DNA from: Hysterangium stoloniferum | Lineage: Eukaryota; Basidiomycota; Agaricomycetes; Hysterangiales; Hysterangiaceae | Direction of reading: 5' to 3' | Assembly: GCA_015178975.1 (NCBI GenBank) | Contig: WHVD01000009.1 | Coordinates: 1,178,001-1,242,000 of the forward strand | Length of the DNA stretch: 64,000 nucleotides | The notes under the pieces: generated by a model | Told to the model about the DNA's origin: nothing | The model's input: the letters and a program-made list of their open reading frames with translations, nothing else | Database searches by the model: none | Made by a program: the position numbers and the translations under genes | Part shown: one piece after another, positions 1 through 64,000 of the stretch | How the letters are laid out: each line of letters opens with the position of its first letter | Position numbering within the stretch: position 1 is the first letter of the stretch

Positions 1-1262
1 TTGCGGGCGAATCAGTTCCATGTGTCCAGGTTGGTTTCGATCGTATCTGCATATTTCTCATTTCGGGGATTTTCCAAAAACGGCAATGGTAAAGCTTACG
101 ACACCATCCAGAATTTAAAATAGTTTTTAATGACATTGAGGTCCTCATGTGACAGGCGCCGTGCATCATGCACCTCCTTAATAATGGCGGAGAAACAGTT
201 AGTAATAATATAATATTGTAAAGTGGTGAGGGTGGCAGGTGACGAGCTACAGAGATATTCGCCAAGGTGTGATATGAATATCGAGGCCACAGCATAGCAG
301 TCACCCGGAAGTTGCGACCTGACCAGGGCATTGTAGAGTATAGGAACCATTTTAGCTGGCGCGTCCTCAGTATCCGCCATGAAATCGATTACATGCGCCA
401 TCTGTACTATGACTCTGCCGATCTTCGCTTCTTTGCTAGTACCAAACCGGGATGTAAAGGCGCCATAGGTCTTCGTAAGAAGCCAACTACCCCGATATCG
501 TATTTTACGCGGGTAAGATGGTCTTCGTTAGAATAATTCAGCATGCAATGAATGGCCGTGATCAGAAGCGAACATGCCTCAAGAGATCCACCCCCTCTTT
601 AACCATTTTGCCCAATTGCCGCACAGTTAGCTGTTCGTTAAGCAGTCTAGTCGTCGTCGTTTCTTCGAGCGTGTACATCAACCTTCGGGCAACTCGTTGG
701 TACTCCTCCACACGCCGCGTGTATAACAAGCACTTTCCAACCAAAATGGATATCTTGGTGCCGTACAGTATCTTCGTCCCGATCCGCTCTAATGCCAGAC
801 CACAAAGGTAACCGGGGCCGACTTCGACTTCTGTTGAATTACGAATAACGGGTGCGAGCCACCTAGTCATGGCGTCCCTCTCGATTTCGCACATGCCTTG
901 CTCAATTCCTGAGGAATCCAGCAAGCCTCGCGGCGGTTCTAGGCAAGTTGCAAAACCGCGGCACTAAACGAAAAAAAGCCCGACACATTGGAATCGATCC
1001 TCGAAACAAAATATTAACATACTAGCTGTTGAACCCATGAATCAAATACGTCCTTGGTGATCGATACATGTTCGTCACGACCTGGTCTGTGGTAACAGAG
1101 GCCGTGATCTTCTACATTACACGCCCATTGTCTCTGGAGTATGCCCTGAAAATGACTTTTGAGGACTTCAATCCTTTGAAATTCCGAGGAAGCAGGTGAA
1201 ATCAACGGGGGTAGCTCTGCGACATGGTCAGGGTGACTGGGTACTACCTCGTGGTCAGACAT
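1..1262 (-). CDS. G1-1, copy 1 of a five-exon gene family of unknown function (3' part outside window)
   Basis: I do not recognise the product. Exon 1 is 1262-1023, exon 2 963-578, exon 3 486-100, and exon 4 begins at 46 and runs off the window. Exon lengths (240, 386, 387 bp) equal those of G1-4 and the sequence is almost identical to it. The start is the ATG in the MSDHEVV motif, conserved in most copies. Intron 1 begins GTATGT and ends TAG. Intron 2 appears to be a GC-AG intron (GCATGT...GGGGTAG), and intron 3 begins GTAAGC. Exon 1 carries a Cys/His cluster (C48, H53, C56, H65) that could bind metal; this is inference. All visible junctions keep frame, so this copy looks intact as far as it is seen. 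The second half of exon 4 and exon 5 lie beyond position 1. Confidence 0.75.
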
Positions 1263-1386
1263 GGGGAACGTGAGATATAGACATGAGGCATGTCAAAAAA
1301 TGGAAAAGAGAGCCGTTGACCAGGTTCATCGGGCCTGCTTCTATTTTGTGACGCACCGCTTTGAATGTAGCTCAAGCTCAAGCCAA

Positions 1387-1870
1387 TTAACAATGCTCTA
1401 CTAATTCATTGGAAAAGGCCGCGCGTCCAACAGTACTGATAGCCGAGATGAGCTTTAAGCGCCGATAGTCATGAATATTATATGATTGCGTTGTGACAAC
1501 TATAAATACAGAAAATAATCCATTAATTATAATAAATAAACTGAAAGAGAAAATAGCTGTGAAGTATATACAAACATGGTCTGTTCTCTTATCTGAAGGT
1601 TTCCGTGCATATCGACAAGGGACTTTGAAACAAAATTTCGTGTTCATGCAACCATCAGTGAGAGAACCTTTTCTTTCTATCCTTCTGCCGACGTACCGCA
1701 AAGTTCCCGAGAGGTGCACCGTTCGGATTCTTCCTGTATTTCGTGTATGGCACTTTCCAAAAAAATGGACATCTGTCATACACTAACTTCGTCCTGATCC
1801 GGTCCAATGCCAAACTACAAGAGTGTAAGGGTTCCGCTATGAAGATGTAGCGTACTGTAACCATACAAGA
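1387..1870 (-). pseudogene. Diverged G1 exon-2-like relic upstream of G1-1
   Basis: On the minus strand, short open segments (1655-1864 and 1387-1779) read like a worn version of the middle of G1 exon 2: LALDRIRTKLVY compares with LALERIGTKILY, followed by a Lys/Arg-rich tail (GRRIERKGSLTD). The same tail motif recurs upstream of G1-2, G1-4 and G1-5, so it belongs to the duplicated unit rather than to one copy. No start, stop or splice structure is preserved. It may be the remains of an older tandem G1 copy. Confidence 0.4.
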
Positions 1871-1962
1871 TATCTACCTATTTATGATAATAGTAGTAGA
1901 GCCCCGGGCAACAAGTCAAAACCCCGTGAAACACACACTAGTATTCTAAGACACCTCTGGTT

Positions 1963-2074
1963 ATGCGGGCCCAACAGCCCGATGCCAAGTCCTCCCTAAC
2001 CCAAGTCCGCTACCGTTCATGCGGGCCCAACAGCCCGATGCCAAGTCCTCCCTCACCCAAGTCCGCTACCGTTA
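1963..2074. repeat. Two-copy tandem repeat, 56-bp period
   Basis: The block beginning ATGCGGGCCCAACAGCCC is repeated directly at 1963 and 2019 with about one difference between the copies. It is GC-rich compared with its surroundings. No function is apparent. Confidence 0.8.
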
Positions 2075-2215
2075 CAAAGAGTACCCCTGGCAGCCTTGAA
2101 CTTGTTACGGATGAATGTGTATTGATAAGAAAGAAACGCCAAATCCGATGATCTATTAGCAGCGGGGTCGAATATTCTCAGGTATTTACCGTGAGGAGTG
2201 AGTCAACGTTGTCGT

Positions 2216-3760
2216 GAGAATCGCATATGTGGGGCACATCCGAAACTCGGACTTTCTTCCTGACGTTCTTGTAGTATAACAATATTTGAACCATGAGGTT
2301 GGAGCCAGATGAACAAAAGTAGTGACGCCAGCTTCTTTTCCTGCCAGTGTGCATTTGGCTGGCAGCTCATCTATGATCTGAGCGACTTCAATTATGTCAT
2401 GTTTTCCCTTTTCTTCCATATTTCTCACTATCCATATTTTCCACATTCTCACAACCCATACACATTATCGCTACCCATATCTCTGCCAATGTTTTCTGAA
2501 GGAAAGCTAATGTGACGATAATGAGGAACTAATATATGTTGATTTTTACAAGAGGGGCGGTAATGAACCCAACCGTTAGTAATCCCAGTTGCTACGGGAC
2601 TCCAACTGCTCGCTTTGCTTGCAAATTCAACAATATACACACTCAGCGCAAATATACATTAGTTGCAAATACTCTCTAATGATACATTAATTATAATAAA
2701 TGAACTGAAATAAGAAAAAGCTTTGAAGTATGTCCAAAACTGGTTTGTTCTCTTTATCAGAGGATTTCCGTGCATATCGACAAGCTTGGGACTTTGAAAC
2801 AATACTTCGTGTTCATGCAAACATCAGTGAGAGAACTTTTTCTTTCCATGCTTCTACCGACGTACCGAGTGGTGCCGCCGAGTTGGGCTCCGCCATCCTC
2901 CGGTTCTTTCACTTTTCATTATTTTTATTAAAAAGGAAATATAATGGGCTATACTTCCATTAAGAGTAAAGACAGAAAGCGGAGGACTAAGAACGCTTAT
3001 GATGAAACCTGAAAAAAGTAATACGCCAGCTTCTCTTTCCTGCCAATGTGCATTTGGGTGGAAGCCCACCCTCTGTTATTCATAAAATTGGACCTTGTTA
3101 GAACTCGCCTACCTATTTCATTTACACGGACATCAAGTTCTGAGCGATTTCAATTATGTCATGTTTTCAGCAAAATTTTTAAACCCGTTTTCTTGCATAT
3201 TTTCCATATTATCACGACCCATATTACTCACATGATCACTACCCATATTACTCACATGATCACTACTCATATCTCTCACGTTATCACTATGCATATCCCC
3301 CGTCACAATCTGCACCCTCCCCGTCCTGTCAAGTAGTCTACTGGCAGATTATTCTCTGGAATATACTTTCATCCCAAACAGACAAACCACATTCATGCAA
3401 GTACTGTTGGATGCTTATAACTCACGTTATACGTAACATTGGCAATGGGCGAAGAAACTACAACATAAATGAGAGATGACAATTACTTGGCTCCCGTTCA
3501 CACGCAATTGCATATCCTTGCGTTGCTCCCGATAGATGCATATCGCCCTCTTCAGAAAAAGTTTATTGTCGGTAAGAGTCGATTAATTGGACTCAGATAC
3601 AATGGACATGAGCTATAAAATCAATTTATCATGGTTTGTACGATCTAAGCAGAGCGTGGTTCATTTTCCAGTAGCCTTAATGGAGAAATTGAGGGAAAGC
3701 ACCGCCGTTGCCCCTAGTGTCCTGACCATACAAGTTCCCACCCCACTACGAGCCGTCATA
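2216..3760. repeat. Block X, copy 1
   Basis: Long repeat closely similar to 55574-57345 and, inverted and partial, to 17430-18070. It includes a copy of the G1 upstream relic (2690-2940 here), a run of CACATT/CACATG-ATCACTACCCATAT microsatellite-like units near 3200-3290, and an end near 3700 that recurs at 17500, 57300 and 62740. Open reading frames inside are short and not conserved between copies, so I see no convincing gene. Confidence 0.65.
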
Positions 3761-3769
3761 TGTTGAGTG

Positions 3770-4280
3770 GAAGTGACGAGCGATGTGATTGCGACAGGAC
3801 TGTTCGATATTGTCTTGTTCGGCCGTCATGGTGCAGTGGTTGGAAAGGCTTAGGATTTGGGCATAGCCTCGACTCGTCAACATACCTTATCGAAGGCGAC
3901 GCGCGATAAGACTTTCCCAACTACAGAAATAAATAATAAATGCTGATCAGTTTCCAATAGCATGAATTCAACTCGTCAACCAAGAAGGAAATCCTATGGG
4001 GCGCTGAATGCCCTATCGGCAGGGAACTGGCTGCCAGCTTCTGCGCAGATCTTCGCCGACAGCCATCTGCACAGGCTTGATCATCCTGCGTGGCAGGCTG
4101 TGTGACCCTTGCTATGCAGAGCGCCGTCAGCCTGATGCCTGGGTGCACCAGACACAATCAGGCGGCTGGCTGAGGACTTGAGCAGCCGTATCGGATAAGC
4201 CGGCAACTAGTCAGGTCTGTCGCCTTGATCAGTTTTTTCCGACACTTCTACCTAGCCATACTTTCAAGTTTCTCCGCATA
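3770..4280 (+). repeat. Block R, copy 1, with tRNA-like A and B boxes (SINE candidate)
   Basis: TGGTGCAGTGG at 3829-3839 matches a Pol III A box, and GCCTCGACTCG at 3866-3876 resembles a B box at the normal A-to-B spacing. The block continues with a conserved stretch containing TGAATTCAACTCGTCAACC and several CTGCCAG/CTGGCAG-type short inverted motifs. Five copies occur in the window (also 8141-8680, 12961-13500, 58760-59310 and, inverted, 16870-17420). The boxes are seen directly; SINE identity is inference, as no clear tail or target duplication was found. Confidence 0.45.
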
Positions 4281-4739
4281 CTCGGCCAGCTCTCCATGCA
4301 GATAGTGAATCGGCAAATTACCTACATGATGTGTATAGTTAACTCCAGTGAAACTTCGTTCGCTTGTTCGTGTCCGTGTCCGTGCCTGAGCTCCTGCGCT
4401 TCCAGTGCTTCACATCCACCTCCTTTTTGCATTCTAAAAACATTTTGGGCATGTATTCATTTTTTTCAAAGTGATAGATTGTTGCATAAGATTTTTTTGA
4501 ATTCGAAAAGTTTATTCCCCAACAGTGGACTATCTAAGTGTGCTGTGGGAGAACATGTGCAAGAAGGGAAGAATTGAAGTTATAAGAGCGGCAATCTCTT
4601 TCTTAAATCATCCTTTGAGTCCTTTAAAGACTGGAGATCATCCTTCGGAGACCATACTTTGCGTCACTCTTCGAAGAATCTTAAATTAGGTCGAGCATCA
4701 TTTAGGTAAGGATTAAATAGGTTAATCGCGTGGAGCAGT
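4281..4739. repeat. Conserved 3' flank of G1
   Basis: This flank downstream of the G1-2 stop is shared with 19590-19890, 28090-28403 and 59330-59765. It includes AAGTGATAGATTGTTG followed by an AT-rich stretch, and further on the motif CATCCTTCGGA. Its first part also occurs at 8690-8790 and 13500-13620, where a Gyp-H fragment follows instead of G1. It probably holds the G1 3' UTR and polyadenylation region, but no signal was proven. Confidence 0.55.
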
Positions 4740-6618
4740 CTAGTCATACGCCCCTTCGTGCTTCTTCAAGAGGGATAAGTAGTTTGTGTTAGAACTTGCC
4801 GAGACCCCGACAAATGGAGTCGCAAGCAGACAGAGGAGTGAATATATGTCGTGTATCAAAACCCTCAAGAGCGTCGCCAATCTCTCCTCCCCAGGCATGT
4901 AGACAATCCTCTCAGAAAAGTCCAGGAAATGGTGGAGAGCAGGGATTGGGCTATCCTCTCGCACTACCGTACACGGAATTTCGGGTTCTGGAGATTGTGA
5001 AATTAACGACGATGAGCCCCTTATTAGCATCGAGGCGCCATCAAATAATGAAGTGGTTGGTTTTGGGTTCTGAATTAGCGTTCTGATTGCCAAATCATTT
5101 TGAGACGACAGATCCCCGATGGTGTAACTGTGGACTCACTGCAGCAGTTTAACCCCGATGGAAACTATAACATTAATTCGATCAATGTTTTCTGCCAGCA
5201 ATGTGACATCCTTAAATAATGCATCGAGTTCATTTGCAATGCATTTGTAAGCCATGTAGCGAGAAGGGTCGGCACACGCAAATGAATCGATCTTGGTCTG
5301 TAAAACGTCAAGCGTGATATCCAATAGAGTTCCATAAATGCTGTGGATCCAAGTATCCTGTGTGAAACAGCAGGAGAAAATCGATACCTGCTGGCGAATC
5401 ACTTCCATGTGTTCAGGTTGGTTTCGATCGAATCTGCATATTTCTCATTTCAGCCATTCTCCAAAAAGAGTAAGGGTAAAACTTACGACCTCATCCAGAA
5501 TTTGAAATAGTTTTTAATCGCATTGAGATCCTCATGTGACAGGTCCCGTGCGTCATGCACTTCCTTGATAATGGCGGAGAAACTATCAGTAATAATAGAA
5601 TAATCTAAAGTGATGAGGGTGGTAGCCGACGGGCTACAGAGATATTCGCCAAGAAGTGATATGAATTTCGAGGCGACAGCATAGCAGTCACCAGGAAGTT
5701 GCGACCCGACCAGGGCAGTGTAGAGCATAGGAACCATTTTGGCTGGCGCATCCTCAGTATCCACCATGAAATCGATTACATGCGCCATCTCGACTCTTCG
5801 CTTCTTCGCTAGTACCAAACCGGGAAGGCGCTATAGGTCTTCGTGAGAAGACATTTCGCCCGATATCGGATGTTACGCGGCTAAGATGGTCTTCATTGAA
5901 ATGAATTTCAGCATGCAATGAATGGCCTTCATCGGAGGCGAACACACCTCAAGAGATCCACCCCTCTTGAACTATGATACTCAATTGCCGCACAGTTAGC
6001 TGTTTGTTAAGGAGTCTAGTCGTCGTCGTTTCTTCGAGCGTGTACATCAGCCTTCGGGCAACTCTTTGGTACTTGGTCACACGTCGTGTGTATAACAAGC
6101 ACTTTCCAACCACAATGGACATCTTGATGCTGTACAGTAGCTTCGTCCCGATCCAGACCACAAAGGTAACAGGGGCCGACTTCGCCTTCCGTTGGCATAT
6201 GAATAACGGGCTTCGTCCATGCAACAATGGCATCTCTCTCAATATCGGACATGCCTTGCTCAATTCCTGGACCCGGAAAGCCTCGCGGTGGTTCTTTGCA
6301 AGTTGCAAAATCACGGCACTAAACGGAAAAAAAGTCCACTACGTGGTAGTCGATCCTGGAAACAAAATATTAACATACCCGCTGCTGAACCCATAAATCA
6401 AGTTCGTCCTTGCTGATCAATTTATGGTTGTCATGACCTGGACTGTGGGAACAGAGGCCGTGACCCTCTACATTACACGCCCATTGTATCTGGACTATGC
6501 CCCGAAACTGATTTTCGAGGAATTGGATCCTTTGAGATTCCAAGGAAGCAGGTGAGATCAATGGGGGTAAATATTCGACATTGTCGGGATAATTGGGTAC
6601 TACCTCGTGGTCAGACAT
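4740..6618 (-). pseudogene. G1-2, frameshifted copy of the G1 gene family
   Basis: Closest to G1-5. Exon 1 (6618-6379) reads MSDHEVVPNYPDNVEYL and has the GTATGT donor. Exon 2 starts normally (CRDFATC) but has an 11-base deletion relative to G1-5 near 6154, shifting frame after YLCG. Exon 3 carries further deletions of 5 and 14 bases near 5800-5850, in front of the MAHVIDF motif. The remainder of exon 3, exon 4 (to the GTGAGT donor at about 5139) and exon 5 (ending at 4740) stay open. Intron 2 still has the GTGTGT donor and TATAG acceptor of G1-5. Because the rest is close to G1-5, inactivation looks recent. Sequencing error cannot be excluded but would have to be repeated. Confidence 0.8.
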
Positions 6619-7130
6619 GGGGAACGTGAGATATAGACAAGAGGCGTGTCACAAGAATGGAAAGAGAACCGTTCACAATGTTCATGAGGCTTCTTCTATC
6701 TTTGTGAGACACCGCTTTGAATGCAGTTCAAATTGCCAAATAACATGGTCTACGAAGCCACTGGAAAAGGCAAAGTTAAGGTTTAAGCCCCGCGAGTCAC
6801 AAATATTATATGATAGTATGACAACTGTAAATACAGAAAATAATACTTAATTATAATGAATAAACTGAAAAAGAAAAAAGAATGTACAAAACTGGTCTGT
6901 TCTCTTTATCTGAAGATTTCCGTGCATATCGACAAGGGACTTCGTGTTCATGGACACGTCAGTGAGAAAACCTTTCCGTTCTATTCTTCTGCCGACGTAA
7001 GGCAAAGTTCCCGAGTGGTGCAGACGAGTTGTGCACCGTCCGGATTTATCCTCTATATCGTGTCATAGAATTCATTTTCTCGACAGCTTTCGCATCATAA
7101 TTCTCTACCGTATCAGACCCCCTCCTTCTA
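6619..7130 (-). repeat. Upstream flank of G1-2 with relic of G1 exon-2 tail
   Basis: This segment matches 61675-62190 and, inverted, 10976-11457. It contains the worn relic seen upstream of other G1 copies and an AT-rich stretch around 6790-6880. The promoter of G1-2 would lie here; no convincing TATA box was identified. Confidence 0.5.
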
Positions 7131-8140
7131 TTTACTGGAATGAAAAGACGCTCTGAGTCCCGCATTTTATGCACAGTCGACACCAGCTCATGAGGGTTTT
7201 CGCAGACAAGGTACAAATACTGTGTGTGGTGGGGGAGACGAAAGGAAAAGGTGTAGATGTAGATTCAAAACGGCAGGAAGGTAAAGTAGTGCAGGGGCGG
7301 AAAGAGACAATGGGTTGATTTGCAGTTCTTGTAACAGGCACCGTTTGCGCTGTGGTTTTTCTTTGTCTTTTTTTAGCCCGGGTCGTAGCCAAACAATGTT
7401 GTTGTGCCGTCTTTCATTGTCCTGTAAATAAAACGAGGCGAAGAAGTGAAGCATTAGCTAACCCGATCAAAGGCAAACCGCGAGGACAAAACACGTATTG
7501 ACTTGACGGACTTACTTGTAACCTCCGAAATCAACCTCGGTGTCTTCCACTTTGACTTCATTTCCTTTCCATCCAGGTTCAATGTCCTCTCTCTTCTCAC
7601 GCTCGTCGCATTGTTGATAGTCTCCACATCAGACAACGTCGTCCCACTCTCCCACTCTCCCAATCTCGCTAAACCCACACTTGTCCGTTCAAAGTCCGCG
7701 ACGATGTCTATGTCCGCGAACCTCGTCGAGAAATCGCAGACCCAGTGTTGTTTTCGAGCTAACTGATCGAGCCTGTACGTCGAGGCAATACCGCAGGGTG
7801 GATCGGTTGTACCGGGCTACGTGGTGGCGGCGTGAACAACGGCTGGAATGTCAATGGGACTTATTGCGTTGGGGTTTGAGGGCAGGATACAGGATCCTGT
7901 TGTTGGAAGCTTATGATCCCATTCAGTGGAAGTGGCGAGGGAGAGAGCTTCTGGTTGTCATCATCGATGGGCGATTGTGGCATCTGTGATGCTTCCTCTG
8001 GATATTCAAGGTAATGGCATACCTGCACCATCTTGTCTTGTTGCATCTCTTGCATCTCCTTCTCCTTCTCCTTCCCTGGCCTTTACGCGGTTTTCTACGA
8101 GACACACTGGTTAAACGAAAGAGCGGCTGGTACGTTGTCA
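7131..8140 (-). pseudogene. F2 gene-like block, copy 1 (unknown product)
   Basis: Minus-strand segments conserved between copies suggest a spliced gene I cannot identify. 8055-7861 encodes a Gln/Pro/Ser-rich stretch (QSPIDDDNQKLSPSPLPLNG), and 7760-7500 encodes DIDIVADFERTSVGLARLGE continuing into a basic region. A likely intron runs from GTAAGTCC (about 7522) to TTTATTTACAG (about 7422). A further piece at 7392-7132 is Ser/Thr/Pro-rich (FESTSTPFPFVSPTT). The frames do not link into one clean reading, so this copy is probably broken, or my exon model is wrong. Other copies are at 10483, 12227, 57790, 62255 and 63140. Confidence 0.4.
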
Positions 8141-8770
8141 ACTATGAGCAGGTGCTGTGACCGCGACGGGACTTTTGAATTTGGTTATTCTCCTGTTCGG
8201 CCTTCGTGGTGCAGTGATTGGCAAGGCTTAGACTTGGGGCATGGCCTCGACTCGTGAACATACCTTATCAAAGGCGATGCGAGATCAGACTTGCCGAACT
8301 ACAGGAATAAAGAAAAATATTAGTCAGTTTCAATAGCATGAATTCAATGCGTCAACCAAAACACAAATTCTATGGGTCGGTGACTGCCCTGTCGGCAGGG
8401 AACTGTAGGCTGCCCGCTTCAGTCATCTGCACAGGCTTGATCATGCTGCGTGACCCTGGTGGCAGGGTGTGAGACCCTTGTTGTGGGATTGTATGCAGCC
8501 GTCATCCTGATGCCTGGATGCGCCAGACACGATCAGTTTGGCTGGCTCAGGACATGAGCAGCGGGGGTCGGACCTAGGCCGATGGCTGATCAGGATTTTC
8601 GGATTTTTTCGACACTTCTACCGAATCGTACGTCCAATTTTTCTGCATACTAGCACGATTCTCTATGCAGACCTTATGAGTATGGATTTACCTTTAAGTG
8701 ATAGATCATTATATAATCCTTTATGAATTTGAAAATTTCATTCCCGAACGGAACGCTCGATTGTCTAAGG
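8141..8770 (+). repeat. Block R, copy 2, with A and B boxes
   Basis: TGGTGCAGTGA at 8207-8217 and GCCTCGACTCG at 8244-8254 are spaced like Pol III internal promoter boxes. The remainder follows block R copy 1 and then runs into the G1 3'-flank motif (AAGTGATAGATCATT near 8697), after which a Gyp-H fragment begins. Confidence 0.45.
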
Positions 8771-8779
8771 GTGCTTGTG

Positions 8780-9668
8780 TTAATAGGAGTCAGTATGCGC
8801 TCAATTGATAAAAAGAGCACTTACCACGGCTTATCACCCACAAGCGGATGATCAAACCGAAATAATGAACCAAATTTTGGAAGTAGCACTTAGAGCTTAC
8901 GTCGGGCCAGAACGAAACGATTGGGAATTTTAGATAGTTTTTCGTAACACCAGTGTTCATTCCATAACGCAATTCTCACCGGCATTTTTGTTGTTTGGCT
9001 TCCAACCTCTAACACGGCTCAATTATCTTTCCCCTGAGTCAGAGATTACAAGACCAAACAATGATATAATTAATGATGAAAAGTACGGAAATAAATGACT
9101 CACATAAGTTTAAAGGATTAAGCAGCGCAGCCGATCAAATGATCGAAGAATTTCAGACAAAGCTAGAGAGGCGCTTAATCTGGGTCAAATTTTTCTATTA
9201 CAATCAGGGACGACTCACTATCAAATTTGAAGTGGGAGATTTAGTGCTAATAAATCCCATTCCTTAAATCTATTGCGAAATGTAAAGGGAAAAGGCCAGA
9301 AGTTATTAATGAGATACGATGGACCGTTCGAGATTCTAGAGAAAATAAGTCCATTAGCATATAGACTGCGAATGCCAGCCTCATACGGCACTCATCCAAT
9401 TCTAAATATTGTGAATTTAGAATATTACCAAAACTCACCAGAAGAATTCGGAAGTCGACCGAGAAAGCATCTGAACCGGGAAGATTTTGAAGAAATGCCT
9501 GAATATGAAGTCGAGGCAATAATTGACCAAAAATGGTCAAAATCCCGAAGCGGTCGCAAGAATTTATTATATAAACTAAGATTCGTAGGGTACTCACCTA
9601 ATTTTTATGAATGGTTAACCCGAAGAGATCTCAAAAATGCGCCAGAGATCTTGAGAGCCTGGGAATGA
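8780..9668 (+). mobile_element. Gyp-H fragment 1: Ty3/gypsy integrase C-terminus and chromodomain (fossil)
   Basis: A fragment of a Ty3/gypsy pol gene. Its parts are the end of the integrase core (TTAYHPQAD-type motif), the SH3-like C-terminal integrase domain (FEVGDLVLIN, YDGPFEILEKISPLAYRLR) and a chromodomain (YEVEAIIDQKW, FYEWLTRRDLKNAPEILRAWE). It is broken, with several breaks, and no LTRs are attached. Near-copies lie at 13590-14520 and, inverted, 15900-16810. The family is distinct from Gyp-A and Gyp-C. Confidence 0.85.
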
Positions 9669-9768
9669 GACACCGGGCCAAGAACAGTCTAAAACACTAA
9701 GCATTCCAACATAGATGCTAAAAGATTCTTTCGTATTCTTTACAATTACGTCATAAAACATAAAAACA

Positions 9769-10482
9769 ACATAAAATACGTTCGAAAACCAAACAACCCA
9801 AACCGCATACACGAACCACTCGTCTAAGAGAACCTGCTCATACTACCAAAAATATGGTCTTCGTTCCATTTCCAACTCGTTTCGATTACCCTGTTGATTG
9901 GATCTCGTCCCCTCCCATACAAAATCACGTATTTACATCATTTACGCAGGAACCTACAAACAATCCATTTGCGTACATACCTCGAGAGGAGGACTGGGGT
10001 CATGCGACGGGGAATGCCCAGTCCTACGACTTTCTAGATCGTAAAATTATTGACCGTGTCTGGTTGACACATCTTGAGAATGTTAAAGAGATATTGCAAC
10101 TCATCGAATTCGCTGGGAAAACCCCTCATCCATTTGCTGCTATACATATCTCTTTAACATTCTCAAGATGTGTCAACCAGACACGGTCAATAATTTTAGG
10201 GTCGAGAAAGTCGTAGGACTGGGCATTCACCGTCCCATGACCCCAGTCCTCCTCTCGAGGTATGTACGCAAATGGATTGTTTGTAGGTTCCTGCGTAAAT
10301 GATGTAAATACGTGATTTTGTATGGGAGGGGACGAGATCCAATCAACAGCGTAATCGAAACGAGTTGGAAATGGAACGAAGACCAAATTTTTGGTAGTAT
10401 GAGCAGGTTCTCTTAGACGAGTCGTTCGTATATGCGGTTTGGGTTGTTTGTTTTTCGTGTTTTCGAACTTGTTTTATGTTGA
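9769..10482. repeat. Inverted duplication (fold-back) carrying the P open frame on both arms
   Basis: Left arm 9769-10094 and right arm 10146-10482 are inverted copies separated by about 51 bp. Each arm contains the same short open frame (P; 9854-10093 plus, 10386-10147 minus) beginning MVFVPFPTRFDY and containing YIPREEDWGHGT. P has no recognised domain; as it follows each Gyp-H fragment it is probably the 3' part of that element. The central spacer (GAATTCGCTGGG-containing) is also the turning point of the larger inverted repeat at 12.96-17.42 kb. Confidence 0.85.
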
Positions 10483-10975
10483 AGAGAGAGAACATTGAAC
10501 CTGGATGGAAAGGAAATGAAGTCAAAGTGGACGACACCGAGGTTGATTTCGGAGGTTACAAGTAAGTCCGTCAAGTCGATACGTGTTTTGTCCTCGCGGT
10601 TTGGCTTTGATTGGGTTAGCTAATGCTTCACTTCTTCTCCTCGTTTTATTTACAGGACAATGAAAGACGGCACAACAACATTGTTTGGCTACGGCCCGGG
10701 CTAAAAAAGACAAAGAAAAACCACAGCGCAAACGGTGCCTATACATGAACTGGAAATCAACCCATTGTCTATTTCCGCACCCTGCACTGCCTACTTTACC
10801 TTCCTGCGGTTTTGAATCTACATCTACACCTTTTCCTTTCGTCTCCCCCACCACACACAGTATTTGTACCTTGTCTGCGAAAACCCTCATGAGCTGGTGT
10901 CGACTGTGCATAAAACGCGGGACCCAGAGCGTCTTTTCATTCCAGTAAATAGAAGGAGGGGTCTGATACGGTAGA
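10483..10975 (+). pseudogene. F2 block, inverted copy 2 (partial)
   Basis: Inverted copy of about 7100-7600. It preserves the TTTATTTACAG acceptor and the segment FESTSTPFPFVSPTTHS on the plus strand (10685-10948). The upstream half of F2 is missing because the segment joins the fold-back breakpoint at 10482. Not expected to be a functional gene. Confidence 0.45.
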
Positions 10976-11457
10976 GAATTATGATGCGAAAGCTGTCGAG
11001 AAAATGAATTCTATGACACGATATAGAGGATAAATCCGGACGGCGCACAACTCGTCTGCACCACTCGGGAACTTTGCCTTACGTCGGCAGAAGAATAGAA
11101 AGGAAAGGTTTCCTCACTGACGTGTCCATGAACACGAAGTACAAAATCCCTTGTCGATATGCACGGAAATCTTCAGATAAAGAGAACAGACCAGTTTTGT
11201 ACATACTTCACAACTTTTTTCTTTTTCAGTTTATTCATTATAATTAATGTATTATTTTCTGTATTTACAGTTGTCATACTATCATATAATATTTCTTAAC
11301 TTTTCCTTTTCCAGTGGCTTCGTAGATCAGTGTTATTTGGCAATTTGAACTGCATTCAAAGCGGTGTCTCACAAACATAGAAGAAGCCTCATGAACATTG
11401 TGAACGGTTCTCTTTCCATTCTTGTGACACGCCTCTTGTCTATATCTCACGTTCCCC

Positions 11458-12226
11458 ATGTCTGACCACGAGGTAGTACCCAATTATCCCGACAATGTCG
11501 AAGATTTACCCCCATTGATCTCACCTGCTTCCTTGGAATCTCAAAGGATCCAATTCCCGAAAATCAGTTTCGGGGCATAGTCCAGGTACAACGGGCGTGT
11601 AATGTAGAGGGTCACGGCCTCTGTTCCCACAGTCCAGGTCATGACGACCATAAATTGATCAGCAAGGACAAACTTGATTCATGGGTTCAGCAGCGGGTAT
11701 GTTAATATTTTGTTTCGAGGATCGACTACAATGTGTCGGACTTTTTTTCCGTTTAGTGCCGTGATTTTGCAACTTGCGAAGAACCACCGCGAGGCTTTCC
11801 GGGTCCAGGAATTGAGCAAGGCATGTCCGATATTGAGAGAGATGCCATATGCCAACGGAAGTCGAAGTCGGCCCCTGTTACCTTTGTGGTCTGACAATGG
11901 AGCGGACCGGGACGAAGCTACTGTACAGCATCAAGATGTCCATTGTGGTTGGAAAGTGCTTGTTATACACACGTGTTCGTTGTGTGTGGTTTGGACCCAT
12001 ATGTACCCACATGTACTTACCGTAGCGCTATCTGCGTGTTGGCAATCTACCACCGCCGGTCATTTGAGTTTGAGTCAGAGTCTGAGTTTGGTCACTTCTG
12101 GTGACTTCTGTGTCTTTCTATCTACTATTCCAACAACACGACGTGTGACCAAGTACCAAAGAGTTGTTCGAAGGCTGATGTACACGCTCGAAGAAACGAC
12201 GACGACTAGACTCCTTAACAAACAGC
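11458..12226 (+). pseudogene. Inverted G1 fragment (exons 1-2)
   Basis: The plus strand reads MSDHEVVPNYPDNVEDLPP from 11458, then loses frame within exon 1 (small indel around 11554). The intron 1 donor GTATGT (11698) and the TTTAG acceptor (about 11757) are still recognisable. Exon 2 follows with frame changes, is interrupted by a short solo LTR at 11974-12135, and stops abruptly at about 12226, where it is fused to an F2 block. It is an inverted partial duplicate of G1-2 and is not functional. The stretch 10976-11457 is its inverted upstream flank. Confidence 0.8.
11974..12135. mobile_element. LTR-G solo LTR, copy 1 (fossil)
   Basis: A 162-bp TGTT...AACA segment flanked by the 5-bp target duplication ACACG (11969-11973 and 12136-12140). 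The uninterrupted site is preserved in the paralogous G1-2 exon 2 near 6090. It shares a GTACCCACATGTA motif with the 205-bp LTR-G copy at 55881. Probably a short copia-like solo LTR. Confidence 0.8.
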
Positions 12227-12960
12227 TTGTTGTGCCGTCTTTCATTTTCCTGTAAATAAAATGAGGAGAAGAAGTGAAGCATTAGCTAACTCAATTAAAG
12301 CCAAACCGCGAGGACAAAACACGTATTGACTTGACGGACTTACTTGGAACCTCCGAAATCAACCTCGGTGTCTTCCACTTTGACTTCATTTCCTTTCCAT
12401 CCAGGTTCAATGTCCTCTCTCTTCTCACGCTCGTCGCATTGTTGATAGTCTCCACATCAGACAACGTCGTCCCACTCTCCCACTCTCCCAATCTCGCTAA
12501 ACCCACACTTGTCCGTTCAAAGTCCGCGACGATGTCTATGTCCACGAACCTCGTCGAGAAATCGCAGACCCAGTATTGTTTGCGAGCTAACTGATCGAGC
12601 CTGTACGTCGAGGCAATACAGCAGGTGGATCGGTTGTACCGGGCTGCGTGGTGGCGGCGTGAACAACGGCTGGAATGTCAATGAGACTTATTGCGTTGGG
12701 GCTTGAGGGCAGGGTACAGGATCCTGTTGTGGAGGCTTAGGATCCCATTCAGTGGAAGTAGCGTGGGAGAGAGCTTCTGGTTGTCATCATCGATGGGCGA
12801 TTGTGGCATCTGTGATGCTTCCTCTGGATATTCAAGGTAATGGCATGCCTGTACCATCTTGTCTTGTTGCATCTCTTGCATCTCATTCTCCTTCTCCTTC
12901 CCTGGCCTTTACGCGGTTTTCTACGAGACACGCTGGTTAAACGAAAGAGCGTCTGGTACG
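12227..12960 (-). pseudogene. F2 block, copy 3
   Basis: Near-duplicate of 7400-8140. The minus strand keeps the DIDIVADFERTSVGLARLGE segment (12545-12291) and the QSPIDDDNQKLSP segment (12881-12678). Its 3' end is fused at about 12226 to the inverted G1 fragment, so the block has lost its normal neighbour. Product unknown. Confidence 0.4.
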
Positions 12961-13580
12961 CGTTGTCAACTATGAGCAGGTGCTGTGACCGTGACGGGAC
13001 TTTTGGTTATTCTACTGTTCGGCCTTCGTGGTGCAGTGATTGGCATGGCTTAGACTTGGGGCATGGCCTCGACTCGTGAACATACCTTATCAAAGGCGAT
13101 GCGAGATCAGACTTGCCGAACTACAGGAATAAAGAAAAATATTAGTCAGTTTCAATAGCATGAATTCAATGCGTCAACCAAAACACAAATCCTATGGGTC
13201 GGTGACTGCCCTGTCGGCAGAGAACTGTAGGCTGCCCGCTTGAGTCATCTGCACAAGTTTGATCATGCTGCGTGACCCTGGTGGCAGGCTGTGTGACCCT
13301 TGTTGTGGGATTGTATGCAGCCGTCATCCTGATGCCTGGATGCGCCAGACACGATCAGTTGGCTGGCTCAAGACATGAGCAGGTCGGACCTAGGCCGATG
13401 GCTGATCAGGATTTTCGGATTTTTTCGACACTTCTACCGAACCGTACGTCCAATTTTTCTGCATACTAGCACGGTTCTCTATGCAGACCTTATGAGTATG
13501 GATTTACCTTTAAGTGATAGATCATTATTTAATCCTTTATGAATTTGAAAATTTCATTCCCGAACGGAACGCTCGATTGT
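12961..13580 (+). repeat. Block R, copy 3
   Basis: Matches 8141-8770 closely, including the A-box-like motif TGGTGCAGTGA and the B-box-like CCTCGACTCG around 13030-13077. It forms the outer part of the left arm of the large palindrome. Confidence 0.45.
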
Positions 13581-13589
13581 CTAAGGGTG

Positions 13590-14520
13590 CTTGTGTTAAT
13601 AGGAGTCAGTATGCGCTCAATTGATAAAAAGAGCACTTACCACGGCTTATCACCCACAAGCGGATGATCAAACCGAAATAATGAACCAAATTTTGGAAGT
13701 AGCACTTAGAGCTTACGTCGGGCCAGAACGAAACGATTGGGCTGGAATTTTAAATAGTTTTTCGTTAGCATATAACACTAGTGTTCATTCCCTAACGAAA
13801 TTCTCACCGGCATTTTTGTTGTTTGGCTTCCAACCTCTAACACGGCTCAATTATCTTTCCCCTGAGTCAGAGAACGTTACAAGACCAAACAATGATATAA
13901 TTAATGATGAAAGTACGGAAATAAATGACTCACATAAGTTTAAAGGATTAAGCAGCGCAGCCGATCAAATGATCGAAGAATTTCAGACAAGTCAAAGTAT
14001 AGCTAGAGAGGCGCTTAATCTGGGTCAAAATTTTCAGAAAAAATATTACAATCAGGGACGACTCACTATCAAATTTGAAGTGGGAGATTTAGTGCTAATA
14101 AATCACCATTCCTTAAATCTATTGCGAAATGTAAAGGGAAAAGGCCAGAAGTTATTAATGAGATACGATGGACCGTTCGAGATTCTAGAGAAAATAAGTC
14201 CATTAGCATATAGACTGCGAATGCCAGCCTCATACGGCACTCATCCAATTCTAATATTGTGAATTTAGAATCTTACTAAAACTCAGAAGAATTCGGAAGT
14301 CGACCGAGAAAGCATCTGAACCGGGAAGATTTTGAAGAAATGCCTGAATATGAAGTCGAGGCAATAATTGACCAAAAATAGTCAAAATCCCGAAGCGGTC
14401 GCAAGAATTTATTATATAAAGTAAGATTCGTAGGGTACTCACCTAATTTTGATGAATGGTTAACCCGAAGAGATCTCAAAAATGCGCCAGAGATCTTGAG
14501 GAAATGAGACACCGAGCCGA
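13590..14520 (+). mobile_element. Gyp-H fragment 2 (fossil)
   Basis: Same Ty3/gypsy integrase C-terminus and chromodomain segment as at 8780, and the best preserved of the three. The longest open stretch is 13621-14262, containing TTAYHPQADDQTEIMNQ and FEVGDLVLINHHS. Broken, with a few breaks. It lies in the left arm of the large palindrome and is followed by another P frame at 14710-14969. Confidence 0.85.
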
Positions 14521-14997
14521 GAACAGTCTAAAACACTAAGCATTCCAACATAGATACTAGAAGATTCTTTCGTATTCTTTACAATTACGTCATAAAAAAT
14601 AAAAAAAACATAAAATAAGTTCGAAAACACGAAAAACAAACCACCCAAACCACCCAAACCGCATATACGAACCATTCGTCTAAGAGAACCTGCTCATACT
14701 ACCAAAAATATGGTCTTCGTTCCATTTCCAACTCGTTTCGATTACCCTGTTGATTGGATCTCGTCCCCTCCCATACAAAATCATGTACTACATCATTTAC
14801 GCAGGAACCTACAAACAATCCATTTGCGTACATACCTCGAGAGGAGGACTGGGGTCATGCGACGGTGAATGGCAAGTCCTACGACTTTCTAGATCCTAAA
14901 ATTATTGACCGTGTCTGGTTGACACATCTTGAGAATGTTAAAGAGATATGTATAGCAGCAAATGGATGAGGGGTTTTCCCAGCGAATTCGATGAGTA

Positions 14998-15167
14998 TTG
15001 GGAAGTAAAGAATCAAGAACGACGAGAGAGCTGGACCTTTGAAGATATGTGGGGAATACAAAAATTGGCCCCAACCAAGCAATCTCTGGGTTGGGGCCAA
15101 TTTTTGTATTCCCCACATGTCTTCGAAGGTCCATCTCTCTGGTCGTTCTTGATTCTTTAATTCCCAA
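14998..15167. repeat. 79-bp-arm hairpin in the centre of the large palindrome
   Basis: 14998-15076 and 15089-15167 are inverted complements with about five mismatches, separated by a 12-base loop. The inner stem contains TTGGCCCCAACC/GGTTGGGGCCAA. No open frame is conserved. Transcribed RNA would form a very stable hairpin; biological use is unknown. Confidence 0.9.
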
Positions 15168-15899
15168 TAAGACCTTAGGGCATAGGGAAGCGGCGGTTCG
15201 GGATCTTATGGCCAATTCCAAATGTGAGCACCTTCAGTGTGCTGGCAACGATTTTTGGCCTCGGCTGTCCAAGCCATTAACTTCAACGCCATTTGTTGAT
15301 AATTTTAATATCCCTGCAAAATGTCTCCTCGATTTCCAGAGACGCGAAGTGGATTGTTAAGGAGAGAAGAAATGGGACCGAAAATAGGGGCAATCATCCC
15401 TATGTCTATCAGATGTTCAAACGAGATGTTGCAACTCATTGAATTCGCTGGGAAAACCCCTCGTCCATTTGCTGCTATACATATCTTTAACATTCTCAAG
15501 ATGTGTCAACCAGACACGGTCAATAATTTTAGGATCTAGAAAGTCGTAGGACTTGCCATTCACCGTCGCATGACCCCAGTCCTCCTCTCGAGGTATGTAC
15601 GCAAATGAATTGTTTGTAGGTTCCTGTGTAAATGATGTAAATACGTGATTTTGTATGAGAGGTTACGAGATACAATCAACAGAGTAATCGAAATGAGTTG
15701 GAAATGGAACGAAGACCATATTGTTGGTAGTATGAGCAGGTTCTCTTAGACGAATGGTTGTATTTGCGGTTTGGGTTGTTTGTTTTTCGTGTTTTAGAAC
15801 TTATTTTATGTTGTTTTTATGTTTTACGACGTAACTTTAAAGAATACGAAAGAATATTCTAGCATATATGTTGGAATGCTTAGTGTTTTAGACTGTTCT

Positions 15900-16810
15900 T
15901 GGCCCGGTGTCTCATTTCCCAGGCCCTCAAGATCTCTGGCGCATTTTTGAGATCTCTTTGGTTAACCATTCATAAAAGTTAGATGAGTGCCCTACGAATC
16001 TTACTTTATATAATAAATTCTTGCGACCGCTTCGGGATCTTGACCATTTTTGGTCAATTATTGCCTCGACTTCATATTCAGGCATTTCTTCAAAATCTTC
16101 CCGGTTCAGATGCTTTCTCGGTCGACTTCCGAATTCTTCTGGTGAGTTTTGGTAATATTCTAAATTCACAATATTTAGAATTGGATGAGTGCCGTATGAG
16201 GCTGGCATTCGCAGTCTACATGCTAATGGACTTATTTTCTCTAGAATCTCGAACGGTCCATCGTATCTCATTAATAACTTCTGGCCTTTTCCCTTTACAT
16301 TTCGCAATAGCTTTAAGGAATGGGCTTTATTAGCACTAAATCTCCCACTTCAAATTTGATAGTGAGTCGTCCCTGATTGTAATAGAAAAATTTGACCCAG
16401 ATTAAGCGCCTCTCTAGCTTTGTCTGAAATTCTTCGATCATTTGATCGGCTGCGCTGCTTAATCCTTTAAACTTATGTGAGTCATTTATTTCCGTACTTT
16501 CATCATTAATTATATCATTGTTTGGTCTTGTAACGTTCTCTGACTCAGGGGAAAGATAATTGAGCCGTGTTAGAGGTTGGAAGCCAAACAACAAACATGC
16601 CGGTGAGAATTGCGTTATGGAATGAACACTAGTGTTATATGCTAACGAAAAACTATCTAAAATTCCAGCCCAATCGTTTCGTTCTGGCCCGACGTAAGCT
16701 CTAAGTGCTACTTCCAAAATTTGGTTCATTATTTCGGTTTGACCATCCGCTTGTGGGTGATAAGCCGTGGTAAGTGCTCTTTTTATCAATTGAGCGCATA
16801 CTGACTCCTA
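15900..16810 (-). mobile_element. Gyp-H fragment 3, inverted (fossil)
   Basis: Minus-strand copy of the Gyp-H integrase C-terminus and chromodomain fragment (16789-16313 and 16307-15927 are the open stretches). Broken, with a few breaks. It forms part of the right arm of the large palindrome; the inverted P frame lies at about 15470-15722. Confidence 0.85.
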
Positions 16811-16849
16811 TTAACACAAGCACCCTTAGACAATCGAGCGTTCCGTTCG

Positions 16850-17420
16850 GGAATGAAATTTTCAAATTCATAAAGGATTATATAATGATCTATCACAAAG
16901 GTAAATCCATACTCATAAGGTCTGCATAGAGAACCGTGCTAGTATGCAGAGAAATTGGACGTACAGTTCGGTAGAAGTGTCGAAAAAATCCGAAGATCCT
17001 GATCAGCCATCGGCCTAGGTCCGACCCCGCTGCTCATGTCCTGAGCCAACCAACTGATCGTGTCTGGCGCATCCAGGCATCAGGATGACGGCTGCATACA
17101 ATCCCACAACAAGGGTCACACAGCCTGCCACCAGAGTCACACAGCATGATCAAGCCTGTGCAGATGACTGAAGCGGGCAGCCTACAGTTCCCTGCCGTCA
17201 GGGCAGTCACCGACCCATAGGATTTGTGTTTTGGTTGACGCATTGAATTCATGCTATTGAAACTGACTAATATTTTTCTTTATTCCTGTAGTTCGGCAAG
17301 TCTGATCCCGCATCGCCTTTGATAAGGTATGTTCACGAGTCGAGGCCCATGCCCAAAACCTAAGCCTTTCCAAACATTGCACCATGGCGGCCGAACAAGA
17401 CAATATCTAACAGTCCTGTC
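16850..17420 (-). repeat. Block R, copy 4, inverted
   Basis: Inverted relative to the other R copies. On the minus strand the order is A-box-like motif (about 17390), B-box-like motif (about 17345), then the GAATTCAATGCGTCAACC-containing body. Its outermost part resembles R copy 1 (3770-3840) more than R copy 3, so the palindrome arm continues into inverted block X rather than F2. Confidence 0.45.
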
Positions 17421-17429
17421 GCAATCACA

Positions 17430-18070
17430 TCGCTCGTCACTTCACTCAACATATGACGGCTCGTAGTGGGGTGGGAACTTGTATGGTCAGGACACTAGGG
17501 GCAACGGCGGTGCTTTCCCTCAATTTCCCCATTAAGGCTACTGGAAAATGAACCACGCGCTGCTTAGATCGTACAAACCATGATAAATTGAGTTTTATAG
17601 CTCATGTCCATTGTATCTGAGTCCAATTAATGGACTCTTACCGACAATAAACTTTTCCTGAAGAGGGCGATATGATCTATCGGGAGCAGTCAGAAAAAGT
17701 TTATTGTCGGTAAGAGTCCATATATGCAGTTGCGCGTGAACGGGAGCCAAGTAATTGTCATCTCTCATTGGTATGTTGTAGTTTCTTCGCGCCCATTGCC
17801 AATGTTACGTATAGCGTGAGTTATAAGCATCCAACCGTACTTGCACGAACGTGGTTTGTCTGTTTGGGATGAAAGTATATTTCAGAGAATAATCTGCCAG
17901 TAGACTACTGGACAGAACGGGGAGGGTGCAGATTGTGACGGGAATAGGCATAGTGATAACGTGAGAGATATGGGTAGTGATAATGTGAGTAATATGGTCG
18001 TGATAATATGGAAAATATGCAAGAAAACGGGTTTAAAGATTTTGCTGAAAACATGACATAATTGAGCATC
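17430..18070 (-). repeat. Block X, copy 3 (inverted, partial) with a 26-bp fold-back
   Basis: An inverted partial copy of block X. Inside it, 17631-17656 and 17695-17720 are perfect 26-bp inverted repeats around a 38-bp spacer; the other X copies have only one of these arms. The segment ends near 18070, beyond which similarity to X stops. Confidence 0.65.
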
Positions 18071-18198
18071 GATGGGTAGGTAGTGAACTGGGGGAACTTA
18101 TCACGAGTGGAAAATAACGTGTTCGTGACGTTTACCCTCAATATATCCCAACTGCCACAAAGCAAGATGACGAATGTGGAAGCACAGCAGCTATTGCT

Positions 18199-18705
18199 TT
18201 GATTGGATTTTGGGAATGTAATGGCTTGTCGGACAACTATTGCAGGCCGAAAGCCGGAATCCTCGTGGCGTCATCTTGCTATATTTTATTCTTCTGTTTG
18301 GTGGAGCTTGGCGTAGGGAGTTATCTCAAGGAACCACCCTCTGTTAATAATCACGAAACCCTTGGTTATATCCTTCGCGGAAAAAGAGGCAACACTCGCC
18401 TTGCCCAGAACTCTTCTCCAGATGTGAATGACAAACCCAAGAAGTATTGCCCTGTTTTTGTACCAGTTTCCATTTGTGGTCGGCAGATGTACTTTAATTT
18501 GTCTTGCTATAATGTTTCACCGTTTGATCTCCAATTCCTCTTCATCATCTCACTTGCCAGTTCCATCATTCGCCTCTATTCACCTATTGGACCTAATCTT
18601 CCGTCTCGATGTGCGCTTTTGGTCGGTCAGGGTTATAATTTTACTGTTTATTCTCTCTATTCTCGTTGTGCTATCTTTTCTGGATTTTCTTGTAGAGCTT
18701 GTTGA
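18199..18705 (+). CDS. Unrecognised open frame, 168 aa, with two hydrophobic stretches
   Basis: The frame starts MIGFWECNGLSDNYC and contains hydrophobic stretches near residues 22-42 (ILVASSCYILFFCLVELGVG) and 110-125 (LQFLFIISLASSIIRLY). It has Cys residues at irregular spacing and no domain I know. It is unique in the window, unlike its neighbours, so it may be original host sequence between duplicated blocks. There is no supporting splice, promoter or homology evidence and it may be a chance open frame. The following 18706-19510 holds no feature I can support. Confidence 0.2.
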   Translation: MIGFWECNGLSDNYCRPKAGILVASSCYILFFCLVELGVGSYLKEPPSVNNHETLGYILRGKRGNTRLAQNSSPDVNDKPKKYCPVFVPVSICGRQMYFNLSCYNVSPFDLQFLFIISLASSIIRLYSPIGPNLPSRCALLVGQGYNFTVYSLYSRCAIFSGFSCRAC

Positions 18706-19890
18706 GGTGTAGATCGATCAGGATAGGCTCCCCTTGCAGAGGCTGTATATCTACTTCATACCGGGTAGATGAGAAGGGAGGGATATCAAAGGATGGCCAT
18801 AGACCATAGAAACCAAGTTTTGGGGCCCGGCCGAGGAAATCATTCACGCACGCCATTAAATGTATATCGTGCTATAACGCACGATGAGGTACAGAAAATA
18901 GTAGCGGTCACCCTACTACTTATTGTTCTACCTGGCAGCCTTGTTTTGAAGGGCCAAGATCTCTGAGTCTGACAGCCACTCGCTGAAGAATTGTCCTGAA
19001 CGTTGATTACCTATACTTCATCCAGTTATATTGGTGTCTTTCCTAACGTCCTTATAATGACGTGGCTCACTTGCTAGTTTTGTTACAGGCGGATCCACGC
19101 TGAGTCATATTGTATGCAGTGAACTCCCAGGTTACTAATACTGTCAGAAACCGGAATGTCATGGCACGTCGCATCCGTATATTATTAAACACAATCTACA
19201 GCACTTGTTAAGTCTCTTTCATATTACTATCACAGAGTCTAAGGCGCCCGGGATTACTGTCTGGCAAGAGAGACCAATTTTAAAGTAAAGTATTCAAAGA
19301 TAAAACGTCCACTTGAATTGAGGTTTGGGAATTTAACTCTACGGTACAAAAAGATTAGCGTATATTATATCTTTTAACTGTTGTTTGGCTAGATTTTTAT
19401 TATTATTAAGTGCCAGCATTATACTTTACTAGTACTAGTGAATTTGACTGTGACAATACAAGGGAAGGAGGTAGTAATGGGGTCAACAGCCGCATCCATG
19501 CTGTAGGTTCGAAATACAAGTGGCGGAATACAGGAATCTTCTACCGAATCGTTCCTGCAGGTTTCTCCACATACTAGCCCGATTCTCCATACAGACCTTA
19601 TGGGTATGGATTTGCCCTTCAGTGATAGATCGTTATATAATATTTTATGAATTTGACAAGTTTATCCCCAACGGTCGATTATATAAGGGTGCCGTTGAAG
19701 AACAGATGTAAGGAGGCAAAGTTCGGTATTATAGGAGTAGCACTCTCTTTCTTAAATCATCGTTTGAGCCCTTTTGGGACTGAGGAATCCATCCTTCGGA
19801 TATCATCCTTTACGTTACTCTTCGAAAAGGCTTAAACTAGATCAAACATTATTTGGGTAATGAGTAAATACGTTAATCAGATGGAACAAT
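18706..19890. other. No gene seen; right part is the G1 3' flank
   Basis: 18706-19510 has only short, unsupported frames and no repeat shared with the rest of the window. From about 19520 to 19890 it matches the conserved 3' flank of G1 (AGTGATAGATCGTTATATAA at about 19620), as expected next to G1-3. Confidence 0.5.
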
Positions 19891-21861
19891 CTACTCACAA
19901 AGCCGTCTGTGTATCTCCAAGAGAAATAAGTAGTCTGTGTTGGAACTTGCTGAGATCCCTACAAACGGCGTCGCAAGGAGACAGAGGAGCGATTGTGCTT
20001 CGTCCATCAAGCTAGTCACGAATACCTCCTCCCCGGGGATGTATTCAACCCTTTCAAACAAGGCCAAGAAGTAGTGAAGGGCACAGATTGGGCTATCTGC
20101 TCGCACTGCCGTGCAGGCAATTTCGGGATCTAGGGATTGTGAAATTAACGACAGTGAGCCCCTTATTTAGCCTCGAGGCGCCGTGAAACAATAAAGGGTC
20201 TGATTTTGGGTTCTGAATTAGTATTCTGATAGCCGAATCATTTTAAGACGACAGGTCCGCGATGGTGTAACTGTGGACTCACTGCAGCATTTCAACCCCA
20301 ATGGAAACAATGACATTAATTCGATCAAAGTTTTCTGCCAGAAACGTGACATCCTCAAATAATGCATGGAGTCTATTTAGAATAAATAGATACAAGATGT
20401 AGCGAGAAGGGTCGGCACACGCAAATAAATCGATCTTGGTTCGTATAGCGTCAAGCGCGATATCCAATAGAGTTCCATAAATGCTGCGGAGCGAGGGATC
20501 CTATGGGAAACAGTATGAGAAAATCGATATTTGCAGGTGAATCCGTTTCATGTTCTCAGGTTTGTTTCGATCGTATCTCCATATTTCTCGTTTCGGCCGT
20601 TCTTCAAAAACAGCAAAGGCAAAACTTACGACATCATCCAAAATTTGAGATAGCTTTTAATAACACTGAGCTCCTTATATGACAGGGACTGTGCGTCATG
20701 CGCCTCCTTAATGATGCTGGTGAAACAGCCAGTAACAATAGAATAATCTAAAGTGGTGAGGGTGGCAGCTGATGGACTGCAGAGGTATTCGCCAAGGTGT
20801 GATATGAATATCGAGGCGACAGCATAGCAGTCACCAGGAAGTCGCAACCCGACCAGGGCAGTGTAGAGCATAGGAACCATTTCAGCTGGCGCAACCTCAA
20901 CACACGCCATAAACTCGATTAAGTGCGCCATCGATACTATGACTCTGTTCGACCTTCATTTCTTCACCAGTGCCAAGCCAAGTTGTGAAGGCGCCATAGG
21001 TGTTCGTGAGAAGCCAACTGGCTCGATTTCGTATTTTACGTGGGTAAGATGGTCTTCATTGACATGATTTCAGCATGCAATGAATGGCTTTTACCAGAAG
21101 TGGGCATGCCTCAATAGATCCAGGCCCTCTTTAACTATTATGCTCAATTGCCGCACAGTTAGCTGTTTGTTAAGCAGTCTGGTCGGCGTCATTTCCTCGC
21201 GCGTGTACATGTGCGTTTGGGCAACTCTTTGGTATTCCTCCACACGTCGCGTGTATATCAAGCACTTTCCAACCAAAATGGATATCTTGGTGCCGTATAG
21301 TAGCTTCGTCCCGATCCGCTCCAGTACCAGACCACAAAGGTAACCAGGGCCGACTTGGGTTTCCGTTAGATTACGAATAACGGGTTCCATCCATGCAGCA
21401 ATGGCGTCTTGGTCGATGTCGGACATGCCTTGATCAATTCCTGATGAATCCAGCAAGCCTCGTGGCGGTTCTAGGCAAGTTGCAAAACCACGGCACTAGA
21501 CGAAAAAAAACTCCAACGCATGGGAGTCGATCCTCGAACCAAAACATTACCATACCATTTGCTGAACCCATGAGTCAAGTGCGTCCTTGGTGATCGGTAC
21601 ATGCTCGTTACGACCTGGTCTGTGGTAACAGAGGCCGTGACCCTCAACATTGCACGCCCATTGTCTCTGAAGTATGCCCCGAAAATGACTTTGGAGGAGG
21701 AATTCAATCCTTGAAGATTCCAGCACAGCAGGTGAGATAAATGGGGGTGGCTCTTCCACATCGTCTGGGTTGGCAGGTACTGCCTCGTGGTCAGAATGGG
21801 GCACGTCAGATATATACATCATGTCACAAATGTAGAAAAGAGTGTAATTGATAAGGTTCAT
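19891..21861 (-). pseudogene. G1-3, degenerate copy of the G1 family
   Basis: All five exon regions are recognisable in order. The usual start is lost: one base of the ATG before SDHE is missing near 21796, leaving only upstream in-frame ATGs (MMYISDVPHSDHE). Exon 1 has an extra codon, and the intron 1 donor is GTATGG. Exon 2 is open (21490-21100). Exon 3 has a +1 shift just before the MAHLIEF motif (near 20935). Exon 4 has an in-frame TAG near 20500, where other copies read CFTQD. Exon 5 is also shifted in its first third. It is the most diverged of the five main copies. A copia element sits about 100 bp upstream. Confidence 0.8.
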
Positions 21862-21961
21862 CAGGCTTTTTCTATTTTTGTGACACCGCTTTTAATGTAG
21901 TTTTCGTGACCGATTAACAACGTCTGTAATGACCTACTAAACCAATGGAGAAGGTCCTTCG

Positions 21962-22251
21962 TGTTGAAATATTAGCATTACGTAAGCTACCTTTGGTAAG
22001 CTGGAACGCAGTGTAGGGTAACTGTATAGTTACATTACGCTTATGGATACTATATTAGTATAGAGACCGATCGCGTAGCCTCTCAGTGAAGGTTTATCAC
22101 TCACTGAGAGGTATGCAATTTTCCCCAGTTCTACATTAATAGTTTACTTACTATTAATTCAGTATTATTTAGGTAGATAACAATAGATGTTACAGTGAAG
22201 GTTTATCACTCACTGAGAGTATTATTTAGAACTGCGCAAATAATCTCAACA
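21962..22251 (+). repeat. Cop-1 5' LTR
   Basis: A 290-bp LTR, TG...CA. It contains two copies of a motif built from CAGTGAAGGTTTATCACTC and CACTGAGAG. In the first (about 22080-22110) CTCTCAGTGA pairs with TCACTGAGAG to form a 10-bp hairpin stem; the second (about 22194-22219) keeps only part of the stem. Confidence 0.95.
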
Positions 22252-22264
22252 GGTTATGGGCCCC
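22252..22264 (+). promoter_or_regulatory. Cop-1 primer binding site, initiator tRNA-Met type
   Basis: GGTTATGGGCCCC directly abuts the 5' LTR. It is complementary to the anticodon-arm region of initiator tRNA-Met, the half-tRNA primer used by many copia elements. The match to the exact tRNA of this organism is inferred. Confidence 0.7.
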
Positions 22265-25135
22265 GCAGAACCTAGTTTCAAGAGTTATGTTGTCCCGAAA
22301 CTCGACCGTGATGGATCGAATTGGGTTACCTGGAAGAACCAGATGCTGATGGTACTCAGCGCCGGTAGAGGTCTAAAACGTCATTTTGAGGGAACTGCGA
22401 GGGAGCCGCTACCGCCGCCAACGTTTGGGGCGAAGCACATAATGACGGAAGATGATTGGGCCAAGGTCGAAGCTGCGGAGCAACGACAGGACGAATTTGA
22501 ACAACGCGAGGCGTGTATCAAAGCCCACATCTTCACGACTATCGAATCGAGCCTTCAGATCGAAATTCAGAAGTTTCGAACCGCGAAAGAAGTTTGGGAC
22601 GCACTGTGCACTAAGCACGAAGGCAAATCACTGTCTGTAAAGATAGATATCAGACGCCGAATGTACGGAATGAAATGCGAGGACGATTCAGCAGTCAAGA
22701 CACACCTTGACGAGTTGATGAAAATGCAGGCTCAACTCGAAGGCATGGGTGCTGGACTCTCGAATGACGATTTGGTTACCGTTATCCTCGGATCGCTACC
22801 AAAGTCGTACCGTCCATTAATCAGTGTTATATCAATGTCAGCGAAGTTCTCGGCTACAGCTTTAGAACCGGTAAAGGTCGTCGACGCCATAATCGAAGAG
22901 TACGAACGACTTACCATAGAGGAGCAAAAGTCAAAAGGATCGGAGACGGCAATGGCTACTTCAAAGGGGCACAGCAAGCCAAGAGATAGCGAAAGGCCAC
23001 AGAGATCCGCTGAGAACATCGAATGCTGGAACTGTGGAAGGAAGGGTCACTTTGCAGCCGACTGTCGTAAACCGAAGAAAAGGCAAGACGAAAAGGGTGA
23101 TGATAATGCGAATGGTCACATGGGCGAGAATGCGAACATCGCCATGTCAAGTATGGATTTCGCGTTAATGACAACATTCACCAGACCCACCTTATCGCGA
23201 GAAACGAGTCCACCCAAGCATACGGAAACTGACGTCTATAATTTGGCAATGTCGAACCACAAGTCACCTAACCGCCGTCGATTCGCCGCCTTTAGTGAAA
23301 ACCGCGGGAATCTTGAATTCGAAGCTGAAAAGGGGCGTTGTATAGGATCCAACAGCGAAAGAAAAGGGTGCCGTACCTATTCACCTGGAAAACGACGCGC
23401 CACGGTAGAACGAAACGTCAAGTTCGACGAATCAGTCATCGAAATTTTGAACGACGCGCTGGTTGAGGGAGGGAATGACCCAACGAGCACCCAACGCGTT
23501 GTACAAAATACACTGACCGACACACTCGCGCACCATGGACTACGGGATGAGATCCCGTATGCAAGGATGGAACCTCTTGAGGACCTTGAGGACATCACGC
23601 CAACCCCAGAGTCGGAGACGCTATGTCGAAGCCACCGTGCAGGCAAACCATCGGTATACATCCATGATATCACAAGCGGACATGGACCGAATGAGGGAGG
23701 CCAAAATGGACCTGCATACCCCAAAGGCATACCGATAATCCCAGTGCTGATCCCCAACCACGCACCACGCGACACTGCAGCTGTCGCAGAATTGCTGCAG
23801 ATTGGTAAAACTCTCGAGGATGATATCAATGAGAACTTACCGCTATTTTCGACAACGTTTGAAAATGCGATGGCCACAGCAATCCACGAATCGGAAGAAC
23901 CGCCCACCAGTGTCGAGGACATGAGGCGTGGAATAACTATTGAAGGAAACAGTGGATCAAACATCGTTGGTTTGAACGACATACCGATTGAGGGAGGGAA
24001 TGGACCCCTGGACACTCGGAACGTCGTGCAAAACGCACAAAACGGTGGGCCTGATGAGACGTTACCAACAGTTTCAATGTCGTATGAAACTGCCACGACA
24101 ACTGCAATGGAAGAAATTGATGAATCAGCAGTGAATGTCAAAGAGGTAAAATACAGTACTCAGGAACTCATAGGACCGCCGGAAAATATGAATGCTATTG
24201 ATACCAAGATCATTCCGCTGTATAAGCATGGGCCAAATGGCGAAATTACCGAATACAAACATAGGTTCGCCGCGCAAGGTTTTTCGCAGGCCAAAGTCAC
24301 CGCAGTTGACGTCGACGATATGACGATGACAAAAGATTCGAAGTCGGTCATCACGCGATTCAAGGGCAAGCTTACAGAACGGCTCGAAATAAAAGATTTA
24401 GGAAAATTCAACTGGTTATTTGGAATTCAAGTAGAAAGGGACCGCACGACACGTACTATCTCATTTTTACGACGTACTAACATCGAGAAAATCGTAGCGA
24501 ATTTTTGTCTACAGGACGCAAAAATGCTAAACCCACTTGATCCCCACCAGCATCTCTCGATCCAATGCCCAAGCATGTCCCGTCGATGCGAAGATATACA
24601 AAACGGACCACATCGCGAAGCAGTTGTATCGCTATTGTTGCAATACATGCAGAACCACAGCCGTCCGCATTGGAAAACCGCAAAGAGAGTTTTTCGGTAC
24701 CTGAAAGGAATGCGAGACAAATCGTTAGTGATTGGCGACAAGCATGACGACTCACGGAACGACATCGAAGTCTTCATGGACATAGACTGGAGCTCGCAAG
24801 AGCATCAATATTCGACATCCAGTAATTCGAAAAAGAAACCTTTTGTTGCACTATTATCGACAGAGGCGAAATATATAGGTGCGACTCACGTTACGAAGAA
24901 ATTTTTTTGGACACAGACACTTAGAGCCGAAATCGCGTACTCACTCACTTGTCCTATCATCTTCAATTGCGATCGCCGATCAATGATTCGGATTATCAAG
25001 ACTGGCGAATTTCACACTCGCACGAAGAACGTTGATAAGCAAAATCGCTGTATTCGCGATGTAGCTATGAGACGACTCACCTTCATGCCGCTACATCCCT
25101 ACAGACGACGACCCCGCCGACCTCCAAAACATTAG
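22256..25135 (+). CDS. Cop-1 gag and pol-remnant open frame, 959 aa (fossil)
   Basis: The N-terminal third is a copia-type gag: a WKNQM motif near residue 25, VWDALCTKHEGKS near 113, and a CCHC zinc knuckle CWNCGRKGHFAADC near 257. The middle (about 290-640) is low-complexity and acidic. The C-terminal third carries pieces of reverse transcriptase (HRFAAQGFSQ near 670; IKDLGKFNWLFGIQVERD near 712) and RNase H (TAKRVFRYLKGM near 806; LLSTEAKYIGATHVTKKFFW near 866). It is one continuous open frame. Gag looks whole; pol is incomplete, so movement would need a full copy elsewhere. Its first ATG lies within the primer binding site. Confidence 0.85.
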   Translation: MGPAEPSFKSYVVPKLDRDGSNWVTWKNQMLMVLSAGRGLKRHFEGTAREPLPPPTFGAKHIMTEDDWAKVEAAEQRQDEFEQREACIKAHIFTTIESSLQIEIQKFRTAKEVWDALCTKHEGKSLSVKIDIRRRMYGMKCEDDSAVKTHLDELMKMQAQLEGMGAGLSNDDLVTVILGSLPKSYRPLISVISMSAKFSATALEPVKVVDAIIEEYERLTIEEQKSKGSETAMATSKGHSKPRDSERPQRSAENIECWNCGRKGHFAADCRKPKKRQDEKGDDNANGHMGENANIAMSSMDFALMTTFTRPTLSRETSPPKHTETDVYNLAMSNHKSPNRRRFAAFSENRGNLEFEAEKGRCIGSNSERKGCRTYSPGKRRATVERNVKFDESVIEILNDALVEGGNDPTSTQRVVQNTLTDTLAHHGLRDEIPYARMEPLEDLEDITPTPESETLCRSHRAGKPSVYIHDITSGHGPNEGGQNGPAYPKGIPIIPVLIPNHAPRDTAAVAELLQIGKTLEDDINENLPLFSTTFENAMATAIHESEEPPTSVEDMRRGITIEGNSGSNIVGLNDIPIEGGNGPLDTRNVVQNAQNGGPDETLPTVSMSYETATTTAMEEIDESAVNVKEVKYSTQELIGPPENMNAIDTKIIPLYKHGPNGEITEYKHRFAAQGFSQAKVTAVDVDDMTMTKDSKSVITRFKGKLTERLEIKDLGKFNWLFGIQVERDRTTRTISFLRRTNIEKIVANFCLQDAKMLNPLDPHQHLSIQCPSMSRRCEDIQNGPHREAVVSLLLQYMQNHSRPHWKTAKRVFRYLKGMRDKSLVIGDKHDDSRNDIEVFMDIDWSSQEHQYSTSSNSKKKPFVALLSTEAKYIGATHVTKKFFWTQTLRAEIAYSLTCPIIFNCDRRSMIRIIKTGEFHTRTKNVDKQNRCIRDVAMRRLTFMPLHPYRRRPRRPPKH

Positions 25136-25186
25136 CCAGACCGAAGGCCGAAATGTTCTCATACCTGATTGGACCGCGTTCCGCTT

Positions 25187-25195
25187 AAGGGAGGG
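25187..25195 (+). promoter_or_regulatory. Cop-1 polypurine tract
   Basis: AAGGGAGGG lies immediately before the 3' LTR, the expected place for the plus-strand primer. Confidence 0.8.
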
Positions 25196-25485
25196 TGTTG
25201 AAATATTAGCATTACGTAAGCTACCTTTGGTAAGCTGGAACGCAGTGTAGGGTAACTGTATAGTTACATTACGCTTATGGATACTATATTAGTATAGAGA
25301 CCGATCGCGTAGCCTCTCAGTGAAGGTTTATCACTCACTGAGAGGTATGCAATTTTCCCCAGTTCTACATTAATAGTTTACTTACTATTAATTCAGTATT
25401 ATTTAGGTAGATAACAATAGATGTTACAGTGAAGGTTTATCACTCACTGAGAGTATTATTTAGAACTGCGCAAATAATCTCAACA
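25196..25485 (+). repeat. Cop-1 3' LTR
   Basis: 290 bp, identical by eye to the 5' LTR at 21962-22251, and followed by the target duplication CTTCG. Confidence 0.95.
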
Positions 25486-25678
25486 CTTCGTCCAAAAGCA
25501 AGAAGGATCCTCAGTTATTACTGTGAGCTGAGATGAGCTTTAAGCGCCAACGGCCATAAATACTGTATGATAGCGTTATACAATGTCAATACAGAAGATA
25601 AATAAATTGAAAAATGAAGGAGCTGTGAAGTGTTTATAAAACTGGTCGGCTCTCTTTCTCTGAAGATTTCCGTGCATA

Positions 25679-26408
25679 TTAATACCCAACAAGGGACTTC
25701 GAAACAACACCGACCATGTTCCATGCATGTACATCAGTAAGAGAACCCTTTATACCATTCTTTCTATCCTTCTGCCGACCCAAAGCAAAGTTCCCGAATG
25801 GTGCCGAGTTGTACACCATCCTGATTTCTCCTACATATCGTGTATATAACCACTTGCAGTACTTCCAACCAAAATGGACATCTTTAGTGCCATACAGTAG
25901 CATCGTCCCGGTCCGGTCCAATACCAAACCACAGGAGTATCCCGGGCCGACTTCAACTCCCGTAGGATAATGATTTACGGATGCAGTCCGTGCAGCAATT
26001 GCGTCAACGGTAAATCCAGCCGCCTTGTAGCACTTCTGGTCAAATTGCATAAATACAGCATTAAGCGCACAGAAGTCCACATGGGAGTTGACAGTAGAGA
26101 CGGGAGACGAAAAATTCACATATTTGATGAACCACACGTGGTCGTTATGACCTGGTCTGCAGAAGCGGGTGACCCCATACATTACACGTCCATTCTGTCC
26201 GGATTACGCCCTGGAAATGACTTTTGAGGAATTCGATCCCTTGAGATTCCAGCGCAGCGGGTGAGTGCACTCGCTGTAGCACGTCAACACCATCAAGATG
26301 AACGGGTATCTTTAAGCAATCAGATATGGAAATGTCAGACACAGATATCACCGCTTTAATTACGTTTTGGATAAGTGGTGGGTGAAAACATCTTGATATA
26401 TAAGGCAA
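25679..26408 (-). pseudogene. Diverged G1 paralogue relic (exon 1- and exon 2-like)
   Basis: Minus-strand frames 26408-26145 and 26182-25679 resemble G1. SPAALESQGIEFLKSHFQGV matches the exon 1 core SPASLESQRIEVLESHFQGI, and WTCNVWGHPL matches WACNVEDHGL. CRPGHNDHVWFIK resembles the Cys/His stretch, and VEVGPGYSCGLVLDRTGTM resembles exon 2. The link between them differs from G1 (longer, no recognisable intron 1). Exons 3-5 are absent. It is the best preserved of the upstream relics found next to G1 copies. It may be an older tandem G1 duplicate; no function is claimed. Confidence 0.5.
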
Positions 26409-28080
26409 GAATCCAATGATATAACACAGCAGTACAGCATTAGTATGTGTGTTAGCCAGTCGGGAAACTCGGCTTTAGGCACAGACAACAACTTCACAGC
26501 CCAATGATTGCTGCCATCAGGAAAGTGGGAAGATCAGTAAGTATGCCGTCTATATTGTCTAGAGCCATCTAGGAGAGCTAGCTAGCTCGACTAGACACAC
26601 TACGTTCGCGAGATCCCCATTTACTAGTCAGTATAAAAGCTTACTATAGATCTAGGGAGGCTAGGGAGGCTAGTGAGTCTACATAATGGGTGTAGACATT
26701 CCCAAATCCCTGATGGCGACTGTGACTACTACTGTTTGATATGTATTCTATTGGACCTGAAGTCAGCAGTATTGAGTGTATGACAAGTTTTTAGCAGCGT
26801 TGCAGTGGCGACGCCTGCAGATATGAGAATGTTACTGTCCACTTCAGCTCAGGCTGGCCCCCGCTTCCATGTCAATGCATGTCCCTAGTTCGCGGCGAAT
26901 TCTGCTACTATTTGTTCACAGTCCCACCGCTTTTCCATTGCTTGCCGGTGAATGTTCACTATCAAAAACAACTGCATATTGCAGTGTGCTCTGAAAGTTG
27001 TCAATTCATATCAGTAGAGTAATTGAGTATCATCAGGTTAAAATACTTACACTGCATGACTGGTGTAATTTCAATATAAAAGCACGAAATGAGCTCTACT
27101 TATTTTGGCATCTACATCAAAAAAATAAAACATCGGGAAATATGCTGTATACAATCTTGTCTAGAGTGGTCTAAGAATGCTTGCTAGTTCATTGGACACG
27201 CACCTTTTGAGGTCCCCTTGTACTAACACATGATAGCTCACTATAGAAGGGCATAATCCAGGAGGTATGAGTGTGCATAAACTATACAAAGGGTATAACC
27301 TCTCTACTCCTCCCTATACATTAGGTCACGACTGCAGTGTGCATCTTGGCAAGACATGAAAATATGGTTCGTGCATCCTATTATGTGAAAATTAGCATCC
27401 AGACTCTTTCCAGATAGACAGACATTGAGGGATACTCACCTGCAGTGACCAATGATTCTGGTTATTTTCAATACAATGGCAACCATGGACCCGGATGTAA
27501 TCCATTTTGTCTTTCACCGGCTAGGAAGTAATTCCAGAGAGTGCCTTCGGTAGAAGGTGTTAATGTTGTGAGAAATTGGATAGCTATTAGGAACTCAGAA
27601 GTGAGTGACAATTTCACTAAGAGGTCCACTCTCAATCATAATCACCACATGGCCATTTCCATACAGGATTGTCCATGCAACCAGGTGAACCAACAAAATA
27701 TCATATACTTTCCAGCTTACTAATTATGATATAATTCTTTTATATCTCAACAGTCAACAGCGACGAAGGAGAGTGTTATCGGCAGTGTTTGCAAATTTAT
27801 GACACCTATTGTGCGCAGTGCACAATCTTTCGTCAAGTGCTACGGGAGGAACTATTGAAAGGAATATCACAATTTACCCACTTCGTACACACCTGGATCC
27901 TTACCTATCATTTTTTCGGCTAGGTATAGTTGAAGTTGGTTTGAATCATAGCGCTACCCACTACAATCCTTGCGACACTTCCTAAACTGCAGAACAGGTA
28001 GCTCACTGAGGACGGAAGATATAAAATAAGCTTCCAAAAGAGATACTGGCTGGCTCACCTACCGCCACCGAACTGTACCT
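26409..28080. other. No gene seen; two weakly similar blocks
   Basis: No supported open frame. Two stretches (about 26550-26790 and 27155-27390) share a loose pattern: TTGTCTAGAG, then GCTAGCTAG/GCTTGCTAG, a GACAC motif and TCCCC..TACTA. They may be a diverged direct repeat. From about 28085 the conserved G1 3' flank begins. Confidence 0.35.
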
Positions 28081-28403
28081 CCAATTAGCGCGGTTCTCCA
28101 TGCAGACCTTATGAGTGTGGATTTACCCTGAAGTGATAGATCGTTGTATAATCCTTTATGAATTTGAGAAGTTTATTCCCAAACGGATCGCTCGATTATC
28201 TAAGGATGCTCGCTGTGAGGGAACAGGTGTAAGAAGGAAAAGTTCCAAGTCTTAGGGTAGCAATCTTAAATCAGCGTTTGAGCACTTAAGGAGTGAGGAA
28301 ACCATCCTTCGGATATCATACTTTGCGTTACTCTTCGGAGAATCTTAAAATGGGCCGAACGTCATTTAAATAATGAGTAATTACGTTAGTCATATGGAAC
28401 AGT

Positions 28404-30314
28404 CTAGTCACACGCCCGTCCCTGCATCTTCAAGACGGATAAGTAGTTTGTGTTGGAACTTACTGAGACCAGTACAAATGGAGTCGCAAGCAGACAGAGG
28501 AGTGAATGGACTTCGTCCATCAAAACAATCAAACTCGTCGCCAATCTCTCCTCTTCGGGCATATAGAAAACCCTCTCAAAAAAGGCCAAGAAGTCGTGGA
28601 GAGCAGGGATTGAGGTATTCGCTCGCCCTGCCGTGCACGCAATTTTTGGTTCTGGAGATTGTGAAATTAACGACGATGAAGTCCTGATTAGCCTCGAAGC
28701 GTCATCAAACAATAAAGAGGTTGGTTTTGGGTTCTGAATTAGCATTCTTATGGCCGAATCATTTTGAGACGACAGGTCCGCGATGGTGTAACTGTGGACT
28801 CACTGCAGCATTCCAACCCCGATTGAAATAATGTCATCAATTCGACCAATGTTTTCTGCCATCAATGTAACATCCTCAAACAATGCATGGAGTGGATCTA
28901 GAATGCATAGATAACTGATGTAGCGAGAAAGGTCGTCACACGTAAATGAATCGATGTTGGTCTGTAAAACGTCAAGCGCGATATCCAATAGAGTTCCATA
29001 AATGCTGCGGAGCCAAGGATCCTGGGTGAAACAGCAGGAGAAAATCGATATTTGCGGACGAATCAGTTCCATGTGTCCAGGTTGGTTTCGATCGTATCTG
29101 CATATTTCTCATTTCGGCAATTTTCCAAAAATGGCAATGGTAAAGCTTACGACACCATCCAGAATTTAAAATAGTTTTTAATGACATTGAGGTCCTCATG
29201 TGACAGGCGCCGTGCATCATGCACCTCCTTAATAATGGCGGAGAAACAGTTAGTAATAATATAATATTGTAAAGTGGTGAGGGTGGCAGGTGACGAGCTA
29301 CAGAGATATTCGCCAAGGTGTGATATGAATATCGAGGCCACAGCATAGCAGTCACCCGGAAGTTGCGACCTGACCAGGGCATTGTAGAGCATAGGAACCA
29401 TTTTAGCTGGCGCGTCCTCAGTATCCGCCATGAAATCGATTACATGCGCCATCTGTACTATGACTCTGCCGATCTTCGCTTCTTCGCTAGTACCAAACCG
29501 GGATGTAAAGGCGCCATAGGTCTTCGTAAGAAGCCAACTACCCCGATATCGTATTTTACGCGGGTAAGATGGTCTTCATTAGAATAATTTCAGCATGCAA
29601 TGAATGGCCTTCATCAGAAGCGAACATGCCTCAAGAGATCCACCCCCTCTTTAATCATTATGCCCAATTGCCGCACAGTTAGCTGTTCGTTAAGCAGTCT
29701 AGTCGTCGTCGTTTCTTCGAGCGTGTACATCAGCCTTCGGGCAACTCGTTGGTATTCCTCCACACGTCGCGTGTATAACAAGCACTTTCCAACCAAAATG
29801 GATATCTTGGTGCCGTACAGTAGCTTCGTCCCGATCCGCTCTAATGCCAGACCACAAAGGTAACCGGGGCCGACTTCGACTTCCGTTGAATTACGAATAA
29901 CGGGTGCGAGCCACATAGTCATGGCGTCCCTCTCGATTTCGCACATGCCTTGCTCAATTCCTGATGAATCCAGCAAGCCTCGCGGCGGTTCTAGGCAAGT
30001 TGCAAAACCGCGGCACTAAACGAAAAAAAGCCCGACACATTGGAGTCGATCCTCGAAACAAAAGATTAACATACCAGCTGTTGAACCCATGAATCAAATA
30101 CGTCCTTGGTGATCGATACATGTTCGCCACGACCTGGTCTGTGGTAACAGAGGCCGTGATCTTCCACATTACACGCCCATTGTCTCTGGAGTATGCCCTG
30201 AAAATGACTTTCAAGGACTTCAATCCTTTGAGATTCTAAGGAAGCAGGTGAAATCAATGGGGGTAGCTCTGCGACATGGTCAGGGTGACTGGGTACTACC
30301 TCGTGGTCAGACAT
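28404..30314 (-). CDS. G1-4, intact five-exon gene of unknown function, 549 aa
   Basis: Exons are 30314-30075, 30015-29630, 29537-29151, 29097-28804 and 28746-28404. They total 1650 bp and stay in frame at every junction. Introns 1, 3 and 4 are GT-AG (59, 53 and 57 bp; donors GTATGT, GTAAGC, GTGAGT). Intron 2 (92 bp) appears to be GC-AG, GCATGT...GGGGTAG. Exon 1 holds a possible metal-binding cluster C48-H53-C56-H65 followed by W76. Exon 2 has a VEVGPGYLCG motif and exon 3 MAHVIDFMADTEDAPAKM. The exons are mostly helical and soluble-looking, with no signal peptide or membrane span seen. I know no matching family. G1-1 is nearly identical; G1-5 is roughly three quarters identical in exon 4. 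The start is the conserved ATG of MSDHEVV. Confidence 0.8.
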
Positions 30315-30771
30315 GGAGAACGTGAGATATAGACATGAGGCATGTCACAAAAATGGAAAAGAGAGCCGTTGACCAGGTTCATCGGGCTTGCTTCTATTTT
30401 TGTGACGCACCGCTTTGAATGTAGCTCAAGCCAATTAACAATGCTCTACTAATTCACTGGAATAGGCCGCGCGTCCAAAAGTACTGATAGCCGAGATGAG
30501 CTTTAAGCGCCGATAGTCATCAACATTATAACTATAAATACAGAAAACAATCCATTGATTATAATAAATAAACTGAAAGAGAAAATAGCTGTGAAGTATA
30601 TACAAACCTGGTCTGTTCTCTTTTCTGAAGACTTCCGTGCATATCGACAAGGGACTTTGAAACAAAACTTCGTGTTCATGCAACCATCAGTGATAGAACC
30701 TTTTCTTTCTATCCTTCTGCCGACGTACCGCAAAGTGGTGCACCGTCCGGAGTCTTCCTGTATCTCGTGTA
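30315..30771 (-). repeat. Upstream flank of G1-4 with relic of G1 exon-2 tail
   Basis: It matches 1263-1740 upstream of G1-1 and includes the GRRIERKGSITDG relic on the minus strand. It is cut at 30771 by the Tc1/mariner nest; block X resumes on the other side at 55574. The native G1-4 promoter should be in this stretch. Confidence 0.55.
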
Positions 30772-31236
30772 ATGTAGGGCAACGCAAATCCAGTACCTTT
30801 ACGTAATATGGGCGCCTATGTCACATGACATGCCCAATGTGCCTTCAGAAAAAAAATTTTTTTTAAAGGAGCAAGGCTAGGAAATATGACAAAAAATTTC
30901 TAAAATTAAAAGAGACCAGGCTTGGCCTTCCTCAAACGTTCTGAGGATATTATCTGGCAGAATTCAATGTCCATGGTATTTTCTGTTTGCCCACACAGCT
31001 TGTGTGTTAAGTTGCATGCAGAGCTTATCAGAGGGTTTCCACAGAAACCTGTGGGAAAGCTGGTAGGACTTGGCTTCAGCTTATAGGCTGTGCCCTCGTG
31101 AGATCATGTCATCCATTTCAGACAGGCAGATGGGAATCCCAGGGAGTCCGGGATTAGTTGGTTGAGAGGTCGGAGGGTCAACTGCAGGAATTCTGCAGAG
31201 GTCGAGAGGTTGGGCGGTGATGAGTCAGAGGTTGAG

Positions 31237-32343
31237 TGTCAGGAACCGGAAAACCCGCCGGCCTCCAGGCCCCCAGACCCTGTCCACATGCTCCCGACCC
31301 TCTATATTGTATAGTTACAACTGGAGTTCCCACCAGAGCCTGCATGTCGACTTGTTTATGCCTGACTCTGTACGCACCCCACCTGTCTGCACCTAACCCT
31401 CTGTGTCTCATACACCAGTCCTCAGACTCCACTGGACTCCGGACTCCACTGGACTCCGGACTCCACTCTATGTACACCCGACACTCTGTGTCTTATGTAC
31501 CAGTCACCGGACTCCGACCAGACTCCTGGAACCCCTCTAACAGAGCATAGAACCCCACTCTTGTTATGATCTGTCTCTGCATATCACACACCAGTCATCG
31601 GAAAACCCACCAGACTCCACCGGACCTCCTGCACATCAAACCTGTCTATACCCGACACTATCTTGTGCACCAAGTCACCGGACTCTGACTGGACTTCTGG
31701 AACCCCTCTAACTGAGCCCCACTCCAGTTATGGTTAAATGACCTGTCATGATTCATTCTCCACTCCCGTTCCATTCCGTCCCTAATTCCCAGTTTAGTAT
31801 TTACTTGTTTCGTTTTATGTTTAATAGTTCTGCCTCTCATTAATACCGGATTTGGTATTATTACATTTCACAGTCTATATAAGTCTGCTATATTCATGTA
31901 CTTAGAATCCAGTTTCAATCTCGAACAAGTTTGTCCCTCAAACTAATTTTCCCCCAAACAAGTTTGACCCTTGAACAAGTTTTCCTTCAATCCCAGTCTC
32001 TAGTCCTCTTGTCTGTCTGCACGCTCGATTCCCGGAACTCCCACGGGAACTCCAGAATCTATATCTCCTTGCATGCATTCTGTCAGTTCGAAATATGGAC
32101 GCCCGAATGAGTGTACGAGGGCGCAGCCTATAAGCTGAAGCCAAGTCCATCTCAGTTGTTACCCTTTCTCTGGTAACTATTCTGACACACCTGTCTTGTA
32201 CTACTAATATCCCCGGAACACTCCCCGGACCTATTGCCCAGGGAGTCTGTGGGACTATTACCCAGAGAGTGTGTGTTCAGAATATAGTTACCGGAGAAAC
32301 CTCCACAGGACGATCCGTGGAGCATTTGTTCATGAACTTAACA
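31237..32343 (+). mobile_element. LTR-B solo LTR, copy 1 (fossil)
   Basis: A 1107-bp TGTCAGGAACCGG...AACTTAACA unit flanked by TTGAG (31232-31236 and 32344-32348). It lies in the opposite orientation to the Gyp-A LTR it interrupts. It contains a TATATAAG box near 31878 and, about 250 bp downstream, the shared motif GGGCGCAGCCTATAAGC. Partly CpG-decayed relative to copy 2. Confidence 0.95.
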
Positions 32344-32544
32344 TTGAGCAATGATAGGTTGGAGGTCGTGTGATAGATAGGTTGGAGCCCATGGACTCTG
32401 ACGAGGTAAGAGCAGTGTGTTTCAAAGAGGAGAATTGAGTGGAAAATATACTGAGATTACTGGGGAGAATCAAAGCTGATTTTCTGACTGGATTGTATGT
32501 ACAACATCTGCCAGACTATATAGACTGTGGAATGTATAACATAC

Positions 32545-33623
32545 TGTCAGGAACCGGAAAACCCGCCGGCCTCCGGGCCCCCGGACCCCATCCTACATGC
32601 TCCCGACCCTCTATATTGTATAGTTACAACTGGAGTTCCCGCCGGAGCCCACACGTCAACTTGTTTATGCCTGACTCTCTGTACACGCCCACCTGTCTGC
32701 GCCTAACCCTCTGTGTCTCATACACCAGTCCTCGGACTCCATCGGACTCCGGACTCCACTCTATGTACACCGGACACTCTGTGTCTTATGTACCAGTCAC
32801 CGGACTTCGACCGGACTCCTGGAACCCCTCTAACAGAGCATAGAACCCCACTCCTGTTATGATCTGTCTCTGCATCTCTCACATCAGTCATTGGAAAACC
32901 CACCAGACTCCACTAGACCTCCTGCACATCAAACCTGTCTATACCCGACACTATCTTGTGCACCAAGTCACCGGACTCTGACCGGACTTCCGAAACCCCT
33001 CTAACTGAGCCCCACTCCAGTTATGGTTAAATGACCTGTCATGATTCGTTCTCCGCTCCCGTTCCATTCCGTCCCTAATTCCCAGTTTAGTATTTACTTG
33101 TTTTGTTTTATGTTTAATAGTTCTGCCTCTCATTAATACCGGATTTGGTATTATTACATTTCACAGTCTATATAAGTCTGCTATATTCATGTACTTAGAA
33201 TCCAGTTTCAATCTCAAACAAGTTTGTCCCCCGAACTAGTTTGACCCTTGAACAAGTGTCCCTTTGATCCCAGTCTCTAGTCCTCTTGTCTGTCTGCATG
33301 CTCGATTCCTGGAACTCCCACGGGAACTCCGGAATCTATATCTCCTTGCATGCATTCTGTCAGTTTGAAATATGGATGCCCGAATGAGTGTACAAGGGCG
33401 CAGCCTATAAGCTGAAGCCAAGTCCATCTCAGTCGTTCTCTCTGTTCTCTGGTAACTATTCTGACACACCTGTCTTGTACTACTAATATCCCCGGAACTC
33501 TCCCCGGACCTATTACCCGGGGAGTCCATGGGACCTATTACCCGGAGAGTGTGTGTTCGGCATATAGTTACCGGAGAAACCTCCGCAGGATGATCCGTGG
33601 AGCATTTGTTCGGGAACTTAACA
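32545..33623 (+). mobile_element. LTR-B solo LTR, copy 2 (fossil)
   Basis: A 1079-bp copy of the same LTR family, flanked by CATAC (32540-32544 and 33624-33628). It was inserted only about 200 bp of Gyp-A sequence away from copy 1. TATATAAG lies near 33172 and the shared LTR motif near 33400. Confidence 0.95.
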
Positions 33624-34261
33624 CATACCAAATCCAGTAATAATGAAATCTAAACTAGTAAATATAAGTAAATACCAGATTTGGTGTTAGAAATGGAATG
33701 GAACAGAGTGGAGTCTGAATCATGACAGGTAGTTAAACCATAATGGGAATGGGGTGGAAACGGAGTCCAAATCCTGACAGGTCATTTAACCATAACAGGA
33801 ACGGGCCTCAGTTAGAGAGCTGACAGGTTTTCTGAGCAGAGTCTGGTGACTGGTATGTGGGACAGGGTTGGAGATAGACAGGAGCAGGTTCTGGCAGGTA
33901 TTCTGGTGACTGATACATGAAGTGATGAAGGTCAAGCATGGACAGGTCTGACATCCGGAGTCCAGCCGGTATTCTGGTAAACTGATAATTGGTGTATGTA
34001 GGGTGGGGGTGCATATAAGTTAGTGCCCAGAGTCTGGTGGGTTTTCCAGTTGTAACAATACCCTCCCTTTATGCTGAAGTCCCAAAGAGGCTCTAGAACT
34101 TGACAAGGTTTTGTTGGTTAAGGGCATGTGTCAGAAAGTCATGTCAGTTACATGTATGTGTCAAAGAGTCACGTGATCTAGAAGGTAAGGTTCAGATGCA
34201 ATGAGCCTATATAAAAAATTGAAAAAATAAGTTTTCTTCTTCTTTATTACCCCCATCATCT

Positions 34262-35621
34262 ATGGGTCCAAAACCAATGCCTTGCAAACCAATGCCAACT
34301 GCCAGGCCTGTCACAACCGTCACATGTCACATATTGTCACAAACATTCAAAGGTAACTTTCGACAAACTCTTCGACACATCGAACTCGACTCGACAAACC
34401 CGAACATTATTCGACAACATCGAATCTCTTTCGACATGTCTCATTTCGACGTCATATATGATTTCATTATTACTTCATAACATAGTCATAGTGATACGAC
34501 AAAAAGCATAAAAGGGCTACGAAAGGAGCGAGGGAAGTCAGTCGAAATATCTGTATATTAGTGATATTAGTAATCTACCTTGTTGTAACTTCTTTGACAA
34601 ATACTTCCATGAGTACTCGCGACTGGTAATAGCCTCTTACTTCATCGACAGGGCGAATATATACTTCGTCAAACGAGGCTTCTGAATTCGATTAGTAGAA
34701 TATTATTCGACTTTATTGAAGAATATTCAATTCGTGACAAGGCCCTCCATGGGCTCCCAATATCAGGCTCCACTCACTGCTGTCCAAATCCTGGTGCAGT
34801 GGGAGGAACAGTGCCGAAAACAAGAGGAGGCACTGGATAGAGATTACCAGATGGCACTGGTTGTGGAGCAGGAGGCTGAGGAGGAAAGGAAAAGAGAGGA
34901 GGAGGTGGTGGCATGGGTTGCCATGGAGCATGCCAAGGCAGCTACAGAGAAGGCTGCGGTTGCCATGGGAAAGGTAAGTCCCAATATTTGTGTGGTTTGT
35001 GCTTACTGACTCTGCTTGTTAGCACAAAGCAGTAGAGGCTGAATTGGAGTCCAAGGGAGAGCCAGAGAGCCCCCAAAAGGTAAGTCTCTGGTCTGTGGGG
35101 TATTCCAGGGACTAACCATGTCAACAGAAGGCAAGGAAAGTGGCTCCAGTCCACCTACAGGTGAAAAATGATCTGCAGTGCTCTGGTTGTAATGACCAGA
35201 ACACTGACTGCCATCAGAAGTCCAGTGAGGACTGGGCTGTTGGCAATATGCGCACCTCAAAGCGAGGTGCTCACTTGTCCATGAGCCCACAGGGTCCGTG
35301 GTGTGGGAAGTGAGTGGATCAGACAGGCCCATGGGCTTGGAGGAGGTTTTGGGGTGGATAGCTGAGGGTATAGAGGACCAAAATGAGTTGCTTGAGAATA
35401 GGAACTGGGTGCAGCAGGTCATGGCCAAAAGTCTCCTGGGACTCTGCAGGGAGTTCTGGACATTCCTGGCAGAGTATGGCAGGTATGTGTATGTGGAACT
35501 GCAAATCAGGAGTTCTGAGGAGCCTGGCTCAGATGAGGACGGGGTTCCCGAGGAGATAGCAGAGCTCCCAAAGGAGGTTGCTGAGGTTGGGCAGAAGTAT
35601 AGCGCCATAAATATAGACTGA
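34262..35621 (+). pseudogene. Gyp-A antisense gene-like segment (fossil)
   Basis: Opposite to gag-pol, between the chromodomain trace and the 3' LTR, open stretches encode a Glu/Lys-rich coiled-coil-like region (EEERKREEEVV at about 34880). A Cys-containing region follows (CSGCNDQNTDCHQ near 35180), then helical sequence and an acidic end (EEPGSDEDG near 35540). GTAAGT-like donors near 34973 and 35080 suggest it was spliced. Gyp-C has a segment of the same layout in the same place. Its role is unknown. Interrupted by solo LTR-F. Confidence 0.5.
34309..34739 (+). mobile_element. LTR-F solo LTR (fossil)
   Basis: A 431-bp TGTCACAACC...TTCGTGACA unit flanked by AGGCC (34304-34308 and 34740-34744). 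It interrupts the antisense segment of Gyp-A. It contains ATAAAAGG (about 34509), a plausible TATA box, and many TTCGAC repeats. It is CpG-rich, unlike the surrounding Gyp-A, so it arrived later. Confidence 0.9.
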
Positions 35622-36074
35622 AGATAAGAATAATAAAGTTTTAATAGTTTTTTTTTGAAAATAAAAGTAAAATGTGAAAAGCCTAAAAAATCCACAGGAA
35701 GATCTGCTAGGACATGTCAGAAACCTGTAAAAACAAAGAGAGACATAGGGTGACAGGGAAGAATGAAAATGAATCCAATGTAACATGGGGTCTGCAGAGT
35801 GTGGTCAGAGAGAGGATAGTGGTCCAGGTTTGAGTGGGTAAGCTGTGTGAAAGTCAGTAACAATCTGCATGGCATTACCGAGCTCTGTGGCCAAAAGGCA
35901 TGAAGTCTCTTCATCAGTGCATTCGTAACCCACCCACTTGACCAAGTAAAGCAGTTTACAAGTGTGTCAATGCTTATCAATTTTCAAATCTAAAATTTGT
36001 GAGATTTCAAACTCTGGTTCTCCATCAATAATGACCAGAAGGGATCTAAAGAAGTGAGATACAAACTCTGATCC

Positions 36075-38900
36075 TCAATTGGAAGTTATGTGGGATGGAA
36101 CTCCATGCTTGGAAAATACATTGATAATAAAAAGTTCTGCTAACTGCACAGATGTGATGGTATCATGTGTGGGAATGAATATACCTTGTTTTGAGAATCT
36201 GTCAACAATGACTAGAATGGCGGAAAAGCCTTCGGAGTCTGGTAGATGTTCGATGAAATCCATAGAGATGGAATTCCATGGGTATTCTGGTACTGGGAGT
36301 TGTTTCAAAAGGCCATATGGCTTGTGATGCTGTGATTTAGAGCGTGGACAAGTGATGCAAGATTTACAATACTGCTTAATGAATCCTTGGAGTCTGAGTC
36401 AAGTATATTCTCTTCTTATGATTGATAAAGTTTTGTTGAACCCGAAATGTCCCAAGAGTGGATGGTCATGTTTGTACTGGAGAATCCTGAGGCGGAGGCT
36501 GTTGGAGTCCAGTACATAGATACAATAGTCAAGTCTAATGAGACCATGTTGATCAAGAGACCACAAGGGTTGACTGGGGTCCACAGGATTGTCAAGGTGT
36601 GCTTTAGTTATCAGGTCTAGTGGAATTGCTGATAGAATATCTTGATGTGACTTCTCAATATCCATAATGATAATTCCATGGACAATGGGATGGATGAGGA
36701 AAGTCGCATGGAGTGATGCAGTAAGTTGCTGATTTGTGAAAATGGGTTTCAAGTTGTGCAGGTTTACTGTGGCATAGTCATTGCTCCCCACTTTAGGATA
36801 GACACCCCATCGTCTAGTTAAAGCATCAGGTTTGCCACCAAGACAGCTGGGTTGAAAGCAGATAATCATATTGAAGGCTGATAGGTATTCAGACCAGCAG
36901 GCCTGCCAGTGGGTCAAAAGTTTCATGGTAGAAAAGTATTCCAGGTTCTTGTGATCTGTTACAACATCAATCAGAATTCCTGAGCCTTCCAAATAGTGTC
37001 ACCATGCTTTGAAAGCTGAAAAAATTGCTAGGAGTTCCTTGTCATGAACATCATAATTGAGCTCTGCTCTGGTGAAAGTCCAGTATAGAAAAGCCATGGG
37101 GTGGACTTCTCCATTGGAGTCCTGGATAGACAGAATGGCTCCAAGTGCATAGTCTGAGGCATCCATCTCAATGATGAGCAGAAAGTCCAGTTTCCAATGC
37201 AACAGAATTGGAGCTGAAGAAAAATAATCTTTTAAAATATTGAAAGCTTTTTGACACTTATCATTAAAATTCCACAGAGTATCCTTGTGCGTAATATGGG
37301 TAAGGGGAACTGTGATTTCGGGATACCCACAGATAAACTGTTGGAAAAAATTGGCAAAGCTGAGGAAAGATTGTATATCTTTGACTTTTCTGGGTTCTGG
37401 CCAATCTTTGATGACTTGTACTTTAGTTTCATCCTTGTGGAGTCTGTTGGGGTCCCATAATGAAATCTAGATACTCCATGGAGTCCATGTCAAAAGTACA
37501 TTTTTTACCATTTGCGAATAAACCATGTTGTCTGAGTCTCTGGAGAACTTCATGGACTTGTTTGTCATGTTCTGTGGGGTCCTTGGAGTAGATAAGAATG
37601 TCATCCAAGTAAACAATGAGTATACATCCAGCATGTTGGAGAAAATGTCATTAATAAAATGTTGAAAAACAGATGGAGCATTGGTAAGTCCAAAGGGCAT
37701 CACCAACCACTCAAAGGCCCCATAATGGGTTCTGAAAGTGGTCTTCCATTCTTCTCCCACAGAGATCCAGACCAAATGGTAGGCATGTTTAAGGTCTATT
37801 TTGGTATAATATGGGCATTCCATGGAGCATCGAGCAGGTCAGATACATATAAGTGAGAGTGGATACTTATCCTTTTTGGTGACAGCATCGAGTCCTCTGA
37901 AATCAACACATAGTCTAAGGAATCCATCATTTTTCTTGACAAACAGAACAGGTGTGCCAAAAGGAGATTTTGAGGGTCTGATAAAACTTATGGACATTTG
38001 AAATGTTCATCCAGGAAATCATGGATTGCGGAAAGTTCCATGGAGGAAAGTGGGTAAATATGTCCAAGGGGTGGCTGGGCACCTTCTTCAAGGTCGATTT
38101 TTAAGTCATACTCTCCGTGGGGTGGAAGCCAGTCAGCTTTTCACTTACTAAAAACATCCACAAAATCATGATATTTTTCCAGGACACCTTCTAGATCAGT
38201 AGTTTGCTTGGATGTGGATACCAGAGTTGAAAAATGACCGGTTGCTTCATCAATTTTTGAATTGATAGTGAATGCCTGGGATCCACCCATTTTTGTAGCC
38301 CTAATAAATGCTGCAGCATTAACGAGAGAAATAGACAGAGGTGCTGTGGGTTCCAGGGAAGCCGTGCGTGATCACAGGAGTCCTCAAGACTGCAGGTGCC
38401 GGGAAAGCTGTGGGGGCCATGGAGGCCATGTCAGGTACAGTTTTCTCAGAAGCCTGGGTGTCTGGAATGTTATGCTGTTTGCTACCCAGTAAATCAACAG
38501 ATTGTAGCGGGTAAGCCAGTTATGTCCTAGGACAACCAAGCAACTTGAGTCTAACTGGGTCACATAGAAAATGACCAATTGAGATGTTCCATGTGGGAAC
38601 TGGATGGGTAAATTGCAAGCTTGGGTGATAACCGAATAGCTTGTGCCATCGAAAAGTCAGAGGCCAATCAGATTTATTGAATAAGTTGACAACAGATTAT
38701 TTTGCATGAATTTTTTATCTAAAAAACAATGAGTCAAGCCAGAATCTATGAGTGCTGAAAAAACAAATTTTGGGATCATATTTGACATAATTTTAATAAA
38801 AAACGAGTCAGAGTGTAAAAGAGTGGATGCATTGAGATGGGTAAACTTGTGAATGCACAGAGAAGCAATGCAATGCCCAACCTGCACAGAGTCCATGGAG
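36075..38900 (-). pseudogene. Gyp-A pol remnant (fossil)
   Basis: Minus-strand fragments clearly align with Gyp-C pol. The reverse transcriptase region is at about 37850-37470. RNase H (EMDASDYALGAILSIQ) is near 37160 and its C-terminal part near 36950. The integrase zinc-binding region (KHDHPLLGHFGFNKT) is near 36440, and the integrase core (MDFIEHLPDSEGFSAILVIV) near 36250. Decayed, with many breaks. Confidence 0.9.
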
Positions 38901-38904
38901 TTGC

Positions 38905-40178
38905 TTACTCTTTTTGTGAGTCGGAAGCTGGTTTGTCTTGCAATGGGGATTCCGTGAAGGAAGTCTTGGCTATTTGACCTTTTGCAGAGTTTGCTTTTGC
39001 CAATGGACATTCCAGAACTCGATGACCAGGTTTTCTGAACAAGAGACAAAGGTTATTGTCCATAGGACATTGTCTTTCTTGTGGGGTCAGTTCACCATTG
39101 GGTCTGAGCTTGCCTGTAAGGTTGGGTTTTCTGGTTTGCTTGCCAGACTGTTGACCTTTGTTGTTGTTGTTGTTAGAAGACTTTTTACCGTTCTTCTTGT
39201 TGGATTGCATGGAGTTTTGGTTGCTGGTAGATGAAGTGTTGTTGTTGGTTTTATTGGCCATGGACTTGACCTTGTCTGTGGAGGTCTCACAGGCAACTTC
39301 TGCATGATGTTCCCAATAGCATGCATCTGCATTTTGAGCCTTGAGGTGCATATGGGCCAGTGTTTTTGGCTTGCCATCTTCTCCTTTCAAGACTTTGTCT
39401 TTAAGGCAGGATGGCAGACCAGCATAGAATTGGTGGCAGAGAATGGGATAGCCCCACTGACAACGAGCTGCAAGATTAATGAATTGGACAATATAGTCCA
39501 TGATGCACTGCATGTCCTTCATATGAAAATTAGTGAGACTATTCTCAGCTTCTCCAGTCAGGTGATATGGGCCAAAGTTGGTTTCTAGCTCCTCAACAAA
39601 AGCATCCCAATCTTCAAGCCAAAGTGGCTCTTCCTTGGAAAGTCTGCTAAAAGCTGGTTCGAACCATTTCAATGTGGATCCCGAGAGATATGAGAATGTG
39701 TAATTGACTTTTTGGGAGTCTGTGGAGAGTGCAGTGGATCAATTGTGGAAATTGAAGTGATATTGCATGAGGAAAGTGGAAGTTTGTTGGGGTTGGAACC
39801 CATGAAGGGTTCCAGAGCATTGACTTTTGACCACAGAGGTTCCAGATCCTTCTTTTTGCCTTCTCCGAGCATATGATTCATCAACTTTTTTAAAGTGATT
39901 GCTAAATACTTGGAAGTGGGATCTGATAGTGGCAGTCGGTCATTAGAGAGGGGATTTTCGACACCTTTGCCCTTATCAGGGGCCATGGACTCGTCCTCGT
40001 GCTCGGATTTGTCTGGGTTTTCCAGGACTTCTTTGATATGGGCTTCTTCTGTGGCATCCGGCTGGTTCATGAATGTCTGACTGGTATACAAAGTAAGTGG
40101 GGAATGAAGAGTTGAAGGTCCAGGTAATGATTCCTGTATGTGTGCTTTTCTTCTTGGTGGCATATTGACAATCTGCAA
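38905..40178 (-). pseudogene. Gyp-A gag remnant (fossil)
   Basis: The open stretches 40178-39669 and 39672-38905 match Gyp-C gag: WLEDWDAFVEELETNFGPY compares with the Gyp-C residues at the same place, followed by a low-complexity Asn/Lys region and a zinc-knuckle trace near 39030. Broken. Confidence 0.85.
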
Positions 40179-40196
40179 GTCTTAGTCAGAAAATAC

Positions 40197-41076
40197 TGTT
40201 AAGTTGTGTGTGGAGCTTATCAGAGGGTTTCCAGAGAAACCCACAGGAAAGCCAGTAGGACTTGGCTTCAGCTTATAGGCTGTGCCCTCACAAGATCATG
40301 TTGTCCAATTTCAGATGGGTGGATGGGAATCCTGGGGAGTCCAGGAGTAGTAGTTGGTGGGTTGAGAGGTCAGAGGGTTGACTGTGGGGAATTCCACAGA
40401 GGTCGAGAGGTTGGGCAGTGATGAGTCAGAGGTTGAGCAATGATAGGTCAGAGGTCATGTGATAGATGGGTTGGAGCCCATGGGCTCCGATGAGGTAAGA
40501 GCAGCGTGTTTCAAAGAGGAGAATAGAGCAGAAAATATACTGAGATTACTGGGGAGAATCTAAGCTGATTTTCTGACTGGATTGTATGTACAACATATGC
40601 CAGACTATATAGACTGTGGAATGTATAACATACCAAATCCAGTAATAATGAAATCTAAACTAGTAAACATGAAAGAAGATAAGTAAACACCAGATTTGGT
40701 GTTAGGAATGGAATGGATCAGAGCAGAGTCCGAATCATGACAGGTAGTTAAACCATAATGGGAATAGGGCAGAAACAGAGTCCAAATTATGACAGGTCAT
40801 TTGACCATAATGGGAATGGGGCTGAGTTAGAGAGCTAACAGGTTTTCCAAGTGGAGTCTGGTGACTGGTATGTGGGACAGGGTCAGAGATAGACAGGAGC
40901 GGGTTCTAGCAGGTATTCCAGTGACTGATACATGAAGTGATGAAGGTCGAGCATGGACAGGTCTGATGTCCAGAGTCCAGCGGGTATTCCAGTAAACTGA
41001 TAATTGGTGCATGTAGGGTGCAGATGCATATGTATAAGTTAGTGCCTGGAGTCTGGTGGGTTTTCTGGTCATAACA
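40197..41076 (-). repeat. Gyp-A 5' LTR
   Basis: 880 bp, TGTTATGACC...AACTTAACA on the minus strand. It contains CTATATAG (about 40607), a plausible TATA box, and the shared LTR motif near 40265-40310. Confidence 0.9.
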
Positions 41077-41081
41077 TTGAG

Positions 41082-41817
41082 TCCTTTAATATAAGCATCT
41101 ATAAATCTGGCTGATTGGTTTGAATAGCTGAAAAGAAATACAAATGAAATTGTGAATGATTAAAAGGCTAAATGTGTTACTTACCTTTGGATTTGAAGAA
41201 GTGGCACTTTACCAAGACAACTAATGACATTTACTTCCATTTCTTCTATGTTATTTATGGGGATAGTAGCTCGATATATTCTTTGTGCAGCACCCCAGTA
41301 TTGCTCTATAAAGTTCAGCTCACAGTGAAATTTAGGATAAAAATCACAGATATGGCCACACTGTGTGATATACTCCTCTAGTTGATATTTTTGATGCACA
41401 AAGTCTGGCTCAGTGAAAAGGAGCTGCCTGCAACAGCAATCAATCTTTCCAGATTCACACTTGAATCCTTCACATTGTGCATTGAGTCCATCCTTGGGCC
41501 ATTTGCCACATTCCTTGATAATTTATTCCATGCCCTTGAACCAACCAGGCATTATTGGATGATCTTCTGGAAAATAGAAATCTTGAGAAGATTTATCTGG
41601 AAATTGGCCTGGATGCATTTTTGGCCCATTTTTATAATGTGTCCAACCTGCATAGGGATGCTTGGGCATTTTTCATCCTGAGAGAGCATTTAAAGCCCTT
41701 TTATGGTGACTGGGTGCATTGTCAAACAAGAAGAGACCTATTGCATAGCCTTTGGTTTTCCCCTCAAATATATCAATAGTTTTATCAACCTGTTGGATAA
41801 GATCTTCAGCTGAGAAA
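41082..41817 (-). pseudogene. Tc1/mariner-like transposase, C-terminal piece
   Basis: The minus strand reads FLFDNAPSHHKRALNAL (second catalytic Asp in FDNAPSH), then YFPEDHPIMPGWFKGME, a Cys-rich stretch (CEGFKCESGKIDCCCRQLLF) and CELNFIEQYWGAAQR, the position of the third acidic residue in this superfamily. At least two in-frame stops are present, one at 41673-41675. A GTAAGT splice donor follows LLQIQR near 41185. The layout is that of the widespread fungal IS630/Tc1-mariner transposases. Gyp-C separates this piece from the rest. Confidence 0.85.
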
Positions 41818-42381
41818 TGTTACGACCCATTCCCGGATGTTTCAATATCCGACTTCCGATCTTCCACTTTCAATATCCGATATCCAACTACGGAACATCA
41901 TAGTTACCATATCATCCGCATTCTTCGTTTGTTCCGCATTTGGTAATTTGTCCGTTGACAAGTATTCACTCGTTTGTTGTTGTATTCCCGTCTCGGAATA
42001 TTGTCTTCCTAATATGTCTTATTGTATTTCCGATTTAAGAACACTTCCGTTTCCGTCTTATTATGGTCTCAGTTTGTAGTACAATAACGAGTAGACTTAT
42101 ATTAGTTTCCGCGAATTTGTACTTTACTTTAGATCTGATATCGACTTAGTTTCTTATTCCTCCTCCCGTCTTTCTGTACGCTCGATATTCGGAACTCTTC
42201 GGAACTCTGAATATCCATATCTTCTGTCGTTAAGTTCACTTCCGAAATTAAGGACATAGAGCATTTGCGTAGAGGTGCAGCACATAAGCTGAAGCCGACG
42301 TCCTGACCCTATCCACGAGTTTCCGACTTCCCGGTGACTTCCCGATAGTTCCGGAATAAGTTCCCGACACGGCACTTAACA
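41818..42381 (+). repeat. Gyp-C 5' LTR
   Basis: 564 bp. It contains the shared LTR motif at about 42250-42305, with an outer stem AGGACAT...(A/G)(T/C)GTCCT, and many TTCCG motifs. Confidence 0.97.
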
Positions 42382-42415
42382 GTATATCAGATCTCAACTC
42401 TGCGACTCGCTCATC

Positions 42416-43639
42416 ATGGGTCCCAAACGCAAAGCTGCCGAAGGACCATCCCAACTTCAATCCCTGTTGCAACTTTACACCACCCAACCTGAAACCCCAA
42501 TTCAGCCGACAACATCAGCTTCTGTCGAAGAAGTTACCGAGGAGGTTACCGAGGTAACGAAGGACACCAATGTTCCCCACACTACCGACAACGAAGCAGA
42601 AGATCAACCGGATACATCGACAAAACCCTCCGATGATCAAACTGGAATGTTGCTTTTTAACTCCATTTCCAAATTCGCTGATTACTTGAAATCCGCTGAG
42701 GATAGTAAAGAATCATCCCGCACCGGAGTCAAAGAACCCAAACCATTTACCGGCAAGGATCCGAAAAAATTGAAGAATTTCCTTCTTCAATGTCGTTTCA
42801 GTTTCCGTGATCGACCCAATGCTTTTAAATCCGACAGTCGAAAAGTCAATTTTGCGCTCTCATATCTCAAGGATACCGCTCAGGATTGGTTCGAACCCGG
42901 ACTATCCGGATTATCTGACGAGACACCTGTATGGCTCGACGACTGGGATGCTTTCGTGGAAGAACTGGAAACTAATTTCGGACCTTACGATCAATCCGGC
43001 GAAGCAGAAAACGAACTAATGACGCTCAAGATGAAGGACAAACAACGAGTTTCCGATTATCTCGTCAAGTTCAATACCCTCGCCGCACAATGTGGATGGG
43101 ACGATTCCGCCCTCAGGCACCATTTCTATATGGGACTTCCGTCACGCCTTAAAGACGAAATCTGCAAAAATGGGAAGCCAAAAACTCTCCAACTCATGCG
43201 GATGAAAGCTCAAACATCCGATGCCCGTTATTGGGAACGAAAAGCCGAGGTCTCTCGAGAGAACCCGATGGAACGTTCTCAGAACAACAAGGCGTCGACT
43301 AGCAAGTCTTCCGGCAACAACTCAGGCAATAATACCGGCTCTGGCACTAATACTGGCAAATCAAATTCTGACCGGAAGAAAGACAAGAAATCCAACAAGG
43401 AAAAACAGTCAACTTCCGACAAACCCGACATTTCCCATTTGTTGGGTACTGACGGTAAACTCACCCCAAAGGAGAAACAACGGCGTATGGACAACGACCT
43501 CTGCCTTTTCTGCGGAAAAGGCGGACACAAGGTTTCCAACTGTACCGTTAAATCTAGCTCTTCCAAGGCTCGCGTGGCAACTTCCACTACGACTACAACG
43601 TCTAAGGATAAACCTGCCACGGAGTCGAAAAAAGAGTAA
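42416..43639 (+). CDS. Gyp-C gag, 407 aa (fossil)
   Basis: Retrotransposon capsid protein. The capsid-type domain spans about residues 95-280 (DTAQDWFEPGLSGL near 157, WDAFVEELETNFGPY near 183, FYMGLPSRLKDEI near 240). A Ser/Asn/Lys-rich linker follows, then a CCHC zinc knuckle CLFCGKGGHKVSNC near residue 363. The frame is open throughout and its length is normal for the family. It starts 35 bp after the 5' LTR. The pol frame begins just downstream in a different frame. Confidence 0.92.
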   Translation: MGPKRKAAEGPSQLQSLLQLYTTQPETPIQPTTSASVEEVTEEVTEVTKDTNVPHTTDNEAEDQPDTSTKPSDDQTGMLLFNSISKFADYLKSAEDSKESSRTGVKEPKPFTGKDPKKLKNFLLQCRFSFRDRPNAFKSDSRKVNFALSYLKDTAQDWFEPGLSGLSDETPVWLDDWDAFVEELETNFGPYDQSGEAENELMTLKMKDKQRVSDYLVKFNTLAAQCGWDDSALRHHFYMGLPSRLKDEICKNGKPKTLQLMRMKAQTSDARYWERKAEVSRENPMERSQNNKASTSKSSGNNSGNNTGSGTNTGKSNSDRKKDKKSNKEKQSTSDKPDISHLLGTDGKLTPKEKQRRMDNDLCLFCGKGGHKVSNCTVKSSSSKARVATSTTTTTSKDKPATESKKE

Positions 43640-43779
43640 GCAACCCTCCGGAATCTGCACGGACAGAGGGTTGCGTTGACTCTCTCCGTGTTTCCGAGGT
43701 TGTCCGTCTCAACGCGTCCGCTCTCTCTAATCCCGATTCATTATTTGTAAAACTCGTCTCTGACTTTCTTGGAAATTTA

Positions 43780-46700
43780 GTGTTCCGAGCTCTAATAGAT
43801 TCCGGCTCCACACACTGTTTTGTAGATACCACCTTTGCCACGAAACATAATCTGAAACTCCATTCTGTTCCCGCAATTTCCTTGCGTTTGTTTGACGGCA
43901 CTAGCAATACGGCAATTACTCAAGCCTGCAACATGTCTATCCGGTTCCCTTGTGGAACATCCCAGACGGTTACATTTTTCGTAACACAGTTGGACTCTAG
44001 CTGTTCGGCAGTTCTTGGATACAACTGGCTCACCCGATATAATCCGTTGATTGACTGGGTATTGGGCAGTATTACTTTCCAGACTCACGACACTTCCGTT
44101 CCTCCTGCAGCGTCTATTCCGGCCAATGCCTTTTCGGCATCAACGGCATCTCCGGCTTCTATTGAAACTTCCAAGCCCCCAAAAATCTCTCTCATCAACG
44201 CTTCGGCATTTGTTAGGGCGAGTAAACTGGATGGTTCGCAATGTTTTTCGATCAGCTTAAAAGTTGATGAAGCATCTGGACGTTTTGCGACTCCAGAATT
44301 ATCCGAGCTAAAAGCCGATCTGGAAGGAGTTCCCGAAAAATACCATGATTTCGCGGACATTTTCAGTAAGCAAAAAGCTGACAGGCTTGCACCACATAGG
44401 CCCTACGACTTAAAAATCGATATTGAGCCCGGTTCAAACCCTCCATTAGGACCTATTTACCCATTATCCCAATCGGAACTTTCGTCTATTCGGGAGTTCC
44501 TGGATGAACATTTGTCGATAGGTTTTATCCGTCCCTCAAAGTCTCCGTATGGAGCACCCGTCCTTTTCGTCCGTAAAAAGGATGGCTCCCTTCGACTCTG
44601 TGTCGATTTCAGAGGATTAAATTCCATCACACGGAAAGATAAGTATCCACTCCCACTTGTTACCGACTTACTCGACGCCCCACGGAAAGCTCGAATTTAC
44701 ATTAAAATAGACCTCAAACACGCCTATCATTTGGTTCGAATTGCCGAGGGTGACGAATGGAAAACTGCTTTTCGGACTCGCTATGGATCCTTTGAATGGT
44801 TGGTTATGCCGTTCGGCCTTACCAACGCCCCTTCCGCTTTTCAATGTTTTGTTAATGATATATTTTCCGACATGCTTGACGTATGTGTTATAGTCTATTT
44901 GGACGACATTTTGGTATTTTCCAAGGATCCCGCTCTTCACGATGAACAGGTCCGTGAAGTCTTCCGAAGACTCCGTAAAAACGGTCTTTTCGCCAACGGT
45001 AAAAAATGTTATTTCGACATGGATTCTATTGAATACTTAGGTTTCATCATCGGCCCTGATGGTCTCCGTATGGATGAAACCAAGGTTCAAGTTGTCCGTG
45101 ACTGGCCCGAACCACGGAAGGTCAAGGACATTCAATCATTTTTAGGTTTCGCCAACTTTTACCGTCGTTTTATTCGGAACTACTCGGATATTACAGTACC
45201 GCTCACTTGTCTTACCCGTAAAACTCAACCATGGGTTTTTGACGATAAATGCCGCTCCGCTTTCCAGACTTTGAAAAATGCTTTCACTTCGGCCCCGATT
45301 CTTTCCCATTGGAAACCTGATTTTCCGATTATTGTGGAAACCGATGCTTCCGATTATGCAATTGCCGCGATTCTTTCCATTCAAGAGTCCAATGGTGAAA
45401 TTCATCTGGTCGCATTCCTTTCTCGGACACTTTCAGTATCCGAACTCAATTACGACGTTCATGATAAGGAACTTTTGGCAATTTTTGAAGCTTTCAAACA
45501 TTGGCGCCATTATCTCGAAGGTTCCGCAACTCCCGTTGACGTCGTTACTGATCACAAAAATCTCGAATATTTTTCTACCACTAAACTTTTGACCCACCGG
45601 CAGGCCCGTTGGTCTGAATTTCTTTCCGCTTTCAACATGATTATCCGTTTCCGACCCGGACGTCTTGGTGGAAAACCAGATGCCATGACTCGACGATGGG
45701 ACGTCTATCCTAAAGAGGGGGAAAGTAACTACGCTGTTGTTAATCCACATAACCTGAAACCGGTTTTTACAACGCAACAACTTTCCGCATCTATCCGAGC
45801 AACTTCCCTTTACTATCCAATTATGCGAAGCGTCATGATTATGGACATTGAGCAATTACATCAAGATATCCTTTCCGCACTCACTTCCGACCCGGCCCTC
45901 AAGCCACATTTAGACATTCCCGACAATTCCAACCAACCCCGATGGTCACAAGACTCTCAAGGTTTTATCCGTCTCGATGGACGTATCTACGTTCCAGATT
46001 CCGACAATCTTCGACTCCGCATACTTCAGTATAAACACGATCATCCAATCTCCGGACATTACGGCATCAACAATACTCTTGGTTTAATCCGTAGAGAATA
46101 TACTTGGCCCAACCTCCGAGATTTCGTAACTCAGTTCTGTAAGTCATGCACCACCTGCTTACGCTCCAAAACCCAGAGGCATAAGCCGTACGGCCTCCTC
46201 AAGCAACTCCCGATACCAGAAAAACCTTGGAATTCAATTTCCATGGATTTTATCGAACAACTCCTGACTTCCGAAGGCTTTACATCCATTCTAGTCGTTG
46301 TGGACCGATTCTCGAAACAAGGCATTTTCATACCCACTCATGATACAATCACGTCCTTACAATTAGCGGAACTTTTCATTATTCACGTATTTTCCAAACA
46401 CGGAGTTCCATCTCACGTAACTTCCGATCGAGGCTCCAAGTTCATCTCCCATTTCTTCCAGGCCCTCGGAAAAGCCCTCGACATGAAACTACACTTCACC
46501 TCGGGATATCACCCGGAAGGTGATGGACAAACGGAACGCGTTAATCAAACACTGGAACAATATCTCCGCATCTATTGTAATTACCAACAGGACAACTGGA
46601 AATCCCTTCTTCCGATCGCGGAATTCGCCTACAATAACTCCCCGAATGCAACCACCGGCATATCTCCCTTCTTCGCCAATAAAGGCTATAATCCGAATCT

Positions 46701-46908
46701 CACAGTACATTCCGAACGAGATTTGGCTTCTGTCCGTGCTCAAGAATTTATTACCGACCTCGACGAATTACATCAAGAACTTCGGAAAGCTATTTCTTTC
46801 GCACAGGAACATTATCAATGTTCCGCGGACAAAAACAGGATCCCGCCTCCTAATTTTAAAGTTGGTGATCAGGTTTTTGTAAAAGCTCAATTCTTCCGTA
46901 CTACCTGA
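43780..46908 (+). CDS. Gyp-C pol, 1042-aa open frame (fossil)
   Basis: Polyprotein in the usual Ty3/gypsy order. Protease ALIDSGSTHCFVD is at the start. Reverse transcriptase follows with [11 protein letters not shown] near 270 and YLDDILVFS near 375. RNase H has ETDASDYAIAAILS near 520. The integrase zinc-binding region has HDHPISGHYG near 755 with its CxxC near 790. The integrase core has MDFIEQL near 825, VTSDRGSKF near 880 and GYHPEGDGQTERVNQ near 910. The catalytic motifs are visible. The chromodomain lies in the adjoining open stretch 47002-47325. Confidence 0.95.
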   Translation: MFRALIDSGSTHCFVDTTFATKHNLKLHSVPAISLRLFDGTSNTAITQACNMSIRFPCGTSQTVTFFVTQLDSSCSAVLGYNWLTRYNPLIDWVLGSITFQTHDTSVPPAASIPANAFSASTASPASIETSKPPKISLINASAFVRASKLDGSQCFSISLKVDEASGRFATPELSELKADLEGVPEKYHDFADIFSKQKADRLAPHRPYDLKIDIEPGSNPPLGPIYPLSQSELSSIREFLDEHLSIGFIRPSKSPYGAPVLFVRKKDGSLRLCVDFRGLNSITRKDKYPLPLVTDLLDAPRKARIYIKIDLKHAYHLVRIAEGDEWKTAFRTRYGSFEWLVMPFGLTNAPSAFQCFVNDIFSDMLDVCVIVYLDDILVFSKDPALHDEQVREVFRRLRKNGLFANGKKCYFDMDSIEYLGFIIGPDGLRMDETKVQVVRDWPEPRKVKDIQSFLGFANFYRRFIRNYSDITVPLTCLTRKTQPWVFDDKCRSAFQTLKNAFTSAPILSHWKPDFPIIVETDASDYAIAAILSIQESNGEIHLVAFLSRTLSVSELNYDVHDKELLAIFEAFKHWRHYLEGSATPVDVVTDHKNLEYFSTTKLLTHRQARWSEFLSAFNMIIRFRPGRLGGKPDAMTRRWDVYPKEGESNYAVVNPHNLKPVFTTQQLSASIRATSLYYPIMRSVMIMDIEQLHQDILSALTSDPALKPHLDIPDNSNQPRWSQDSQGFIRLDGRIYVPDSDNLRLRILQYKHDHPISGHYGINNTLGLIRREYTWPNLRDFVTQFCKSCTTCLRSKTQRHKPYGLLKQLPIPEKPWNSISMDFIEQLLTSEGFTSILVVVDRFSKQGIFIPTHDTITSLQLAELFIIHVFSKHGVPSHVTSDRGSKFISHFFQALGKALDMKLHFTSGYHPEGDGQTERVNQTLEQYLRIYCNYQQDNWKSLLPIAEFAYNNSPNATTGISPFFANKGYNPNLTVHSERDLASVRAQEFITDLDELHQELRKAISFAQEHYQCSADKNRIPPPNFKVGDQVFVKAQFFRTT

Positions 46909-47001
46909 CCTTCTAAAAAACTCGCTGAGAAATTCTTAGGACCTTTTGAAATTATAGCACAAGCCGGTTCACTTTCATGGACTCTCCGTCTTCCCGACAG
47001 T

Positions 47002-47325
47002 ATGCGAGCAGTCCACCCCATTTTCCACGTTTCCATGTTAGAACCTTGTGTTCCCAACTCATTCCCGGAACGTACTCAACCTCCGTCCCCTCCGGTCATC
47101 ATTGATGGAGAACCCGAATTCGAAGTTTCCGAAATATTGGATTCTAAAATCGACAATCGTCGACGTACTTGTGAATTGCTCTATTTAGTTAAATGGGCAG
47201 GTTATGAAGGTACCGACGAGGAAACTTCATGGATATTGGCCACGGAACTTGGACATGCTATGGAAATTGTTACTGACTTCCACACGGCTTATCCAGGCAA
47301 ACCCGGACCTTTATCATCACTCTAA
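47002..47325 (+). CDS. Gyp-C integrase C-terminus and chromodomain (fossil)
   Basis: Open stretch with VHPIFHVSMLEPC (end of integrase) and a chromodomain (FEVSEILDSKID, LLYLVKWAGYEGTDEETSW). In chromoviruses this domain directs integration to marked chromatin. It is the C-terminal part of pol. Confidence 0.9.
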   Translation: MRAVHPIFHVSMLEPCVPNSFPERTQPPSPPVIIDGEPEFEVSEILDSKIDNRRRTCELLYLVKWAGYEGTDEETSWILATELGHAMEIVTDFHTAYPGKPGPLSSL

Positions 47326-47415
47326 TCTTTCTGTTCCTTTCTGATCAACTTCCGACACTTCCATTTTCACACTCGTTTTAGGTTTTGCAAGTCAAAAAAA
47401 AAATATTATTAAAAT

Positions 47416-48558
47416 CTATCTTAAAGTCTCTGACACCCCAAATCCACCTTCCGTCCCAACCTCCGGCTCTTCAGCAATTTCCGCACTTTCCACCATATCC
47501 TGTACCTCCTCATCTTCACTCTCCTCTTTTCCTGACCCCCATCTCCGCTCCACACACTCCGCCAATGGATCGTTCGACTGGTTTTTTGCCTTATCGGCAA
47601 ATCGTTCAGATACCGCGATTACACCGATACTAACCATCATCTTCTCCAGGAAATCGTTTTGCCTCCGGAAATTCCGGACCAATGAACGGAAACCCTTCTC
47701 CTGGATCTCATTATGGCGATCCAGTGTTTCCCGCATTTCCCGCATTTCAACCCCGATGAAGACCATTGTATCAACCAATTCCTTAAGGAGCTCAACGCCC
47801 ATACCATCCGTACTCGGCAACTTAGTTTCTGCAGTTTTGGTCGCTCCTGAACCTTCCGCGATGGTAGGTTTTTGAGCCTTTTCGCTTTTCGGAACCCTTT
47901 TCGCAGCAAGAGTGCACGGAAGTTTGAGGACCGCGCAAGGATAACAAGTTCCACCCCATTTTACCTTCTGCTTCCAACAAGTTATATTCCGTACGGAACA
48001 TCGAGCACATGGAGTGTCATGGGCAATTTCCATCCGTTCTGGAGCTTTGACCTTTGGTTTCTGTTTCGGAAGTTAAACGACTACCGTTCCCGTTACAGAT
48101 ACACTCACTTTAGGACTCGAAGGCCCAGCTTCTCCCTCTACTTCCACCTCCACGGCTTTTCGCTGTACGTAACAGTTATCGGTTGGAACCACGGAAATCT
48201 ATGGAATTGGACTCACCTTTCCTTCCCTTACCTCCTTACGTTTTTCCGCCGCCTCAGCTTCTTGTTGTTTCCACACTTCTTCTTCCTTCAACCTCCGATC
48301 CTCCATCACTTTCCGCAACCTCGCCAACTCTTTTTCTTTTTCCGCCTTCACCCGCTCCAATTCCCGCTTCTCCGCCTCCTCCGCATCTTTCAACTCCTGC
48401 ATCAACGCTCTTTCCTCCTCCTCCTGTCGTCGCTTCAACTCCTCCATTTTCTGGCGTTTTTGTTGAAGTTCTGCGACCTTCGACATCTTTTGAAGTACGG
48501 ATATTTCGGTATCTGAGTCTTCCGGGGTAGTGATGAACAACGGCCGACGAATCGACAT
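47416..48558 (-). CDS. Gyp-C antisense gene-like segment (fossil)
   Basis: Opposite to gag-pol, between the chromodomain and the 3' LTR, are two open stretches. 48558-48199 (119 aa) is a strongly charged coiled coil (ELQQKRQKMEELKRRQEEEE). 48033-47416 (205 aa) begins with a Cys cluster (CARCSVRNITC, then CYPC and a further Cys), continues helical, and ends acidic. A GTGAGT donor follows the first stretch (about 48212), so splicing is likely. The Cys pattern recalls fungal zinc-binding modules, but the assignment is uncertain. Gyp-A has a counterpart. The function is unknown. Confidence 0.6.
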
Positions 48559-48743
48559 ACAAGTTGTGGTTGAAGAAACAAAAACGTTAAATTCGAATAT
48601 TTGGAAGTTTTTATACTCAGAATAACAGCCGAAACTCTCACCTCCATATTTGCGTAAATTTCACGACACATAACAATCAGCCGTCGCTTCAAACACTCAG
48701 TACCTAATCGCCTCTATGGGATTTCGGCCTAACAGGGGGGTAC

Positions 48744-49307
48744 TGTTACGACCCGTTCCCGGATGTTTCAATATCCGACTTCCGATCTTCCACTTTCAAT
48801 ATCCGATATCCGACTACGGAACATCATAGTTACCGTATCATCCGCGTTCTTCGTTTGTTCCACATTTGGTAATTTGTCCGTTGACAAGTATTCACTCGTT
48901 TGTTGTTGTATTCCCGTCTCGGAATATTGTCTTCCTAATATGTCTTATTGTATTTCCGATTTAAGAACACTTCCGTTTCCGTCTTATTATGGTCTCAGTT
49001 TGTAGTACAATAATGAGTAGACTTATATTAGTTTCCGCGAATTTGTACTTTACTTTAGATCTGATATCGACTTAGTTTCTTATTCCTCCTCCCGTCTTTC
49101 TGTACGCTCGATATTCGGAACTCTTCGGAACTCTGAATATCCATATCTTCTGTCGTTAAGTTCACTTCCGAAATTAAGGACATAGAGCGTTTGCGTAGAG
49201 GCGCAGCACATAAGCTGAAGCCGATGTCCTGACCCTATCCACGAGTTTCCGACTTCCCGGTGACTTCCCGATAGTTCCGAAATAAGTTCCCGACACGGCA
49301 CTTAACA
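48744..49307 (+). repeat. Gyp-C 3' LTR
   Basis: 564 bp, preceded by a G-rich polypurine tract (48735-48740) and followed by the target duplication AGAAA. It differs from the 5' LTR at about ten sites. Confidence 0.97.
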
Positions 49308-50676
49308 AGAAATATCCATCTTGGTTTTTCCCAGCTTTGAAGATAACACAAGCTTCCCTGTCATATTATCAGAGAAATACCATACTGTAACAGCCTAAGA
49401 AGACTTACTGATCTCCATCCTTCAATTGGCCCCATTTAGATGTTAGAAAATCAGAGACCATTAATGATACACCTTCACCCTTTGGTTTAGGGATAGCCAC
49501 CTGATTTAAATGGATCCATTTAGTTTTTCTATGATCATTAGCATATAAAGTAGATTCATCATGAGTCACTGCTATAATCCTAAACCATCCATCAGATACT
49601 GGGTAGCCTTTTGGCTCTATTGGATTTCCATCATTGTCAAAGGTAACCATTCACTTTGAATATCCTTGCCACTGCTCTAAGAATCCTTTGTAGTAGAGAA
49701 CAACATCCCCCCACCCATGACCATCAATGTACATTTCCATTTGATTTCTTCCCATATCTCCAGCCCATCTTCTGCAACCAGTTTCAAGCAGTCCTAATTA
49801 ATATTCCCTTTTTTTTTTCCCAGGTATATGGCAACTTATTTCTTCTGATGAGACAAAATCAACAATGTCTTGAGCATTAATAATGCCATCTTTTCCTTTT
49901 TCAAGAAGATAAAGTTGAATTAATTGACAAAAATCTTCATCTTGGAGAAGTGATTGGGATCTTCCATAATGGTGTGTTGGTAGATTGCCTGTTGTCAGAT
50001 ATCGGTGAATCCAAGTTTGGATTCTTCTTGCATGATAAACACCATGACCAGCAGCCTTGGCAGCAAGAAGTGAAGCTTCCCTCCATCCATAGGACAGGGT
50101 AGAATCCAAATACAAGTTTAATGTGCCTACCATGAGTCAAGCTCTGAGAAAGACATCTACTTTTGGATCTTTGTCTTTCACTGTTAACTTTGCACAGGCC
50201 TGCTACAATGTTGGAAAATCACAATAATCCATAAAGGCAAGTGCAATATCTGATGATGATTCAATGCTGTAATCACCATATGAGCAAAGCATGTCCTGAA
50301 GTTTCTCATGCATTGTCAATGTGGCTTTCTGGCTCTGTTTGACAGAAGGTCCTTGAATTAGTTCCTGATCACTGTTTCCAACAGTATTACTTTCTGCCTC
50401 TTTATCCACCATCTCCCCTTCTTGGATTTCATTCATCAAATCCATTTCTTCAATGTAGAGATCCTACTAATTGATTCTTAGCAAGTAAATCAGAGTGACT
50501 TTAGAATGAACATGATATGTATATACCTCTATTTCTGCTCCATCAGGCCCAGGTTCCTTGCCTGGTGAATATGAAAGTGAAACATCTCTACAGTTCTTTT
50601 TCTTGAAATGATCTGTGATGAATTTTGTTTTCCCTCCTGTACAATCTTCTGCCTCTTTGCAGCATATCTGGCCATG
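49308..50676 (-). pseudogene. Tc1/mariner-like transposase, central piece
   Basis: The minus strand holds a DNA-binding, helix-turn-helix-like region (STLSYGWREASLLAAKAAGH, ARRIQTWIHRYLTTGNLP) at about 50130-49960. The first catalytic motif follows, VTHDESTLYANDHRKTKWIH (49570-49510), then PKPKGEGVSLMVSDFLTSKWG. Several in-frame stops interrupt the stretch (for example near 50200, 50150 and 49700), and a likely intron starts at GTATATACAT near 50525. In living relatives the HDES motif supplies the first acidic residue of the DDE triad. Decayed and CpG-poor. Confidence 0.85.
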
Positions 50677-51399
50677 TGTTACGACTGTGTCGCAACCCTT
50701 CACACGCCGACGGTCCCCGATGGTATACCCTCGTTATACGTCTTCGACAATACAAGATCTCAGAAGCCGTCAGTCCCCCGACGCTGACGTATGCTCTCCG
50801 GTCAATCAAACCCGACTACGCCTTTCTGTCTGGTTATGCTTTGATACGTCCTTTTCATTATGTTGATCCGTTCCACTCTATGTTTCACATATGTCTATCT
50901 ATATTTGTAGTCCTCGAACTATTTCCTTTTATCGTAATTTCCATTCTCGGTTATCATCGGCCTCCAAACTAATCATAAACTTCCCGTTCCTAGTCAAGCT
51001 TAATGTTAATACCGTTTTCCGCCCTTCTCCCCATTAGTACTTTCTAGATGCCTGTTACTTGTATATGAGCCCGCTATAGTTGTAGTTACTAGGCAATCAG
51101 AATATCAACTCAGAATACCCTCATACGTCTGTAGCAGTCTCATACTAGAAGAATCCCCTTTCCGCCTTTGCGTGCACTCGCCCACTCTCGGCCCCGATCC
51201 CTTGGCCCGACACTTGACTTGTCCTTCAGTTCCGATTGGTATCTCGCCGAAAGGTTCTTCTTAGGATTTAGTCTTCACCTGTCTGAAATTTAAGGACAAC
51301 CTACGGATATTTGCGAGGGCGCAGCACATAAGCTGAAGCCAAGTCCTCCCGATCGGTCCCCATCGGCCACCGACATTAGTCAGTTTCTAGTTCTTAACA
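50677..51399 (+). mobile_element. LTR-D solo LTR (fossil)
   Basis: A 723-bp TGTTACGACTGTG...GTTCTTAACA unit flanked by CCATG (50672-50676 and 51400-51404). It contains the shared LTR motif at about 51289-51342 (AGGAC...GTCCT outer stem) about 60 bp before its end. CpG-rich, so younger than its Tc1/mariner host. Confidence 0.95.
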
Positions 51400-51403
51400 C
51401 CAT

Positions 51404-51896
51404 GGATCTTTTGTAATTGCCAGTATAAAACCCTGGCCTCTTGGTCTTTGCCCTCTTCTGCTTCTCCTCTTCTTGTGCCGCTCTCTGTGCATCCTGAAGA
51501 GTTTGAATGAATGTTAAGAGATCCACTTCATTCTCAATTTCTGCCTCCTCTTCCTCTTCTTCATCCAAATCTGATTCATTTGCTTCATCATTCTCCCCCT
51601 CCCCCTTCCTCTCCCCCTCCCCCTTCCTCTCCCCCTCCCCCTTCCTCTCCCCCTCCCCCTTCCTCTCTCCCCCTTCCTCTCTCCACCTGTTCATTAACTG
51701 TCAAACACATATCAGGTTCAGAATTAAATCCACTATCAACACCACCCCCTTCTGATTGATCTTCCAGACCTTCCTGCAATCTTGTTGTGTTTATGTGCGG
51801 AAGTTCATTGTGCTTATTTATACCACAGTTGAGGTTGTTAATCCTGGCCTTATGAGCTCTAGACAGTCTTCCTATTGATAACCCTTTTAAGGGCAT
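51404..51896 (-). pseudogene. Tc1/mariner-like transposase, N-terminal piece
   Basis: From a plausible ATG at 51896 the minus strand reads MPLKGLSIGRLSRAHKARIN, passes through an acidic and Gly/Glu/Arg/Lys repeat region (GEGERKGEGERK, 51593-51690) and ends at RPGFYTGNYKRS. That motif is typical of the N-terminus of fungal Tc1-type transposases. It is cut there by solo LTR-D. An alternative upstream ATG at about 51910 is in another frame. Confidence 0.7.
51593..51690. repeat. 18-bp polypyrimidine tandem repeat inside the transposase N-terminus
   Basis: About five units of CCCCCTCCCCCTTCCTCT on the plus strand; on the coding (minus) strand it encodes EGERKG repeats. Its length is a multiple of three, so the frame is kept. 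Confidence 0.85.
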
Positions 51897-53019
51897 TAAA
51901 TGTAGACATATTAGATATGTAAATGTGAAGTACTGTTAGGGTGCATACACAGTGGGTTTCCAGAGAAACCCATGGGATATCTGGTAGGACTTGGCTTCAG
52001 CTTATAGGCTGCGCCCTCACGAGATTGTGTTGTTCAATTTCAGACAGGCAGACAGGAATCCCAGGGAGTCCAGGTGGGGTTTGTGGGTCAAGGGGTCGTA
52101 GGTCGGAGGTCGTGGGTTGAGAGGTCGGGAGTCGGGATAAATAAGAGAGATATGTAGATGTGCTGGAGCCCATGGGCTCTGACTAGCATGAGCAGTGTAA
52201 TTCAAGTAGGAGTTTAGAGCGGAAAATGTATTAGATTACTGGGGGGAATCTGTAATGTATTAGCCTTATTATAATATTATTTTCTGGAAAAAGGAGTCCA
52301 ATGCTCTATCAAAGTGTGCAAATACTCAATTCACTACAAGGTAAAATAATTTAAGTATTTGATATTAATCAGTGGCAGCCTAAATAGACTTAGAACCCCT
52401 GAAGTCAAGAGTTTACTTGAATATATGCACCCTACTTTGCAAAGAAGGTTTTGAGAGCTGCTTGTGCAAGCTTGTTCTTTTTCTGTGATAACAACTACTA
52501 AAATAAGAATAACAATTTACTGATTCCAAAGCTAGATTTAACTTCAATGCTAGCTAGTTTATATATATTTTATACTATTTGTCAAACAGTAAAAATATTT
52601 ATAAACGGGTCAAAAGATTAGATATAGAATAAAACACTATTTGGCTAATATATGCTTTATTTACACTAATCTACAGGGTCTACTGTGATACTAACTTATC
52701 AGGATCTTAATGTAGTCTTAGGATCTTGCAAGGATATTCTCAGTATTTATTTATGTGAATATGCTTTACTGATTCACAATAAATGAGCAAGGGAACAGGG
52801 ATTATTTGTAATATAATAATCAGTCAAATTACTCAACAAGAGGTGACTGAAGTTTTAGATTACAAATAACAAGAAATGTAACAAGGATTACTTGCAATGT
52901 AATAATCAGTCAAATTACTCAACAAGAGGTGACTGAAGTCTTAAACTACAAATAACAAGATATGTAACAAGCAGTCAAATTACTCAACAAGAGGTGACTG
53001 TGGTACAAAGGATTAATGC

Positions 53020-53223
53020 CAAATTACTCAACAAGAGGTGGCAGGGAATCCTGATTGGTAGAATTACTGTCAAATTACTCAACAAGAGGTGACAGGGAAT
53101 CCTGATTGGTAGAATTACTGTCAAATTACTCAACAAGAGGTGACAGGGAATCCTGATTGGTAGAATTACTGTCAAATTACTCAACAAGAGGTGACAGGGA
53201 ATCCTAGGTGCCAGATGCTCAAT
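53020..53223. repeat. 51-bp tandem repeat, four copies
   Basis: Each unit starts CAAATTACTCAACAAGAGGT. Related single units occur upstream at about 52830-53000 with different tails. The apparent minus-strand 17-aa peptide repeat simply follows from the period being a multiple of three. Confidence 0.9.
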
Positions 53224-53544
53224 TAAGAGGTGGCAATAAACTGCTAGCTGCAGTGACACACTGATGTGTTGATAAATTGGTTGATAAGATTGGTTTTATT
53301 TCATGGCTGGAGCAGAGCTCCTTATATACACTGAGATGTGAGACATTTAGAGACATATTGAACTTTATTTCTATCCTATTTTAGCTATTTTACTTGGAAT
53401 GTTTTAGACATTTCTGCCATTCTCTATTGTAGCATATATGATGACATAATGTATGACATAATATTCCCAGATGACATAACATATGACTTAATATTCCTAA
53501 ATGACATATTGTATGACATAATATTCCCGCGCTAGTGCGCGTGT

Positions 53545-54240
53545 GACACCTGTCGCGCCTTGTGACTATCGCGCGCCTTTTGTGACTGTCGCGCGCCCTT
53601 GTGACTGTCGCGCGCCCTTGTGACTGTCGCGCGCCCTTGTGACTGTCGCGCGCCCTTGTGACTGTCGCGCGCCCTTGTGACTGTCGCGCGCCCTTGTGAC
53701 TGTCGCGCGCCCTTGTGACTGTCGCGCGCCCTTGTGACTGTCGCGCGCCCTTGTGACTGTCGCGCGCCCTTGTGACTGTCGCGCGCCCTTGTGACTGTCG
53801 CGCGCCCTTGTGACTGTCGCGCGCCCTTGTGACTGTCGCGCGCCCTTGTGACTGTCGCGCGCCCTTGTGACTGTCGCGCGCCCTTGTGACTGTCGCGCGC
53901 CCTTGTGACTGTCGCGCGCCCTTGTGACTGTCGCGCGCCCTTGTGACTGTCGCGCGCCCTTGTGACTGTCGCGCGCCCTTGTGACTGTCGCGCGCCCTTG
54001 TGACTGTCGCGCGCCCTTGTGACTGTCGCGCGCCCTTGTGACTGTCGCGCGCCCTTGTGACTGTCGCGCGCGCCCTTGTGACTGTCGCGCGCCCTTGTGA
54101 CTGTCGCGCGCCCTTGTGACTGTCGCGCGCCCTTGTGACTGTCGCGCGCCCTTGTGACTGTCGCGCGCCCTTGTGACTGTCGCGCGCCCTTGTGACTGTC
54201 GCGCGCCCTTGTGACTGTCGCGCGCGCCCTTGTGACTGTC
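53545..54240. repeat. 19-bp GC-rich minisatellite, about 36 copies
   Basis: The unit is GACTGTCGCGCGCCCTTGT, nearly perfect, with two places where an extra CG or GCGC is inserted (about 54070 and 54222) and a degenerate first unit. It is extremely CpG-rich within an otherwise AT-rich insert. Open frames on the minus strand are an artefact of a stop-free unit. Confidence 0.97.
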
Positions 54241-54420
54241 ACTCGTTGTGACGATGGTCACTCGTTGTGACGATGGTCACTCGTTGTGACGATGGTCACT
54301 CGTCGTGACGGCCGGTCACTTTGTTGTGACGTCCGGTCACTTGTTGTGACGACCGGTCACTTGTTGTGATGACAGGTCACTTGTTGTGACGACCGGTCAC
54401 TTGTTGTGACGAGTATTCCC
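54232..54420. repeat. GTCACTCGTTGTGACGATG / GGTCACTTGTTGTGACGACC repeats
   Basis: About nine units of 19-20 bp in which GTCAC and GTGAC form small inverted repeats. They adjoin the 19-bp array and share its TTGTGAC core, so the two arrays probably have one origin. Confidence 0.85.
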
Positions 54421-55573
54421 GCGCATTATATAATAAGCGCCAGGTGGCCGGTTTGAAGATATATAGTTAAAAAAGAATAAAAAGTAGAAATTTCGTAGCT
54501 CCCTCAATTTATAAGATAAAAATGCAAAATAAATTGCATAAATTCAATATAAATTAAGAGAATATTGTACAATTTTTATGATCGCGATATAAGTACATTT
54601 AGAAGCTTTTGTTAAGAATTTCGTTTTGGGGAAATTGTGAAAAATAGAAAAACCTTTTAAAATACATGACAGAATCTAAGCCGATTTTCTGACTGGATTG
54701 TATGTACAACATCTGCCAGACTATATAGACTGTGGAATGAATGACATACCAAATCCAGTAATAATGAAATGAAACTAGCAAAACATAAAATGAGAATAGT
54801 AAACACCAAATTTGGTGTTAGGAACAGGACGGAATGGAGCGGAGTCCAAATCGTGACAAATCATAAACCATAATGGGAAATAGAGCGGGAGTGGAGTCTG
54901 AATTGTGACAGGTCATTTGACTAAAATGGGAATGGGGCTCTGTTAGAGGGATGACGGGTTTTCCAAGCAGGGTCTGGTGACTGACATGCAGGACAAGGTT
55001 GGACATAGACAGGGACAGAGTCTGGTGGGTATTCTGGTGACTGATACACAATGTAACAAAGTTGAATGTAGACAAGTCTGACATACGGAGTCCAGCGGGA
55101 ATTCCAGTAAACTGACAATTGGTGCGTATAGGGTGTGGGTGTGTATAAGTTAGTGCCCAGAGTCTGGTGGGAATTCCGGTTGTAACAAGTACAAGACAAA
55201 ACACTGTATACCTTAATATCAATTGAAACTGGTTTTTGTTGAATTTTTGACCTGAGTTGTTGTTATGGGGTATTTTGGCACTTACTATATTTGGGTGCTT
55301 ACTAGATCAAGTGACCTGCCAAATCCTCTCCCTTCAAAAATAGAAAATACTGGTATTTGCAAGAGAACACCAAAAAAATATATTAGAAAAAATATTATTA
55401 TTTTGAAGAATATCTTTTTAACTAAATTATTTTTTAGAAATGTAGTTCCTAGCAATAATACTTAATATATCCTTAAACACTTCTTAGGAGTCATATTTAA
55501 TTTATATATTTTTTGCTGTTGCTAAAAGGGATAGAACAGTTGCTTATGTAAAGGGGTGCATTGCCCCTACTTA

Positions 55574-57345
55574 TGTGGGGCACACCCGAAACTTGGACTT
55601 TCTTCTGACCTTATTGTAGTATAACAATATTTGAACCATGACAGCCAGAGGTTGGAGCCAGATGAACAAAAGTAGTTACACCAGCTTCTTTTCCTGCCAG
55701 TGTGCATTTGGCTGGCAGCTCATCCTGTGTTGTTTATAAAATTGGACCCTGTTAGAAGTTGTCCACCTATTTCATTTACACAGATATTATGATCTGAGCG
55801 ACTTCAATTATGTCATGTTTTCCCTTTTCTTCCATATTTTTTGCTATCCATATTTTCCACATTCTCACAACCCATACACATGTTGGAATTTGTGGTTCAG
55901 AACATTATGTACCCACATGTATCCATAATAGTCCCTATCCATGTCTGTGACTCTGTCCAGTATGTGGTCGTCTGAGTTCAGTTACTTCTGGTAACCAGTC
56001 TGTGTCTGTGTCTGAGTGGTGGTCTATTCGTCCACTAGGGTCACTATTCTGTGCCCTGATCCCCCTTTCATTTATCATTCTAACAACACATTATCGCTAT
56101 ATCTTTGCCAATGTGAGGTATTAATATATGTTGACTTTTACAAGAGGGACAATAATGAACCCAAGTGTTAGTAATCCCAGTTGCTATGCAACTCCAACTG
56201 CTCGCTTTGCTTTCAAATTCAACAATATACACACTCAGCGCAAATATACATTAGTTGCAAATACTCTCTAATAATACATTAATTATAATAAATAAACTGA
56301 AAAAGGAAAAAGCTTTGAAGTATGTACAAAGCTGGTTTGTTCTCTTTATCTGAGGATTTCCGTGCATATCGACAAGCTTCGAACTTTGAAACAATACCTT
56401 GTGTTCATGCAAACATCAGTGAGAGAACTTTTTCTTTCCATGCTTCTACCGACGTACCGAGTGGTACCACCGAGTTGGGCTCCGCCATCCTCCGGCTCTT
56501 TCACTTTTAATTCTTTTTATTAAAAAGGAAATAGAATGGGCTATACTTCCATTAAGAGTGAAGACAGAAAGCGGAGGACTAAGAACGCTTATGATGAAAC
56601 CTGAAAAAAGTAATTATGTCAGCTTCTCTTTCCTGCCAATGTGCATTTGGCTGGAAGCCCACTCTCTGTTAATTATAAAATTGGACCTTGCTAGAACTCG
56701 CCTACCTATTTCATTTATACGGACATCAAGTTCTGAGCGACTTCAATTATGTCATGTTTTCAGTAAAATCTTTAAACCCGTTTTTTTGCATATTTATCAC
56801 TATGCATATTTTCCATATTATCACGACCCATATTACTCACATTATCACTACCCATATCTCTCACATTATCACTATGCCTATCCCCCGTCACAATCTGCAC
56901 CCCTCCCCTTTCTGTCCAGTAGTCCACTGGTAGATTATTCCCTGGAATATACTTGCATCCCAAACAGACAAACCACATTCGTACAAGTACTGTTGGATCC
57001 CTATGACTCACGTTATACGTAACATTGACAATGAGCGAAGAAACTGCAACATACCAATGAGAGATGACAATTACCTGGCTCCCGTTCACGCGCAACTGCA
57101 TTTCCTTGCGTTGCTTCTGATAGATGCATGTGGTATCGCCCTCTTCAGAAAAAGCTTATTGTCGGTAAGAGTCCATTATTTTAACTCAGATACAATGTAG
57201 ATGAGCTATAAACCTCAATTTATCGTGGTTTGTACGATCTAAGTAGAGCGTAGTTCACTTTCCAGTAGTCTTAATGGGGAAATTGAGGGAAAGCACCGCC
57301 GTTGCCCCTAGTGTCCTGACCATACAAGTTCCCACCCCACTACGA
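55574..57345. repeat. Block X, copy 2
   Basis: Closely similar to 2216-3760. It begins exactly where the Tc1/mariner nest ends, so it is the continuation of the G1-4 upstream region. It contains the G1 relic (56270-56530) and a short solo LTR (55881-56085). No convincing gene. Confidence 0.65.
55881..56085. mobile_element. LTR-G solo LTR, copy 2 (fossil)
   Basis: A 205-bp TGTTGGAATTTG...ATTCTAACA unit flanked by ACACA (55876-55880 and 56086-56090). The empty site is preserved in block X copy 1 near 2459 (CATACACATTATCGC). Confidence 0.9.
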
Positions 57346-58760
57346 GCCGTCGTATGGGCAGACGCTGGGCATGTTTTCCGCCACCAGCAGGGAGGATAGG
57401 CCGGAAGACAATGGCTCGGGGTGGCATTAGACCGCCGAAAAGGAACGCTGGTAAGTACAGCGGGAATGGGAGATGGGGATAACGAGTTGATTTTACGTTC
57501 TTTACAGACTTTTCATCCCCTCTATCCTCTTTCGTTATTCTTGATCTCAAATCTAATGAAATACCATTCATGCGCTGCTTGGCTTTCCTGTAAAGAAAAC
57601 GTATCGAAGCGACGCATTAGTCGACCCAATTATAGCCAACAGATGAAGAAAAAAAGCATCAATCGATTCTACAACCTACTTATAGGCACTGCCACCAAGG
57701 TCAATGTCTTTCCCGTATTCATCTTCACGACAACTTTCACACCAAGGTTTCTAAGGTGACACATGCCCTCTTTCCATTCATCGAATGATTGATTGGTCCA
57801 CACCGGACTGTCGTTGTGGCCTGCAGCGTGTGCTCCCCACTGGAAGGAAAAGACGTTCTGGGTCCAACTTTTTACGCAGTCGAAACCAGCTCAAATACTG
57901 GGTCTGATGGGGAAACGAAAGGAAAAGGTGTAGAAGTAGATTCGAAACAGCAGGAAGCCGCAACAGTCTTCTTACAACAAACGTCTACGGTAGGAGCGGC
58001 CCTTCTAACACTGGTCTCATTATTGGTAGGCTTATCGGACGACGACGTCCTATTCTCCCGCTCTCCCAATCTCGCCAAACACAAACTTGTCCGTTCAAAG
58101 TCCGCGACGATGTCCATTTCCACGAACATCGTCGAGCAATCGCTGACGAAGTGTTGCTTGCGAGCTAACTGATCGAGATTGTACGTCGAGGCATTAAAAC
58201 AGGCCGGATCGGATGTAACGCCATAGGTGGCGGCGGCGTGAACAATTGTCGATGGGACTTATTCTTTTGGCGGTGGAGGACTGGGTGCCGGATCCTGTTG
58301 CGGATGCCTGTGACCCCGTTGAACAGAAGTGGCGAGCGGGAGAGATTCTGGCTGTCGACATCCATGGACGGTTGCGGCAACAATGATGCTTGCACCTTTC
58401 TGCTTCCTTTTTCTCCTTCTCTGTGCATTTTGCGGTTGTCTGCCACCACGGCAGTGAGCTGGAAACCTTTCCTGACGCTGTTCCTGTAGACATGTTAGGA
58501 AGATTAGGAAAACCAACGCATCTCATGAGTTTTTGGGTATGACTGGGTCGGCGCTGTTGGACATGTTGAAGTGACGAGCGAGAGAGCGTCCGGTCGTCGA
58601 CATCGATGGCCTACTGCAGCAACTGTGATGCTTCCTCTAGATATTTAAAGTAAATGGTGTACCTGTACCCTCTTGTCTCTTGTTACATCTGTTCAATCTC
58701 TTTCTTATTCTCCTTCTCTGGACTTTACGCGGGTTTCGACGAGACACTGCTTAAACGAAA
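57346..58760 (-). pseudogene. F2 block, copy 4, with its downstream part
   Basis: 57870-58260 holds the conserved minus-strand stretch EMDIVADFERTSLCLARLGE, followed by Ser/Thr-rich sequence ending FESTSTPFPFVSPSD. 58449-58165 contains QPSMDVDSQNLSRSPLLFNG. A separate minus-strand frame at 57571-57308 (LDLRSRITKED, PAFLFGGLMPP) recurs at 63051-62791. The order matches 62720-64000. Exons could not be linked with confidence and the product is unknown. No counterpart is present at the equivalent place in the first unit (near 3760). Confidence 0.4.
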
Positions 58761-59320
58761 GAGTTACTAATACGTTGTCAACTATGAGCAGGTGCCGTGA
58801 CTGCGAGAATTTTCGATATTGTCTTGTTTGGTAGTCATGGTGCAGCGTTTGGCAAGGCTTAGGCTTTGGGCATAGTCTCGACTCGTCAACATACCTTTCC
58901 GAAGGCGACGCGCGATAAGACTTGCCAAACTACAGAAATAAAGAAAAAATGCTAGTCATTTGCAACAGCATGAATTCAACTCGTCAACCAAAACGCAAAT
59001 CCTATGGCGCTGACTGCCTATCGGCAGGGAACTGGTGGCTGCCAGCGTCTGCGCAGAACTTAGCCGACAGCCTGCACAGGCTTGCTCATGCTGCGTGGCA
59101 GGCTGTATGACCCTTCTATACAGAGCGCGGTCAGCCTGATGCCTGAATGCACCAGACACAATCAGGCGGCTGGCTCAGGACTTGAGCAGCCGGATCGGGT
59201 AAGCCGGCAAATAGTTTGGTCTGTCGCTTTGATCAGGATTTTCCGTTTTTTCCGACACTTTACCTAGCCATACTTTCAAGTTTCTCCGCATACTCGGCCA
59301 GCCCTCCATGCGGACCTTTG
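58760..59320 (+). repeat. Block R, copy 5
   Basis: A-box-like TGGTGCAGCG and B-box-like TCTCGACTCG lie at about 58838-58887, followed by the block R body (TGAATTCAACTCGTCAACC at about 58970). The promoter boxes are slightly more degenerate than in copies 1-3. Confidence 0.45.
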
Positions 59321-59765
59321 TTAGATTTAGTGACTCGGCACATTAGCTACGTACGTTGTGTACCACTGAGGGTCCATAGTTAACTCCAGTGAAACTTCGT
59401 TCGCTCGTTCGTGTCCGTGCCTAAGCTCCTGCATTCCAGTGCTTTACATCCACCTCATTTTTGCATTCTAAAAACAATTTGGGTATGTATTCTTTTTTTT
59501 TTTTTTTTAAGTGATAGATTGTTGTATAATATTTTTTGAATTTGAAAAGTTTAATTCCCCAACAGTGGATTATCTAAGTGTGCTGTGGGAGAACATGTGC
59601 AAGAAGAGAAGAATTGAAGTTATAGGAATGGCAATCTCTTTCTTAAATTAAAGATTGTGGAGATCATCCTTCAGATATCATTCTTTGCGTCACTCTTCGA
59701 AGAATCTTAAGCTAGGTCGAACATCATTGAGGTAAGGATTAAATACATTAATCGTATGGAATACT
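59321..59765. repeat. Conserved 3' flank of G1-5
   Basis: It matches the flank of G1-2 (4290-4739). It includes a T-rich run near 59490 and AAGTGATAGATTGTTG. It probably contains the G1-5 3' UTR. Confidence 0.55.
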
Positions 59766-61674
59766 CTAGTCATACGCCCCTCCGTGCTTCTTCAAGAGGG
59801 ATAAGTAGTTTGTGTTAGAACTTGCTGAGACCCCGACAAATGGAGTCGCAAGCAGACAGAGGAGCGAATGAATGTCGTACATCAAAACCCTCAAGAGCGT
59901 GGCCAATCCCTTCTCCCCAGGCATGTAGATAATTCTCTCAGAAAAGTGCAGGAAATCATGGAGAGCAGGGATTGGGCTATCCTCTCGCACTGCCGTACAG
60001 GCAATTTCGGGTTCTGGAGATTGTGAAATCAATGACGATGAGCCCCTTATTAGTATCGAGGCGCCATCAAACAATGAAGCGGTTGGTTTTGGGTTCTGAA
60101 TTAGCATTCTGATTGCCGAATCATTTTGAGATGCCAGGTCCGCGATGGTGTAACTGTGGACTCACTGCAGCAGTTTAACCCCGATGGAAACTATAACATT
60201 AATTCGATCAATGTTTTCTCCCAGCAATGTGACATCCTTAAATAATGCATCGAGTTCATTTGCAATGCATTTGTAAGCCATGTAGCGAGAAGGGTCGGCA
60301 CACGCAAATGAATCGATCTTGGTCTGTAAAACGTCAAGCGTGATATCCAATAGAGTTCCATAAATGCTGCGGATCCAAGTATCCTGTGTGAAACAGCAGG
60401 AGAAAATCGATATGTGGTGGCGAATCAATTCCATGTGTCCAGGTTGGTTTCGATCGTATCTGCATATTTCTCATTTCAGCCATTCTCCAAAAAGAGAAAC
60501 GGTAAAACTTACGACCTTATCCAGAATTTGAAATAGTTTTCAATCGCATTGAGATCCTCACGTGAGAGGCCCCGTGCGTCATGCACTTTCTTGATAATGG
60601 TGGAGAAACTGTCAGTAATAATAGAATAAGCTAAAGTGGTGAGGGTGGTAGCCGATGGGGTACAGAGATATTCGCCAAGAAGTGATATGAATTTCGAGGC
60701 GACAGCATAGCAGTCACCAGGAAGTTGCGACCGGACCAGGGCAGTGTAGAGCATAGGAACCATTTTGGCTGGCGCATCCTCAGTATCCACCATGAAATCG
60801 ATTACATGCGCCATCTCGACTATGACTCTGCCGATCTTCGCTTCTTCGCTAGTACCAAACCGGGATGTAAAGGCGCTATAGGTCTTCATGAGAAGGCATT
60901 TCGCCCGATATCGGATGTTACGCGGGTAAGATGGTCTTCATTGAAATGATTTCAGCATGCAATGAATGGCCTTCATCAGAGGCGAACACACCTCAAGAGA
61001 TCCACCCCCTCTTGAACTATGATACTCAATTGCCGCACAGTTAGCTGTTTGTTAAGGAGTCTAGTCGTCGTCGTTTCTTCGAGCGTGTACATCAGCCTTC
61101 GGGCAACTCTTTGGTACTTGGTCACACGTCGTGTGTATAAAAAGCACTTGCCAACCACAATGGACATCTTGATGCTGTACAGTAGCTTCGTCCCGGTCCG
61201 CTCCATTGTCCGACCACAAAGGTAACAGGGGCCGACTTCGACTTCCGTTGGCATATGAATAACGGGCTTCGTCCACGCAACAATGGCATCTCTCTCAATA
61301 TCGGACATGCCTTGCTCAATTCCTGGACCCGGCAAGCCTCGCGGTGGTTCTTCGCAAGTTGCAAAATCACGGCACTAAACGGAAAAAAAGTCCGACACAT
61401 GGTAGTCGATCCTGGAAACAAACTATTAACATACCTGCTGCTGAACCCATGAATCAAGTTTGTCCTTGCTGATCAATTTATGGTCGTCATGACCTGGACT
61501 GTAGGAACAGAGGCCATGACCCTCTACATTACACGCCCATTGTATCTGGACTATACCCCGAAACTGATTTTCGAGGAATTGGATCATTTGAGATTCCAAG
61601 GAAGCAGGTGACATTAATGGGGGTAACTCTTCGACATTGTCGGGATAATTGGGTACTACCTCGTGGTCAGACAT
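59766..61674 (-). CDS. G1-5, intact five-exon gene of unknown function, 540 aa
   Basis: Exons are 61674-61435, 61374-60992, 60875-60513, 60459-60166 and 60108-59766. They total 1623 bp and stay in frame at every junction. All four introns are GT-AG (60, 116, 53 and 57 bp; donors GTATGT, GTGTGT, GTAAGT, GTGAGT). Residues C48, H53, C56 and H65 form a possible zinc site, then W76, C81 and C87; CYLC lies at 130-133. Exon 3 contains MAHVIDFMVDTEDAPAKM and exon 4 SIYGTLLDITLDVLQ. No signal peptide or membrane span is seen. Intron 2 differs from G1-4: its donor is GT rather than GC and its acceptor lies about 26 bp further downstream. I know no matching family. It is close to the pseudogene G1-2. 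Confidence 0.82.
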
Positions 61675-62254
61675 GGGGAACGTGAGGTATAGACAAGAGG
61701 CGTGTCACAAGAATGGAAAAGAGAACCGTTCACATGAGGCTTCTTCTATATTTGTGAGACACCGCTTTGAATGCAGTTCAAATTGCCAAATAACACTGGT
61801 CTACGAAGCCACTGGAAAAGGCCCCACATCCAAAGTTAAGGCTTAAGCCCCGAGAGTCACAAATATTATATGATAGCGTTATGACAATTGTAAATTCAGA
61901 AAATAATACATTAATTATAGTGAATAAACTGAAAACGAAAAAAGCTGTGAAGTATGTACAAAACGGGTCTGTTCTCTTTATCTGAAGATTTCCGTGCATA
62001 TCGACAAGGGATTTTATACTTCGTGTTCATGGACACGTCAGTGAGAGAACCTTTTCTTTCTATCCTTCTGCCGACGTAAGGCAAAGTTCCCGAGTGGTGC
62101 AGACGAGTTGTGAACCGTCCGGATTTCTCCTCTATATCGTATATGGAACTTTCCAACACAATGGACATCTTAGTGTCATACACTAACTGACAAAACTGAA
62201 ACGAGCGCAGACAATGCCCGAACTAATCTAGAGTTCATCATTACAATAGACAGA
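61675..62254 (-). repeat. Upstream flank of G1-5 with relic of G1 exon-2 tail
   Basis: It matches 6619-7130. Minus-strand 62183-61911 reads GTLPYVGRRIERKGSLTDVS, the relic tail seen upstream of the other G1 copies. The native promoter should be here; no box was convincingly identified. Confidence 0.5.
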
Positions 62255-62720
62255 TACTATAGAGGTACTGTCGGAAAGAGACAATGGCTTGATTTGCGGT
62301 TCTTGTACGGGGAGATTTTGCGCTGTGGCTTTTTTTTTCATTTTCAGCCCGGGTCGTAGCTAAACAATATTGCTGTGCCCTCCTGCATTGTCCAGTAAGT
62401 AAAACGAAGAGAAGAAATGAATCATTAGCCAACCAAATCAAAGACGAATCATGAAGACAAAACATCTATCGACTTGATGCACTTACTTGTGAGCTCCGAA
62501 ATCAAGCTCGGCCTCTTCCACTTTACTTCATTTCCTTCCCATCCATGTTCAATTTCCTCTCTCTTCTCACGCTCGTCGCATTATGAGTAGGCTCCATCTT
62601 GGACGACGTCTTCTCAGACCAAACGATTCATTTGTCAACTCAACCCAAGAACCGTCCTTCATCACCTTTGTAAACACTGCAGTCATCATAAATCGGTGTT
62701 GATGGTGGTTGCTTTTGGGG
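62255..62720 (-). pseudogene. F2 block, copy 5 (partial)
   Basis: It matches 7300-7620 and includes the TTTTCAG-type boundary and the intron-like stretch between a GTAAGT-like donor (about 62487) and the acceptor (about 62389). The DFERTSVGLARLGE part is missing. Probably a truncated copy. Confidence 0.35.
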
Positions 62721-64000
62721 GCGCTTAGAGGTAAGGCTGTCATTGCCCCTAGTGTCCTAACCATATATGTTCCCACCCTACTATGAGCCGTCACATGGAG
62801 ATACATCGTGCATGTTTCGGTTCCCAGGAGGAGGATAAGACGGAAGGCAATGGCCTAGGGGGTGGCATTAGACCGGCAAAAAGTACAGTGGAAAGCACAA
62901 CGGGAATTGGAGATAAGGATAACTGGTTCATTTTATGTTCTTGTATAGACTTTTCATGTTCTCTGTCTTTGTTTGCTATTCTTGACCTCAAATCTAACCA
63001 AAAGACTGGTTGTGCTGTAAAGAAGACGAAGCGAAGCGACGCGTTAATCAACCCAATTCAAGCCAAAAGATGAAAAAACAAGCATCAATCGATTATAGGT
63101 ACTGTCATCACGCCCAACGTCTTTCCCGTAGAATTCATCTACTCGACAGCATTCGCACCACGATTTTCTACGGCAACAGACGCCCTCTTTCCACTCATCC
63201 AATTACTGATTGGTCCGGACGGTCCATGTGGCCTGCAGCGGGTGTTCGCGACTGGAATTAAAAGAAAGTCTGGGTCCCGCTTTCTATGCGCAGTGAAACC
63301 AACTGATGAGGGTCCTAGCCGACAATGTGAAAATACTGTGTGTGATGGGGGAGACGAAAGGAAAAGGTGCAGAAGTAGATTCAAAACCGCAGGAAGGTAG
63401 AGTAGGCAGTGCAGTGGGGCGAAAAGGGACAATGGGTTGATTTCCAGTTCTTGTACAGGCACCTTTTGCACTTCAACTTTTTCATTTCATTTTTGGAGCC
63501 CGGATCGTAGCGAAACGATATCGTTATGATGTCTGTAATTGACCTGTAAATAAAACGAAGCGAAGAAGATAAGCATTAGTCAACCCAATTAATGCCAAAC
63601 GGTGAAGAAAACATCTAGCGATTTGACACACCTACTTTGAAATCAAACTCAGCGTCTTCCACTTGGGCTTCATTTCCGTCCCATCCACATTCATTGTTTT
63701 CTCTCAGACTTCCCTTTCTCATCAACAGTCTTCGTACAACCAACGTCCACGGGAGTAATGGCCCTTCTCACACTGGTCGCATTATTGATAGACTTATAGG
63801 ACGACGTCGTCCTACTCTCCCACTCTCCCAATCTCGCCAAACCCAAACTTGTCCGTTCAAAGTCCACCACGATGTCTATTTCCACGAGCCTCATCGAAGA
63901 ATCGCCTACTCAGTGTTCCTTGTGAGCTAACTGATCGAGATTGTACGTCGAGGCATTACAACAGGCTGGATCGGATGTAACGGCGTACGTGGTGGCGGCG
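62721..64000 (-). pseudogene. F2 block, copy 6, running off the window
   Basis: It corresponds to 57270-58230. Minus-strand 63051-62791 reads WLDLRSRIANKDREHE. 63471-63139 contains Ser/Pro-rich sequence, and 63894-63691 reads EIDIVVDFERTSLGLARLGEWE. The upstream exons would lie beyond 64000. A stop interrupts the frame just before the DIVVDFE stretch (near 63910), so the copy may be broken. Confidence 0.4.

Follow-up and report, generated by a model that had tools for sequence, protein, structure and literature searches.

A short motif whose halves look able to pair recurs in several LTRs of one stretch of DNA from Hysterangium stoloniferum (64,000 nucleotides of contig WHVD01000009.1, hereafter the window), and the question raised by this locus is whether the motif belongs to an RNA and what such an RNA would do. 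The original prediction described a possibly structured and perhaps self-cleaving motif in four dissimilar LTR families, namely Gyp-A, LTR-B, Gyp-C and LTR-D (families A to D below). The features of the locus are collected in Table 1.

Hairpin Motif and the LTR Families That Carry It

The motif is a hairpin, GGC-R-CAGC-[NNATAA]-GCTG-AA-GCC, enclosed by an outer GGAC/GTCC stem; in the alignment of sampled copies the loop ATAA is almost invariant, and the letters of loop and bulge are nearly fixed. The six copies named at the outset were all found again in place by sequence and 22-mer search, and two overlooked copies were added at 31072-31093 (-) and 51993-52014 (-). The window thus holds 8 matches to the motif 22-mer with at most 3 mismatches, compared with 0 in 100 dinucleotide shuffles, and the genome as a whole holds 10,344 (5,196 + 5,148) with at most 2 mismatches, compared with 1 + 0 for a reversed-pattern control. 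The exact pattern had 0 matches in viral_contigs, and a literature search with pieces of the motif string gave the titles of two porcine coronavirus papers only. The sampled loci were fetched around motif matches, so that the sample is not random; the 138 raw copies were reduced to 124 by removing 13 opposite-strand echoes and 1 chance match (L026), of which 122 were distinct, and 119 alignment rows were left after 3 un-anchorable copies (L009 -, L043 - 9891 and L040 + 1214) were dropped.

Table 1. Positions in the window of the LTRs, predicted RNA elements and related features.
Feature	Position	Strand	Basis or remark
Gyp-A 5' LTR	40197..41076	-	self-BLAST and self-primer match
Gyp-A self-primer (AGTCAGAAAAT)	40568..40578	-	TATA 33 nt upstream
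Gyp-A outer stem P1, 5' strand	40303..40306	-	sequence; register from sampled-copy comparison
Gyp-A 5' LTR conserved hairpin	40264..40286	-	22-mer search
Gyp-A outer stem P1, 3' strand	40258..40261	-	sequence; register from sampled-copy comparison
Gyp-A primer-binding site	40184..40194	-	
Gyp-A 3' LTR hairpin copy, overlooked earlier	31072..31094	-	22-mer search
LTR-B copy 1, inserted in Gyp-A 3' LTR	31237..32343	+	
LTR-B copy 1 self-primer 11-mer	31911-31921	+	identical to that of L044
LTR-B copy 1 hairpin	32120..32142	+	22-mer search
LTR-B copy 2	32545..33623	+	self-BLAST, sequence
LTR-B copy 2 self-primer 11-mer	33204-33214	+	as in L044
LTR-B copy 2 hairpin	33397..33419	+	22-mer search
Gyp-C 5' LTR, 564 bp	41818..42381	+	self-BLAST, sequence
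Gyp-C TATA-like box	42098..42101	+	33 nt before self-primer
Gyp-C predicted RNA 5' end and 11-nt self-primer (AGATCTGATAT)	42131..42141	+	11/11 complementary to PBS
Gyp-C conserved YYGAAAT, upstream of outer stem	42242..42248	+	alignment
Gyp-C outer stem P1, 5' strand GGAC	42252..42255	+	
Gyp-C segment J, able to pair with post-PBS sequence	42256..42274	+	last base shared with hairpin base
Gyp-C 5' LTR conserved hairpin P2/P3	42274..42296	+	
Gyp-C outer stem P1, 3' strand GTCC	42300..42303	+	
Gyp-C primer-binding site	42384..42394	+	after LTR end CA and GT
Gyp-C post-PBS sequence, partner of J	42398..42413	+	
Gyp-C integrase C-terminal SH3_Tf2-1 domain and chromodomain	46909..47322	+	Pfam PF24626 8.4e-16, PF00385 5.9e-07
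Gyp-C partner LTR	48744-49307		98.2% identical to 5' LTR; TSD AGAAA on both sides
Gyp-C 3' LTR hairpin copy	49200..49222	+	22-mer search
Solo LTR-D, TSD CCATG	50677..51399	+	sequence, self-BLAST
LTR-D self-primer 11-mer	51095-51105	+	as in L004 and L016; TATA at 51062
LTR-D hairpin	51318..51340	+	22-mer search
Hairpin copy in further Gyp-A-type LTR, overlooked earlier	51993..52015	-	22-mer search

The motif occurs in at least five LTR families (A, B, C, D and E), one more at the least than had been counted, while the dissimilarity of the families held with the exception of A and B. When family leaders (250 bases before the self-primer through the LTR end) were compared by BLAST at E 1e-3, only the motif region (23-69 nt) was common; leaders of A and B are also alike up to the RNA start (67-86% by BLAST; 75-77% over 199 bp in the window). 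Single-linkage clustering placed 111 of 114 copies in one cluster, and k-mer clustering gave 5 groups of at least 3 copies plus 6 single copies, with a few of the A and B copies falling into adjacent groups; because the clusters were merged or mixed, copies were assigned to families by visual inspection of the motif context, and leader BLAST served as a check on these labels. The chromodomain test covered the Gyp-C type and the B integrase piece in L044: PF00385 was above its cut-off in the window (46909-47322) and in L042, and the L044 piece had SH3_Tf2-1 under its cut-off and no chromodomain. Gyp-C at least is a chromovirus Gypsy retrotransposon.

Predicted RNA Start, Self-Primer and Primer-Binding Site

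Thirteen 5' LTR copies from five families (A 5, B 1, C 4, D 2, E 1) contain an 11-nt leader stretch perfectly complementary to the primer-binding site (PBS), and five different 11-mers are involved. These elements are 13 of the 117 motif copies with a downstream TAACA, the PBS being read at offset 2 after the LTR end; control offsets of 0, 1, 3, 4, 5 and 6 gave 0, 1, 2, 0, 0 and 0 matches of 11/11, respectively, and reversed-only, complement-only and identity controls gave 0, 0 and 1. Since the 13 elements were picked by the match itself, they stand for presence in five families and not for frequency; solo or 3' LTR copies cannot display the match. An unrestricted 11-mer complement search of the whole sample was swamped by inverted repeats (227 versus 214 in the reversed control), and the test was thus limited to motif copies. 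In plain folding, self-primer/PBS pairing was near certain in the representatives of B, C, D and E and only 0.04 in the A copy.

The self-primer is preceded by TATA or TATT, at a distance of 33 nt in A, C and D, 30 nt in E and 35 nt in B, and further TATA/TATT is found within 60 nt in some copies. Judged from sequence, an 11-mer complementary to the PBS together with a TATA-like box 30-35 nt upstream is the signature expected of self-primed (Tf1/sushi-type) reverse transcription. With this arrangement the RNA would start 135-293 nt ahead of the motif, so that in all 13 five-prime LTRs the motif is predicted to lie within the RNA, as had been supposed; the contrary possibility, a transcript start downstream of the motif, is answered by the same placement of box and self-primer. 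The distance from the TATA-like box to the motif, about 245 nt in LTR-B and 326 nt in Gyp-A, is near the earlier estimate of 250-320 bp.

Retroviral polyadenylation signals can be located within a hairpin of R, and given this precedent and the nearly invariant loop ATAA, the hairpin might be thought to present AUAA in the R region as a signal for polyadenylation or 3' processing; this is very improbable, as the distance from the motif to the LTR end varies between elements from 81 to 224 nt, and J (see below) and the outer stem would be left unexplained. A self-cleaving ribozyme is hardly credible. Retrozymes are LTR elements with hammerhead ribozymes, and a compact conserved RNA fold in an LTR resembles them in this respect; unlike in retrozymes, no ribozyme family match was obtained here, Rfam giving 0 matches in the whole window at gathering scores and 0 in window positions 32000-32400, around one LTR-B copy, at E up to 5. 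In addition, such cleavage would cut the leader between self-primer and PBS. The suggestion of self-cleaving RNA was accordingly not borne out, and the self-primer with its long-range pairing, absent from the original prediction, is the better explanation.

Predicted Long-Range Pairing of the Segment Next to the Hairpin

The stretch directly 5' of the hairpin, J, can pair with the sequence directly after the PBS, and the letters of this pairing differ by family. In 11 of 13 elements no leader window pairs better with the post-PBS sequence than J, which accounts for only 17 of the 207-364 leader windows per element; the median shuffle p values of the families combine by Fisher's method to 9e-6. 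In window_m_40285 another partner scores better than J (p 0.13), and in the single E copy the J pairing is weak (p 0.08). The J helix ends flush at the hairpin in 12 of 12 elements of A-D. In the reverse search, covering the first 300 internal bases, 10 of 13 elements have a best partner of J that overlaps the post-PBS sequence, and in window_m_40285, L004_p and the E copy a higher-scoring place lies 176-227 nt further. Better-preserved copies served as representatives for the folding and for the cross-family table, and the main J test was repeated on all 13 elements. In that table each of the five post-PBS sequences scores top with the J of its own family; read by J rows, J of A and B score better with the GC-rich post-PBS sequence of C, and J of E with that of A. 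Three C copies and the A copies L020 and L045 would allow the long-range helix to continue into the GGAC strand.

Ty1 and Ty3 encapsidation signals are a known class (cf. PMC4974528), and it is conceivable, though unlikely, that the hairpin acts chiefly as an encapsidation signal bound by Gag/nucleocapsid, serving in packaging or translation, with the post-PBS pairing being secondary. The hairpin sits in the 5' leader, its loop and bulge letters hardly vary, and it is common to A, C and D, which have the same Gag domains; however, packaging does not predict the family-by-family match of the hairpin-adjoining segment to the post-PBS sequence. Because this pairing is family-specific, it is probable that the motif serves as the hub, on the LTR side, of the 'pretzel' fold known for self-priming.

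Folding, Covariation and Selection

The halves of the motif can pair as originally claimed: 97.1% of cells in the hairpin alignment are paired, a level reached by 0 of 500 shuffles and compared with at most 36% in slid controls. With plain folding, 4 of the 5 representatives formed the upper hairpin, and a strong GGC/GCC base was obtained in 1 of the 5. The outer stem had been said to extend differently in each family, and extension does differ by family, but the details for Gyp-A, Gyp-C and LTR-D needed correction. Gyp-A pairs only GGAC/GTCC, the next position being a T/T mismatch followed by T-A; the AT/AT extension of Gyp-C fits only the 3' LTR copy (ATGTCCT), the 5' LTR copy having ACGTCCT; and LTR-D-type copies often have AAGGAC/GTCCTT (exact in 19 of 124 sampled copies), with GTCCTC in the window copy. 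As the 5' outer strand was out of place in alignment A1, outer-stem counts were taken from an alignment anchored by hand, in which the first extension pair is formed in only 57 of 119 rows.

The covariation that had been suspected is modest overall. A custom test that takes the tree into account was run on 119 rows with 60 simulated alignments; one outer pair reached E 0.03 and two hairpin pairs 0.08 and 0.47, while the other 11 pairs gave nothing; the sole both-side branch of the best-scoring outer pair is AA to CC, which is not compensatory. In alignment A2, neither pairs with both-side changes (64/500 shuffles) nor further pair types (372/500) were higher than in shuffles. Within the hairpin, the both-side change of G-C to A-T occurs in 348 exact copies, and that of A-T to T-A in all 4 places with the pattern otherwise exact; where A of the A-T pair is changed and its partner left free, compensation was found in 0 of 41 places, and where both bases of the G-C pair are changed, T/T was found in 2 among the 100 places listed. 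Maintained pairing would be expected to give an excess of wobble over mismatch, but single-mutant counts of decaying old copies gave no sign of pairing selection: G-U (62) is not favoured over the A-C mismatch (83), and A-to-G and T-to-C changes number 11 and 7.

These old copies, and the CAGC/GCTG inverted repeat, whose symmetrical changes could follow a dimeric DNA-binding protein, would suit a DNA-level site (CAGC-N6-GCTG) for a host or element protein, e.g., a regulator. This reading is nevertheless improbable, given the asymmetric internal loop (R against AA), the outer stem with a spacer that is variable on one side only (17-29 nt), the extra outer-stem pair inserted in family E (formed in 10 of the 12 rows having it), and a J/post-PBS match that spans the LTR end.

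Proposed Mechanism and Comparison with Known Systems

The complementarities, positions and conservation described above were obtained by computation, and the fold that they suggest would presumably form and be needed for priming. These Gypsy retrotransposons probably prime themselves through an RNA fold in which the motif is the LTR-side hub. The RNA would begin approximately 30-35 nt downstream of the TATA-like box, its first 11 nt would pair with the PBS just past the 5' LTR, and the segment immediately 5' of the conserved hairpin would pair with the sequence just 3' of the PBS; J/post-PBS pairing would thereby bring self-primer, PBS and hairpin together, the hairpin abutting the long-range helix, and cleavage after nt 11, as in Tf1, would free the primer. 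The hairpin, with its fixed NNAUAA loop and AA bulge, may be a docking site for the reverse transcriptase/RNase H of the element or for Gag. A more speculative and rather doubtful extension is that the hairpin represents a novel type of RNA recognition element, conserved in sequence, that marks a self-priming retrotransposon lineage, and that the leader switches between a local fold (GGAC/GTCC) and a long-range fold (J/post-PBS near the start codon, in some elements with the GGAC strand too), deciding between translation and self-priming; the switch is suggested by the outer stem and the 12-pair J helix, which, with 0-3 nt between them, seem difficult to accommodate at the same time.

Tf1 is the element in which self-priming is understood in detail. 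In one genome, five LTR families have changed the letters of primer, PBS and long-range helix with the hub hairpin nearly fixed, and they amount to a natural experiment on the RNA features that the self-priming machinery recognises. Self-priming elements could also be sought with the motif as a simple tag (22 letters plus fold), and the model predicts an RNA start, a binding site and a helix partner for probing or mutation.

The Tf1/sushi group of chromoviruses includes Tf1/Tf2 of S. pombe, Tj1 of S. japonicus and Tosmo1-3 of S. osmophilus. Like this group, Gyp-C has a chromodomain and a Tf2-1-like SH3 domain. According to excerpts of the published accounts, Tf1 primes with its first 11 nt (PMC7175516), matched here by the 11-nt self-primer at the predicted RNA 5' end, and forms a three-duplex fold with PBS-adjacent sequences (PMC10085805), matched by the predicted duplex of LTR sequence with PBS-adjacent sequence; in such excerpts, self-priming in elements other than Tf1 is inferred from complementarity and predicted folds (PMC10085805, PMC4600332). 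Unlike in the group as described, the LTR strand of the duplex here abuts a hairpin that is sequence-conserved across families whose leaders otherwise do not align (the promoter part shared by A and B excepted) and that is present about 10,000 times in the genome. In titles and abstract openings on LTR motifs, self-priming, Tuber elements, U5-IR and chromovirus hairpins, no sequence-conserved hairpin at the pretzel hub is described; the pretzel fold is already known, and the conserved hairpin at its hub would be what is new.

A counterpart in Tf1 of the retroviral U5-IR stem-loop is said to exist, going by the title of a 1998 report by Lin and Levin. U5-IR pairs sequences flanking the primer site. 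Close to the PBS and, according to that title, required for initiation, it is likewise a structured RNA, whereas 81-224 nt separate the hairpin and J here from the LTR end. For the second duplex of the Tf1 type, formed with the end of the LTR, no consistent place was seen among the representative leaders of families other than D; in the D copies it had 8 pairs and top rank in L004 and third rank in L016. Gyp-C and LTR-D have a TSD of 5 bp, the same length as given for Tj1 in the excerpt of PMC4600332.

Distribution of the motif and element families

All eight motif copies of the window have the form G(C/T)(G/A)CAGC-NN-ATAA-GCTGAAGCC, which had 0 matches in 100 shuffles; the six copies listed in the original prediction are all present, and two further ones had been overlooked. 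In the genome searched (111,116,353 bases, 554 contigs), the 22-mer has 10,344 matches at no more than two mismatches, about 1 per 11 kb, compared with 1 for the reversed pattern, and the GGYR form, with the preceding G added and 0 mismatches, has 7,936 copies. In a sample of 355 kb including the window, chosen mostly around matches, plus 12 short loci, 124 copies were counted after 14 echoes and chance matches were dropped. These recover the four LTR families already named, Gyp-A, LTR-B, Gyp-C and LTR-D (A–D), and add a fifth, E, with CAAC...GTTG. When the leaders of the 13 copies in five-prime LTRs are compared between families, BLAST (E 1e-3) matches only 23–69 nt around the motif; A and B are the exception, being similar also in the part that reaches as far as the RNA start. 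The single copies L045 5270 and L043 9228 and the small group L051–L054 may represent further families. In this group, the hairpin reads CTGC...GCAG, the outer stem is of the AGGAC/GTTCT type (AGGAT in one copy), and a search of three distinct copies did not find the 11-nt self-primer described below. Many sampled copies have GTG or GCA instead of the motif's GCG (letters 2–3), a pattern characteristic of decaying methylated CpG.

Gyp-C encodes Gag, protease, reverse transcriptase, RNase H, integrase, SH3_Tf2-1 and a chromodomain. The window also holds a Copia-type reading frame, and upstream of 31072 it has no motif match at up to three mismatches, so that the motif may occur only in Gypsy elements here.

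Predicted RNA start and self-primer

In Gyp-C, AGATCTGATAT is complementary to ATATCAGATCT, which starts two bases past the 5' LTR end, at the primer-binding site (PBS). An 11/11 match of such a self-primer at offset 2 was found in 13 of the 117 motif copies having a downstream TAACA, while other offsets gave 0 to 2, the reversed sequence 0, the complement 0 and identity 1. These 13 five-prime LTRs, all from one genome and with B and E represented by one each, span the five families and carry five different 11-mers. A TATA-like box begins 33 nt (A, C, D), 30 nt (E) or 35 nt (B) upstream of the 11-mer; TATT replaces TATA in two A copies, and extra TATA or TATT occurs close by in some copies. 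The PBS match and the spacing of the box are two separate signs that agree on the RNA start, and both place it upstream of the motif, as the claim that the motif is in the RNA had implied. The motif lies 135–293 nt downstream of this predicted start and 81–224 nt before the LTR end, and, judged from sequence, it is predicted to be part of the leader RNA. Plain folding of five representatives recovered the pairing of self-primer and PBS in the B–E copies; in the A copy its probability is only 0.04.

According to earlier reports, Tf1 uses its first 11 bases for pairing with the PBS, the cut falling between bases 11 and 12 (PMC7175516), a mechanism like that of Tf1 has been proposed for Tj1 (PMC4600332), and hairpin priming is noted for chromoviruses (PMC3601003). 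The bases directly after the self-primer are alike across families in the 13 elements (CGACTTAG in C, others close) and are perhaps part of a cleavage site.

Predicted long-range helix between leader and post-PBS sequence

The 30 nt 3' of the PBS (post-PBS) were compared with every 24-nt leader window, scored without pseudoknot modelling. In 11 of 13 elements the top-scoring window was J, the leader segment immediately 5' of the hairpin, J windows being only 17 of 207–364; in window_m_40285, the Gyp-A 5' LTR copy of the window, the best window falls downstream of the hairpin, and in the E copy it falls two bases beyond the limit set for J. The median shuffle p (500 shuffles each) is 0.006 for A, 0.018 for B, 0.006 for C, 0.020 for D and 0.078 for E, with a Fisher value of 9e-6 over the family medians. 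In the reverse search over the first 300 internal bases, J's best partner overlaps post-PBS in 10 of 13, and window_m_40285, L004_p and the E copy have a better one 176–227 nt further. The predicted helix of A–D starts 3–5 unpaired bases behind the PBS and ends flush at the hairpin. Across families, every post-PBS scores highest with its own family's J (5/5); the J of A and of B scores higher with the GC-rich post-PBS of C, and the J of E with that of A. The LTR end gives the top-ranked duplex in the D copy L004 only.

Self-priming has been reported to require three duplexes, two of which join LTR sequence to sequence adjacent to the PBS (PMC10085805). On the simplest view, the motif common to these families would form the LTR side of a Tf1-type self-priming fold. 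The literature covered gave no description of a hairpin in this position with almost every letter conserved, and a Tf1 counterpart may exist.

Hairpin, outer stem and covariation

The hairpin consists of a base of three pairs (GGC/GCC), an internal loop of one base (R) opposite two (AA), a four-pair stem and a six-base loop, NNATAA; it is closed by the outer stem GGAC/GTCC, with spacers of 17–29 nt on the 5' side and 2–3 nt on the 3' side, and YYGAAAT is conserved upstream except in L051–L054. In the hairpin alignment (28 rows, 25 distinct), 97.1% of cells are paired, a value reached by 0/500 shuffles, and sliding the partner by 1–3 columns gives at most 36%. The covariation score exceeds all 500 shuffles; the count of pairs changed on both sides (matched by 64/500 shuffles) and that of further pair types (372/500) are not above them. 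In plain folding, the four-pair stem forms at a probability of at least 0.97 in four of five representatives, E being the exception, and the GGC/GCC base is strong in only one.

A both-side change from G-C to A-T in E has 348 exact copies, while the G-C form has 7,936 and the two single-mutant forms have 83 and 62; independence of the two positions would predict fewer than one, and since the 348 are largely one family, they represent one or few events. Among 100 places listed with a looser pattern at which neither base of the pair was kept, 98 are A-T and two are T/T. For the A-T pair, an otherwise exact match in which neither partner is kept occurs at four places; all four have T-A and belong to one small family, in two subgroups. 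Where the A is changed, with the partner free and GG required, 0/41 places are compensated. In E the outer stem gains a pair (GGAGC/GCTCC), which forms in 10 of 12 rows. When 119 rows were put through a home-made test that takes the tree into account, just two pairs stood out: a hairpin pair (E = 0.08) and the second extension pair of the outer stem (E = 0.03), at which the sole branch changing both sides goes from AA to CC. The first extension pair is formed in only 57 of these rows. Wobble is not preferred among single mutants (62 G-U against 83 A-C; 11 A-to-G against 7 T-to-C), which is what neutral decay of most copies would give. Both-side changes do occur, and the covariation claimed in the original prediction is only partly supported; the case for the structure is therefore a few family-level changes without strong statistics.

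Other features of the window and sampled loci

Coordinates of features in the window
Feature	Position	Remark
Copia-type gag-pol reading frame	22244-25135	
Gyp-A 3' LTR	31005-34058	interrupted by two LTR-B copies
LTR-B copy	31237-32343	
LTR-B copy	32545-33623	
Gyp-C self-primer	42131-42141	
Tandem array	53466-54300	19-bp period

About 200 bp of A sequence lies between the two LTR-B copies, which therefore look like separate insertions. Among the sampled loci, L034, L035 and L040 contain long tetratricopeptide repeat runs (TPR_10/TPR_12, nephrocystin-3-like), which suggests an expanded host family.
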